Part shown: one piece after another, positions 1 to 64,000 of the stretch
How positions within the stretch are numbered: position 1 is the stretch's first letter
How the letters are laid out: each line of letters begins with the position of its first letter
From: Bolinopsis microptera
Lineage: Eukaryota > Ctenophora > Tentaculata > Lobata > Bolinopsidae
Reading direction: 5' to 3'
NCBI RefSeq assembly: GCF_026151205.1
Contig: NC_087077.1
Span: 19,196,975 to 19,260,974 of the forward strand
Length of the DNA stretch: 64,000 bases
Program-made: the position numbers and the translations under genes
Notes under the pieces: generated by a model
Told to the model about the DNA's origin: nothing
Databases searched by the model: none
Seen by the model: only the letters and a program-made list of their open reading frames with translations

Positions 1-123
1 CAAACGTCTGGAACTACAATATTATTATAATCTTGATAAACTTCCATCAATATTTAATGTAGATGAGGGCAAAGTTCGTGATGGCCCACTATCAAACCAC
101 GTTTCATATAACTTCTTCCTCAG

Positions 124-3100
124 TTTATTGCGATTGGAGTGCCTCTGGTAGAGGGTTGAAGTTTATAAACGACTATATTAATGAGGTGATTTATATAATA
201 TAGATTATTTATTCTTTAATGTAGATTAACTTTATTTTTATATATTTTACTAAGTGTGAAGGATCAACCATATACGTTATTGATATTGTTGAAATATTTA
301 ATGATAAATTGATATAATAATAAATGATAGTAATATTTTTATTGAGGCACATGGTGGTTTACTACTACTACTTACTACTAGGAAGTGTTGCCGTGGTATG
401 CCAATACACATTCCATGGCCAATACCACCGCCACCCAGATCAGCATGTTTCGAGAGGAGGCTCGCCAGATTGTAAGGTGAATTTGTTTTTTGAAAATATG
501 TGCATAATGATTAATGATCTTTAAATCTGCATGATCCGCATAATCTCATCTGCTACCAGCATATTGATATCTGCTTTTTGTGATAATTATTTTTAAAGTT
601 TTTGAAAAATAATCTTATTTGAAATTCAATTTTCCTTTTTTTACAATAAACTACTTACGATAAACTAACTAGTACGACACACAACCAAACTCAACTATAC
701 CCTATTAATCAGGCACACAGTTAACGCTAACTCCGACAAAGACAGTGTTATATTCCATGGAAACGGCACAACAGGCGTAGTCTCCCTCCTCCGGCACATC
801 ATAGACGCGGAGAACTCCATATTCATAGTAGGAGAGGAAACCCACCATTCACTTTACACTCCGTGGAGGGACGTTACTAAGAATGTGCTCATGTTAGCTG
901 ATACCCCAGATAAGGGGGACCAGCTGGAGCAGATCCTGGTGCAGATCCGAGCTGTGGATCCGGAGGTAGTGGTGTTTGGGTGCTTTGCTGGGGTTAGCAA
1001 TGTTACCGGGGCAGTGTATGAGGTAGATAAACTCGCTCAGATCCTGCACGTCCACAATGCGCATATCATCGTGGACTATGCTAGTGGTGCACCGTACATT
1101 GAAATGAACATGAACCCGGTGATAAAAGGAGCGTATAAAGACGTTATTGTTTTCTCTCCTCATAAGTTCCTGGGCGGAGTTGAAACTCCGGGAGTGCTGG
1201 TAATTAAGAAGAACCTCTTTAGAAACTCCACGCCCTTTGTGAGTGGCGGAGGAACTGTGTTTTATGTAAAAGAGGACGAGACGAGGTATTTTAAAGCTCC
1301 GGAGCTACGGGAGGAAGGGGGGACTCCTAATATAATAGGCTCAATCAGGGCAGCTCTGGCTTGCTATGTTAAACTTAATGTTGGGGTTCAAACTATCATG
1401 TCTATCAATCAGAAGATCGTGGACAAGGTTAGGGCAGGATTTAGTGACACTCCTAATCTTATACTTTTAGACGATCTTGAATACACTAAAATCCCGCTGT
1501 TTTCTTTTCTTATTCAACACGACGGACTATACCTTCATCACAATTACGTGGTCACCTTGCTGAACGATTTGTTTGGCATTCAAACTCGAGGTGGCTGCTT
1601 GTGCGCTGGGCCATATGTTCAACGGCTCCTGGGGCTCGACACAAACCTTAACAATGCATACCTAAAACTCTTATCCGAAGACCCCAATTTGGATCGCCAC
1701 CATTTGCGGCGAACCAAAGAGTACAGCTCACATGAAATCTTCAGACCGGGTGTTGCCAGACTGTCTATCAGCTACACTACTCCTTGTGAGGTTGTGGATT
1801 TTGTGGTCCGTGCTGTTCGGCTGGTGGCGGAACAGGGGTGGAAGCTTCTACCCTTTTATAGGTGTAATCATGAGACGGGTGAGTGGCACCATCTCAACAA
1901 CCTGCAGTTCAACAACAGACGGTGGTTATCTCATCTTAAACTTGATAGTGGTGGTGTGAGGACTAAATCGTTTCCTGTTGAATCCTATCTTGATATGGAG
2001 GAATGTCTGAAGAAAGCTGAAGAGGTGTTTAAAGGTATCACCAGATACAGTAATGTCCAAGGATCAAGTGCAGTTTTCCAGGATGCCAATGATTTGAGAT
2101 GGTTTCTGTTGCCTGCCGATGTTGTTAATAAGGTCAATGCGTCACAACCGATTCTAACTAAAGCACCCTTTATTCCTAGTATGAAGAATAAAACGGACTC
2201 AGATGATACTATTGCCTTCAGGAAAAGAACATTAGACCAAATACTATATCATTGCAAATCTTCAGTAGAACAAAAACCGCTTTCCATAGCTCCAAGGAAG
2301 ACGTCACAACCAGGAGCCGCCCCTTTTTCTCTCATACATTACAGTCTTACATTCCTTAATTCCCTCGTCTCATTTCCTTTCAACATCCTCTTTTATGGAT
2401 TAACCTTCTTCAGTCGACACCATTTGAACAAAACACCAGCTATCGAGTCCACTGAAGATATCTTGTCTGTCTCTTCAAGTTTGCATAACAAAACTTCTGA
2501 TCATACGATACTTGAGGTAGATTCTAAGAACGGCACTCAAGCTGAATCCGTTGTATTCAATGCTCCCTCCCCTGCTAATGATAACGGGACAGCTAAATGT
2601 CCTGTCATTTCCTCCAAACCAAAAGGTTTGAATAAACAACTTTATAATCATGATTGTTTTTTTTTTATCAATTAAAAATTAGTGTAATATCCAAGACTAA
2701 AGCTGGTAATTGTAATGCGAAATACACTGAAGCGTTATTTTCAGTTCGGTTAAAATCAAAATAACCAGTTTCTAAACCCGATACATTATTTAAGTAATTG
2801 TATCAATTTAGATCCAGTGATAGCAAAGTGGCACGCCCCCACCAAGAACATCCTGAAACCCATGATGAAAGCCATCGAGGAGTACCAGATGATATTAAAT
2901 GGTGATAAAGTGCTGTTGTGTTTGTCGGGGGGCAAGGATTCACTTTCCTTACTTCACGCCCTTAGACAGTTCCAGTTCATCGCCAAAAAGAAAGGTATGA
3001 TAAGAAAGGAATTGATAACTTTTTGATACCAAATGTTAATTTCTTCGATCCTGGTTTATCTGATTTAAATAAAAATTCAGATCGGTAAGTGACTAAGTAT

Positions 3101-5566
3101 TTTTTAAATAGAATAGAATTTAAACCATGTCAGTAATACCATTATTAAATTATCTACTCCGCCAACCAGGTGTAGTATTTGAGCTTGGAGCTGTAACAGT
3201 AGATCCCATGACACCAACATTCAACCCCGCCCCGCTGATTCCTTACCTAAAGGAACTCGGTGTACCGTACCTGTTCGAGAGGCAGGGTATTTTGAAACAA
3301 GCTGAGGAAATGGAGGAGGTTTCTAGTATCTGCAGGTTAGTTAGTTACCACTAACATTCGTATAATTTTTAAAACTTTTCGTTTTTAAATGATAAAATCG
3401 AGCTATATTATTATGGTACATGAAAACCTGATTCTCTGATTGGATAAGGAGAAGGTGAAGACTTCAACTCTTCTTAAGTCAGCTCCTTATTTTTCAGTAC
3501 GTTTAATTTACAGTATTTTTAGTTTCATTGCACATTCCAGTAACATGATAAATATAATTATTTAATTTCAGTTGTGCAGTAGAATGAAGCGAGGTCGGAT
3601 ATACGCAGCTGCCACGGGCACATGGATACAACGTGATAGCAATGGGACAACACCTGACGATCTTTTGCGAGAGGCTTCTTCATGTCCTTATTTCACAACG
3701 GGCTACTCAGGTGCGGCTCTTATGCAAACTATATATAAGCGAGACGATATATTATAATAATATGGATCCGTGCCATTTTACTGACACCACGGCATCAACT
3801 TTAACGCAACTTTCCGCAAAAACCGTAAAAGATATACAACTGAAACTTTTTTGACTGGGTCAAATGCTTTAATGGCCTTCAAATCAGCATGAAAAAATAA
3901 AAATTGGCCAAGGAATAATAATTTTAGTGCCCAAAATTTGGACTCCCAAGTTGTGTCAAAAACGCGAATTAAATACTATTTAGGTAATAATTATTTTAGT
4001 CTCTCGAGTCTTGACACCACTTTAGGGTTAGACGTGGTTTCCTCATGTCCATATTTCACAACGGACTACTCAGGTGCGAATATTATTTAACTATCTAAGA
4101 CACTAACTAAGATCCGATTACAGTGTAAGAATGTTTAGTATGAATGTTTAATGAGGGGTGTCAAGGTACTTGTTTTCCTTCGGTTTACAATTTTGGGGTG
4201 AATGAGTTTTGCCATAAATATTACTGTTTTATCCTGGATGTAATATTTTACAATATTTAAGTGCTGTTATAAACACAGTGGCTAAAAGTGAGAATTTCAG
4301 ATATAATTCCTAGTCATAATATTTCCATAGCACCGAATGATTTTTGTCAAAAAATATTTAATTAAATTAAAATTAGTCGCTCTCAGGGGGTTCTTAAGAC
4401 GTTCGAATCGAGCGCATTACATATGTGAGATCTAGCTAGTTCTTGTTGATTCCTGGGACAAAAAATGCGCGACAGATATTCCTGGTAATTCTTCATTCTC
4501 AAGAATCTACAGGGGATCTAAGACTGCTTTTCTAGTCCACTACTTTTTCTAGTCGAGCAATTAGGCAGGAACGTGCAAACAAGTCCCATGCGATTATAAA
4601 TATATAAATATTACTTTACTACACGTCATGTTAGTAGCTTAGTAGCTTAGTAGCTTAGTAGCTTAGTAGCTTAGTAGTCGGTTCTAGCTCTAATTCTGCT
4701 GCTCTTCACTTCTGAGCCTGCTGACGACAATTTTATTTCCACATTTTGGCAGTTATGAATAACTAATAATACCTCGGTAATAAATCAGCAAAGATGCACG
4801 ATACAGTATGGTATGGAATTGAGGGTTGAAACTAATGAAATCTCAAATCATCAAATCGTATTATCGTATAGTCGTTTTTAAAATATATATCTAGTCTTTG
4901 TTTTTCTTTCCAGACCGGATTCCCAGTCACTTTTTAAATTTATGCCACTGTGACCATAACCTGTAACCCCACCAGGACAATGAAAGCAAACTACACGGTA
5001 ACAGAAGGAGACCTGCGCGTCATACGTCCCCTGGTTTACGTCAGAGAACGGGATCTGCGCACCTTCGCGGAGACCAAACATCTGCCCGTGATCGCGGAGA
5101 ACTGTCCGGCGTGTTTCGAGGAACCTAAGGAGCGCCACCGGGTTAAGCAGCTTCTCGCACAGCAGGTATTTAGCACGGAGATTGCATATAATAAGCTTTC
5201 AATGTTCTTTGATTTAGTTGATAAAGTTTGTTATGATTGTACCGTTTACATCATGGTTATTGTGCAATTATGTCGTTTTAATTTTCTAAATAGTAAGTGA
5301 GACAATAATATGACATTTGAGACGATTTGGATGTTGAAGTTGATTTGTTTCAGGAGCTCCTGTTTCCAAATCTGGCTAACAGTTTACAGCGAGCCATGAA
5401 ACCTCTTTATTCGAAACACAAGGTTGGTATGGAATCAAGACCCATCACGATGAATGGAACGATCCCAGAACAAAATGGTCATGATAATAAAGAATGCATT
5501 GAGATTGATTTATCTGGTGATGTTGATGATACAGGTGATGATTTAATGTTTCCCGATGGGTGCTGA
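124..5566 (+). CDS. Cysteine desulfurase-like (aminotransferase V) fused to TtcA-like PP-loop protein; 5' partial, one exon broken
   Basis: Exons seen: 124-185, 382-476, 713-2625, 2812-2994, 3170-3335, a broken exon at about 3572-3710, 4976-5165 and 5354-5566 (stop). Apart from the broken exon, joins agree in phase; the 2625/2812 join (phase 1, G|AT) carries the frame from the first domain into the second. Domain 1 shows the NifS/SufS-like start (DWSASGR, then LPWYANTHS), the PLP-lysine loop SPHKFLGG near 1160 and a Cys loop GGCLCAGPY near 1590. A Ser/Thr-rich linker with a hydrophobic stretch near 2330-2410 follows. Domain 2 shows the ATP-binding loop SGGKDS (2925-2942), part of the first Cys pair, and the TtcA-type tail with ENCPACF and an ERHR motif. 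By family knowledge a desulfurase supplies persulfide sulfur and TtcA puts it on tRNA C32 using an Fe-S cluster; a single-chain sulfur relay is inference. The first exon lies left of the window. The break at 3572-3710 means the copy may be inactive. Confidence 0.8.
3572..3710 (+). pseudogene. Frameshifted TtcA exon (Cys motif to HNG region)
   Basis: This exon encodes recognisable TtcA segments in three different frames: LCSRMKRGRIYAAA from 3572, then HGYNVIAMGQHL, then DD, then GFFMSLFHNGLLR running into a GTGCGG donor after 3710. The 5' join is also off by one base: the preceding exon ends in phase 2 after CAG, while LCSRMKRG needs phase 0 at 3572. About four single-base shifts are therefore needed in 140 bases, although flanking exons are open. 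Either the exon has decayed, making the gene a recent pseudogene or desulfurase-only, or the assembly has local indel errors. Confidence 0.7.
4033..4073 (+). pseudogene. Second, partial copy of the TtcA exon tail plus donor
   Basis: It reads RGFLMSIFHNGLLR in one frame and ends at CAG followed by GTGCGA, like the tail of the broken exon 363 bases upstream. Its phase (2) also matches the next exon at 4976 (AG|G ACA ATG, giving RTMKANY). The rest of the exon (QHLDD region) is missing upstream of it. It looks like a partial exon duplication inside the intron. Confidence 0.6.
4631..4677. repeat. 10-bp tandem repeat (AGCTTAGTAG)
   Basis: About five head-to-tail copies of a 10-base unit in the intron of the fused gene. 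Confidence 0.9.
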
Positions 5567-5970
5567 AGTTATTTTTAAGTTAGGAAATTTATCGGCGTGA
5601 AATGATTTCAGATTCACACTTTGAAAGACCCTTTTTAATGTTTTTTTAACCGTATTTTAGCTTTTTATGGGGTGGGGTTAGAGTTATTTTAACTATATAA
5701 CTTATTGTTATAACTTATTGGATTTGTTAAATTATTGCCGTGACCTTTGTGTATATTAATTTATTCATTCCGAGTATTCCTCCAAAAATTAAACGAAATG
5801 TGTTATTACAGAAACCTATCTCACTTTCAAGCTTCATAGGGTGACCCTTTATTAAGCTTAATCATCATGTAGACTTTGGCGCATCATTCTTTGAATAATG
5901 ATGTCCTTATCTATTCTTCATACTAATTTGAACCACTAACAATCCTGTCCCTCATTTTAGAGTTAGAAGT

Positions 5971-6681
5971 ATGTTTTGTTACACTACCTTACCCTCAACT
6001 CTTACTCGATGTTCTCGCTGCACCAAACCTCTATCACTCTTATACCACCATCGCAATTCCTCCAACCAACTGTCAAGGATTCTACAATCTTCTGTAAATA
6101 TCTCCAAGTATCCTCACAGAACAATCGTTCAGCAGTCATCTAGAACATTCCATACATCCCATACATTACAGCTGAGTGAAACTCCTCGAGATCCCTTCGA
6201 TCCGATCGTAGCTGATGACAACGTCGTGGGCCTAGTCCACCCAGAAATGATGAACAGAATGAAAACACGGTATCCCATGATGTGGCTACTTAATGCTTCA
6301 ATGGCAGGAACTGGGTTATTATGCTTTACCAGCTCTAACGGTATGGTGCCGTCTTTAGGGTTTGTTCTCATATTTTCCTCACTACTTTTTACCGCAACTA
6401 TGTGGTACAACGCCAGGTGTATTGGTAAGATATCCCTGAATCAGGACACAACTGCTACCTTATCTCATCTCAATATGTTTGGCAGGCGCGTGGATAAAAC
6501 TGTTCCTCTTTCATCACTTCAGTTAATGACAAAGCTAGATCACAAACAGTGGATTGATGGTAAATTGTACTATATCAATTGGGATCAGTTTAAAGCTAAT
6601 GACAGGTTGTGGGAGAATGCTATTCCTGCACAGAAACCCCATGTTCTTATTCCTGAAACTGTTTACAGAAATAAAAAGTGA
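5971..6681 (+). CDS. Probable mitochondrial two-TM protein (TMEM70/TMEM186-like)
   Basis: Single-exon frame of 236 residues. A TTTTAG acceptor-like site lies 11 bases before the ATG, so a 5' leader intron or trans-splice site is possible. The first 65 residues are rich in Ser, Arg and Leu and lack acids, as in a mitochondrial targeting peptide. Two hydrophobic segments follow at about residues 110-128 and 130-147 with a short turn between. The tail has alternating polar and hydrophobic strands (GKISLNQ, FGRRVDKTVPL). This layout matches TMEM70/TMEM186-type proteins, which act in respiratory-complex assembly, but identity is low enough that only the fold class is proposed. A transposon-like element starts 26 bases after the stop. 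Confidence 0.5.
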   Translation: MFCYTTLPSTLTRCSRCTKPLSLLYHHRNSSNQLSRILQSSVNISKYPHRTIVQQSSRTFHTSHTLQLSETPRDPFDPIVADDNVVGLVHPEMMNRMKTRYPMMWLLNASMAGTGLLCFTSSNGMVPSLGFVLIFSSLLFTATMWYNARCIGKISLNQDTTATLSHLNMFGRRVDKTVPLSSLQLMTKLDHKQWIDGKLYYINWDQFKANDRLWENAIPAQKPHVLIPETVYRNKK

Positions 6682-7016
6682 GGATCATAGATCGGATATG
6701 AATCATGGGTATGCAACGACCATTAATGTCAGTAGATGGAATTTTGTCTAAACTGACATTGTCATTAATGGTCATTAATGGTCATTAATGGTCATTAAAT
6801 AATTGAAATTCTGAACTATCTTGGAAGCAACATGTCCAAGAAATTTACAATTATGATCACTTTGTATCACTTCTATAAAGTTTCTCACAGCCCCCTACAT
6901 CGATTGCCAGAGTCTCGTTTGAGAAAACGAATTAATATTCGCCTAATAGAGGCTCGGACCTCGGTTTCGGAATGAGTGCCAAGCACCATTCTGTTATACG
7001 TTGGTAACTTGTCTTG

Positions 7017-7150
7017 TCTGTTTGCTTGTTTGCATTTGACTTAGTATAAAATAAAATGCTTGTTTGCAGTTGACTTAGTATAAATGCTTGTTTACAGTTG
7101 ACTTAGTATAAATGCTTGTTTGCAGTTGACTTAGTATACATGCTTGTTTG
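7017..7150. repeat. 28-bp tandem repeat (TGCTTGTTTGCAGTTGACTTAGTATAAA-like)
   Basis: Four to five imperfect copies of a 28-base unit, one with an insertion of AATAAA, inside the composite element. Confidence 0.8.
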
Positions 7151-7240
7151 CAGTTTGCGTGGATTTGAATTGTATTGATTTCCTTTATTTGTGTTGATTG
7201 CTTTTGATAATTTGGATTTTCAATACCTCCTCACAGTACC

Positions 7241-7578
7241 TTCTATGCCATCGTAAGACGATATTTGGAAATAAAAGTCGGAGATCGAAATTTTTTGGTA
7301 CCGGCTGTTTCGAGGGTTCTGTGCCATATCAACCGGGCTGCAAAAATTCTTCTAAGCCCTGTCAACGTCGAACAATTCGAAAGGGCGACTCATTAAGTGC
7401 TACCTTTGTTCCAAAAAATGCTAAACGTCCCCTTCGTTGCCTCGGTACCATCTTATCAATGAGTGTCTCTTCTTCAAAAAAGGGCAACTTCAGATCTAGA
7501 CGAATTCCTGCCGCATCAATTTGTCCCTATCATGATGACAGTGCTCGATTTTGGGTCAAAACTTTAAACTGCCAAAGG
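7241..7578 (+). pseudogene. Decayed coding-like stretch, unidentified
   Basis: The frame starting TTC at 7241, just after a CTCACAG acceptor-like site, reads like protein (VRRYLEIKVGDRNFLVPAVS) but meets stops at TAA near 7391 and TGA near 7457, then continues with DEFLPHQFVPIMMTVLDFG. It lies inside the composite element and could be a captured exon or transposase remnant. I do not recognise the family. Confidence 0.35.
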
Positions 7579-8619
7579 CAGAGTATTGAACTGTAAACGA
7601 ATTGTTCTATCTAATCCTAGGAAAAGATCAGCTTTTTTGTTGTCCGATTCAGACTGATGACGATGTATTTCATGAAGTGCTAAAGTTGAATAAGTTCATC
7701 TACTGTGTAATTACTATATAATCGACTAGCATAATGATTTGGCTAAAATATAAATCTTGATATGATATAAGAACGGGAACGAAGTATTTAATTTTAATAC
7801 CCGTGTTATTATTATTTTATTATTGATTGTTATTTTACTATTGATACGATCTGATACTCCTAAATTGCCCTTTGAATTATTATTATTGATAACTATTATA
7901 AGTCACCAACTGTTATCTGGTTTAAATCCCGTGGCCGCAAAATTTGTTCTTCATTACATTCGAACTTAATAAATGTAATCCCTAACTCACTCTAGAATCC
8001 ACTCAAGTGATATTCTGGAAGGTCTGCCTAACCACGGAAGATTCTATTCTAAGTTTTCTCTTTCGAATCTCTAATTGTAAATGTAAAATAATAACATATA
8101 CTTGTAGTTAGTTAACTTACGGTAGGGTCTAAGTGATGCAGGCGTCCGTCCTTTTCGCTCTAAGAAGTGCCGGAAAAAACATGACCATTAATGTCAGTAG
8201 ATGAAATTTTGACAAAACTGACATTGTCATTAATGGTCATTAATGGTCATTAATGGTCATTAATGGTCGTTGCATACCCCCCGGTCATATGATGTTCAGT
8301 TTTGTTTCTGTTGAAAAATTGAAGACCATTTGTATCACTCGTTCATAATGTTCTCTTGTACAATGTTTATTGAGGTAACGATTCTAATATCATGTTTTAC
8401 TTTTGACGTGCCTTATCTGAATCACCATTTTTCTTTTCATTTCTGATTTTAATTCATTTGGGCTATGTTTTGCATGTTAATCTTGGCTTCACTTAGTAAT
8501 TTATACGATATTCGTTGTGTATTTTTAATTCTGTATAACACTGTTTTAAAAGAGTTTTGATCTAAAATCTAAGTATTACTGATTTAAACCCTCATCTAGC
8601 AAGTGAACAGAGAATCAAG

Positions 8620-9366
8620 ATGTCGTTGAACGGCATGGACGAGAGTCACATGTCCGATATGGGGGCAACAAGAGCTAACAAGTTTAATGGAGTGCCGTGT
8701 GACGCAAGCCAGGAAACCTCTGTTCGCTGTGTTCCTCTCCGTGAACGCTACTACAAGTGCGCATGTAGGTCCTACTTTCACTTTCACTTTCACTCTTCTT
8801 TTATGACTTATTTTCAATTGAGAGTACAATCCAACAAGTTTTTTGAGATGTTTCATCATTTTTGGAGTTTATAATATTCATAATATTTATATAATTTCAG
8901 TGAACACGCACCTTGATAAAGTACGGGACAGTTGTCAGTTCTGGTGGGATGATTATAAGGAGTGCATATTCCAGAAGAAGATCGTAAGTTTTTACCAATT
9001 CTAGTAAAATTCACGTGAAAGTCAAGTAATTTGTGATCTATCTAGGTCATGGAAGAAAAAAAAACTGTTCAAAACAATAATTGTTCTTAACAATCCTATC
9101 AAGGTTTTGTTTTAAAAATCAAGACTTGGAATAGCAAACAACAATTGTGAATGCTAATTAAAATATGGTTAACTTTTCAGCAAAAGAAGATGGAAGCCGT
9201 TGAAGAACTGAAAGAGGCTCGTTTAAAAGAGGTCGGTTTCAAACGACCGTTTTGGGGCGGACACACTGCGCCCGTCTTTATCACAACATACACTAAAGCG
9301 TGGGAAGTGGGCCGACCTGTTCCTGCTGAGCACGAAATTGGAGAAAAAGTCGATCTTAGTTTGTAG
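8620..9366 (+). CDS. Twin CX9C mitochondrial protein, NDUFS5-like
   Basis: Exons 8620-8764, 8901-8983 and 9181-9366 join in phases 1 and 0 at clean GT/AG sites, giving about 137 residues. Two CX9C motifs are visible: CVPLRERYYKC near residue 37 and CQFWWDDYKEC near residue 58, the second after the first intron. This is the helical-hairpin signature of proteins imported into the intermembrane space by the Mia40 relay. The basic, helical stretch after the second motif (QKKMEAVEELKEARLKE) resembles NDUFS5, the 15-kDa accessory subunit of complex I, but other twin-CX9C proteins are possible. The ATG at 8620 is the first in frame. Confidence 0.6.
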
Positions 9367-9754
9367 TTTACCAGTTTAAACTTAATAATGAAGACAATAT
9401 GTAAGTGAAGAGATTGATCAATCTTGTTTGGAAAGTTGGAATAATTTATTAAAGGTTCTGCTATTCTGTTGATCTGAATTGTCATAACGGGGTTTTAGTA
9501 AGAACTTAGAATCAATACAGACACTTAAATGGAATATATAAAGATTGCATTTGTATTATGATCGTATCAAAGATTTTGTAAAGTAAATTTGAAACGAAAT
9601 AGATACTCACTTTTTAGGTACATTTTAAATACATTTCTCTTTATCGACTTGAACCAATAAATGGTGATGTGTGCTGTGTCCTTTTTACTTTATCGATATT
9701 TTGATCTTGTTCTTGTAGGGTAATTATTCATTTTCTGTAGCAAGTTTTGACACA

Positions 9755-11725
9755 ATGGGCAGAGGCCGAGGACGACCAAAGTACAAAGGACACAGCAGAC
9801 ATTTCACAAGCCGAGAGGAATTGGAGGAAGATAGGAAGAAGGACGAAGAAAAAGCGAGGAAGGTTACAGGACTTTTTAATTCATATTTAGTAGTATTCGT
9901 TGTAATTCATCCTTCGTATACCATGCCGTTGATATTGGGTCATTTATCTTTGTTATTTTTGTTATTAAATTTCAAATTGCCATTAAATTATTTGATAATA
10001 AGCTCCTTTCAGAGAGCAGAACGCGGGTACGATTCACCTTCTGATGAGTCGTCATCTGAAGAATCAGAAGTAAGTTTGAAGTTTCATCTATTGCTGAATG
10101 CTGATGTAATGTGCATGTCGGATTTATGCAGGGATCTTCATTCTCCGATCTAGTGAGATTTATTATATTCGGTAACATGTTGCCAAAATCGGTCACACAA
10201 ACGAATGCTCTTATGAAAACCTTTTCGGTTAGTACGTGTTCAATGACTTGTCGGCGCATGTGTGACGCGCAATCAAGTCTAACTGCGCGCGTAATGATTG
10301 ATCTAGCAAATAAATTGCTGTATTATAATTCTTGATTATGAAATCATAATACGTATTATAATTCGGAGATTCCTTTTTTCCTTGGGGGTCGTTCGTATAT
10401 TACGTAATCAGGGGTTGGGACTTGATTACGATATGTTTTGTAGTTATTAAGTTGTGTTCAGACTTCAGTGCATGTTACATTTTCGTCGGCTTTATCTTCG
10501 GTCGGGATGGATATTTTATGATTCAATAATAATGAACTATCAAGAAATTCCATTAGCTTCCTCCCTGTGACCACAGGCTCTCTAGTCTCTAGTTACTCTA
10601 TAATTTCAACTCAAAATTAACTGTTTCGAGTTTAAAGTGAATTTACTTGGAGCTACCTTAGTTCCCAAAAATTTGTGTGCCATTATATTGAGCACAATTT
10701 ATTTGAGCCCGAAAAATTTGGGCAGAAAATTTGAACTCATTTGGGCGACCGAAAATTTGGGCACAAATTCTTCGAAAAATGAACGATTTTCCACTAAAAT
10801 TTCAGTTAGATATTTGCCTTAGTTCATTATTATTCCTTATTATTCCAGTCATTTGCTAGCTATTCCAGTTATTTCTATTCATTTAAAATATAAGCCTTTT
10901 TACTTGGTCAAGCCATGAATGACAGATTAGAAAACTAAAATTTCAAATATTATTTCACTTGGATATGAAGAAAAAGCCATCTTTCTATAGATTTCAGGGC
11001 CACAGGCCAAATGCCAAAAGTTTGGTTAGCAAAAAATTTAGCAGACGGAAAAGATTTATGCAATTAATTTGGTCTGCAAAAAATTTGGGCGAGAGGCCCG
11101 CTCAAATTTTTTGTTGCCCAAATTTTTGGGAATTAAGGTATCACAGTATCAGTTGGCGAGTTGAAACCAAAAAATGTTGTTTTCCTTAATTGATTCAAAA
11201 GACCTGTTTTATACCCATTTAATCGTCGCTATGCTGTAAAACTTAAGGATTACAATTTATCAGGAAGAATCGGAGGAGGAAGACGAAAAGGATCGAAAGG
11301 CTAAGGGTGTGGAGGGAATGATAGAAGTCCAGAACCCTAATCATGTTCGTAAAGGGCAAGTTAAAACCGAAAAAGTTGACGGAGAATCCTCACAGTTAAC
11401 CAGACGACAAAAGTAAGCAATACACGTCCTATTGCTATTCGATTTTACGCATTTTCTTCGTTGACTAATATGCGATTTTGATAAATTGTGTGGCGTATAT
11501 AAATTTCCTGAGTGCTGAGGCATTTCAGTTCGAGTTCCGAATCTCATGGATAAACCACATTCTGTTTGCAGGGAAGAGTTAGCAAGGCAAAACTATCAAC
11601 GCCTACAATTGGAATGCAAGACAGACCAAGCCCATAAGGACTTGGCCCGTTTAGCCATAATCCGTAAGAAGAGGGAAGAGGAGGCAGCAGGTAGAGGAGC
11701 ACCCGCTGGATCCGCCCCCAAGTAA
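9755..11725 (+). CDS. PDAP1: PDAP1 family, 28-kDa heat- and acid-stable phosphoprotein
   Basis: Four exons (9755-9862, 10013-10069, 11264-11412, 11572-11725) join in phases 0, 0 and 2 and give about 155 residues. The family marks are all present: a basic Gly/Arg/Lys start (MGRGRGRPKYKGHSR), an acidic Ser-rich middle (SPSDESSSEESE), KGVEGMIEVQNPN, the SRRE-like STLTRRQ region, and the closing helix DLARLAIIRKKREEE. PDAP1 is a conserved soluble phosphoprotein first described as a PDGF-associated and RNA-linked protein in animals. The second intron (1.2 kb) carries a TA-flanked MITE at 10656-11138. The tail after the last helix is shorter than in vertebrates. Confidence 0.9.
10656..11138. mobile_element. 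TA-flanked MITE, internally deleted copy
   Basis: It begins CCTTAGTTCCCAAAAATTTG and ends with the near-perfect inverse (CAAATTTTTGGGAATTAAGG), flanked by TA on both sides, as for Tc1/mariner-type elements. Inside, AAAATTTGGGC motifs recur in both orientations near the ends. It is 483 bases, against 807 for the two copies at 41139 and 46723; the difference is one 324-base internal gap. It sits in PDAP1 intron 2. Confidence 0.85.
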
Positions 11726-13476
11726 TCAAGGCTATCCATAAATTATAAAATAACAAATCAAATGAAATGTATTATCCACCAAGAAAGGAGTATGAAGTGA
11801 ACAGACAGTAGGCCTTGTTTGAATTTTTGGGCTGATAGAAATATCGGAAAATAGAGTTGATAAATTTGTCTAAATTTCTAGTTTGCTTTTATTATAATGT
11901 CTTTGTAATTGATAACATGAATTCGTCGGGGAAAGTAATTTTGAATATTTAATAATAAATGATAGTAACGTCACGTGATCCGAATCGGGCATGAGCTCAA
12001 CCCGGCCACCATACTCACCCCTTTATCAACATCTTAATACCCGATGTTTTTTCTATCCGGGTGGCCTTTTTCCGCACAAACTTTAATGCATTTTTTTTGA
12101 AGTTGCTTAAATTGGCTTCATTATTAAGATGACAGGATAATACTGGCTATTTCCAAAGACCGCTCAGTCTTTTTGAATGTATTCTTTTTGAGAATATGCA
12201 GTAAAAACCGCTGATTCAGCATTATCATGCTAGATGTTCGAGATTTTAATTTAGTGTCCCCCAAACCTTCACATAGTCTTTAGTATTTAAAATTTAATGT
12301 CGAGATGCCCGCAAATGTATTACTTGTAAAATATTTTAGTGCAAATTGCGGACTTTTCATTTATATTCCAAAGAGGTGATTAAGATTTGTTTTCCTTCGT
12401 ACCAAATCAAATACACGAATATAACATCTGAACAAAAAAGTAACTATAAATCCAACAAATTATTTCATTCATAAACATTTGGTTAGGGATCGTTCAAATA
12501 CAACATGAGCCGGGAGGGGGTCTCTAAACGATTGCGCAAGTGAAATTTATGTGTAAAACTGATTGCGGAGGAGAGGGATTCAAAATCGGCCAAAAAAGCG
12601 ATCTTGTGTGATATGTGAGCGATCCCTTAATGGTAATACTGGTAAATATTCATAGCTACGCAACAGTTAACTATTGTCACATGGAACAGAAACTACGGGT
12701 AAATCAAAACAAATCCCTGAAACTCATGATCATTAAATTTGGGTTTTGCAGTCCCGGGATGGGGGTGACCCAGCTCAACAACTCCCCCCTTCCCCCTTTC
12801 AAGGACTTTAAAGTCTTTGCAATCTGTCTTGATACATCATCTAGTGTCAGTTTCCCAAATTATGAGTTGGAAATGATCTCGAACCCGTCTGAGTCACTGG
12901 CTGCATCTTCTGTGTTTACCTCGTCATATTCAGCTGAAAGGGATGAGTTCAATATTAGTATTACAAAGCCAGCGCCGTATCGTTAAAGAGGGTAAATGGT
13001 AACACTGAAAGTTTCACCCTCCGACCATTATCAGCAACAGGTGAAGGTTGGTGATTCAAGCCAGTGGCGTAACGTTGCCTGTTGACCCCCACCCACTGAT
13101 TAAAGGCCGAAAAACGCGCGAATAATCTGACGCAAACAGTAAAGCGCGCAGTAAACTCCTGAAATGCGCGTCTTTGCGCAATTTTCAATTTAATTTCATC
13201 ACTAACCAATACAAGCGGGTAACGCTTATACTGATTATCACTGGGACCGCCTTACGAAACACTGCCTGTAAAGGGACCCGTGACACGGTCCAAACGTAAA
13301 TAGTTCATAGTTACCAGTGTAGTTTTCGAGGAGTTTGTCGATTGGGGTCCTCCGGGGCGGGGTCATGTAGGAGGGGCGAGTTGCAACCATTTCAAACAGT
13401 GCGCCACTTCCCGCCGCTATTGTCTGCGTGGATTTAATGTTGTTATTCGGGGAAAATCCTGGTGTTATAATGCAAT
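11726..13476. other. Intergenic region between convergent PDAP1 and ATG4
   Basis: No supported gene. An open frame at 12615-12986 lacks splice or family support. A lone CAGTGGCGTAACG end at about 13060 matches the hAT-type MITE at 13767, but its partner end was not found. The rest is AT-rich unique sequence and probable 3' UTR. Confidence 0.5.
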
Positions 13477-16400
13477 TTAGGCCCGCGCCCAAGAAGTAAA
13501 GTTGACTTTTATTGTTGCAAAATCCAAACAGTGGTTCGTCCGTGGATGAGGTTCAAAGTTTTCAATCAACTGAACGTGCAGACAATTTTCAAGAAAAATA
13601 ACAACAACCTCCTGGAGTTGCTGGCAAAGGTCGTCGAACGATTCCTCAGTTTTGCAGTAGAAGGCCACAGCAATACTTGGGTCTAGCTGGTCCCACGGTA
13701 ACAAGTCAACTTTAGTCGTGTGGTAGGTCTCATCCGGTATACTGTAGGAGATAATGGGGTTGAAGACAGTGGCGTAACGACCGCCCCCGCTACCCCTGCT
13801 AGCAGGGGGGTGGCACCTTAGGGGGGCGACATTTTCCTGGATTGTAGGTCTGATTTCACGGAAAAAGCGCCGTATTGGTGTACTGCCCTGTCGAATTTTC
13901 CGGCTCCGGGTAGGGGCGGCAAATTTCAATCAGCAGGGGGGCGGCACAAAGTAACGTTACACCACTGGTTGAAGAGGCAAACAAACTCGTGTTAAATGAC
14001 ATGACGGTAATAACGGTATGGTGAAATCGGGCAAGATCAGAATTCCCGAAATCATCAAAGAATCTAGAGCTATTAGGAAATCTAATTAATTTTGGCTTTC
14101 ACTCTTACTTCTCAAGGTCGATGTCGTCAGGGCTAAGAGATTCTTGTGTGACATGTGGGTCAAGATAGAGTAATTTGTCGTTCTGACATCCTATGAAATA
14201 AAATGCCGAGTTTGGTCGCCCTCCCACTGCTCCAACACTTTGCTCAATCTCAAAACAGTGCTGAAGTGTTTTGTGAGTAAGAAAATCAAATGTGATGTGC
14301 TTACAGATAACAAACCAATGTTGGATCACATCAAATGTATGTCATACCCTAAACATATCAAAATCGTATTGGGTATGATTCCAAATGTACACTAACCTTA
14401 ATGTTCTCAATGTAGAGATTATTACATTCGCTTAGCCCTAATCTGAGAGGTATAACCAGTAAGAGAGGCGTCCAGTTCACTTCCTTACAGTAGAACTCTG
14501 AAAAGTTTTAATATTAAGATGAGAGGTATAACCAGTAAGAGAGGCGTCCAGTTCACTTCCTTACAGTAGAACTCTGAAAAGTTTTAATATTAAGATGAGA
14601 GGTATAACCAGTAAGAGAGGCGTCCAGTTCACTTCCTTACAGTAGAACTCTGAAAAGTTTTAATATTAAGATGAGAGGTATAACCAGTAAGAGAGGCGTC
14701 CAGTTCACTTCCTTACAGTAGAACTCTGAAAAGTTTCAATATTAAGATGAGAGGTATAACCAGCAAGAGAGGCGTCCAGTTCACATCCTTACAGTAGAAC
14801 TCTGAAAAGTTTTAATATTAAGATGAGAGGTATAACCAGCAAGAGAGGCGTCCAGTTCACTTCCTTACAGTAGAACTCTGAAAAGTTTTAATATTAAGAT
14901 GAGAGATATAACCAGCAAGAGAGGCGTCCAGTTCACTTCCTTACAGTAGAACTCTGAAAAGTTTTAATATTAAGATGAGAGGTATAACCAGTAAGAGAGG
15001 CGTCCAGTTCACTTCCTTACAGTAGAACTCTGAAAAGTTTTAATATTAAGATGAGAGGTATAACCAGCAAGAGAGGCGTCCAGTTCACATCCTTACAGTA
15101 GAACTCTGAAAAGTTTTAATATTAAGATGAGAGGTATAACCAGCAAGAGAGGCGTCCAGTTCACTTCCTTACAGTAGAACTCTGAAAAGTTTTAATATTA
15201 AGATGAGAGGTATAACCAGCAAGAGAGGCGTCCAGTTCACTTCCTTACAGTAGAACTCTGAAAAGTTTTAATATTAAGATGAGAGGTATAACCAGCAAGA
15301 GAGGCGTCCAGTTCACTTCCTTACAGTAGAACTCTGAAAAGTTTTAATATTAAGATGAGAGGTATAACCAGCAAGAGAGGCGTCCAGTTCACTTCCTTAC
15401 AGTAGAACTCTGAAAAGTTTTAATATTAAGATGAGAGGTATAACCAGTAAGAGAGGCGTCCAGTTCACTTCCTTACAGTAGAACTCTGAAAAGTTTTAAT
15501 ATTAAGATGAGAGGTATAACCAGCAAGAGAGGCGTCCAGTTCACTTCCTTACAGTAGAACTCTGAAAAGTTTTAATATTAAGATGAGAGGTATAACCAGC
15601 AAGAGAGGCGTCCAGTTCACTTCCTTACAGTAGAACTCTGAAAAGTTTTAATATTAAGATGAGAGGTATAACCAGCAAGAGAGGCGTCCAGTTCACTTCC
15701 TTACAGTAGAACTCTGAAAAGTTTTAATATTAAGATGAGAGGTATAACCAGTAAGAGAGGCGTCCAGTTCACTTCCTTACAGTAGAACTCTGAAAAGTTT
15801 TAATATTAAGATGAGAGGTATAACCAGCAAGAGAGGCGTCCAGTTCACTTCCTTACAGTAGAACTCTGAAAAGTTTTAATATTAAGATGAGAGGTATAAC
15901 CAGCAAGAGAGGCGTCCAGTTCACTTCCTTACAGTAGAACTCTGAAAAGTTGCAATATTAAGATGAGAGGTATAACCAGTAAGAGAGGCGTCCAGTTCAC
16001 TTCCTTACAGTAGAACTCTGAAAAGTTTTAATATTAAGATGAGAGGTATGACCAACAAGAGAGGCGTCCAGTTCACTTCCTTACAGTAGAACTCTGAAAA
16101 GTTTTAATATTAAGATGAGATATAGCTCTTAAAAGCAATTGATTAAACACTTGATGCAAAAACGCATGGTAAATGGATGGGCCCAGTAAAAAGAAGTTTA
16201 GGCATAAAGCTGGTATTTTGGGGTAATAAAATAAGGGACTCCTCAGCCTCCTGAACATGTGCTCACTATTAATGTAAACAAAAAATTATCACCTCCCCGC
16301 CAGTATCCACATCAATAGGGGAACAGTAAATAAAGGTTTGATTTTATCAACACAGCGATTATCAATAGGGGAACAGCAAATAAAGATTTGATTTTATCAA

Positions 16401-18092
16401 CACAGCGATCCCTAGTTACTTTACTTTCTATCACAGTGATTATCAATGAACATTTCATCAAAACTCACTTATATCTTCAATGCACATGAAATTGTCCATG
16501 ACGACTTGGACAGTAAGATTAAGTTCCTTGTGGAACTCTGTGAGTATCCGTATAGATTGGGCAGCAGTGTTAGGTCCGAACCACGTGCCAACATCCTTTC
16601 CAGCGGAACAGCCTGCCTTCGCTGAAAATATGTGAAGTATTTGTAATATTTGTAATATTCACACAACTGAACACAGCTACAGGGGGTGGGGGTGAATTTC
16701 AAGGTATTCAGATAATCGGAGCAGCTGATGTGGATTAGATCATAAATGTTTTGTTAAAATAGTGGTGATGACAGTGTTATATATCGTTCCTTACTCCTCG
16801 TTTATCGGGAGCAGTCCATTAGGTTTTAGACCTTGTTTAATACAGGTTCCTTTAGCTCTAGTCGCCCTATCCTTTGACCAGGGAGCGCCCCGTATAGGCC
16901 AGTCAAGCCGGTTGCCGTGTGATAGCCGCCGTTTCGTTTTTACACCAAGTGTTATATATGACAGAGAATGACTCTGATCAAGTTTACAATTCTTGTAATG
17001 TTGTTGACAGGAATATACTTTGTATAATGTATACTTTTATACAATATTGTATTATATAATATATATTACAGTGGAACGTGACACGTCATTTAAATCAAAC
17101 AACAACGACGCCAAATACAGTCACAACATTCTGTTAAAAATAGAAAATGATAGCAAACAGTCAACACGTTCATATAAGCATTAACAAGTCAAATACAAAT
17201 AACAAATACAAATACAAATAACAAATACAAATACAAATAACAAACCTATCTGCTGTATGGAGTAAAGTCCGTTAGGATCATCCAGGAAGTCTCTGAGAAT
17301 GCTGTTATAAGTACTACATTTAGTCCACCTCCAGTCCCGGCTGAAGTTGTGTCTGATGAGGGTATGGGAGTACAACATCTGGATACACCGCAACATGCAG
17401 CCCCACCCTCTGTCTGATGTGTATGCGGTACCACCTGGGGTTGGGAAGTTGTTGGGGACCATGTCTGGAAATGATACGGAATATTGCGGGAAATATTGCC
17501 GACCAAGAATGAGGTCTTGGAAAGTAAAAGCCTCAAACATCAGGAACTGGACAGTTAATCCAGAATCATAAATGTACCCGAAAATTATTTATAAAACAGA
17601 ATTTTGTGAAACAAAAAATCAGACAGTTCAGGTGATATTGTAGCTTCCTTGAAAAAAAAACATATAATACGATACACACACACGTCACACTATGGAGGTA
17701 TGAAGATTACTGACCAATAGCTCTGAAGTTTCTCCTGTAAGAGAACCAGAGGAAACTCTCGACATCCCTCTCGAATATGGCTCGGTCATCTGGTAGCACA
17801 TAACTTCTACCCAGTACCTGCAAACATCATAATTAGTTAATTAATACGTTATAGTTTATCATTATCACTCGACACGCTTTTAGTTACATAAATCAAGTGC
17901 TACATTAATTAAAGACACTAACGTAACGATAAATGATCCCGCCAAGAAATATCCGACAAAACGAACCTGGATCACATCTCCATGAAGCAGCTGAGTTTTC
18001 TCCTCTAAGTTACCGAATACGGGGGTGTAGTCGGTTATGGTATTGTTGATCGTGTTGTTTAGTGTTGTTAACGTTGCTTCTAGGTCGCTCAT
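13477..18092 (-). CDS. ATG4: ATG4 cysteine protease (autophagy)
   Basis: Seven exons on the minus strand: 18092-17967, 17817-17715, 17464-17246, 16621-16469, 14497-14397, 14260-14109 and 13741-13477. Every junction agrees in phase and the sum is 1,119 bases, or 372 residues. ATG4 cleaves the C-terminus of Atg8/LC3 proteins and later removes them from lipid. The catalytic Cys lies in SDRGWGCMLRC (exon 3). WFGPN is in exon 4, PLLLVIPLRLGLSE in exon 5, and GGRPNSAFYFIG and the Asp-His pair of LDPH in exon 6. LDPSIAVAFYCKTEESF is in exon 7. The length fits the family. The intron before exon 5 is mostly a satellite made from exon 5 itself; a hAT-type MITE lies in intron 6. A possible extra first exon lies at 19034-19138. 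Confidence 0.93.
13767..13967. mobile_element. hAT-type MITE with 8-bp target duplication
   Basis: 201 bases bounded by CAGTGGCGTAACG and its imperfect inverse (CGTTACACCACTG). The 8-base sequence GTTGAAGA is repeated exactly at 13759-13766 and 13968-13975, as expected for hAT insertion. It lies in ATG4 intron 6, with its edge about 25 bases from the acceptor of the last exon. Confidence 0.9.
14445..16116. repeat. 76-bp satellite, 22 units, built from ATG4 exon 5 and its 3' splice site
   Basis: Unit starts fall every 76 bases from 14445 to 16041 (21 x 76 = 1,596). Read on the ATG4 strand, each unit is 23 bases of intron ending in AAAACTTTTCAG plus the first 53 bases of exon 5 (coding for FYCKEVNWTPLLLVIPL). 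Only the unit nearest the downstream side (14445-14497) continues into the rest of the exon and its donor. Units differ by a few substitutions (AGTAAG/AGCAAG, CACTTC/CACATC, one TTGCAAT). Confidence 0.95.
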
Positions 18093-18101
18093 TCTCACAT
18101 T

Positions 18102-18658
18102 CTGAAATAACAGACTTGATACAACGTAAACAGACAAAAGGCAGATTGTTAATATGAAAAATCAGCAGCTATAACTAAACGTTGCGGAAGCAATCACAGT
18201 TATTGGTTTTAAAATAGATTAATCGTTAATTCAAATCCAATCCAAACGTATCCGAATAATCCGAACATGTGAAGTGACTTGAGATAAAATGTTACACATT
18301 ACATCATCCAGTAAAATTTAGCATCAAGGAACTCTTAAAAACGAGGCCAGGGTAGGGTAACAGACACAAAATAACAACTGGTATATTGGAGAACAGGACA
18401 GCTAGTGCAAGGAGGAGGATTGGGACTGCGATGGAGCAACACGACCGGCTAATTAGGTTTTAGAAATCCAGTCGGATTCGATATTTGAAACTCGAACCAC
18501 ATGTAATTAAAATCTAGACCATACAATCGTAAATTTCCTGTAATCTCATGTATTGTTGGTGGGTCTGTTAATTGAATGCAGATAACAGTACGCACTGCAT
18601 ACTTATAAAGATCATATCACTGTCAATAACAGCTTTATATGCACCTTCCAGCTGAAGT
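18102..18658. other. ATG4 5' flank or intron
   Basis: A clean acceptor (TTATTTCAG) lies nine coding-frame bases before the ATG4 start at 18092, so a leader exon or trans-splicing is likely. No other coding signal was seen. Confidence 0.4.
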
Positions 18659-19030
18659 AAACCACAGAGTAAAGTACAGAGTAAACCACAGACTAAACCA
18701 CAGACTAGACCACATACTAAACCACAGACTAAACCACAGACTAAACCACAGACTAAACCACAGACTAGACCACATACTAAACCACAGACTAAACCACAGA
18801 CTAGACCACATACTAAACCACAGACTAAACCACAGACTAAACCACAGACTAAACCACAGACTAAACCACAGACTAAACCACAGACTAATCTACAGACTAA
18901 TCTACAGACTAAACCACAGACTAAACCACAGATTAAACCACAGACTAAACCACAGACTAAACCACAGACTAAACCACAGACTAAACCACAGACTTAACCA
19001 CAGACTAAACCACAGACTAAACCACAGACT
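18659..19030. repeat. 12-bp minisatellite (ACCACAGACTAA)
   Basis: About 30 tandem copies of a 12-base unit with variants (GACTAGACC, ACATACTAA, ATCTACAGACTA). It is open in several frames only because 12 is a multiple of 3. If the exon at 19034-19138 belongs to ATG4, this lies just after its donor. Confidence 0.9.
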
Positions 19031-19033
19031 TAC

Positions 19034-19138
19034 CCTTCTAAGGTACTCTGCAGTGCAAACAGTGATAACAGCAAGAGAAGCTACGCCGATAGGATAGCTG
19101 TACTCTATCCACACGTCACTCCAGGTAACCTTCGTCAT
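19034..19138 (-). CDS. Possible coding exon with one TM segment (extra first exon of ATG4 or separate small gene)
   Basis: An ATG at 19138 opens a 35-codon frame (MTKVTWSDVWIEY, then hydrophobic PIGVASLAVITVC) ending at AGAAGG followed by a strong donor GTAAGT. It ends in phase 0, and the acceptor at 18102 opens ATG4 exon 1 in phase 0 (NVR before Met), so the two join in frame. That would give ATG4 an N-terminal membrane segment, unusual for this soluble family. The alternative is a small unrelated membrane-protein gene whose next exon I could not place. Confidence 0.35.
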
Positions 19139-19733
19139 ACATCCTTTCCTTTTCAAAACATGTCTGCTGAATATACATATTTTGTTACCTTATATGGTAT
19201 GGTTGAAGCGCATTTGCTGAACTGCTTCACATATTGTTTTTATTTCCTAATTAGGGTATTACTCTTGAAAGTTCCATCTTGATCATAACTACAGTCTACA
19301 ACTAGATAATACTCTTATGAAAAAAAAGTTAAAAGAGTTGTACAATTCACTGTAGATATATCATTGAGAAATAAAATGTCCAGTTCATGAATTAATATCT
19401 AATGCGACAAAACTTACAATCAGATAGCAAATGCATTTGGTTAAAAATGACACAAAATTCAACATGTACAAATTCTGATGTATTAAACACAAAAAGCCTA
19501 TAATTGATGTAAAATTAACTGAAAGATAACGATCTTCGATGCTGCAAAGCCTCTCCACTTCGGAGTCATCTACTTCAGCAAATAACAGTCCAGAAAATAT
19601 CGTTAAACCTATTTGAGAGCAGCCTAGAGAATATGCATTTTCAATTTTAAGTCACTATACTACCACACTAATCTTTACAACCTTGTACATACATCACAAA
19701 CCGTATAATCTTAAATGCTAAAAAATACAAGCG
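19139..19733. other. Intergenic or 3' UTR, nothing recognised
   Basis: AT-rich, no open frame with family or splice support; probably the 3' UTR of the minus-strand gene ending at 19734. Confidence 0.4.
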
Positions 19734-22700
19734 TTAGTATGAGTTTTCTTTATCATCATCATCGTCACTATCAGCCAATTTAACATCATAATCTACTTTT
19801 ATCCTAAGTTTTCTTTTGCTGCTGTTCAGTCCCTTTAACAGCTCAGTAACAAGTGGAATTTTGACAGTGTTATCACATCCGGAGCTGTCTTTGGCTACCA
19901 GGTATTTCGATTCAGGAATGTTCATTTTCTCATGTTTAGAGTCTTGAAGATGCCGCTGCATCTGGTTAGGTCTCTCCGACCACCGTCCATTTACAGGCGG
20001 ATGACTATTGTGGTGAGTACCGTGATTTGAAGTACCGGGCACGCTGTGAGGGTGTGGTATGTGAGGGTGTGGTATGTGAGGGTGTGGTCTGCAGCACTCA
20101 CCAGTACAGTGTGGATGTGGGGAGTGTATCATGCCACTTTGTTGGTTAGAAGAGTGGTGTGGGTGGTGTGGTAAGTGGTGTGGTAAGTGGTGTTGGTAGG
20201 GTTGGTGGTGTTGCAGCTGCTGATGATGTTGTAGGGGTTGTTGATGTGTAAGATGTGTGTGCTGTAGGGAGCGTTGCTGATGCGGTTGTAAATGCGTCAC
20301 GTGTTCTGATGACGTCACGTGTTCTGATGACGTCACAGTAAAATGTCGAGGGTGATGAGGCTGATGGTGTTGCTGATTGATACTATAGTTATTGGCATTG
20401 TAAGGATCGAGATGGTGGTGTAGATAAGGACCCTGGTGGAGATGGTGCTGATTGGTACTGTAGTTACTGGCATTATACTGTTGGTTACTATGGTTACTAT
20501 GGTGAGGAGGCTGACAACATGGGCCACTGCAGTGTTGCACATGATCTCCGTATACTGACAGACGATGGTTGACGGGCTCAATTCTTGAGCTATGATCGAC
20601 TGATCCGTCAGGGTAAGAATGATCATTCATTTTATCTTGCTTCCAATCAGTTTCGTCAATTCTTGTTGAAGACAATATCGACTCATCATGGAATCTTATT
20701 CGTTTGGAAGGTGAGCCCTCGTGCGTCACATTTAACGTAGAATTGTGATTTCTTTTAAGTGGAGATATTCCAGCTCGAGAGAGGTCAGGATATGATTTAC
20801 ACCGTTCTACACCTGGTGGCATTCTTAGAGGTAAGTTACTGTTTGTACTCCTAGAGCATGCGTATGGAGGAGGTTCTGATTTGGTTGGCTTCTGAATTGA
20901 TAAACCCTCCCGTTTAGTAGGCTTAATAGGGGTTAACATTTTCATGACAAAAGCCTTTTTTCGAGATAAAGACACATTGTTGGTTGTATCTCGGTTGAAG
21001 GTAAGGTTTAGATCACTTGGTTCTGTTTTTAGTGGAGTCCTATTAGATCTGTTAAAATCAGTGCTGGTATTTAACTTGGGATTTGCAAATCCTTCAGTTT
21101 CATTCTTAACAACCTTAGAGTTGTTAAGAAATGAAGAGTCATTATGATTCCTCCTAGCTGGTGTAAGCATCCGCAAAAGACGTTTACTCTTTATGGTGGT
21201 GTTCAGTTCTGAAGATGTGGACTGTTTAACTAGTGACACGTCGTTCAGTTTACTTGTGTTTATCAGTTCCTTGCCAGAGTCGTTCAGAATCTGAACTGTA
21301 GAGGAAACACCTGCAAGAGAAAATTGTTAACCCAAAGAAGAAATACAAGGAAGATATATACGTATAACCATAGGTTTCTCATAATTAAATTTCAGCATAT
21401 AATACGACTGAAATTTCATCCATCACTGTTCATAGTTTTTTGTTCAAGTGGGTACTGGGTACTGGGAACTGGGTAGGTACCATAAGTAATTATGCAAAAT
21501 AATATTACATAATATAATATACTACATATTATAATATAATTGCTAAAAACAACACATCAAAAATAAATTACGGCAGCAAACTTTACATTATATATGATAA
21601 TATAAGTCACAACTGCGAATTGTAAGGAATCTGGAATCCATAAATAATGACTGCTAAATCAGTAAAACAATAGGATAACTACCGGTTTCAGCCACATTGA
21701 TCTGTATCTGGTACGGCACTTCTTCTCATGTCAACTCCTGTCATGGCTTTCAGGATATCAAGATATTCTGTACTGAACTTAAGGTCCAATCCAAACACTT
21801 TTACTGTCATGGTGTTCTTGTAGTTAGAGAATTTTCCCTGGCAGATATCTGCCGACATTGAACCGGAAATGTGAGCAGCGGTCTTGGTTTCACGAGGTTG
21901 GATCAGCTTCTTTTTTATCGTATTGCTTTGACCAGTTATAAAGTCTGCTAGTTCTTTGCCATTGGCTTCTTTAGAAGATCTTTCGAATTTGTCGTCTGGA
22001 TTGACAATCTCAAACTCTTCATCTGCAAGTTGAAATAAGTTTAAGAAAATTTAAAAGCCGCATGTACACCCTGTCACTGCATGTACACACTGTCATGTAC
22101 ACCCTGTCACTGCATGTACACACTGTCATGTACACCCTGTCACTGCATGTACACACTGTCATGTACACCCTGTCACTGCATGTACACACTGTCATGTACA
22201 CACTGTCATGTACACACTGTCACTGCATGTACATACTGTCACTGCATCATGTACACACTGTCATGTACACGCTGTCACTGTACTATGATTAAAATTTGGA
22301 CTAGTAGTTGTATTGAAGTAAAGCCAGAAATCAAATTGCACCCACCGGAGTCGCTACAGGAGTCTTCAAGCAGTCGAGGATCCATGACATTTTTATCGAA
22401 TTTCCAGACTAAGGCAGAATCCTCCCAATCCTCAGTTGTAAGCTCCCTCTCTTCTATCATTGAACCGAAAACATTGAACAATCGATCCCATTTTTTGAAA
22501 TTCTCTGAAATTGATGTGGCAGTGGTTAACGGTTTAATAAAACCCACTAAAGATGATTCTACGAATAAATATATTATATACTTGAACATAATTAAATAAA
22601 ACATCCAAATTCTTATAAATTTTCAATCATAAAGCAAGACAATTCAAAAGGACTATGTAAAAGAATCATATCTTGTAACATAGTATTATATGAACGACAG

Positions 22701-23393
22701 ATAATATATAACGCAGCTCAAGCAAAACGTTTTTAAAGCACATAACATTATACCCATACCTCCTTTGGATGCTCGTTCCTTTAACTCGGAATCACAAGAT
22801 AGCAATGCGCTTTTCGTTCTTGCAGCAATTGCTTTCACCCTTGGGTCAGTTTCACCAGGACTAAAATATATGCTGCTTTTCTCCAGAATAGATTCGTTTG
22901 CTGCTATTCTTTCGCTTTTTCTTGGTGAAAAAGAACTTGAGGTATCAGGATCTGTCAAAGTTATTTCTTTGAGAGGATTGATCGCTTTTTGAGGTTTTAC
23001 AGTGTGCTTTCGTTTTGAAGACAACTCTTTTTCTACTTCTGATTCAAGATTTTTGGTGGGAACTGTACTGAGAGATCGGAAGCGCTTTTTTTTCTTCAGT
23101 TCTCTGCGCAAATTTTCACTTAAAGTTTCGGCAGTTTTTTTGCCTTCTTTATCGTTGTCCACAAATTCATCATCTGAAATAATCTCTTTGATTAAAGTAA
23201 CTTCATCTTTAACTTCATCATCTGAAATAACCTCCACTTTCATTCTTTCCTTCCTATTCATTTTCACGACATTCCTGGTGTCCACAAAGTCATCATCTGA
23301 AATAACGTCCTCTTTCATTCTTTCCTTCCCATTCATTTTCTCGACATTCCTGGTACCTATGATAATATAAATTCTGTAATTAGTGCCTGCCAT
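19734..23393 (-). CDS. Unrecognised charged protein with His-rich tail
   Basis: Exons 23356-22760, 22558-22346, 22022-21696 and 21310-19734 join in phase 1 throughout. The start may be the ATG at 23393 read straight into the first exon, or lie in an unseen upstream exon. The protein is about 900 residues. The first exon holds two copies of a block around TRNVEKMNGKERMKEDVISD, then basic SP motifs (FSPRKSER). Exon 2 has GFIKPLTTATSISENFKKWD; exon 3 has KVFGLDLKFSTEYLDIL. The last exon has two LTP Cdk-type sites (RMLTPARR, KMLTPIKP), then a low-complexity His/Pro/Gln tract with two Cys motifs HCSGPCC and HCTGECC, and an acidic end. Composition suggests a nuclear protein; no family was recognised. 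Confidence 0.6.
22066..22282. repeat. Tandem repeat around TGTACAC and CTGTCA
   Basis: About six units of 33-34 bases alternating CATGTACACACTGTCA and TGTACACCCTGTCACTG, inside an intron of the His-rich gene. The Cys/His-rich frames across it are repeat artefacts. Confidence 0.9.
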
Positions 23394-23426
23394 TTGTTAT
23401 TTTGAATGTGTGTGTATACAATTGAA

Positions 23427-23638
23427 GGAAATCAACATTAAATAGAAAGAATCCACTTTTTTATAAATCAATAAATTATAAAAAGCATTTACATGCAGAG
23501 TAAAATGATACATTTCAATATTTCTGTTCATTGGAAATCAACATTAAATAAAAAGAATCCACTTTTTTATAAATCAATAAATTATAAAAAGCATTTACAT
23601 ACAAAGCAAAATGATACATTTCAATATTTCTGTTCATT
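23427..23638. repeat. 106-bp tandem duplication
   Basis: Two nearly identical copies starting GGAAATCAACATTAAATA at 23427 and 23533, upstream of the His-rich gene. Confidence 0.85.
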
Positions 23639-23703
23639 GCTTCAAGACAAACTAGACCGAGTTTCTGGATTTGGTTATAGGAATCGTACCTACTACTTAT
23701 AAT

Positions 23704-23850
23704 ACAGTAAAACCTCGATTTACCGTGCCCTGATTTACCTCAAACCCCGTTTTACCGCGGCCATTTCCATAGTTCCATTCCCCAAATAGGGCTAACATAC
23801 ATAATGAACAATTAAAACCCCGATTTACCGCGGCCATTTTCTCGGGGAAT
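23704..23850. mobile_element. Possible pogo/Tigger-like MITE fragment
   Basis: Starts CAGTAAAACCTCGATTTACCG, the style of pogo-type terminal repeats, with internal repeats of TTTACCGCGGCCATTT at 23751 and 23824. No second end or TA duplication was confirmed. Confidence 0.4.
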
Positions 23851-24541
23851 TACTATACCTAGAATTAGATCCCTTAGATTTCTATAGTTACAATATTCGA
23901 GCTCTCATAGAAAGGTTGCACTGAAAAATCCAACCTTAAACAGCTGACATGGTGACATGATAACATGGATGATGTATGGGTTAATTGGTGATCCTGCTCT
24001 ATCCAATCATTATTACAATCAACACTTAAGTCCTGATTTGAGAAATTAACTTATCTTATCTGAGCAAAATAATTACTAAGTTCCTGCACCTGTAAGAGCT
24101 CCCAATAGCAGGTGGTAAAACTGAGTTGGATGATATTATACAAGTTACGCCGGTGTTCTACTTGAAAGAGTTGTTCGGTAATTATCTGAGGCAACATCAC
24201 CACGTTAAATTTCGTCGCAATTTACTTATTTCAGGCTTCAGCTGCAAAGTAGCAACGCAGCTGTTATATGTAGAACGACGTCCGCGTAATCACATGGAAC
24301 ACGTCATGTGCTCTGGGCAGTAATTTTTAAATCATATATTCACGTGTGCACCAATTATGTCTGGAGCCACTAACCTTAACTTACGTTGAGGAGTTATAAT
24401 TGGTAACACATGTGCGGTGTGCAACTGATTAAAAAACACCTTAAATCTATTCCCAACTCGACCAAGGTTCATTTCTGTTTGTTTCTGATGCATTATTAAG
24501 CTGTTTACAAATGTAACTATTCCATACTACCTTCCCCAGAC

Positions 24542-25618
24542 ATGGCAATCATCAGCAATGGCGGAACAAGCTACCCAGACCTCTACATATGCCTCTCTCT
24601 CCTGGCCCTAACCCTTATCTCAACCCCCCTAAACTCTCTAGTTATCAGACACAACCTTCTCAAGACACCCTCCCTACCCAGGAACCTATTCCTACTCCTA
24701 GCTGTGTTCGACCTACTTGCTTGTGTTTATATCCCCATTGATTACAGCGTAGGAGGACTCGCAAGGAAGGATATCCCTGGATGCATCAGGAGAAATCTTA
24801 CAAAGGAATTCTGCGAGGAGCACTACAAGGCTACCTTCAGTGAGGCAGGCGTGGTAGGTAGGGTCCGGGCAGCTATAAGATTTATCTTCACACTCTTGCC
24901 TTGTTATTTGACCGGACTACTGGCCATTACTCGGTTTTTACAGATCAAATATCCACTTGGGAAGATCAATGGAAAGAGTGTTTTTGGGATTTTGATCTTG
25001 GCCGTGCTTCATATTTGCCTGGTTTTCGTTCTGTTTTTCAGGAAAGGAGATGAAAACAATCCAATAGTATTGAATATGCCCATGTTGCAATCATCTTGGA
25101 ATTTAAAACCTTCTTTTTTCGGACTGTATACATTTTCAAGTTTAGTGCTCTATCTTATCTTTATTTTTTTCGTAGCATTAGTGCAGCTTTTTGCAGTTTT
25201 CACGTCTTTTCTCACTATTTGGGAGCTGGTGAAAGTGTACAGAAAACCAATGACAGATATTGCAAGGAGGAACAGTGTTAACGGGAGTTTAAAAATAATG
25301 ATAACCAATTTTGGGAGCGTTGCAAACATAATTGTAATCGTCATTAAAGCATATGTTTCAGCTGCTACACCTCATAAAGATTCTGAAGATTTAGGAACGG
25401 AAGTTTGGGAAGAGAGTATGATTGCTCTGATTGATGGACCAATGCACTGGTTTTTTTGGTTCACTTTCCTTAACACAGCTATGGTTCCTTGCTTTCTTTC
25501 AACACTAAATCCAGCCATCTACCTAGCTTTTACTCCTGATTCAAGAAAATGGAACAGGAAAATCTGCCGGACTCAAAACACGACTGTCAACGACATGGTA
25601 GAAACTCAAAACATGTGA
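24542..25618 (+). CDS. Rhodopsin-type (class A) G-protein-coupled receptor, orphan
   Basis: Intronless frame of 358 residues with seven hydrophobic segments (roughly residues 14-33, 46-66, 108-132, 144-163, 190-222, 250-270, 302-328). TM3 ends in ITRFLQIKYPLG, replacing the usual DRY with TRF. TM7 carries the NPxxY motif as NPAIYLAF, and a basic juxtamembrane stretch (SRKWNRKICR) follows. TM2 has VFDLLACVYIPID with the conserved Asp. An extracellular Cys-rich segment (PGCIRRNLTKEFCEEHY) sits between TM2 and TM3. Single-exon receptors of this kind are common in cnidarian-like genomes. The ligand cannot be told from sequence. Possible poly(A) signal AATAAA lies near 26056. Confidence 0.85.
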   Translation: MAIISNGGTSYPDLYICLSLLALTLISTPLNSLVIRHNLLKTPSLPRNLFLLLAVFDLLACVYIPIDYSVGGLARKDIPGCIRRNLTKEFCEEHYKATFSEAGVVGRVRAAIRFIFTLLPCYLTGLLAITRFLQIKYPLGKINGKSVFGILILAVLHICLVFVLFFRKGDENNPIVLNMPMLQSSWNLKPSFFGLYTFSSLVLYLIFIFFVALVQLFAVFTSFLTIWELVKVYRKPMTDIARRNSVNGSLKIMITNFGSVANIIVIVIKAYVSAATPHKDSEDLGTEVWEESMIALIDGPMHWFFWFTFLNTAMVPCFLSTLNPAIYLAFTPDSRKWNRKICRTQNTTVNDMVETQNM

Positions 25619-26603
25619 TGAAATGGCACAGACAGGGACCTTCGCTTATTGTTCTAGATGAATAACGATAAGCATGTCCTGAGAATTACTGACATTTCGA
25701 ACCGTACACGATTGCTGGGATAGGACTATTAATAACTGGATATCTTTTAAATTTAATAACTGTTATTGGACTCTATATTAAAATATTCGGCTGCAGATCT
25801 TAATTATACAAATTAAAATTTAATTTTGACGGCCCCAACGTTAATGTGGCTCTAGCTATGTGTTGGTTCAGCCGAATTAATTATTATGTGTAATCAAGTT
25901 TATTTTTCTCGTTAGTTGTCATCCGGCCAAACATTAAGCAACTTATATTGCAGTACCATTTATCAATTTGTATATCAAAATATGTCATTGTAATTTTGCA
26001 TGGCTGAAATGTAACGCTTGATTTATATATATATAATGATTAATTGAATTTTCAAATAAAAAAAAAAATCAGAGTTTTCAGTATCATAATCAGTTAATAT
26101 AGACTCTTAAAGAAATATGATTTTACTCAAGGGTAGATTTAAACAGATTTGGATGGTAAGAACTAATATGTATTATGTATATAATTATATATATATATAT
26201 AAATAATAATATACCAACATTCATTATTCTAATTTGGCACTGAGGATTGGTATTGTTTTGTACATACTACATATCATGAAACGGATCGTTTGCCCGCCAT
26301 TTTGATTGTTTCAATTTGTTCGACTTATATATAATATATATAATACATTATATATAATATATATAAGAAGAACCATTAACCTCCAATCATGTGCTCCAAT
26401 AGTCCGACCTTATTTATTTAAACACGTGGATTGCATGAAGCAAAGCCAAGAATGAAAAATACTATGCAGCTCTGAAAGACACACTTCGAAACTTTATTCA
26501 AACTTCCAATTTATGCCAGAATTAAACGGCTCTTATATCAATAATCCACTTCATCTTCATATTCTTATGGAAGTGACTATTCTGTCAACACCTCTGTTTT
26601 TCT
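25619..26603. other. 3' UTR/intergenic AT-rich region
   Basis: Contains AATAAA followed by an A run near 26056 and TATA-rich simple repeats at 26185-26215 and 26325-26365. No gene seen. Confidence 0.5.
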
Positions 26604-27919
26604 TCAATCGTGATCCATCTGATCCTGTTGCATTTGAGGTTGAGCCTCCAGAATGGCTTGTATTTGAGGTTGAGCCTCCAGAATGGCTTGTATTTGAGGT
26701 TGAGCCTCCAGAATGGCTTGTATCCGACTCTTTTCTTTTTGAATACTGGTAATACACTCCCTTACATCAGCTGCATACTTTTTCTGGAAAGTATTTTAAG
26801 TTATGATTTAAACCTGCCAAAAAAAATGATATCATAATTTCAGACACAACTCAGAGGCAATATAAACACCCAATACCGCACTTTACCGCACCATCGTTCG
26901 TTATTAATTAATCCCTCAACAGATCAAAATTGAGACAAATATATTATAGTTAAAGCTATAGTTAGACCATGTTGTAAAGTTACAATATTGAACACTGTGC
27001 CTCAATAATATGCTCATCAACAGCAATAAGCCCAGTAATCCTGCCCATCTTAGTGACGTCACAACACGTGGTGTGACGTCACAACACGTGGTGTGACGTC
27101 ACAACACGTGGTGTGACGTCACAACACGTGGTGTGACGTCATAAGGCGGGGTAAGTGACGTCACAACACGTGGTGTGACGTCACAACACGTGGTGTGACG
27201 TCACAACACGTGGTGTGACGTCACAACACGTGGTGTGACGTCATAAGGCGGGGTAAGTGACGTCACAACACGTGGTGTGACGTCACTAATTAGCCCCAGT
27301 CATCCTGCCCATCTTATTGTGAAAATTAATTGCAAAAACTTCTATTCGAGGATAATTCTAGAATTATACATCTCAGTGTAAGACATTACCCTTGCAAGTT
27401 ATTTGTTGTGTAAAACTCATGAATCGTGTGCGGCAACGTTATATACTACGCTGTCGAATAATCCAACTAAGAGTACCTTAAGGCTGAAAATTTTTATTTT
27501 ATTTTTAAAAGCTGAAAATTTGGCGGTGTTTACTGTCTCCAAATATGCCACACATAATATAAAAAGTTTAAGGTATGTGCGGAATCGCACTTATTTGCAA
27601 AATATTACCGCACCTATAATATGTTGCCTCTGAGACACATTATAAGCTTGTTAATAGACACTACTGTACAGCTAGGTAGTATATATAGGTATAATTTCTA
27701 ATTACTACTAAAATCACACATGACAACAACAACCTAACTAATTAATTAATTACTAACTTACTTATAGTAAGCTAATAATAAACTTACACGTTCACGTCTG
27801 TCTGACCAAAACAAAAGTACAGCTCCAGTCATTGTGAGAATACCAGCTACCTTGGACACGTTTGTCTCAGACGTCCCCATCCATCTTCTCAAATCGGATA
27901 ACAAAAACGGTACCTTCAT
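26604..27919 (-). CDS. Small single-pass membrane protein with repeated coiled-coil tail
   Basis: Two exons, 27919-27788 (44 codons, donor GTAAGT) and 26783-26604 (stop), join in phase 0 and give 103 residues. The N-terminus is MKVPFLLSDLRRWMG followed by one hydrophobic segment (VAGILTMTGAVLLFW, about residues 23-38) and basic SDRRER. The second exon is helical: KKYAADVRECITSIQKEK, then three identical 10-residue repeats IQAILEAQPQ, ending MQQDQMDHD. The layout is that of small mitochondrial or ER membrane proteins with a soluble helix; no family was recognised. The 1-kb intron holds a satellite of CRE and E-box motifs. Confidence 0.65.
27054..27285. repeat. CRE/E-box satellite (TGACGTCA + CACGTG)
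   Basis: A 20-base unit TGACGTCACAACACGTGGTG occurs in blocks of four, each block closed by TGACGTCATAAGGCGGGGTAAG, giving a higher-order unit of 102 bases. I count twelve TGACGTCA palindromes and nine CACGTG. TGACGTCA is the full CREB/ATF site and CACGTG the canonical E-box. It lies in the intron of the small membrane-protein gene; a shorter relative is at 33122. Confidence 0.95.
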
Positions 27920-28725
27920 GGTTCTAAACAGAATTTGTATTTAGTAATTGAGTCTGTTTGTAGTTATAATCAACAAGATATGTTTAATGGATCATGTAAT
28001 TGTATTCAAGATGTTGACTAAATAGTAAATATATTATTCATCAATCATTCATACTTTAGCAGTCTGCATTGATCAATGAACAAAATTAGTTAGACAGGAT
28101 GGGAAATTTAAGAGAAACTCTGGGAACTCAATAACTTAAATTAAAGCTTATAATGGTACAGAATGTAAAAGTTATGTAAAATTTACATCGCTGATAAATA
28201 AAAGCACCAAGCTGCAATGTAAAGAATGTAGTCTTTTGAATAAAAAACAACTTGTCAATGAAAGCAATTCACTAACATTTTGCAGACTAACAATAATAAC
28301 GAACGTAAACCACCATGCAAACAATTTGAACCCTGATTTCGTTCTATTCGTATCATATTAATAGCTATCAACTAGAACAACAAAACTTCAGCTCAAATGG
28401 CTAAAACATTAATTGTTTCTTCAAATATAAATTAATTTCAAGTCTATGAAGTATAAATAGCTATTTCTGATTCGTCCAAATGTCTTGAAAGTTGGGTATT
28501 CAAATAATTTCAACGGCCATAGCAATGAGTAGGTGGTATTATCACCTACAATCAGCATCTCAATCTTCCTCCAAGTTCACACATCACGCAAATTTAGAGA
28601 AACTAAAAATTCTAAAAAATAAACAAGCGCTGAGCTGTAGATTAAAGAGCAAATTCAATAGTAAAAGATCTATGTTCTGACAGATATTAAGAATGAGAAA
28701 TGGTGACCAGGCCGTGTCCATCATG
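27920..28725. other. Intergenic, nothing recognised
   Basis: Between the promoter side of the small membrane-protein gene and the 3' end of the BAH gene. AT-rich; the open frame at 28492-28680 has no support. Confidence 0.4.
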
Positions 28726-31700
28726 TCACAACGTGACACAAGAATCTGAGTCTACATTTTCCTTTTCAACATTTTCTACGCTTGCAGGATCCACTGCATT
28801 CTTTACTTCATGGAGTTCTGTGTTTGAGGTTTGAGATACGACTTGCTTCGTTACGAATGACTCAGCGTTTTTAATTTGAGGTACGACCTGCACTATTTCA
28901 TCAGCATGTTCCACCTCTTTCGAATCGTAAAGCTCAGTGTTTGAGGAGGGAAGTTGGACTAGTTTAGTTTCAGGAGTTTCTGTTTCTGTTTCTGTTTCAG
29001 GAGTTTCTGTTTCTGTTTCTGTTTCTGTTGTTCCTGTTTCTGATCCCATTTCCTCAAGACTGAATTGATTCTGAACTGATGGAGGGTCCGATAACATGGC
29101 TAGTGGCTGCTCGTGGGAAGATGACAATGTTGTCTGCTCTGGGTCAATGTTTTGAGGGTTTTCTGTTAAATCAGCTGACAGCTGGATGACTGAGCTGACT
29201 TCAATTTCAACCTTTTCCGTAACACTATCACATTCTTTCAATTCTTCGCTTGGCTTTTCTGGGACCACAGGGATGTCTAAGGCAACTATATCATAATGAT
29301 CGTTATCTTTAGCAGCTATTTTAGAATGGTCGGGGATATCGGCAGGAATGATTTGAATTGTAGATTCAGCTTGAATAGTTGGAATGGTAGATTCGGCTTG
29401 AATAGTTGGAATGGTAGATTCAGCTTGAATAGTTGGAATGGTAGATTCAGCTTGAATAATTGGATTCGTAGATTCAGCTTGAATAGTTGGAATGGTAGGT
29501 TCAGCTTGAATTGTTGGATTCGTAGATTCAGCTTGAATAGTTGGAATGGTAGATTCAGCTTGAATAGTTGGAATGGTAGGTTCAGCTTGAATTGTTGGAT
29601 TCGTAGATTCAGCTTGAATAGTCGGAATGGTAGATTCGGCTTGAATAGTTGGATTCGTAGATTCGGCTTGAATAGTTGGATTCGTAGATTCAGCTTGAAT
29701 AGTCGGAATGGTAGATTCAGCTTGAATAATTGAAATCATAGATTCAGTAGAATCTGATTTTTCGATCACTGAACTAACTATCGGTACTTCAAGCCCCATC
29801 TCTACCTTATTCGAGACAGCTTCATCATTTTTCGATCCCTCGACTGTTTCTTCTGTAGAAGCAAAGAACAACCTAGGTTTGTCTTTGTTATCAGCTGTAT
29901 TGCTCGTCTCAGTTGCTTTATCTGGCTCACAAACAAGGCTTTCTGTCACTTTGTTCTTGACTTGGGGTGAGAAAAACGGCATCTGGCGGGGAGGGTTAGC
30001 GGTCTGAAAAGGTGTTTCAGCGGTCTGAAGAGGTGTTTTAGCGGTCTGAAGAGGTGTTTTAGCGGTCTGAATTTTTCTGGGGGACTGTTTCCTAGGAGTT
30101 GCACCCTGTTTTGAAGGTGACGTTTTCTTCCTTTTGGTGTTTGGAGTTGTAGCCTCCTGAAATATTGTAAGTAATTTCGAGACTATAAATTATTTAGGTA
30201 CGGGTAAATGCCTCACAGAATGGCTAGCCTCACAGAATGGCCAAATTTGTAAATGTTTTTGTAACTAATTTTTTATAAAAGACTGGTAGGTTTTGTGGAT
30301 ACCATATGAAACAAAAGTCTTCTGGCAACACTTCCTGTGGTGAAATCATTAACTAGGACCACATTTTCTGGCATAAATATGAATGTTTATGTAGAAATTT
30401 TGAGCACTGAAAAATTTGTTTTCAAATTTTTGAACTAAGTTTACATTTTGGTGAGAACTTCTGGCACCAGTATGACAGAAGATGTTCAAAGAATAGTATT
30501 CATCAAACAAAACGAACATTGTTCAATATAGGAAGAAAAAAATGCTAAAATGGCTACACGCCTCACAAAATGGTCAAAATATGCCTCACAAAATTTGTTT
30601 TCAAATTTTTGAACTAAGTTTGCATTTTGGTGAGAACTTCTGGCACCAGTATGACAGAAGATGTTTAAAGAATAGTATTCATCAAACAAAACGAACATTG
30701 TTCAATTTAGGAAGAAACAAAATGTTAAAATGGCTAAACGCCTCACAAAATGGCCAAAATATGCCTCACAAAATGGCCAAAATTTAAAACTCCTTTTATT
30801 CAATGAAACCATAAGTCTAAAGTATTCACAAGCTATTTATCATACAATAACACCCCAGATGGACTCCATCTGGGGTGTTATTGTATGATAAATAGCTTGT
30901 GAATACTTTAGACTTATGGTTTCATTGAATAAAAGGAGTTTTAAATTTTGGCCATTTTGTGAGGCATATTTTGGCCATTTTGTGAGGCGTTTAGCCATTT
31001 TAACATTTTGTTTCTTCCTAAATTGAACAATGTTCGTTTTGTTTGATGAATACTATTCTTTAAACATCTTCTGTCATACTGGTGCCAGAAGTTCTCACCA
31101 AAATGCAAACTTAGTTCAAAAATTTGAAAACAAATTTTGTGAGGCATATTTTGACCTTCATTCGGCTGTAAAAACACTCCATCTGATGGAGTGTTTTTAC
31201 AGCCGAATGAAGGTTATAAATCATGAAATCAGGGAATATGAACAACGCCACACAAAATGGCCATTTTTGGTGTAGGAAATTATGCCCTTTTTATTCAGTT
31301 CTAAGAAATTTCACCTATATGGGGGTGTTAACAAGGCATATTAATACCAGCAGCATGCCTGAAACAAGAGCCAAAGGTTTTAGAAAAATAAAATTTTCTC
31401 GTTTTCTTTTTTTTTTTGCCATTTTGTCAGGCATTTTTTCTTTTTTGTGAAATAATTTTTCACAGCTCAGTTTTTTCGTGAGTTTTAGGTTATTACCCCA
31501 TTCCTTAATAGGTTTTCTAAGAACGTGTGGTGATAGAAATTTAAAAAGTATCTCCATCAACAAAATTATAGAAATTAAGATTTGGCCATTCTGTGAGGCA
31601 TGTTTTTTTGGAGGAAGATTTTCCGGCCAATTTTTCTCAAAGAAAAAATGGTTATGAGATTAAATGAACCCCCGGGAAGAAAAATATGAGTGTCAACTTA

Positions 31701-34700
31701 GCTTCTTATGAGATAAAAACTGGAATAAAGTGTGTTTTGTAACTTTGAGAGACCTTCCTTTTTTTTGGCCATTCTGTGAGGCAAATACCCGTATATTTTA
31801 TGCAATATATCTTTGTCGCATACGAGCGGGGTTAGTAAATATTGTGTTTCGTTTCGAAGGATGATAATTTTGTCAAATACTGACTAAATTTCAGAGTAAG
31901 TAATTTTATCTGTGAACTGCACTGCTAAGAACATAATACAATGAAGGAAATTGTATTTACAGATCAAAGGCGGTACCTGTACAACCGTAGTTACGAATAT
32001 TCAATTTGAGCATATCACAATTGCCAAATCACACAAAAAACAAACATTGTACGCTACGGTAAGCAGACTGTAAGAGTAGTCGAGTAAAATATTATCCTAA
32101 TGATAGATAGAAGGAGAGGTCTAATACATCGGAGAAAGGAGTTACTATGTGGTGCAGGCCACTCCAACGACTAGGAGGAGACCTTTTCAAGTACAAGTAA
32201 GTATGACTCACCAGAGGAGTGGAAGTAGTGCTAGAACGACCTCGTTTAGTTGCTACCATAGGTTCTGGGAGTATTGATACGTCGGTAGCTGACAGTCTGT
32301 TCTTCAATGCTTTTATACTGTGCCTGGTGGGAAGATTTAATTCTTAAACTTGATATGTTTTGAAACAAGAATGCTGAAATGTTAAGGTATTTGTTATCTA
32401 TGGCGTATCAATTGAAGTGTAGTATAGGTATTTATAAGCAAACCAGGTCTTAGCAAAAATGCAAGTTAACTGTGTGTACATGATTCAGCTATTTCTAGGA
32501 ATTTACAATCCCCAGAGAGTTTTTATCGTGTTTTTATCGAGTTTTTATCGTGAACAGTGAAAATGTGACCCGTGCTTACTTGTAAGGATCATAGAAACGT
32601 CTGCAGAAAAGGTTTGTCTCAGGACTAACTTTGGGAATCGTCTCTCCTTTCTTCAAGTATATTACATTTGCTTTACTTTCGATCGATGATATTTCAACCT
32701 GAAATATATTTAATGGATTTACAATTAAGAATCATCAACCAATATCTTAACTAGTTTTCCGTCTAGAAAATATCTAGAAATGACAAATATAAATTTTGAA
32801 TTTCTGATCCGAAAACTATCTAAACCGCGACAGTATGTTAAAAGTGTTAAAAGTGGGCAAAATAATGAGTAACTTACAAAAATTCATCATTTGTATATTA
32901 ACTATTATAATAAGGAGCAAGATCAAGGCTAATAAGTTATTATTTAATTAATTAACAAGCAATTAGCAATTACCTCGTCATCACACTGGGAAGCAAACAC
33001 CTCTTGAGGGTGTATACTAGCTCGTTCGTTTTTACTGGTCACCATCTCCTCCTCTACGTAGAACCAAAGTAGTCGCACAACAGGATAGGAGGCGTGGTAG
33101 AACTCCATAACTCGACCTAATAAGGCGGGGTAAGTGACGTCACAACACGTGGTCTGACGTCACAACACGTGGTGTGACGTCATAACACGTGGTAAGTAAG
33201 CTGTATAACACAATTACACAAATGCAGAAATATAGTATGTAGTTATAAAACTGTTAAATGTTTAATACTGTCATTATCGGGGAAGCTACATCTTTCTCCG
33301 CATAATAAACAAGTATTGGAAAACTAAAAATAGCAACATAAGAATACTTTTATTGACCGACCTAATTTCCAAGATTCGTCCTCGCTGTTGGGGTTCTGGT
33401 CATTACATCTCACATAAACAGCCTCCCCTTGAACAATAGTCTCGTCTTTAAAGTGGCACTTCCTGAAATACACCCGCCCATTCTTAGTATAGGAATCCTC
33501 GAACTTGGCTGTGTTGTTTCGTTTTGTTGTAACAGGTGCTATGGTGATACAGCCATCAGCAGCGTGTGTGATATCCACATCCATGTCTGTGTGCATGTCT
33601 TGTTCTGAACTGATGATGGTGGGGAGGAACGGGGAGGAGGAGGAGGAGGTGGTGTCTGTACTGGGTACTATCTGAGGAGGTGTGGGTGTTAGGACGAAAC
33701 TCTCTGATTTATAATATACCTACATGTGACAGATCAAATTCACATTTATAGTGGCTTCCATCATGAGAACATAATATGCAAATTGCAACTGGTAAAGATT
33801 ATTTTAAGTACCTGTATTGAGCTGCTATCAATGACTTGAACTTGATTCGAATCACCGGTCATAATTTGAATCTGGTTAGTTCCCGACATAGCCTGAGGAA
33901 CTATCTCAATTGTATTGAGCTGACTGGAAGGAACGATGGCTACAGACTTTTGGTCTGTGGCAGGTGTTGTTTCTGGCTGATTTGAACTGATAACATTCGG
34001 TTCACCAGCAATGCTAGGCACAATCTGTATTGTTTGCTGATTAGTGGTTGTGCTAGGCACAATTTGTATGGTTTGCTGATCAGAATTTTGTTGAACAGCC
34101 TGATCATTTGATACCGTGAAACTTATCATGTTACTGGGAAGAATCATCATTGAGGTTTCGCTGTTAATGTCAGATTCGGAGACAATTGAGATGGTGATGT
34201 TAGTCGTGGGTTCAGTATCATCCACTACACTTGTAGCATTTACTGCCGGATCACTTGATGATTGTTCAGCAAGATCTGAAAGTCCAGAGAAAGGCAGTTC
34301 GGTAGAATCTGATGGTTGTGATAAAACTGATTTGGGCTCCAGCACCGCAACTGTAACCTTCTCACTCTCAGATCCACTTTCATTCGCGGAACTCTGAATT
34401 AGTTCCGATGTAGAAACCTCTGATGTCGCAACCACATCTCTTGAGTCAGATTCCTTCTCATGATCTGAATACCTAACTGTGCCACTCCAACCATCAGGAA
34501 TGCATGGTTTCCTGTTGAGGTTCATATCTTCCTCGTTATGACCATTTATAGGAGGATGGGGTTGAGGTATGATGGAGAGATCTGCTGAGTCTAGAGGTTC
34601 CGCGAGGGATCGTAGCAAATGTCTTAGTGGGTGGTAATACCGCCTAATAAACAACCGTCCTGTAATTAATATACTTATAATATATAATAATAATGTATTA

Positions 34701-37700
34701 GTTAAAACCTCGCAATACCTGACAAGATCTACGCTACTGTTCACTTATAAGACAAGGAATGCTGGGTTTCAATAGACAGCCGAACCCCGGGAAATCAGGG
34801 GTGACCAAAGTTTTTAAGCAACCTCCCTAACCTAAGGCCTTCTAATAAATTTCGTATAACATTCCTATCATTTTTAACCTTTCTAACCTTTAGGTATCTC
34901 ATTCTGCGGAGGAATCTTCTCTTTCTTCTTCAAATAAACCACATCAACAGTTTCATCCACCTGACACGCCAGAGCATGGATAACAAAGTCAGTAGCAAAA
35001 GCCTCGTTGACATGGATTGTCGCTGATTCCCGCTTGGTGACAAACATCTCCTCCTCCAAGTAGATCCTGTACAGTTTCAGCCGTACAGGATCTGTACCGT
35101 TCTTGTGTTCTTTGTGTATTGATATTATTCTTCCCAATTGTATTCCTTCTGTTAGTCTCACGAACACACAGTCTCCAACAGCAGCTTTTGCAGTCCCAAC
35201 AGACAACCAACTGTAAATAGTGAAATAGTGAATATTTGAAGTCATCCTAATATTTCTTAATGTTTGACGTCATCCTAATATTTCTTAATGTTTGATAATG
35301 TTTAAATTCTTCGACAAATTTCACGATATCATACGAATTCTCGGGGTCCAACAGAGATTGTACAAACACAAACCTGTACTCCATGTCCCCAACAACACCT
35401 CCAAGTACAACTTCCTTTGTCTCCAAATCTGAATAAAAATCTCCAACTTTGCTCTGAATATCGCCAGCGCTCTTCTTTGTTGTTTTTTCTTGCTTTTGTT
35501 CGTTGATATCATTAACGAACTTGATAACCTACGATATCATATTGTTAATAAGAGTCGTATGTTGCAAGATCGACCATTCAGATTGGACAACAAAAGAGAT
35601 GTAAGCACTAAAAATACATCATAAAGATTATAAAGTTATATAACCATTATCGAATATTGACGATAATATGGTACCTGTTCTTCCTTTTCAGGTTTCTTGG
35701 GTCTAGGTCGCTCTTCGTTTTCATTTTTGGCTGCTTTCTTCGACTTCTTCTCTTTCCTTTCATTCTCCAATTTTCTTTTCTTCTTCTTAGACGGTGGTCT
35801 GTACTCTTTCTCTTCACTTTCCGAGTTTGAAGTAGATGAGGATAGAGTGTCGGCCGAGTTTTCTTCCTCACGAGGCTGATATAATTTTCTTAGCGACATT
35901 CCTGCTTTTGGAACTTCTTCTGTGCCTGAGGTTAAGATTTAAGATAAAAATAAGATAGGAGACGTCATAACTTGAATGATAATTATATAATATTAATTTA
36001 ATAAGAGAAATTATTAACTATAAATTTTAGAGTTTGACAAAGAAAATTTGAACGTTCATTTTACGGTCTCTACAAATATATTCATTGTAATCAGCACCCA
36101 CTGTTAACGGACCCACCTAAAAGCTTAGCAGGTTTCCACAGCTTATACAACTCCTTTGTCTCTGCATCAAAGAAGTCCCCCGCAATAAAAGTAGCATCAT
36201 TAGCAATTTCAGCGGAGTTGTACACGACACAGATCTTCTCAAAGAAGAGATTGCAGGGTACCTTGTGGTACACCTCACTGCTGAACAGCAGGCTGGTCGA
36301 GAGGAGACTGCGGTCTGTGGAGGGTACGTTTCTCTGGGGAGGAAATGAGGTTAATTAAGAAATGAGGTTAATTAAGAAATGAGGTTAATTAAGAAATGAG
36401 GGTAATTAAGAAATGAGGTTAATTAAGAAATGAGGTTAATTAAGAAATGAGGTTAATTAAGAAATGAGGTTAATCAAGAAATGAGGTTAATTAAGAAATG
36501 AGGTTATTGTTGACGGAATATTATGTGTATGTGATTGTTTGATATAATACGTTCCGTTCTACAATGTGGTACGTGTTTTATAACCAGCTCAAGGAATATA
36601 CATGTATTATGCACAATCAAATTAATATAAGAACGAATCGATCATTACATTACAAATTACAATAATGTTATTTAAATTACGATAGTAAAGAGCTTGTTGA
36701 CATCCATAACTGCATATCTGTCAATTGTCATCGTGGTATAAACGCAGTACTTTCACACAAACACTTCCTGATTGCAGGGTGACAAAGTCTCCGACGGAGA
36801 AACAATCCTCCCCAAGTGTACACTTACTGAAATAAGGAACTTGTTACGGTATGCAAATGCCATGGTAGTGCAGTTTATTTATATAAATAAATGTAATACC
36901 GTATTAATATATAATATAATATTGATTCACAGGTCTTGCAATAGTAATGAATATGAATATAATTTAAAACATAAAATCACATATTTTCTTAACTCGAACC
37001 GAAAGTAAGGATGTTCAGCTCCTGATTCGAAGGGCTCTACTAGGGTGGCTCTGTAATCACATTCCTCCATTGGAGCGGGCACGATAGAGAAATCTGATCT
37101 AGTTAGCGGTTCTGCTAACGGGTATATCTGAAATGTGATCAATTTATTAATCCTGCCAGCAAATACTCCTAAGTGTATTTATTTAAAGTAGGTATACAAA
37201 AACCATAATAGCTTGAATATTGAACTGATAGAATCTAGATTATAGAATTATGTATACCGCATGATGGATTTCAGTGAAAATGCCCTAAAACAAATAATAA
37301 TATTACAACGCAATATTTGTACCTTCTTTTTAAATGGATCGTAGTATCTCTTTAAGAAATACACAGCCTTGAGAGCGTTTTCAGGAACTGGTTGGAAAAT
37401 GTTCTGGTGTATGACAATAAGTTTTCTTTTGACATTAGAAATGAGAAGTTCTCTTTTCCAGTTACTGACAAGAACTTCTTGGAAGTGCATCGTCATCCTT
37501 TCTTCGGGTGATAATGTAACCTGAGTAAAGACAGAATGTAGCTAAATTATCTTATTATGGATCTGTTGTTTTATTTTTCTCCCGTAGTCAAGATCGCAAA
37601 CGTGCCAATAAAAGCAGATGAAATAGGGCCAGGGGCCAGGGGGATGGGGCCAGGGGGGTCACTTAAAATCAATCATGATCCACTAAAAGACGGAGAACTC

Positions 37701-39518
37701 ATCAAACCTCATTCTGATAGTAAATGAACTGTCCCATGGCTATGGGGCGGTTTTCATGATTATAGGAGAAGCTGATTATACGTCTAATTGAGCTTCCGTC
37801 TCTGTCTCCTAGTAAGACACAGTCACCAATCTTGTACTTGTCTTTTCCAATCGTGCACACTCTAGAAACGATGAAGATGTATTAAGAAATATGTGTCCTC
37901 CATAAGTTAATTGGCTTGATATCAAGCACTATTTTGTTGTGTTCATGTTGTTGTAGTTGTAAGTCAGTGTTTAAAATACAAGTATACTGACTATTGGAGA
38001 GGTGTGAGTAACTCAAACTCCTATTTTCTGATGTTTTCATATTAAAGTAGAGTAAGGGTAATTATGATCCAGAAGTTCCAAATATATAGTCACAATGAGT
38101 TTATAAACTAAACGTTCATAAACTGAATATGGGGTGTTATATATTGTATGCTTATTGGTTACAGAATCAAATTGTTTATGTCTATGATGATGAATAACAA
38201 ACTTGTAAAACGTGGCTCCACTCTGTATGTAAGGCAGAGTAAAACTGATAGTAGAGATGTCAACATCCGCCTTTTCTTTAACAGAAAGTGAACTGCCAAC
38301 ACTGTCGGGACTGGGTTTGGGCATGTATCTGATCTGAAGAAGCTGTTGTCTGTGCAACACCAGGGCTTGCTTGTCGTGATCAAAATACCTGGATGAAAAA
38401 GGTTTAGTTACCAGGTTACCAGGTTTAGTTACCAGGTTACAAAGACTGGAGTATTACGAAACGAACAAATTAATTATCCAGTAATCCGTAAATTCAAAAA
38501 ACAGTTCAAGGATGAAAGACAGGAATCGAATTGATTAGAGGACGTTAACTCATGTACCTGTATACATAGTACACATCCTTGGGGACACTGTTAGGAATTT
38601 CGTCTTTATTTGCGACCCATATAACATGTAAAAGTTTTCTAATGGATGAGACCGCTACCTGAAAAGTAATTCGTAACATAATCATGTTGCTGATATTCGA
38701 AAACTAAAACAATTCTTTGGCTTAACATAACATCACTTTTAAATTATAATTAAATGAAGAATGATATTATGTGCATACAAAACATGTGGTACCTTGCCAG
38801 TGTAACTTGTAGCAAATATCTCATGGGAGTAATGTTGTTCTTTGGTATGTTGTCCAAAGTCAGAATCAGTGAAGAACCACCTTACAAGTGCTCTTTCGTT
38901 ACCCTGCAAGGTTGGTTAGGTTCAGCAAGGTCTTGATTGTTGGTGTTACCACATGCATTATGACCTGTATCTTTGAAAACACAAGAATTAGCTCACAAAA
39001 AAACACATCTTTACAATAAAAAGAAATGAAACATATAGGTTTAATTCGAGTCAGTACAATTTATTTAGATTTATGTACTGATTTCTAATTCTGATACCTT
39101 GGTGCGACAGTATATTTTAAGCAAATATCCTAGTTTGTAGCGTCCCTCATCACGAAGTAGCACTGTGTTGTTTACATTGTAGGACTGTCCATCTACAGTA
39201 CACTTCCTGGAATTGCAATGTATGACTGTCTGAGTGTCCTAGTCCTTCGTCTTAACATGCACTATACATAAATGCAAGAATACACTGTTATAAGATATTA
39301 GATAGATATACATACTTGGAACTTATTTATTTAAAGCTCTTATGGGATTTATTTTAAATTTTTATGGAGAAAAAAACAACCCTCTGATATTTAAAAACAA
39401 ATTTTCCAATTGAAAAAGGAACTTTTTGTTACCTGTAAAACACTAATCCTGTATCACTCTTCTTTATAACGTGTTCTAGAGCTACGTCTTGGGATTTAGA
39501 TTCTTCTGCTGATGACAT
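28726..39518 (-). CDS. Multi-BAH-domain chromatin-type protein (five BAH-like modules)
   Basis: Exons (descending): 39518-39433, 39206-39098, 38903-38793, 38658-38558, 38388-38203, 37861-37708, 37520-37323, 37127-37000, 36826-about 36763, 36333-36117, 35925-35675, 35528-35374, 35210-34888, 34659-33812, 33719-33362, 33116-32974, 32698-32580, 32323-32212, 30156-28726. Phases agree at every join; only the ninth exon's donor is uncertain. The product is about 1,700 residues. Modules open with a Cys motif (FYRKCT, FYKVCT, RKCT, YFRKCH) or VGDCVFV, then G(R)RII, an aromatic/acid strand (RWFF, YLEEEMF, WFYVEEEM), E-[IV]-F-A-[TS], a VIY/VVY strand with IP, and RYF/RYYDP/RFYDP. Modules 2, 4 and 5 end in a shared tag (EPLTRSDFSIVPAP, EPLDSADLSIIPQP, RLSATDVSILPEP). 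A Lys-rich linker and a 280-residue Ser/Thr/Gln linker separate modules. The C-terminus has fourteen 9-residue IQAEST-type repeats (29352-29735). BAH domains read nucleosomes or modified histones; no enzyme domain was seen. Confidence 0.88.
29352..29735 (-). repeat. 27-bp coding minisatellite in BAH gene
   Basis: Fourteen units of 27 bases coding IQAEST[IN]PT in the last exon; two units carry EPT in place of EST and one ends NPI. Codon-level identity between units is high, pointing to recent expansion. Confidence 0.9.
30201..31791. mobile_element. TA-flanked foldback element
   Basis: The ends CGGGTAAATGCCTCACAGAA and its inverse (TTCTGTGAGGCAAATACCCG) are flanked by TA on both sides. Inside, GCCTCACAAAATGGCC motifs recur in both orientations. 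It contains a near-perfect inverted repeat at 30572-31156 (centre 30864, arms about 292 bases) and a second perfect one at 31154-31214. No transposase frame was seen. It lies in the last intron of the BAH gene. Confidence 0.85.
33122..33195. repeat. CRE/E-box repeat at an exon border of the BAH gene
   Basis: AAGGCGGGGTAAG followed by three TGACGTCA and three CACGTG motifs, the same 20-base unit as at 27054. On the gene strand it runs directly into the acceptor of the exon starting at 33116, so the repeat forms the intron end. Confidence 0.9.
36339..36506. repeat. 17-bp tandem repeat (GAAATGAGGTTAATTAA)
   Basis: About ten head-to-tail copies in the BAH gene intron next to module 3. Confidence 0.95.
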
Positions 39519-40448
39519 TCTGTGGAAAGTGCTGAGCTGTTATTCGTTTTGAGTACACCCTGGCCCTTGGTAAGATTCATTTAGACAGATGGGCCCGATT
39601 AGCTCACTTTGAGTAATAAGGTTTGGAGCCAAGGTTTGGAGATGTATATGCTAAATGTAATATCTATGCAATAGCTATCTACATCTGTAAATGGCTTATG
39701 AAGAGGGACCAGAGGGTGTCCCTAAGAGCACAGTATTCGAGAACTATGACCACAAAACAAAACTAGGTTTGCATCATCAGAACAAAAATTACATATTACT
39801 TTAAAAATTAGGCTTTCAAAAATATATCACGATCTTTGTCTGATCAAATTTGTTCGACTATGAAAGAATCCGCCATTTATAAATATAAGTTACTAAGTAT
39901 AAGTTCTAAAGTTGTACCTGAATGAATCAGTGTTAATCTAAATAAGCTTTTAAATACTGAGAAAAGACAATTTTTTGAGAAAAGACAATTTTATTATTTA
40001 TCACCAATTCAATACATAATCAATAAATATATATCCGAATAAATTTGATTAAAAATTAAATGATACAAGTATGCTAGCAGCTAGTGCGCTTATATTTGAA
40101 TAATATTCACGCTGTTAAAATGGGTTTTACCACACCGCCACTCACATTAGCACAGTTGGTGAACGGACCCAGGCGCTGTTAAGCTTTTATGAGCCCTGGT
40201 TGACTGCTGAGAGTGGCGAAGGGGCTGATATTAATTTTATCTTAGTTTAACCTATATTCCAATAAAATTTTAGTTTTGTGTTATAATTATATGATTTTTA
40301 TGCGATATTTAAGTTACAGCTGCTCGCAATACATTATTGCTTAAAAATTGTTAAATATGCTCGCTATACGCTTAATTTTAGATACCGTATGTATATATAC
40401 ATATCAGCTCATAATACCAAATAACAATAATAAATTAATTAAAAGCAT
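39519..40448. other. Upstream region of the BAH gene
   Basis: Expected promoter of the minus-strand BAH gene. No clear gene or named motif; AT-rich with short unique blocks. Ends where the segmental duplication starts. Confidence 0.4.
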
Positions 40449-41036
40449 TGAAGAGGTCCAAAACCAATTCAAGCATGACACAAAGTTGAATACATTTTCA
40501 TCGGAAGCTGCAAGCTTATTAACGTTTGATTCCGTACGTTCATGATCCGTTATTATGCATTCACCTTCAGGCGGTGTCGACGAATCATGCGAAAAGGGTT
40601 TTTGACAGGCTGTGCCCTTACCATAATTAAACTGAACCATTGCCTGATACGATGTAAACAAGAGTGTTGGATACTGAGTGTATGAAGATTAGAAAGTTTC
40701 TCAAGGAACCTTCCCCAACCCCGGGGATGGGAGTACCTTTAGATCATGAAGGCTAAGTGACCAATCAGTTACCACTTAACTTCCGCCTTCTTAAGTTAAG
40801 AATCTATGCTCAAATCCAAGTGTCACCTAGTCAAGGGGGTAAGCTAAGGTTTTCAATAGATTTTTGCAGCATAACTCATCAAGAAAACAGCAATCGAAAT
40901 CTTTCGATTAACCCAGCCGAATGATAAGGAAAAATAAGGAAAAATAAGGGAACAGTGTAATCAATGTAAAAAAACTAGAAATAATAAAGTTAGATAAAGT
41001 GTTAAATGAACAATAGTAGAATTATTTGCTCAGATC

Positions 41037-41126
41037 ATGTCTAATTCAGTATCTGACCCCATATACCTGGAAGAAACTAATGAAGACGAGATTATCGAGG
41101 TGATCAGAGATTTTCAAATTGGCAAG
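41037..41126 (+). CDS. Putative first coding exon, copy 1, unidentified
   Basis: An ATG opens 30 codons (MSNSVSDPIYLEETNEDEII, then EVIRDFQIGK) ending exactly at a consensus donor AAG|GTGAGT in phase 0. The acidic, helix-rich start looks like a real protein N-terminus. A MITE begins 12 bases into the intron. Following exons were not identified with confidence; coding-like text near 42090-42170 and 42321-42563 could be remnants. Confidence 0.45.
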
Positions 41127-41138
41127 GTGAGTGACATA

Positions 41139-41945
41139 CCTTAGTTCCCAAAAATTTGTGTGCCATTATATTGAGCACAATTTATTGGAGCCCGAAAAAT
41201 TTGGGCAGAAAATTTGAACTCATTTGGGCGACCGAAAATTTGGGCACAAATTCTTCGAAAAATGAACGATTTTCCATTAAAATTTCAGTTAGATATTTGC
41301 CTTAGTTCATTATTATTCCTTGTTATTCCAGTCATTTTGCTTTCAATTTTAAGCATGTAGGTGGTAGTCTGAGTTGTTTCACATTATGAAAACATAGTGT
41401 GTCAGCTCAATAGAGGAGTTTGATCAGACAATGTGAAAATTGATACCCGCTTGACAGTGATCCGTGAAGTACACGCTCGTTGGATCAACGAACTTTTTGT
41501 ATATTTAAAAGGAAGGCCAGATGACATAAAGGAAAGGCTTTGAGAAGTCGGGTATAACTGATGCTTGTAGATCAGACTTTACGGTGGATGATAATCCATT
41601 TGCAGATCTTGTTTAAATCTCTAGCTATCCGTACCTCTAGCCATTTGTTTTATTAGTAGATGTTAGCTATTCCAGTTATTTCTATTCATTTAAAATATAA
41701 GCCTTTTTACTTGGTCAAGCCATGAATGACAGATTAAAAAACTAAAATTTCAAATATTATTTCACTTGGATATGAAGAAAAAGCCATCTTTCTATAGATT
41801 TCAGGGCCACATGCCAAATGCCAAAAGTTTGGTTAGCAAAAAATTTAGCAGACGGAAAAGATTTATGCAATTAATTTGGTCTGCAAAAAATTTGGGCGAG
41901 AGGCCCGCTCAAATTTTTTGTCGCCCAAATTTTTGGGAATTAAGG
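41139..41945. mobile_element. TA-flanked MITE, full copy 1
   Basis: CCTTAGTTCCCAAAAATTTG end, inverse end and TA flanks as in the PDAP1 copy, but 807 bases. It carries an extra 324-base middle, absent from the PDAP1 copy. Confidence 0.85.
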
Positions 41946-42236
41946 TACCTGCAATGGTAGTTTAAAAGTCGGTAAAGCTAATTTGTAATTGCTTGGTTAG
42001 GCTTTACAGCAAATGTATACAAAGTGGTACATTCCCACGTAAAGTTATTCCTATTTAATAAAAGAAAAACATTTTTCGAGAAGGTCATTTACAAACGCTT
42101 TTATAATTTCTTCACTTCTAAAGGTGTACTGAAAGTCGAACATCGAAAGACTCACAGTTTGGATCAGATTTAGAAAAGGCCATTCTACCACCTAGATGCT
42201 TTACACAAATCTATAAACTCCGTTATTGACTGACAC

Positions 42237-44296
42237 TGTCAACCCATCGAGATCAATGATACAAGCAATGTCATAATCCTCCCAAGAAAAACCAACACTT
42301 TTCTTTATATAGCCTCCAAATTGTGGAATAGCATACATAAACGGATTCTAAATGAGAATGGGGAAATCCTCACTACTTCTGTATCTTTGGTTAAATTACG
42401 CTGTAAAAGTATCATCCTGGGATCTCAATCCATCAACAATAATAACACCTGGACTTACCAAAACTTTCACATCGCCCCTCACTCAATCACAGACCAAACC
42501 ATCTCATCACTCACTCACCAAATTGCCGACCCAATATCTATTGAAGTGGCGAAAATTTTCTAGACAAATGATATTTCGATATTATTGCTGCAGCAGATAC
42601 AAATACCAACATTATTATATTCCCAAACGTTTGAACCTTTAAATTAACTAGGAAAGTCAACCCTCAACTTGACTTTTACTGTTTTGAACAGATATGATGA
42701 TATTAACTTAATTTATTATTATTATTTTTTTTTTACATACTCCTTCTTAGTGTGGTGACTTGGGGTCCATAAATATAACAATACAAGCTGATAAACCAAA
42801 AAGAACAACTGGGGTAGGTAGGTAGCCCTGGTGGGTGCGTAAACTTTACGGTCTGCTCTCTCCAAGATCAGCCTGCTTCTCCATTTTACCGTGTGTTTTA
42901 CCGTGAAGCCTAATTTCTAGTTTTTATAAAATATACAATGCAAGTGCAGGTTTACTAATCTTAATCTACTTAACAACTCAATAGCCCAAGTCACCATACC
43001 CGTAGTATATTCCATGGTAATAGAAGAGCTTTAAAGTTTTTCAAATTGTTGCTATAATTGATTTAAATAAAAATTTGTTGTTTTCTTGAATTTGTTGTTT
43101 TCTTGATTCGACACCAACCAATAATGATAGTTCGTGCTGTGCGTCGAAGCGGCGAAGTCCTGCAAACTCTGTTACAAGAAAGTCTCTAGCTACAAGCTAG
43201 CAATAAACATGTTTTAGGGATATTAATCATTGACTTGAGCAACGTTTTCGACATCCTTGTACCATGTCGTGACCCCATTGTAATTTCACTTAGTGTATTG
43301 AGGCAAAAGCCATCGGAGCGAATAAAGCCACGATACATATTACGCCCACTTGTGCGCGGCGGGATTACAAAGTGAGGCAACGTCCAACGACGCTATTAAT
43401 TACAATATTCTGATCTCTTAAGCAAATTAAACGTTTACGGTATAAATAGTAAAAGGTTTTGTGAGCATTTTCTGCTCGATCATAAAATCGATCGAAAAAA
43501 CTGATTTTGTTTCGCTAAATTCCCCTAAATTCAACCACTTACCATAATAAAAATACTAACAACCAAATAAAGTTTTTTAAATAATTATATACAATCACCA
43601 AAGAATATTTACTTAAGTTTACTTTTAGCTAACTAATTCGTGGTTTAAGCTCCTATTTTATTTATGATTAAAGGAATGTAAAATCAAAAATAAAACTTTT
43701 CAATTTCGTTTCATTGAAAACTTTTCGTTTCATTGATTAAAAATGATTTTGGAATGCAAAATGGTTGAATTGAGTTTCCTCGGGTGAAATTGCAAAAACC
43801 GATTTTTGGGCTAAAAATAGTCCAAAAAACCCTATTTTTATATTTTTGAACAAATTAACTTTGTCGGCACATTATAAAAATTTGCTTAAAGAAAGTTAAA
43901 ACATATCCTCACAATATGGTATAAAAATAACACAAATTTTTTAATTTTCTTTGGGTAAAAATCCAAAAAAGTGGTCAAAATTTTAACTTTTTTGCGCGCA
44001 CTCAATTTTCGGTTCTTAGATACTATATTTATATTTTGACCCTTTTTTAAAATGTATATTGTAACAAATAATTTAAATGTATTAAACATAATTTAGTCAA
44101 AAACCTAATTTTAAATGGAAGCAAAATTTTAAGTGCGCACCGCGCATAAAAAACCATCCTACAGTCGGCACGCGCGGCTCACTGTCGATGGCGCACTACC
44201 TACTTATATTTTTATATTGAAGGACTTCGCCGCTTCGACGCGAACTAGCATTCTTGCTTCGCATCGAAGCAACGATCTCGATGGGTTGACATCGTC
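42237..44296. other. Inverted-repeat pairs inside the duplicated unit
   Basis: TGTCAACCCATCGAGATC near 42239 is matched inversely by GATCTCGATGGGTTGACA near 44276. CGTCGAAGCGGCGAAGTCCT near 43144 is matched inversely by AGGACTTCGCCGCTTCGACG near 44221. Both pairs bracket overlapping spans, suggesting nested foldback or TIR elements. No transposase was recognised. Copies at +5,584. Confidence 0.5.
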
Positions 44297-46620
44297 AATC
44301 AATGCTCCTCCGGCAGGCTATTATATTTATGCCCATAATCATATGAATAGAGACTAGGCGGAATGACAGGCTGAGCGCGACCCAGTAAGTTTTGACTTGC
44401 TGAATTTTATCACTCGGTAAACCTGTGTAACAGTCGTCAAGCACCAAAAACTGGTTGCTATGCCCGTAATTAATTATTAAATCAACACATAACTGGTGTC
44501 GCGCGCGCAAAATATACTCCTTTTATACACATAATTATATGTGTCATCACCGAAGAACCGTCGGGCCACCTCATATATCCAATTCCAAACCTGATTACTT
44601 ATTCCCTACGGTCCTTCCACCGAAGAACCGTCGGGCCACCTCATATATCCAATTCCAAACCTGATTACTTATTCCCTACGGTCCTTTTGCCTTCGGCGAG
44701 AGTAAGGAAAAAAAAATCCCGTTGTACTTTTTTGATCCCAGATATCGTGTCATGTACTAATACTATTAAATCATATATGTATATTATGATGTCAGCCAAC
44801 ATTGAACATTGGTTAAAATGTTAGTCATTAGTGACATGGAGGGGTCTGAATTCTAAAATAGCTCAAATTTGGCACTTACGTGTTATGAGATCTGTGATCA
44901 ATGCCACGTTAGAAATGAAAAACATATTTTTTTGAAGCTAATTTTCAATGAAGTAGCCTCATTATCAAATCAATGTCACAGTTATGGGACTGATCTTTAA
45001 AAACAAAACATTCTGTAAAAATATTAATAACAAATACATTTCATAGTGCAGCACTCGTGTACGCTCCAAGAAATCGTAAACTAAATAATGAAACTTTGCC
45101 AACATTTATCAATATCAGCATTGATTATATCTTAACAGACTTGCGATGCTAGAAAGAGCTAAATCAGATTCATCATCATAGAAAGGACTCAATAATAAAT
45201 CGTAATATGGAAACCAGTGATCGATCGAACTTAAGATTAGGGTTGCAAATCTTGAAAAGCTATTTTCTGCTCAACTTTCTTGGATGAATTTTTCGGAAAC
45301 ATTTTTTTTCGGTAGACAGCTTGCATAGTGAAGTCGTTAGCATTGGAACTAATTCAAAACACACAACGTCTAATGTTAAACATATGAACATTTTCTGGGT
45401 GACATTCCTAACAGAGCAAATTTTTAGGATTCTTCCGAAATGATGAGCGGTTTCATCGCCCTCAGCGCTCCTAAAATCCTATCCCAGTCGACAACAGAAG
45501 TATAAGTTCGCTAAATTCCCCTAAATTCAACCACTTACCATAATAAAAATACTAACAACCAAATAAAGTTTTTTAAATAATTATATACAATCACCAAAGA
45601 ATATTTACTTAAGTTTACTTTTAGCTAACTAATTCGTGGTTTAAGCTCCTATTTTATTTATGATTAAAGGAATGTAAAATCAAAAATAAAACTTTTCAAT
45701 TTCGTTTCATTGAAAACTTTTCGTTTCATTGATTAAAAATGATTTTGGAATGCAAAATGGTTGAATTGAGTTTCCTCGGGTGAAATTGCAAAAACCGATT
45801 TTTGGGCTAAAAATAGTCCAAAAAACCCTATTTTTATATTTTTGAACAAATTAACTTTGTCGGCACATTATAAAAATTTGCTTAAAGAAAGTTAAAACAT
45901 ATCCTCACAATATGGTATAAAAATAACACAAATTTTTTAATTTTCTTTGGGTAAAAATCCAAAAAAGTGGTCAAAATTTTAACTTTTTTGCGCGCACTCA
46001 ATTTTCGGTTCTTAGATACTATATTTATATTTTGAAGAGGTCCAAAACCAATTCAAGCATGACACAAAGTTGAATACATTTTCATCGGAAGCTGCAAGCT
46101 TATTAACGTTTGATTCCGTACGTTCATGATCCGTTATTATGCATTCACCTTCAGGCGGTGTCGACGAATCATGCGAAAAGGGTTTTTGACAGGCTGTGCC
46201 CTTACCATAATTAAACTGAACCATTGCCTGATACGATGTAAACAAGAGTGTTGGATACTGAGTGTATGAAGATTAGAAAGTTTCTCAAGGAACCTTCCCC
46301 AACCCCGGGGATGGGAGTACCTTTAGATCATGAAGGCTAAGTGACCAATCAGTTACCACTTAACTTCCGCCTTCTTAAGTTAAGAATCTATGCTCAAATC
46401 CAAGTGTCACCTAGTCAAGGGGGTAAGCTAAGGTTTTCAATAGATTTTTGCAGCATAACTCATCAAGAAAACAGCAATCGAAATCTTTCGATTAACCCAG
46501 CCGAATGATAAGGAAAAATAAGGAAAAATAAGGGAACAGTGTAATCAATGTAAAAAAACTAGAAATAATAAAGTTAGATAAAGTGTTAAATGAACAATAG
46601 TAGAATTATTTGCTCAGATC

Positions 46621-46710
46621 ATGTCTAATTCAGTATCTGACCCCATATACCTGGAAGAAACTAATGAAGACGAGATTATCGAGGTGATCAGAGATTTTCA
46701 AATTGGCAAG
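46621..46710 (+). CDS. Putative first coding exon, copy 2
   Basis: Identical to the exon at 41037-41126, shifted by 5,584 bases, with the same donor and the same MITE after it. Confidence 0.45.
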
Positions 46711-46722
46711 GTGAGTGACATA

Positions 46723-47529
46723 CCTTAGTTCCCAAAAATTTGTGTGCCATTATATTGAGCACAATTTATTGGAGCCCGAAAAATTTGGGCAGAAAATTTG
46801 AACTCATTTGGGCGACCGAAAATTTGGGCACAAATTCTTCGAAAAATGAACGATTTTCCATTAAAATTTCAGTTAGATATTTGCCTTAGTTCATTATTAT
46901 TCCTTGTTATTCCAGTCATTTTGCTTTCAATTTTAAGCATGTAGGTGGTAGTCTGAGTTGTTTCACATTATGAAAACATAGTGTGTCAGCTCAATAGAGG
47001 AGTTTGATCAGACAATGTGAAAATTGATACCCGCTTGACAGTGATCCGTGAAGTACACGCTCGTTGGATCAACGAACTTTTTGTATATTTAAAAGGAAGG
47101 CCAGATGACATAAAGGAAAGGCTTTGAGAAGTCGGGTATAACTGATGCTTGTAGATCAGACTTTACGGTGGATGATAATCCATTTGCAGATCTTGTTTAA
47201 ATCTCTAGCTATCCGTACCTCTAGCCATTTGTTTTATTAGTAGATGTTAGCTATTCCAGTTATTTCTATTCATTTAAAATATAAGCCTTTTTACTTGGTC
47301 AAGCCATGAATGACAGATTAAAAAACTAAAATTTCAAATATTATTTCACTTGGATATGAAGAAAAAGCCATCTTTCTATAGATTTCAGGGCCACATGCCA
47401 AATGCCAAAAGTTTGGTTAGCAAAAAATTTAGCAGACGGAAAAGATTTATGCAATTAATTTGGTCTGCAAAAAATTTGGGCGAGAGGCCCGCTCAAATTT
47501 TTTGTCGCCCAAATTTTTGGGAATTAAGG
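46723..47529. mobile_element. TA-flanked MITE, full copy 2 (duplicated with the segment)
   Basis: Same as the copy at 41139; its flanks are also duplicated, so it moved by segmental duplication and not by transposition. Confidence 0.85.
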
Positions 47530-50500
47530 TACCTGCAATGGTAGTTTAAAAGTCGGTAAAGCTAATTTGTAATTGCTTGGTTAGGCTTTACAGCAAATGT
47601 ATACAAAGTGGTACATTCCCACGTAAAGTTATTCCTATTTAATAAAAGAAAAACATTTTTCGAGAAGGTCATTTACAAACGCTTTTATAATTTCTTCACT
47701 TCTAAAGGTGTACTGAAAGTCGAACATCGAAAGACTCACAGTTTGGATCAGATTTAGAAAAGGCCATTCTACCACCTAGATGCTTTACACAAATCTATAA
47801 ACTCCGTTATTGACTGACACTGTCAACCCATCGAGATCAATGATACAAGCAATGTCATAATCCTCCCAAGAAAAACCAACACTTTTCTTTATATAGCCTC
47901 CAAATTGTGGAATAGCATACATAAACGGATTCTAAATGAGAATGGGGAAATCCTCACTACTTCTGTATCTTTGGTTAAATTACGCTGTAAAAGTATCATC
48001 CTGGGATCTCAATCCATCAACAATAATAACACCTGGACTTACCAAAACTTTCACATCGCCCCTCACTCAATCACAGACCAAACCATCTCATCACTCACTC
48101 ACCAAATTGCCGACCCAATATCTATTGAAGTGGCGAAAATTTTCTAGACAAATGATATTTCGATATTATTGCTGCAGCAGATACAAATACCAACATTATT
48201 ATATTCCCAAACGTTTGAACCTTTAAATTAACTAGGAAAGTCAACCCTCAACTTGACTTTTACTGTTTTGAACAGATATGATGATATTAACTTAATTTAT
48301 TATTATTATTTTTTTTTTACATACTCCTTCTTAGTGTGGTGACTTGGGGTCCATAAATATAACAATACAAGCTGATAAACCAAAAAGAACAACTGGGGTA
48401 GGTAGGTAGCCCTGGTGGGTGCGTAAACTTTACGGTCTGCTCTCTCCAAGATCAGCCTGCTTCTCCATTTTACCGTGTGTTTTACCGTGAAGCCTAATTT
48501 CTAGTTTTTATAAAATATACAATGCAAGTGCAGGTTTACTAATCTTAATCTACTTAACAACTCAATAGCCCAAGTCACCATACCCGTAGTATATTCCATG
48601 GTAATAGAAGAGCTTTAAAGTTTTTCAAATTGTTGCTATAATTGATTTAAATAAAAATTTGTTGTTTTCTTGAATTTGTTGTTTTCTTGATTCGACACCA
48701 ACCAATAATGATAGTTCGTGCTGTGCGTCGAAGCGGCGAAGTCCTGCAAACTCTGTTACAAGAAAGTCTCTAGCTACAAGCTAGCAATAAACATGTTTTA
48801 GGGATATTAATCATTGACTTGAGCAACGTTTTCGACATCCTTGTACCATGTCGTGACCCCATTGTAATTTCACTTAGTGTATTGAGGCAAAAGCCATCGG
48901 AGCGAATAAAGCCACGATACATATTACGCCCACTTGTGCGCGGCGGGATTACAAAGTGAGGCAACGTCCAACGACGCTATTAATTACAATATTCTGATCT
49001 CTTAAGCAAATTAAACGTTTACGGTATAAATAGTAAAAGGTTTTGTGAGCATTTTCTGCTCGATCATAAAATCGATCGAAAAAACTGATTTTGTTTCGCT
49101 AAATTCCCCTAAATTCAACCACTTACCATAATAAAAATACTAACAACCAAATAAAGTTTTTTAAATAATTATATACAATCACCAAAGAATATTTACTTAA
49201 GTTTACTTTTAGCTAACTAATTCGTGGTTTAAGCTCCTATTTTATTTATGATTAAAGGAATGTAAAATCAAAAATAAAACTTTTCAATTTCGTTTCATTG
49301 AAAACTTTTCGTTTCATTGATTAAAAATGATTTTGGAATGCAAAATGGTTGAATTGAGTTTCCTCGGGTGAAATTGCAAAAACCGATTTTTGGGCTAAAA
49401 ATAGTCCAAAAAACCCTATTTTTATATTTTTGAACAAATTAACTTTGTCGGCACATTATAAAAATTTGCTTAAAGAAAGTTAAAACATATCCTCACAATA
49501 TGGTATAAAAATAACACAAATTTTTTAATTTTCTTTGGGTAAAAATCCAAAAAAGTGGTCAAAATTTTAACTTTTTTGCGCGCACTCAATTTTCGGTTCT
49601 TAGATACTATATTTATATTTTGACCCTTTTTTAAAATGTATATTGTAACAAATAATTTAAATGTATTAAACATAATTTAGTCAAAAACCTAATTTTAAAT
49701 GGAAGCAAAATTTTAAGTGCGCACCGCGCATAAAAAACCATCCTACAGTCGGCACGCGCGGCTCACTGTCGATGGCGCACTACCTACTTATATTTTTATA
49801 TTGAAGGACTTCGCCGCTTCGACGCGAACTAGCATTCTTGCTTCGCATCGAAGCAACGATCTCGATGGGTTGACATCGTCAATCAATGCTCCTCCGGCAG
49901 GCTATTATATTTATGCCCATAATCATATGAATAGAGACTAGGCGGAATGACAGGCTGAGCGCGACCCAGTAAGTTTTGACTTGCTGAATTTTATCACTCG
50001 GTAAACCTGTGTAACAGTCGTCAAGCACCAAAAACTGGTTGCTATGCCCGTAATTAATTATTAAATCAACACATAACTGGTGTCGCGCGCGCAAAATATA
50101 CTCCTTTTATACACATAATTATATGTGTCATCACCGAAGAACCGTCGGGCCACCTCATATATCCAATTCCAAACCTGATTACTTATTCCCTACGGTCCTT
50201 CCACCGAAGAACCGTCGGGCCACCTCATATATCCAATTCCAAACCTGATTACTTATTCCCTACGGTCCTTTTGCCTTCGGCGAGAGTAAGGAAAAAAAAA
50301 TCCCGTTGTACTTTTTTGATCCCAGATATCGTGTCATGTACTAATACTATTAAATCATATATGTATATTATGATGTCAGCCAACATTGAACATTGGTTAA
50401 AATGTTAGTCATTAGTGACATGGAGGGGTCTGAATTCTAAAATAGCTCAAATTTGGCACTTACGTGTTATGAGATCTGTGATCAATGCCACGTTAGAAAT

Positions 50501-51930
50501 GAAAAACATATTTTTTTGAAGCTAATTTTCAATGAAGTAGCCTCATTATCAAATCAATGTCACAGTTATGGGACTGATCTTTAAAAACAAAACATTCTGT
50601 AAAAATATTAATAACAAATACATTTCATAGTGCAGCACTCGTGTACGCTCCAAGAAATCGTAAACTAAATAATGAAACTTTGCCAACATTTATCAATATC
50701 AGCATTGATTATATCTTAACAGACTTGCGATGCTAGAAAGAGCTAAATCAGATTCATCATCATAGAAAGGACTCAATAATAAATCGTAATATGGAAACCA
50801 GTGATCGATCGAACTTAAGATTAGGGTTGCAAATCTTGAAAAGCTATTTTCTGCTCAACTTTCTTGGATGAATTTTTCGGAAACATTTTTTTTCGGTAGA
50901 CAGCTTGCATAGTGAAGTCGTTAGCATTGGAACTAATTCAAAACACACAACGTCTAATGTTAAACATATGAACATTTTCTGGGTGACATTCCTAACAGAG
51001 CAAATTTTTAGGATTCTTCCGAAATGATGAGCGGTTTCATCGCCCTCAGCGCTCCTAAAATCCTATCCCAGTCGACAACAGAAGTATAAGTTCGCTAAAT
51101 TCCCCTAAATTCAACCACTTACCATAATAAAAATACTAACAACCAAATAAAGTTTTTTAAATAATTATATACAATCACCAAAGAATATTTACTTAAGTTT
51201 ACTTTTAGCTAACTAATTCGTGGTTTAAGCTCCTATTTTATTTATGATTAAAGGAATGTAAAATCAAAAATAAAACTTTTCAATTTCGTTTCATTGAAAA
51301 CTTTTCGTTTCATTGATTAAAAATGATTTTGGAATGCAAAATGGTTGAATTGAGTTTCCTCGGGTGAAATTGCAAAAACCGATTTTTGGGCTAAAAATAG
51401 TCCAAAAAACCCTATTTTTATATTTTTGAACAAATTAACTTTGTCGGCACATTATAAAAATTTGCTTAAAGAAAGTTAAAACATATCCTCACAATATGGT
51501 ATAAAAATAACACAAATTTTTTAATTTTCTTTGGGTAAAAATCCAAAAAAGTGGTCAAAATTTTAACTTTTTTGCGCGCACTCAATTTTCGGTTCTTAGA
51601 TACTATATTTATATTTTGACCCTTTTTTAAAATGTATATTGTAACAAATAATTTAAATGTATTAAACATAATTTAGTCAAAAACCTAATTTTAAATGGAA
51701 GCAAAATTTTAAGTGCGCACCGCGCATAAAAAACCATCCTACAGTCGGCACGCGCGGCTCACTGTCGATGGCGCACTACCTACTTATATTTTTATATTGA
51801 AGGACTTCGCCGCTTCGACGCGAACTAGCATTCTTGCTTCGCATCGAAGCAACGATCTCGATGGGTTGACATCGTCAATCAATGCTCCTCCGGCAGGCTA
51901 TTATATTTATGCCCATAATCATATGAATAG

Positions 51931-52417
51931 ATCTGGTGGATTCGTGTAGTGTTTTTGAGTCTCATGATTTGATAGTTCTTTTATTCAAATTTCTGATTGT
52001 TTCTGAATAGACTCAGTGATGACAGATTCTAATGGAAATAAATAGCTGAATAACGTATCGACATTTCTACGTCATACTCATATTCTCAAATTATTTGTTA
52101 TATAGTAGTGTTGAAAGTATTAAAACTTTCAACTTTTAATACTTTCAACACTACTATATAACAAATAATTTGAGAATATGAGTATGACGTAGAAATGTCG
52201 ATACGTTATTCAGCTATTTATTTCCATTAGAATCTGTAGTGTTGAAAGTATTAAAACTTTCAAACTTTTAATACTTTCAACACTACTATATAACAAATAA
52301 TTTGAGAATATGAGTATGACGTAGAAATGTCGATACGTTATTCAGCTATTTATTTCCATTAGAATCTGTCATCACTGAGTCTATTCAGAAACAATCAGAA
52401 ATTTGAATAAAAGAACT
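51931..52417. mobile_element. Foldback insertion with 13-bp target duplication
   Basis: 487 bases present only in the third C copy. The target ATCATATGAATAG is found once at the matching sites in copies 1 and 2 and on both sides here (51918-51930 and 52418-52430). Most of the insert is two inverted arms around TTTTAATACTTTCAACACTA, one arm segment being repeated. A fragment of the same arm lies at 59157-59195. Confidence 0.85.
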
Positions 52418-53519
52418 ATCATATGAATAGAGACTAGGCGGAATGACAGGCTGAGCGCGACCCAGTAAGTTTTGACTTGCTGAATTTTATCACTCGGTAA
52501 ACCTGTGTAACAGTCGTCAAGCACCAAAAACTGGTTGCTATGCCCGTAATTAATTATTAAATCAACACATAACTGGTGTCGCGCGCGCAAAATATACTCC
52601 TTTTATACACATAATTATATGTGTCATCACCGAAGAACCGTCGGGCCACCTCATATATCCAATTCCAAACCTGATTACTTATTCCCTACGGTCCTTTTGC
52701 CTTCGGCGAGAGTAAGGAAAAAAAAAAATCCCGTTGTACTTTTTTGATCCCAGATATCGTGTCATGTACTAATACTATTAAATCATATATGTATATTATG
52801 ATGTCAGCCAACATTGAACATTGGTTAAAATGTTAGTCATTAGTGACATGGAGGGGTCTGAATTCTAAAATAGCTCAAATTTGGCACTTACGTGTTATGA
52901 GATCTGTGATCAATGCCACGTTAGAAATGAAAAACATATTTTTTTGAAGCTAATTTTCAATGAAGTAGCCTCATTATCAAATCAATGTCACAGTTATGGG
53001 ACTGATCTTTAAAAATAAAACATTCTGTAAAAATATTAATAACAAATACATTTCATAGTGCAGCACTCGTGTACGCTCCAAGAAATCGTAAACTAAATAA
53101 TGAAACTTTGCCAACATTTATCAATATCAGCATTGATTATATCTTAACAGACTTGCGATGCTAGAAAGAGCTAAATCAGATTCATCATCATAGAAAGGAC
53201 TCAATAATAAATCGTAATATGGAAACCAGTGATCGATCGAACTTAAGATTAGGGTTGCAAATCTTGAAAAGCTATTTTCTGCTCAACTTTCTTGGATGAA
53301 TTTTTCGGAAACATTTTTTTTCGGTAGACAGCTTGCATAGTGAAGTCGTTAGCATTGGAACTAATTCAAAACACACAACGTCTAATGTTAAACATATGAA
53401 CATTTTCTGGGTGACATTCCTAACAGAGCAAATTTTTAGGATTCTTCCGAAATGATGAGCGGTTTCATGGCCCTCAGCGCTCCTAAAATCCTATCCCAGT
53501 CGACAACAGAAGTATAAGT

Positions 53520-54523
53520 TCCACGATCATTTAAATTTAGACACGTTTATAGTTTCTGATTTTAAACACTTTACTTTGACACAACACAGAAAGCTCAGAG
53601 CGCAGACGGTCTTCTAGTTTAGATATTACAAAACATGGACAAGGCATGTACCATCATCATATTAGCTGGCCGAATAAAACTCAGTATTTACTCCAACGTT
53701 TCGGGAATTGTGATAAGAACTGTTGAAATGTGAAAAAAGAACTTAATTTAACACTAAACAGAAAGGTTAAATAAACTAACTGCAATTTAATTTAATTATT
53801 AGGCACCCCTGTACTTCCTATTCCTACTCAGAATTGAGATATGATCCGTACTCAGCTTACTGATCATATTATGTTGAATCATGCTGAGTTTCACAGTACT
53901 ACTTTTTACACTTCACACGAATATAGCTGGCCCCTATATTTTAAGCTTTTAATGTTCTTCTATTGTAATTTGGAGCTTTTAAAGCCAGGGGCTAGCATTT
54001 CAGAGGGAAAGCGGGAAAGTATAATGTCTAACACCGCACAATAACACACGGCAGAAGTAACACGTGCAACTTTGCATCATCACATAGAGTGTGATAATTC
54101 AAAATAAGCGGACGAATCATCTCGATGTAATAACTCAATTCCCCAATTAATTGATTATCTAGTTAAGTAATTATCTAAAACTTTTTGAGACAAATTTCAT
54201 CCAAAAATGTTTATGTCTCAAGATTTCTCATTTGGTTATGATATAATGTAAATTTCAGTGTCCAATAAAAATGGTCAAGAGGCAACTCATTGCACTGCAC
54301 GAAGTATCTTAGACGCCAGAACGCCACATTAAGCACCTCAGAGCGCCACATTAAGCACCTCAGAGCGCCACATTAAGCACCTCAGAGCGCCACAAAAAGC
54401 TTCTCACGACGTCAACGGGCATACCCGATTGCCGGAAAACGCCGGAAAACGACAGAAAACCTCGGATATCAATTGTAAGAGTGCCGACAGAGTTGCGGCG
54501 TCCAGATCACCACGAAATGAAGA
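53520..54523. other. Intergenic, with 22-bp tandem repeat
   Basis: Unique AT-rich sequence. Three to four copies of CGCCACATTAAGCACCTCAGAG lie at 54322-54393, just beyond the 3' end of SYF2. No gene seen. Confidence 0.6.
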
Positions 54524-56833
54524 TCAGAGGGCAGTACCCCTCTCCAGATTTCCCCTGATTTCCTCGGTGTACTTCCCGTAAAAGCGCTCACATTTCTCGT
54601 TGAACTTCTTGTTTCGTTCGTTGATGTAACTGATGTCAGCATCGTCAACATGCGTTCTCCGCCGGCTGTACTTGGAGCGCTTCTTGATCTGCCGCTCGAT
54701 ATCCGCGGCCATCTTATCCAGCGCAGTGGTACTAACTTGACCTGTTAGAGAAGTGTATTATTATAATACACATTGCAGAGTCGTATCATTACATTTACAA
54801 CAATTTCTAATCTTAAGTCGTATATTTGCATGGTAACCAGTATCAACAATATGATGCAAGAAACGCTAATATCGTATGGCCTAGAAGATAAGGAGCTAGC
54901 AAACGTCTCCATTAATTACTATAAATGCTATAGTATAAATGCTATAGATAGTAAATTATCAGTACCGGTGGTCAGAATGTCTCCAGCAGCTGGATAGAAA
55001 GCATCTCCGAGTTTTTGTCGCTGTTCTTCGTACGCTTCCTCGTTAACTCGCAATTGTCCTGAGAGGAATAAAAAGGATTAATAAACTGCGATAAAACTCA
55101 AGAATCTCACAACTTATGGCTTTAAAATAGCAGGACTCTTTAAGATCAGGACACTTCAAGATCAGGAATCTAGAACGTCATGACTTTGAACTATTAAAGT
55201 ATTAACCAACTAACCTGATATTCGTTCGTATTGTCTGAATTGCGAGGCAGCGAAGTCCGAGAATCCCGGATCAGGGTTCTTCTTCTTAGCTTTTCTGCTG
55301 TAGTACTCCAGCTCCTGTGCCGGTGCGCCTAGTGGGCTGACATGTTAAAGTATTGTACAACAAGTCTCTTTATATATTAGTACAATATTTGAAAATTATC
55401 TAGGATATGAATCATGAATGTATAGAGATTGACGTACTCATGTTTTTGACGATATCGTAGTCTTTACCACCTTTCTCAGCCTCATCCCTTGCTTTTTGGT
55501 CCGACAGCTCCCACTCCACCCTTCTCTTCTTAGCTTCCCAATTAGCAGGGAGCTTCGAACGCTTCTCTTCTTCTTGAACCTGGTAGTTGAGGGTATCATT
55601 ATATTGTTAATTATTCTGAAAACTCACAAATAGTTGTTTTAATTTTGAGGATCACGTGATTCCAACAAGAGATAACAAGAAACTTAAAAATGGTTTCATT
55701 ACAAAATACAGTACCTCAGCGTGGTTAAGCTTTCTGGATTCGTTTCGTCTCATTTTAAGCATCATAAGGAGGGCGGTATCGTCGGAAGTATCCACTTCTT
55801 TGCTGTTGTTATCATCAGATTCCTGCACAATAGGCTCCGGGAACTCTGCTTCCTGGTTCTCATCCTCCTTCTTTTCTTCTGCGGTTAATGCATCAAAACT
55901 CGGCTCATCCAGATGATTAGAGTGTATGTTTTGAAGTGGTTGCATAGCGTTAAATGCGGTGTTTAACTCGTTTATAAAGGTTACAACAAGCTAACAGCTA
56001 ACTCAGGCAAGTCTTATCACTCAGTTATAAAAGATAAGGCAGCTCAATGATAGCAACGAATGTAAAACGATCACTTTCTGACTAAAGGATTTTACCGGTC
56101 CCAAAGAGCTAGAGTGACAAAATCGATAAACATACATCTCAATAATCTGAGATTAAAATTATAATCGCGTGATTCATAAATGAAGTAATAAAAATAGCGT
56201 AATGACTTCTCTCAAACCTGACTTGGAGTTTTGGCTGTCTTTCTTTGGTTTTTTCTTCTTGTTTTTGTTTTGGTTGCTGGAGGAGCTGGTACCCTGGCTG
56301 GAGGTGGAGGGCTGCTGGTCCTCGGACGAAGTGACCTGATCACAACTTGGTCAACAACTAACTAGTATAACTATATATATAATATATATAATAGTATATA
56401 CCCCCATACACTATAACTATATATTATATGTGTGTTCAGTACTTTATGACAAAGTAAAGCGTTCTATCCGCATAATACAGAACCGTGATTCCTAGAAATT
56501 GGAAAAAAACCAGAGAGTGTAAAGGTTATGTACCTGTTCCGGAGGAAGCTGCATGGCTGGAGGGGGGTTCATGGCATCCTCTGCTTCAGCTTCACTCTCA
56601 GAACTAAAGTTATCGTCCTCTTCCTGTTCTGACGGCTCCATTGGTCGACCTGGGGTATATCAATATATCAGATTAAAATTTTAAATATTCTATCTAAAAA
56701 GTAGCCAGGATTTTTGCTCACTGAAAATTAACAACTTTTCTTTCAGTTAATTAAAGTTAAAGTTGGAACATGTGTGGTACTCACCTATCCCACTATCATT
56801 ATCACTGTCACTAATGTATCCGGCATCCGACAT
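54524..56833 (-). CDS. SYF2: SYF2 pre-mRNA splicing factor
   Basis: Exons 56833-56785, 56649-56534, 56335-56218, 55878-55715, 55579-55434, 55336-55215, 55058-54966 and 54741-54524 total 1,026 bases (341 residues) with phases agreeing at each join. SYF2 is a subunit of the spliceosomal NineTeen/Prp19-related complex, acting with Syf1 and Isy1. Family marks: [50 protein letters not shown], and the closing block with [30 protein letters not shown] and LERGTA. The first three exons add about 94 residues of acidic and Ser/Lys-rich sequence ([17 protein letters not shown] start) not present in the human protein; they are joined to the core by phase only, so a separate start at 55945 (MQPLQNIHS) is the alternative. 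The fifth exon uses a weak donor (AC|GTCAAT). Confidence 0.92.
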
Positions 56834-56841
56834 GTTGTCTT

Positions 56842-56920
56842 GTCACAAGCGTCACCTGGTTATGTCACAAGCGTCACCTGGTTATGTCACAAGCGTCACC
56901 TGGTTATGTCACCTGGTTAT
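56842..56920. repeat. 22-bp tandem repeat upstream of SYF2
   Basis: GTCACAAGCGTCACCTGGTTAT repeated three times plus a shortened unit, immediately upstream of the SYF2 ATG, in the 5' UTR or promoter. Confidence 0.9.
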
Positions 56921-57819
56921 GTCTGCTCTCATCGCATATTTCATGACATCCCTAACTGTTTATCACTGTGAAATTTGGGTTTAATGGTCCGACAGGGGGG
57001 AATCGTTTTTGCTTTTTATTGATGTGATATAATGTTTTCAAGTATAAAAATTCTAAATCAGGAACATGAAAGCTAATTTGCTGGCTTATGATCGACTAAC
57101 GAAGCTAAGTGATATACTCTGCTGATCTGAATTCTGATTGGGTAATTTGCAAAATAATTGTCAGTTACATCGTAGTAGTATTTCCTAAGAAAAATAATAA
57201 ATACACCAAATCACCTTGATCAGATATATATATCAACCGTCGACAGTGGCTGGTCAACGAAATCTGAGCGTTGTTAAAATAAAAACCAAAGTTCAAAAGA
57301 AGTTATAAAACAGTAAGCCACTCCTTAAAGCTTTAAATCCCAATAACAATTACACTAAAAACCCAAACGGGTGCCACTGATTTTAAATCACTCAAACGCT
57401 ATAATTTAAAACATATGTTGCAACAGTTGGGGAGGTGGTTTATGCGCTCAAAAACCGAGCTTCGCACCACACTGGGAGTAGAACCAGACCCGCAGAAATC
57501 CGGAAATTTGCACCAGATTACTTAAATTTACAAACATAAATAAATTCCTAGACCGTTTATATTTTCCAATAAATCATCTTTCTACACTGAGTTAAACTGG
57601 GTAAACTGGTCTAAGTGAACATTCCCATAGTAATTGCATATGAAACTGGCGCCTAGCTATCCTTTTTTGGAAAGACTTTATAAATTTCTCATAAAGTCTC
57701 ACCAATTAGGGATGGCCTGATTCAAACTATTTACAACTGTAGACTAATTCTTCCCAGGCCATATCAACGTCTTTAATTCATCGATAAGATTGGGTGGAAT
57801 CAAGGGATTGTGTTGAAGG
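56921..57819. other. Intergenic between SYF2 and DNAJC14-like gene
   Basis: Nothing recognised; should contain the SYF2 promoter and the 3' UTR of the DNAJC14-like gene. Confidence 0.4.
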
Positions 57820-59083
57820 TCATTTTTTCCTCTTTTTCCGAGATCTCCTAGACTTGCTGGACTGCTGTGGTGGTTGTTGTTGTTGGCCCTCCGGAGCCGC
57901 ATTGTTGCGTTTCCCCTTCTTTTGCCCCATGGCTTCTTCTTTCCAGTCTTCCATTATGTCGTCAAACGTCCTGAGTTGCGTGGAGATAAGAAACAGAAAC
58001 AACAGTAACCCAAGTAGCAAGTAATTAAGGAAATTTACTAATAAGTACTAGTAAAAATTCACTTCTATATTTTAAAAGTAAGACCACACACGTGTGAGAT
58101 TTCGGATTTGCTACAATAATAACTCACACCACGGCCCTATGACAAAGCATAACGATCAGGCAGCAAACCCAGCGATGGTAAACTTTACTGCTTTACACTG
58201 GACACACATTGCGGTATTGGCACACTACTCACACAATCTACTCACTTGGTCTGGTTGCGGAGTGCACACTGTATTACATGAGTGTTTGGTACGATCTTGA
58301 TACCCTGACAAAGTTATGTTAATAATGTTACGTTTCATTCTCCACAAGTCAGATCCACTATGTCAAGGAATTTATGATCATATTTCACCGAAGAACTATC
58401 GGATTTTGGATACAATAGTGATATTTACTCTGTATAAACTATAAGTGTTAACAGATGGCGAAAGAGAATCCCACAAAGCCACAACTGCGAAAATTAGCGA
58501 TGCATAGAGCAAATTGTTGATAAGTCAACCCAAATTATAACGCTAACATAGAATCACGACTCCCCCGACTCTAACTGTAACAATTACCCAATAGCCTTTT
58601 CCAGCCAGGACTTTGGACCTGCATGTAAAGTTAGGCAGGAATATTGGGTCCACACTTTGCAAATCACCCTACCCGTATCTGTGAAGATACACAAAGCCGT
58701 ATGGCCAGAGTCGGAGTCTGTCAAGTGAATCAGGGTATGAACTATGAAGCAGGTTGTACACCCTGCCACGATACGTTCTCATGATTACGCATGATAAACG
58801 GATCTAGCTCGCGCGCAAGAGAAACTCTTGTGCGCGGAATTGTTTGCTTTTCATTGAGGTAAATGACAAAACGCTGACGATGGAGTCGTTTATTGAGCCG
58901 CGCAATCGCACATTGCCAAGTAATCCACCATAACCTTTACTTGGAGCTGAGGAGCAAAAATCAGCACCAAACAGTACGTACCTGACAGATAATCCAATCC
59001 GAGACATTGAATACTTGTCCTTTTCTGCAAGCAAAATAACTGATGTGCAATCCCATGTATTTGGTCTCGGCCCATATGTCATT
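57820..59083 (-). CDS. DNAJC14-like co-chaperone, C-terminal exons only
   Basis: Exons 59083-58982, 58304-58246 and 57970-57820 (stop) join in phases 0 and 2. The first encodes DIWAETKYMGLHISYFACRK and VFNVSDWIICQ, matching the zinc-binding/C-terminal domain of DNAJC14 (FWAES, ITYFA, DITEWAGCQ). The second encodes GIKIVPNTHVIQCALRNQT, matching its GISPDTHRVPYH segment. The third has FDDIMEDWKEEAM then a Gln/Pro stretch and a very basic end (SRRSRKKRKK), as at the vertebrate C-terminus. DNAJC14 is an ER-membrane Hsp40 with its J domain upstream; those exons should lie beyond the LINE that begins near 59200. Confidence 0.75.
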
Positions 59084-59602
59084 CTGAAATAAAACAATTC
59101 TAACGGACAACATCAAACTTCTCTAACATAAAATGGAACTTGCAACAAAAACAAGTTTTAATACTTTCAACACTACTATATAACAAATAATTTAGGCATG
59201 TACAATGGCATGACGGGCTAGGAAGTACAGCCGATCTCCTGGTATGCGGGTGCGCTGGGGTTCCTGAAGTTCGCCTCCTGAGTTAGGCTCCTCTCGCCCA
59301 GTGCTTGCACTGGGCAACAACACCTTAAACACGATGTAAGTTTCTCTTTTACTTCTTTCTCATTGATAGCTTATTTTGAATGTGAATTTTTACATCTCTG
59401 ATATTGCCCCTCTTATCCTTACTCTAGCTATATTTTCACTGGCAAATTTAACTTTACTCCCGACCAGCAGTTTCATTACACATTTTCTCGTGCCATTTTC
59501 CTTCCAGGTCGTGTTTAGTGTTGTGGGAGGTTGCCTACTCTGAGGTGTTACGGATGGTTCCCTGGCAAACTTTGCTGCCAGACTCGACAATCTCTGACAA
59601 CA

Positions 59603-60976
59603 ATGATAAACCTTCAAGAGATTTTCGACTATGTCAAAGCTGCCTCAGTTGAGGATCTACGTCATATCCTTAACTCTGTTCAAAACGAGCTGCCAAAGCG
59701 TGAGGGAAAGGTGGACAATTTTGTGTTACATATAGAGGACTTCTGCGAGGATGAGGTTCTCCGTGATGCGGTATGGGTTGAATGTGAGTCCCTGCAGAAA
59801 CTGAACACCGAGGGAAGACACAAGGCAACAACAGCTTGGTTGTGCTCACAGGATGCACCCTATATTTACACTGACACAAATCCAGTGCACCCACCACAGG
59901 ATATCAGTGGTTTCCCTAATATCAAAAGACTCCTGAGTCTTGTAAACTCGAGTACGGAGATAACTGGACCTCTGGACTCATGTCTGGTCATCAAGTATGG
60001 AAACAACCAAGCGAGTACTTCAATACACAATGACGGTGAGAAACTAATGGACCAGGAGAAATCGATTTGCTCTTTCTCACTGGGATGTGAACGGACGCTT
60101 GAGTTTTACGAGGGCACAACTGGGAAACCTAATTGTGTCAAGACGATAAGGATGAAGAACAACAGTCTTGTTGTAATGCGGCCTGGGACACAGCAGAATC
60201 TGAGGCATGCTGTGCGAGCAGAGCCGGCCACAAAGGGAGAGCCTCCAAAGAAATCGGAGCAAGTAAGATACTCCCTGTCATTTCGAGCTATTGTGAAATC
60301 TGGTGGCCAAGTTAGCTCTCAGAATATCAGCACAGAGACTAGTACACCAGCTTCTGGCACCGAAGCCCAAGTACCTGCGCAAAGAGTCACGCTGGTTGCT
60401 GGAGACTCTTATGCTCAAAGATTGGACTCCGCAAAGCTGGGAAAAGGGAAAGTCACAGTCGTAAATGTTGCAGAAGGCGGAGCAAAAATGGACAAAGTCC
60501 AGAAACAGTTGGAGGACTACTGCACGGCACATCCTGATGTCCACGTTGAGAAGCTTCTGATCAGCGTAGGCACAAACGATATTAGGCGTGTGGGGGATAA
60601 AATTGGTATTTTGAGGGGACCAGTAAAGCAACTTTTTGGTAAGATAGGCCTATTATTTCCCAACTGTAAGGTATATGTTCAATCTCTATTGCCATTACCT
60701 TTACAGAATGATAACGATAAATTAACTAACAAGAGGGTAATGGATTTTAATAGGATTTTATACAATGAGTGTGTATTTAGGAGGTTCTTTTTCATGGATG
60801 TGTTTTATCCCTTTACAAAGTTTAAGAGAGCTCTAAGTGAGCCTGTTAAGAGATTTGATCCCTTATTTGAGAACAAAGGCATTCACCCCAATCCTCAGAA
60901 AGGTATGGGTGTGTTGGCCAGATTTTATATTCGTGCCATCCACAGTAGATATTTTAATCCTTATATCTATCAGTAG
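59603..60976 (+). CDS. LINE ORF1: AlkB-like dioxygenase plus SGNH hydrolase
   Basis: 457 residues from the first ATG in frame (59603). The N-terminal half resembles AlkB-type 2-oxoglutarate/Fe(II) dioxygenases. It has the metal ligands H142 and D144 (SIHNDGE) and distal H202 (LRHAVR), and the 2-oxoglutarate pair R222 and R228 in RYSLSFR. The surrounding ICSFSLGCERTLEF and NNSLVVMRPGTQQ match the family's strands. The C-terminal half is an SGNH/GDSL-type hydrolase with GDS at 267-269, GTND at 323-326 and HPN at 428. SGNH esterase ORF1s are known from CR1 elements; an AlkB-like domain in the same ORF1 is unusual. Roles are inference: AlkB proteins repair alkylated nucleic acid and some plant RNA viruses carry one, so protection of element RNA is possible. 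Confidence 0.85.
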   Translation: MINLQEIFDYVKAASVEDLRHILNSVQNELPKREGKVDNFVLHIEDFCEDEVLRDAVWVECESLQKLNTEGRHKATTAWLCSQDAPYIYTDTNPVHPPQDISGFPNIKRLLSLVNSSTEITGPLDSCLVIKYGNNQASTSIHNDGEKLMDQEKSICSFSLGCERTLEFYEGTTGKPNCVKTIRMKNNSLVVMRPGTQQNLRHAVRAEPATKGEPPKKSEQVRYSLSFRAIVKSGGQVSSQNISTETSTPASGTEAQVPAQRVTLVAGDSYAQRLDSAKLGKGKVTVVNVAEGGAKMDKVQKQLEDYCTAHPDVHVEKLLISVGTNDIRRVGDKIGILRGPVKQLFGKIGLLFPNCKVYVQSLLPLPLQNDNDKLTNKRVMDFNRILYNECVFRRFFFMDVFYPFTKFKRALSEPVKRFDPLFENKGIHPNPQKGMGVLARFYIRAIHSRYFNPYIYQ

Positions 60977-61058
60977 TTCTTTTGTGCTGTCTTCTGAACC
61001 TTGTTAAGCTAATGATATGCAGTTGTAGTCTGGCAAGTATACTCACCTGTAAAACACC

Positions 61059-64000
61059 ATGATCGATTTAGTAACATACAGATTTAGAGTTGGAGTGTTT
61101 AGTGGAAATTCTTTTGCAAAATCCATCAAACATCAGAACCGTAGACGTGGTACAGGTAGTATTTTTGATTATTTAGACAGCTGCATTGATTCTCGCTTAT
61201 TATTTTATATTTTTTATGTTATATTCATATGTCACTTTTCGCTAATCACTATCACATATGTCGGGGTAAGTGGGTTGGCTTTTTCTAGGGTCACTTATGA
61301 TTGCCGAGCCTTTGTACCAACATACCCAGTTCCTAACTTGTGCCGATGCTTTACAGTTTATTTCTTTTTATATTTAGCAAATATGTATTATCTGAGGAAT
61401 AATTACAGTTTCGATGGTTTATATAGATTTTGCCAGATTTCAATCCATAAGAACTTAAATTGCATATTTACTGGTAGAACCGGCAATACACTCACGGGAT
61501 GCATAATTTGGTTGTTTTTGATGAATGGTTTTTTGATAGTTTTAGTAAACCCTGGAATTGTAAACCCAGGGCCGTCTCCCATAGGTGTTGGAGTTGGGAA
61601 TGGTAATAAATTGAATGTTTACTTTCAGAATGTTCAAGGTCTCATCCCTTTTGGCGAACTGAACAATGCCCATCCAATGATTGATACCACTAAATGTCTT
61701 GAAGTGTCGACTTATCTTAATGAGGCTAAGATAGATATTGCAATACTTAACGAAACCTGGTTTAAGAGTTCTATTGCTGATAGTGAATTTCTGCACCCTG
61801 ACAGATATAAGATATTTCGCTCTGATAGATCGAAGAAAACTCATCCACCAGATCCTTCTAATCCAACCCGGTTTAGAAGGAATGGTGGAGGGGTCATGAT
61901 TGCAGTGAGAGCAGACCTTGATCTAACTTCAAAGGAAGTTCGTCTCAAGTATGGTGCAGAAATTCTTGCTGTGGAATTTAAGACCTCCACTGGAATTAAG
62001 TTTGTTGTATGCACATGTTATCGTGTTGGTACACTGGGCTCCGCAAATCATGAAAAAATTGTTGAGTCTTTGAAAACTCTTCTCAGAAGAAGAGGACTGA
62101 GTAAAGTCTTCATACTAGGAGATTTTAACCTGACCGGAGTTTCCTGGTCTACCCTGGCCAGCTCCTGTCCTATTGAGCAATCTTTTGTTGAATCTTTTGT
62201 TGATCTTGGCCTTCAACAATGTGTGTTAACACCTACCCACTGCAAAGGCAAAACACTTGACCTATTGCTCACAAACTCTGTGTCAAATATTAATGACCTA
62301 ATGGTAGGTGAGAGAGATAGTGCTTGCAAGTCTGACCACTTCCCCATCAATTTTAAGATCAACGTTAAAGTTGGTAGGAAGAAGCCAGTCAGGCGTATGT
62401 GCTATAACTTTAAGACTGTGAACTGGGAGAGGCTAAACCATGAACTCCGACACACGAATTGGGATGCATTGCTCAATGGCACAGAACCTGAAATTGGATG
62501 GAAAAAATTTAAGGACAAACTTTTTAATGTCACAGATAAATTTGTTAAAAAATGCTCTGTCAAGACTGATGGCCAAGATCCATGGTTTGACTCGGAGTGT
62601 TATGATGCATGGCGTAAGAAAGTGAGATTACATAAAGAAAGGCATAAAAGTGATAGAGCTGAAATTGCATTCTCCCTTGCTAGGAAAAATTTCAAAAATG
62701 TGGTTGCTCAAAAAATGAGGGAAACATTAGATGAATCTGATGATAGTGCTTTAATAACAAAAAAATTTTGGTCCTATGTCAAATCGAAGACAGCTAGTCA
62801 GCGGATCCCCGAGTTTGTAAGCCACAAAGGCACTGTCCGCAACTGCCCTGAAGACCAGGCCAACCTATTTAATGACTTTTTCTTCGAGCAGTTCTCTGAG
62901 GCATCAACTTATGACATAGATATAGATTACTCTAATGATTGGCGCTTTGATATTGAATTTGACCACAGAAGGGTTAGCAAAATCCTTTCCAATATTAATG
63001 CTAATAAAGCTTATGGACCTGATGGTATCCATGGGAAACTTTTGAAAAACTGTGCGGTTGGGCTCGCATACCCTATATCAATACTTTTTCATTCATGCTA
63101 CAACATTGGGACACTACCAAGGGAGTGGAAACTGGGGCACATTGTACCAATATTCAAGAAAGGGGATAAACATGAGGTTTCAAATTATAGGCCAATTTCT
63201 CTTACATGCTTAATCACAAAAGTTCTTGAACGCATAATAAGAGATGAGTTATTGGCACTTACTAATGGCATGATCAATGACAAACAGCATGGTTTCCGAG
63301 CTGAGAGATCTTGTGCAACTAATCTTGTAGGACTGTGCGACAGCCTAGCGCTCTCACTGAATGAAAATATGAGAACAGATGTAGTCTACTTTGATTTTGC
63401 CAAAGCATTTGACTCGGTTAACCATGATCTTATATTATTTAAGCTAAAGAGCAAATTTGGTATTGATGGGAGGCTACTGAAATTCATCACTGATTATCTA
63501 AGAGACAGGCAACAACAGGTCTTGATAAGTGGCAAGTTTTCTTCTATGAGAAACGCCCAGTCTGGTGTACCTCAAGGGTCAATTTTGGGACCATTGCTGT
63601 TCATTATGTTCATTGATGATATATCAGTGGGGATTTCACCAGGCACACAACTGTCACTGTATGCCGATGATACTAAAATTTGGCGTAAGATTGTTTCGGA
63701 GTCTGATATCCTGCGACTGCAGAAGGACATTGATTATCTCCATGACTGGTCACTTTCTAATAAAATGAGATTTCATCCCGACAAATGTAAGGTCCTCACC
63801 GTCGCAGGAAGGATATCCGAAACAGTTTCCCTCCTTAGTGTCCTACCACTCTTTAACTTTGTATACTCCATGGGAAGAATCACACTTGACTATGTTGATC
63901 ATGAAAAGGATCTGGGTGTAATTGTGACATCAAATCTCGATTGGAAAGATCAGTGCTCCAAAGTCCTTTCTAAGGCAAACCAAAAATTAGGCATGGCGAG
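61059..64000 (+). CDS. LINE ORF2: APE endonuclease and reverse transcriptase, 3' partial
   Basis: At least 980 codons, open to the window edge. About 170 residues with several hydrophobic segments come first and close in NPGP at 169-172. The apurinic-like endonuclease follows (NVQGL, LNETWF, GDFN, SDHFPI). The reverse transcriptase shows FKKGDKHEVSNYRPISL, FDFAKAFDSVNHDLI, GVPQGSILGPLLF and the catalytic YADD (868-871). The start at 61059 is the first ATG in a frame continuous with the endonuclease, 82 bases after ORF1. CR1/L2-type elements use target-primed reverse transcription. The NPGP resembles the end of 2A-like recoding sequences but lacks the upstream D-x-E. Confidence 0.9.
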   Translation, partial: MIDLVTYRFRVGVFSGNSFAKSIKHQNRRRGTGSIFDYLDSCIDSRLLFYIFYVIFICHFSLITITYVGVSGLAFSRVTYDCRAFVPTYPVPNLCRCFTVYFFLYLANMYYLRNNYSFDGLYRFCQISIHKNLNCIFTGRTGNTLTGCIIWLFLMNGFLIVLVNPGIVNPGPSPIGVGVGNGNKLNVYFQNVQGLIPFGELNNAHPMIDTTKCLEVSTYLNEAKIDIAILNETWFKSSIADSEFLHPDRYKIFRSDRSKKTHPPDPSNPTRFRRNGGGVMIAVRADLDLTSKEVRLKYGAEILAVEFKTSTGIKFVVCTCYRVGTLGSANHEKIVESLKTLLRRRGLSKVFILGDFNLTGVSWSTLASSCPIEQSFVESFVDLGLQQCVLTPTHCKGKTLDLLLTNSVSNINDLMVGERDSACKSDHFPINFKINVKVGRKKPVRRMCYNFKTVNWERLNHELRHTNWDALLNGTEPEIGWKKFKDKLFNVTDKFVKKCSVKTDGQDPWFDSECYDAWRKKVRLHKERHKSDRAEIAFSLARKNFKNVVAQKMRETLDESDDSALITKKFWSYVKSKTASQRIPEFVSHKGTVRNCPEDQANLFNDFFFEQFSEASTYDIDIDYSNDWRFDIEFDHRRVSKILSNINANKAYGPDGIHGKLLKNCAVGLAYPISILFHSCYNIGTLPREWKLGHIVPIFKKGDKHEVSNYRPISLTCLITKVLERIIRDELLALTNGMINDKQHGFRAERSCATNLVGLCDSLALSLNENMRTDVVYFDFAKAFDSVNHDLILFKLKSKFGIDGRLLKFITDYLRDRQQQVLISGKFSSMRNAQSGVPQGSILGPLLFIMFIDDISVGISPGTQLSLYADDTKIWRKIVSESDILRLQKDIDYLHDWSLSNKMRFHPDKCKVLTVAGRISETVSLLSVLPLFNFVYSMGRITLDYVDHEKDLGVIVTSNLDWKDQCSKVLSKANQKLGMA

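Follow-up and report, generated by a model that had tools for sequence, protein, structure and literature searches.

Tandem repeats that lie across exon-intron borders are known from amphioxus, where they were named "mirages" (PMC3087553). In the amphioxus gene BflGb6, minisatellite-like tandem units join the 3' end of an intron to the 5' part of the exon that follows, many of these units retain splice signals, and RT-PCR suggests that splicing is normal (PMC3087553). Further mirages from lancelets are in PGBD5, troponin C, and Adh3 (PMC3902484). Those of Adh3 (Canestro et al. 2002) also span the border and, according to passages in two papers that cite that study, give no aberrant mRNAs (PMC3087553, PMC3902484); instability of their length and somatic instability are described in the citing papers as well. 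In human genes from segmental duplications, internal tandem repeats also lie at exon-intron boundaries, and 27 modifications of introns by such boundary minisatellites are reported (PMC2812944). In intron gain at proto-splice sites, a tandem duplication likewise copies splice signals within a gene (PMC2891723). Our literature search, which covered part of the open-licence papers, found no mirage from a comb jelly.

The comb jelly Bolinopsis microptera has a mirage of 22 units at an acceptor of an ATG4B-like gene, and it differs from all of these. The units of BflGb6 are 150-160 bp long, with two known haplotypes of 6 and 3 copies and 81-100% identity (PMC3087553), as compared to 76 bp, 22 copies, and about 98% identity for the array in this comb-jelly gene. 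The Adh3 units are 10-72 bp, as quoted by the citing papers, and the PGBD5 repeats are imperfect, the 108-bp one being a triplication (PMC3902484). The human boundary repeats average four units of about 30 bp, occur in recent paralogues, and are accompanied by alternative splicing or by new introns (PMC2812944), whereas the ATG4B array lengthens an existing intron of a gene outside a duplicated family. Gain at a proto-splice site places a new intron in coding sequence (PMC2891723), while the ATG4B protein is unchanged. What is new here is the phylum (as far as our searches show), the copy number, the uniformity of the units, and the presence of further cases in the same genome.

We propose that the array is a nearly neutral minisatellite of the mirage type, which is tolerated because the acceptor next to the exon body is chosen. 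We put the probability of this reading at about three in four.

An array of 22 splice-site units in an ATG4B-like gene

The coding span of the host gene is at 12860..19138 on the minus strand of the window (the whole stretch of 64,000 nucleotides that we analysed; positions without a contig or locus name are those of the window). The gene has ten exons, and its introns are 932, 149, 280, 624, 1971, 136, 367, 185, and 381 nt long. The spliced protein of 417 amino acids, with the last acceptor of the array in use, is identical to "cysteine protease ATG4B-like [Bolinopsis microptera]" (P0001). A preliminary model of 329 amino acids matched the solved ATG4B (2d1i_A, "Cysteine protease APG4B") with E = 2.7e-77, so the gene is indeed an ATG4, as the preliminary description had it. 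Because all ten exons are open and the database protein is reproduced, the gene is not a pseudogene. The proteins P0002-P0004, which come from short intron-free contigs of relatives, have the exons joined normally.

The array is in the fifth intron (14498..16468 on the minus strand, 1971 nt), which follows exon 5 (16469..16621, minus strand, ending GATATAA/GTGAGT, where the slash marks the border). TRF reports a single array at 14444-16120, with a period of 76, 22.1 copies, 98% matches, and 0% indels. We delimit it as 22 head-to-tail units of 76 bp at 14445..16116 on the minus strand. Each unit has 23 nt of intron end (ATCTTAATATTAAAACTTTTCAG with small variants, ending in TTTTCAG) and then the exon's opening 53 nt, starting AGTTCTACTGTAAGG. 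The junction CAG/AGTTCTACTGTAAGG occurs 22 times on the minus strand at a spacing of exactly 76 bp, so there are 21 decoys and one real acceptor. The 21 extra units (14521..16116, minus strand) have one decoy acceptor TTTTCAG/AG each, and the first exon bases of the decoys are at 16093, 16017, and so on every 76 bp to 14573, followed by that of the real acceptor at 14497. The real exon (14397..14497, minus strand, 101 nt) begins with the 53 nt of unit 22 and continues into a unique half that ends at 14397 with the donor GTTAGT; no other unit leads into the exon body and a donor. A candidate weak donor, CTGTAAGG, is present in all 22 units. The preliminary description had anticipated the 21 extra copies of the acceptor and half exon, their composition, the continuation from the last unit only, and the weak donor in every unit, and we found each of these as claimed. 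Two of its terms need to be changed: the array is tandem but "minisatellite" fits it better than "satellite", and the border is the one described but the exon is the sixth of the ten-exon model (and the intron the fifth), not exon 5.

The units are nearly uniform. Variation is confined to 7 of the 76 columns, two units differ on average at 1.19 positions (1.6%), and from -23 to +53 the decoys equal the real site except in these columns. Mirages are characterised by concerted evolution of the units, with divergence at the edges of the array; here unit 1, at the edge, has two private changes, but rare changes are also found in the inner units 3, 16, and 19. All 22 units span the border of exon and intron, and all 22 keep the splice dinucleotides (TTTTCAG/AG is invariant), so the array has both of the defining features of a mirage for which we checked.

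At a recursive or zero-length splice site, the acceptor is directly followed by a good donor (AG/GT). The units are not of this type: GTAAGG lies 9 nt beyond TTTTCAG, with CT before it. The spacing does create 67-nt GT..AG stretches in every unit, and the array might be considered an intermediate in the gain of an intron or exon that uses the unit acceptor and CTGTAAGG. Models of this kind have been published for the amphioxus globin mirages (PMC3087553) and for the human boundary repeats (PMC2812944). However, a 9-nt microexon from TTTTCAG to GTAAGG leads to an immediate stop whether one, two, or three pieces are included, the unit length of 76 is not divisible by three, and the gene model requires no additional intron. 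We consider this explanation to be quite unlikely.

The same five bases, TCTCA, are found at the upstream breakpoint of the founding duplication (16116..16120, minus strand) and where unit 22 ends (14444-14448), which resembles a microhomology-mediated duplication. A small tandem duplication, probably primed by TCTCA, would have doubled the border segment of 23 intron and 53 exon nucleotides, and the number of copies would then have grown to 22 through slippage or unequal exchange. The protein P0003, which comes from a JGI contig of 1305 bp, is 97% identical to the preliminary model over 70% of the query, and it has KFFCKEDEVNW, with two extra residues, in place of the KFYCKEVNW of the window. 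(Units 14 and 18 have D instead of E.) Since the six additional bases of P0003 are absent from all 22 units, that difference predates the growth or the homogenisation of the array.

A second trace of the copy number

Noisy long reads (PacBio CLR) underlie the assembly, which used wtdbg, TGS-GapCloser, Purge Haplotigs, and pilon (PMC10232365) and which contains a duplicated stretch at this locus. By DNA search, the genome contains one further copy of the array (C6:19102256-19103955, 89% identical). It is within a stretch of 30 kb, C6:19085576-19115712, that repeats C6:19194734-19224791; this stretch matches the window up to 27817 as well as the 2.2 kb before the window. Up to about position 11,200 of the window, the second stretch has 1.4% substitutions at a transition/transversion ratio of 1.16, which is allele-like. 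Beyond that point substitutions rise to 4.0% (ratio 0.24) and there are 49 indel events per kb, mostly of a single base (673 of 799), also in coding exons. Given these rates, this part resembles uncorrected long reads. The second stretch is probably a false duplication, with a polished, allele-like part and then about 16 kb that is raw-read-like, and the assembly pipeline would fit a retained duplicate that was closed with raw reads.

In a unit-by-unit alignment, 22 units of the array can be matched in register in the raw-like part, where one unit contains an insertion of 16 bases, so this part is a second trace of the copy number. Both assembled traces have 22 units, and they may come from one haplotype or from two. 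A site that is A or G agrees between the copies in 21 of 22 units (the remaining unit reads T), each of the 8 private variants is found at its position (units 1, 3, 14, 16, 18, and 19), and 133 of 154 cells in the variable columns are concordant, the others being read errors or gaps. A false or collapsed array, which had been named as what would overturn the preliminary description, does not agree with these results, and we take the array to be genuine. An assembly error is unlikely, and an array that arose by false expansion seems extremely improbable to us in spite of the noisy reads and the duplicated stretch.

Choice among the acceptors

The 22 acceptors of the pre-mRNA are locally all but equal, so the context must decide among them. 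The remainder of the exon and its donor are joined to the last one only, and the spliceosome most likely pairs this acceptor across the exon with its donor at a distance of 101 nt. Any leakage to the other 21 would give frame-shifted mRNAs that share a stop and that should be degraded. Exon-proximal choice together with decay of the leaked mRNAs would leave the array near neutral, and it could persist.

We spliced the gene in silico through each of the 21 decoys. The resulting exons are 177 to 1697 nt long, and all of them stop early at the same codon, 88 to 1608 nt upstream of the next junction. Transcripts with a stop that far before a junction are expected to decay, so we expect decay for all of these mRNAs. 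The products are 219 amino acids from an internal methionine. They end in ILILKLFRVLL for 20 of the decoys, as the preliminary description had stated for decoys in general, and in ILILQLFRVLL for the other one. The LDPH segment, which we take to be catalytic in ATG4, is encoded in the exon after the array exon and would be missing from every decoy product. No decoy-spliced protein was found among the 120 listed of 1057 matches, where clustering at 90% could hide one.

These results would also suit a rheostat, in which the decoys compete with the real acceptor and the length of the array sets the fraction of ATG4B mRNA that is productive, with the rest decaying. The decoys all share one stop ahead of the LDPH exon, the acceptor core is intact in all 22 units, and the only other ATG4 match besides the false duplicate is a gene of a different subtype on C9. 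Human boundary minisatellites can alter splicing (PMC2812944), so silence of the array is not to be assumed, and a C. elegans minisatellite that is enriched near multiple splicing decisions (PMC4039745) also counts against a silent array. On the other hand, the chance that all 7 of the 76 columns that vary would miss the 9 columns of the core is about 0.4 (by hand arithmetic), so intact cores are expected without selection. We also considered RNA structure that would hide the decoys, but the last 480 nt of the array plus the exon are not folded beyond what is seen for shuffled sequences (z = +1.46). Furthermore, the amphioxus mirages are described as silent (PMC3087553). The preliminary description had offered both readings. 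That the array is tolerated because a downstream donor is required for exon definition fits our results and has a precedent in amphioxus; that it tunes ATG4 splicing is unsupported, and we think it unlikely.

Rules from human introns point to the exon-proximal acceptor. Between nearly equal sites, human splicing takes the one that is nearest to its partner across the intron if the introns are short, and across the exon if they are long (PMC9225289). The long/short class behaves as exon-defined for acceptors (PMC9225289). In ATG4B, the upstream intron would be at least 375 nt even if it were spliced to the first decoy (more than 250), and the downstream intron is 136 nt. By the human rule, these lengths predict use of the real, exon-proximal acceptor.

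There are counterpoints. A comb jelly may not follow rules derived from human introns. In the human long/long class, the preference for the upstream of nearly equal acceptors is reported to be reduced (PMC9225289). Decoys 19-21 would give exons of 177-329 nt, which exon definition allows. At an acceptor pair in the second ATG4 gene (see below), the preceding intron is short (about 175 nt), and the human rules would favour the decoy there. Exon skipping is more frequent in the comb jelly Mnemiopsis than in unicellular relatives, while sponges and Trichoplax have lower frequencies (PMC6142364); this is compatible with exon definition but is no proof of it.

Choice among equal splice sites has usually been studied with pairs of sites. 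Here a single animal provides 22 evenly spaced, near-identical acceptors in an autophagy gene and 17 copies of a donor in a helicase gene. If the spliceosome reliably takes the exon-proximal site, then such arrays would be natural rulers of splice-site competition: use of the decoys that declines with distance from the exon would indicate exon definition, and a peak at the first decoy would indicate intron definition. The ctenophore lineage has been proposed to be the sister of all other animals (PMC10232365). Iso-Seq cDNA of Bolinopsis microptera has been made (PMC10232365) and could reveal the usage of each of the 22 acceptors. Because the first 53 nt past the junction are nearly identical for all of them, short reads could hardly assign a junction; confusion between repeats is a known error of spliced aligners (PMC10632439).

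Other arrays at exon-intron borders

Outside of the duplicated stretch, the genome's ATG4 matches are limited to one gene on C9. Its best-named relatives are mostly ATG4D-like (some tick proteins are called 4b), and we call it C/D-like from these similarities. Among 23 matches to C9:16614000-16617500 at E = 1e-60, none is named as a Bolinopsis protein (many are unnamed), so this gene may be missing from the annotation. It contains three border-spanning arrays. Two are on the donor side, a pair of 45-bp units (L022:6720-6810) and, at a different donor, TTACGTTCTGAG/GTGAG in seven copies (L022:7503-7802); the third is a 37-bp pair at an acceptor (L022:8104-8187). At the true borders, the residues AYVLR/V and CM/VFKGDI agree with P0121, and NNAVQ agrees, less firmly, with P0122 and P0137. 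The gene also has 35 copies of a 9-bp repeat, GTGTGTACT, at L022:8290-8604, which start at the donor of the homologue of the exon with the ATG4B array. Another border-spanning array is in a DEAD-box gene and has 17 copies of ATCATTGTCGCTACCCCT/GTAAG with periods of 29 and 43 bp (L040:1010-1546, which is C1:14022140-14022676). We took one copy as the real donor and 16 as decoys; the next domain segment begins GRLIDF.

In four of the five border-spanning arrays, the decoys would break the frame or lead to a stop, so the protein requires the copy that adjoins the exon body. The fifth is ambiguous: the outer donor of the 45-bp pair would add 15 residues in frame, and the inner copy is indicated solely by relatives that lack those 15 residues. 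The exon-proximal pattern is partly forced, because other choices yield no working protein. Our tentative view, which we hold at slightly less than even odds, is that border-spanning arrays on both the donor and the acceptor side recur in this genome and that the spliceosome reliably takes the exon-proximal of up to 22 near-identical sites.

For the frequency of such arrays, we used DEAD-box and TCP-1 genes, which were chosen regardless of arrays. We had loci for 30 of 52 DEAD matches, and in 2 of those an array is near the edge of a domain segment (one is the DEAD-box case above). We counted introns in 14 of the genes with two or more domain segments: 7 of 31 introns held or touched an array, and only the DEAD-box array spans a border. 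With the second ATG4 gene added and the index gene left aside, 2 of 15 genes have border-spanning arrays. A TCP-1 gene on C13 has an intronic array of 61 copies of a 30-bp unit (L055:2849-4676) that ends about 20 nt before the acceptor, and its consensus unit contains no AG dinucleotide.

Minisatellites might be actively seeded at splice sites, for instance through R-loops or transcription-coupled breaks. Besides the array of acceptors, ATG4B has a 12-bp repeat in 31 copies that begins at +4 of the first donor (18658..19030, minus strand) and a short CAAATA-type array that begins at +2 of the fourth exon's donor (17182..17244, minus strand), both without exon sequence. A splice site is within 5 bp for 3 of 4 arrays in ATG4B and for 4 of 5 in the second ATG4 gene. 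But random placement does nearly as well: at 5 bp, P = 0.28 for the four arrays of ATG4B, P = 0.22 if the index array is left out (2 of 3, with 0.92 expected), and P = 0.33 for the second ATG4 gene (4 of 5, with 3.03 expected). With no slack, P is 0.66 or more. Thus, enrichment of arrays at the splice sites of the two ATG4 genes does not exceed random placement, and only 1 of 31 sampled introns has a border-spanning array. Active seeding is highly unlikely in our judgement; rather than a targeting mechanism, the genome has abundant minisatellites, some of which straddle borders.

Elsewhere in the window, at about 40924-52100, tandem repeats recur at a constant offset of 5,584 bp, which suggests a tandem duplication of that length, real or assembled. 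Repeats of 27 bp (29355-29747) and 21 bp (29996-30071) are inside an open reading frame at 28729-30189 on the minus strand and are perhaps a coding minisatellite. A long open frame at 61053-63998 on the plus strand has endonuclease and reverse transcriptase domains and belongs to a LINE-like element.
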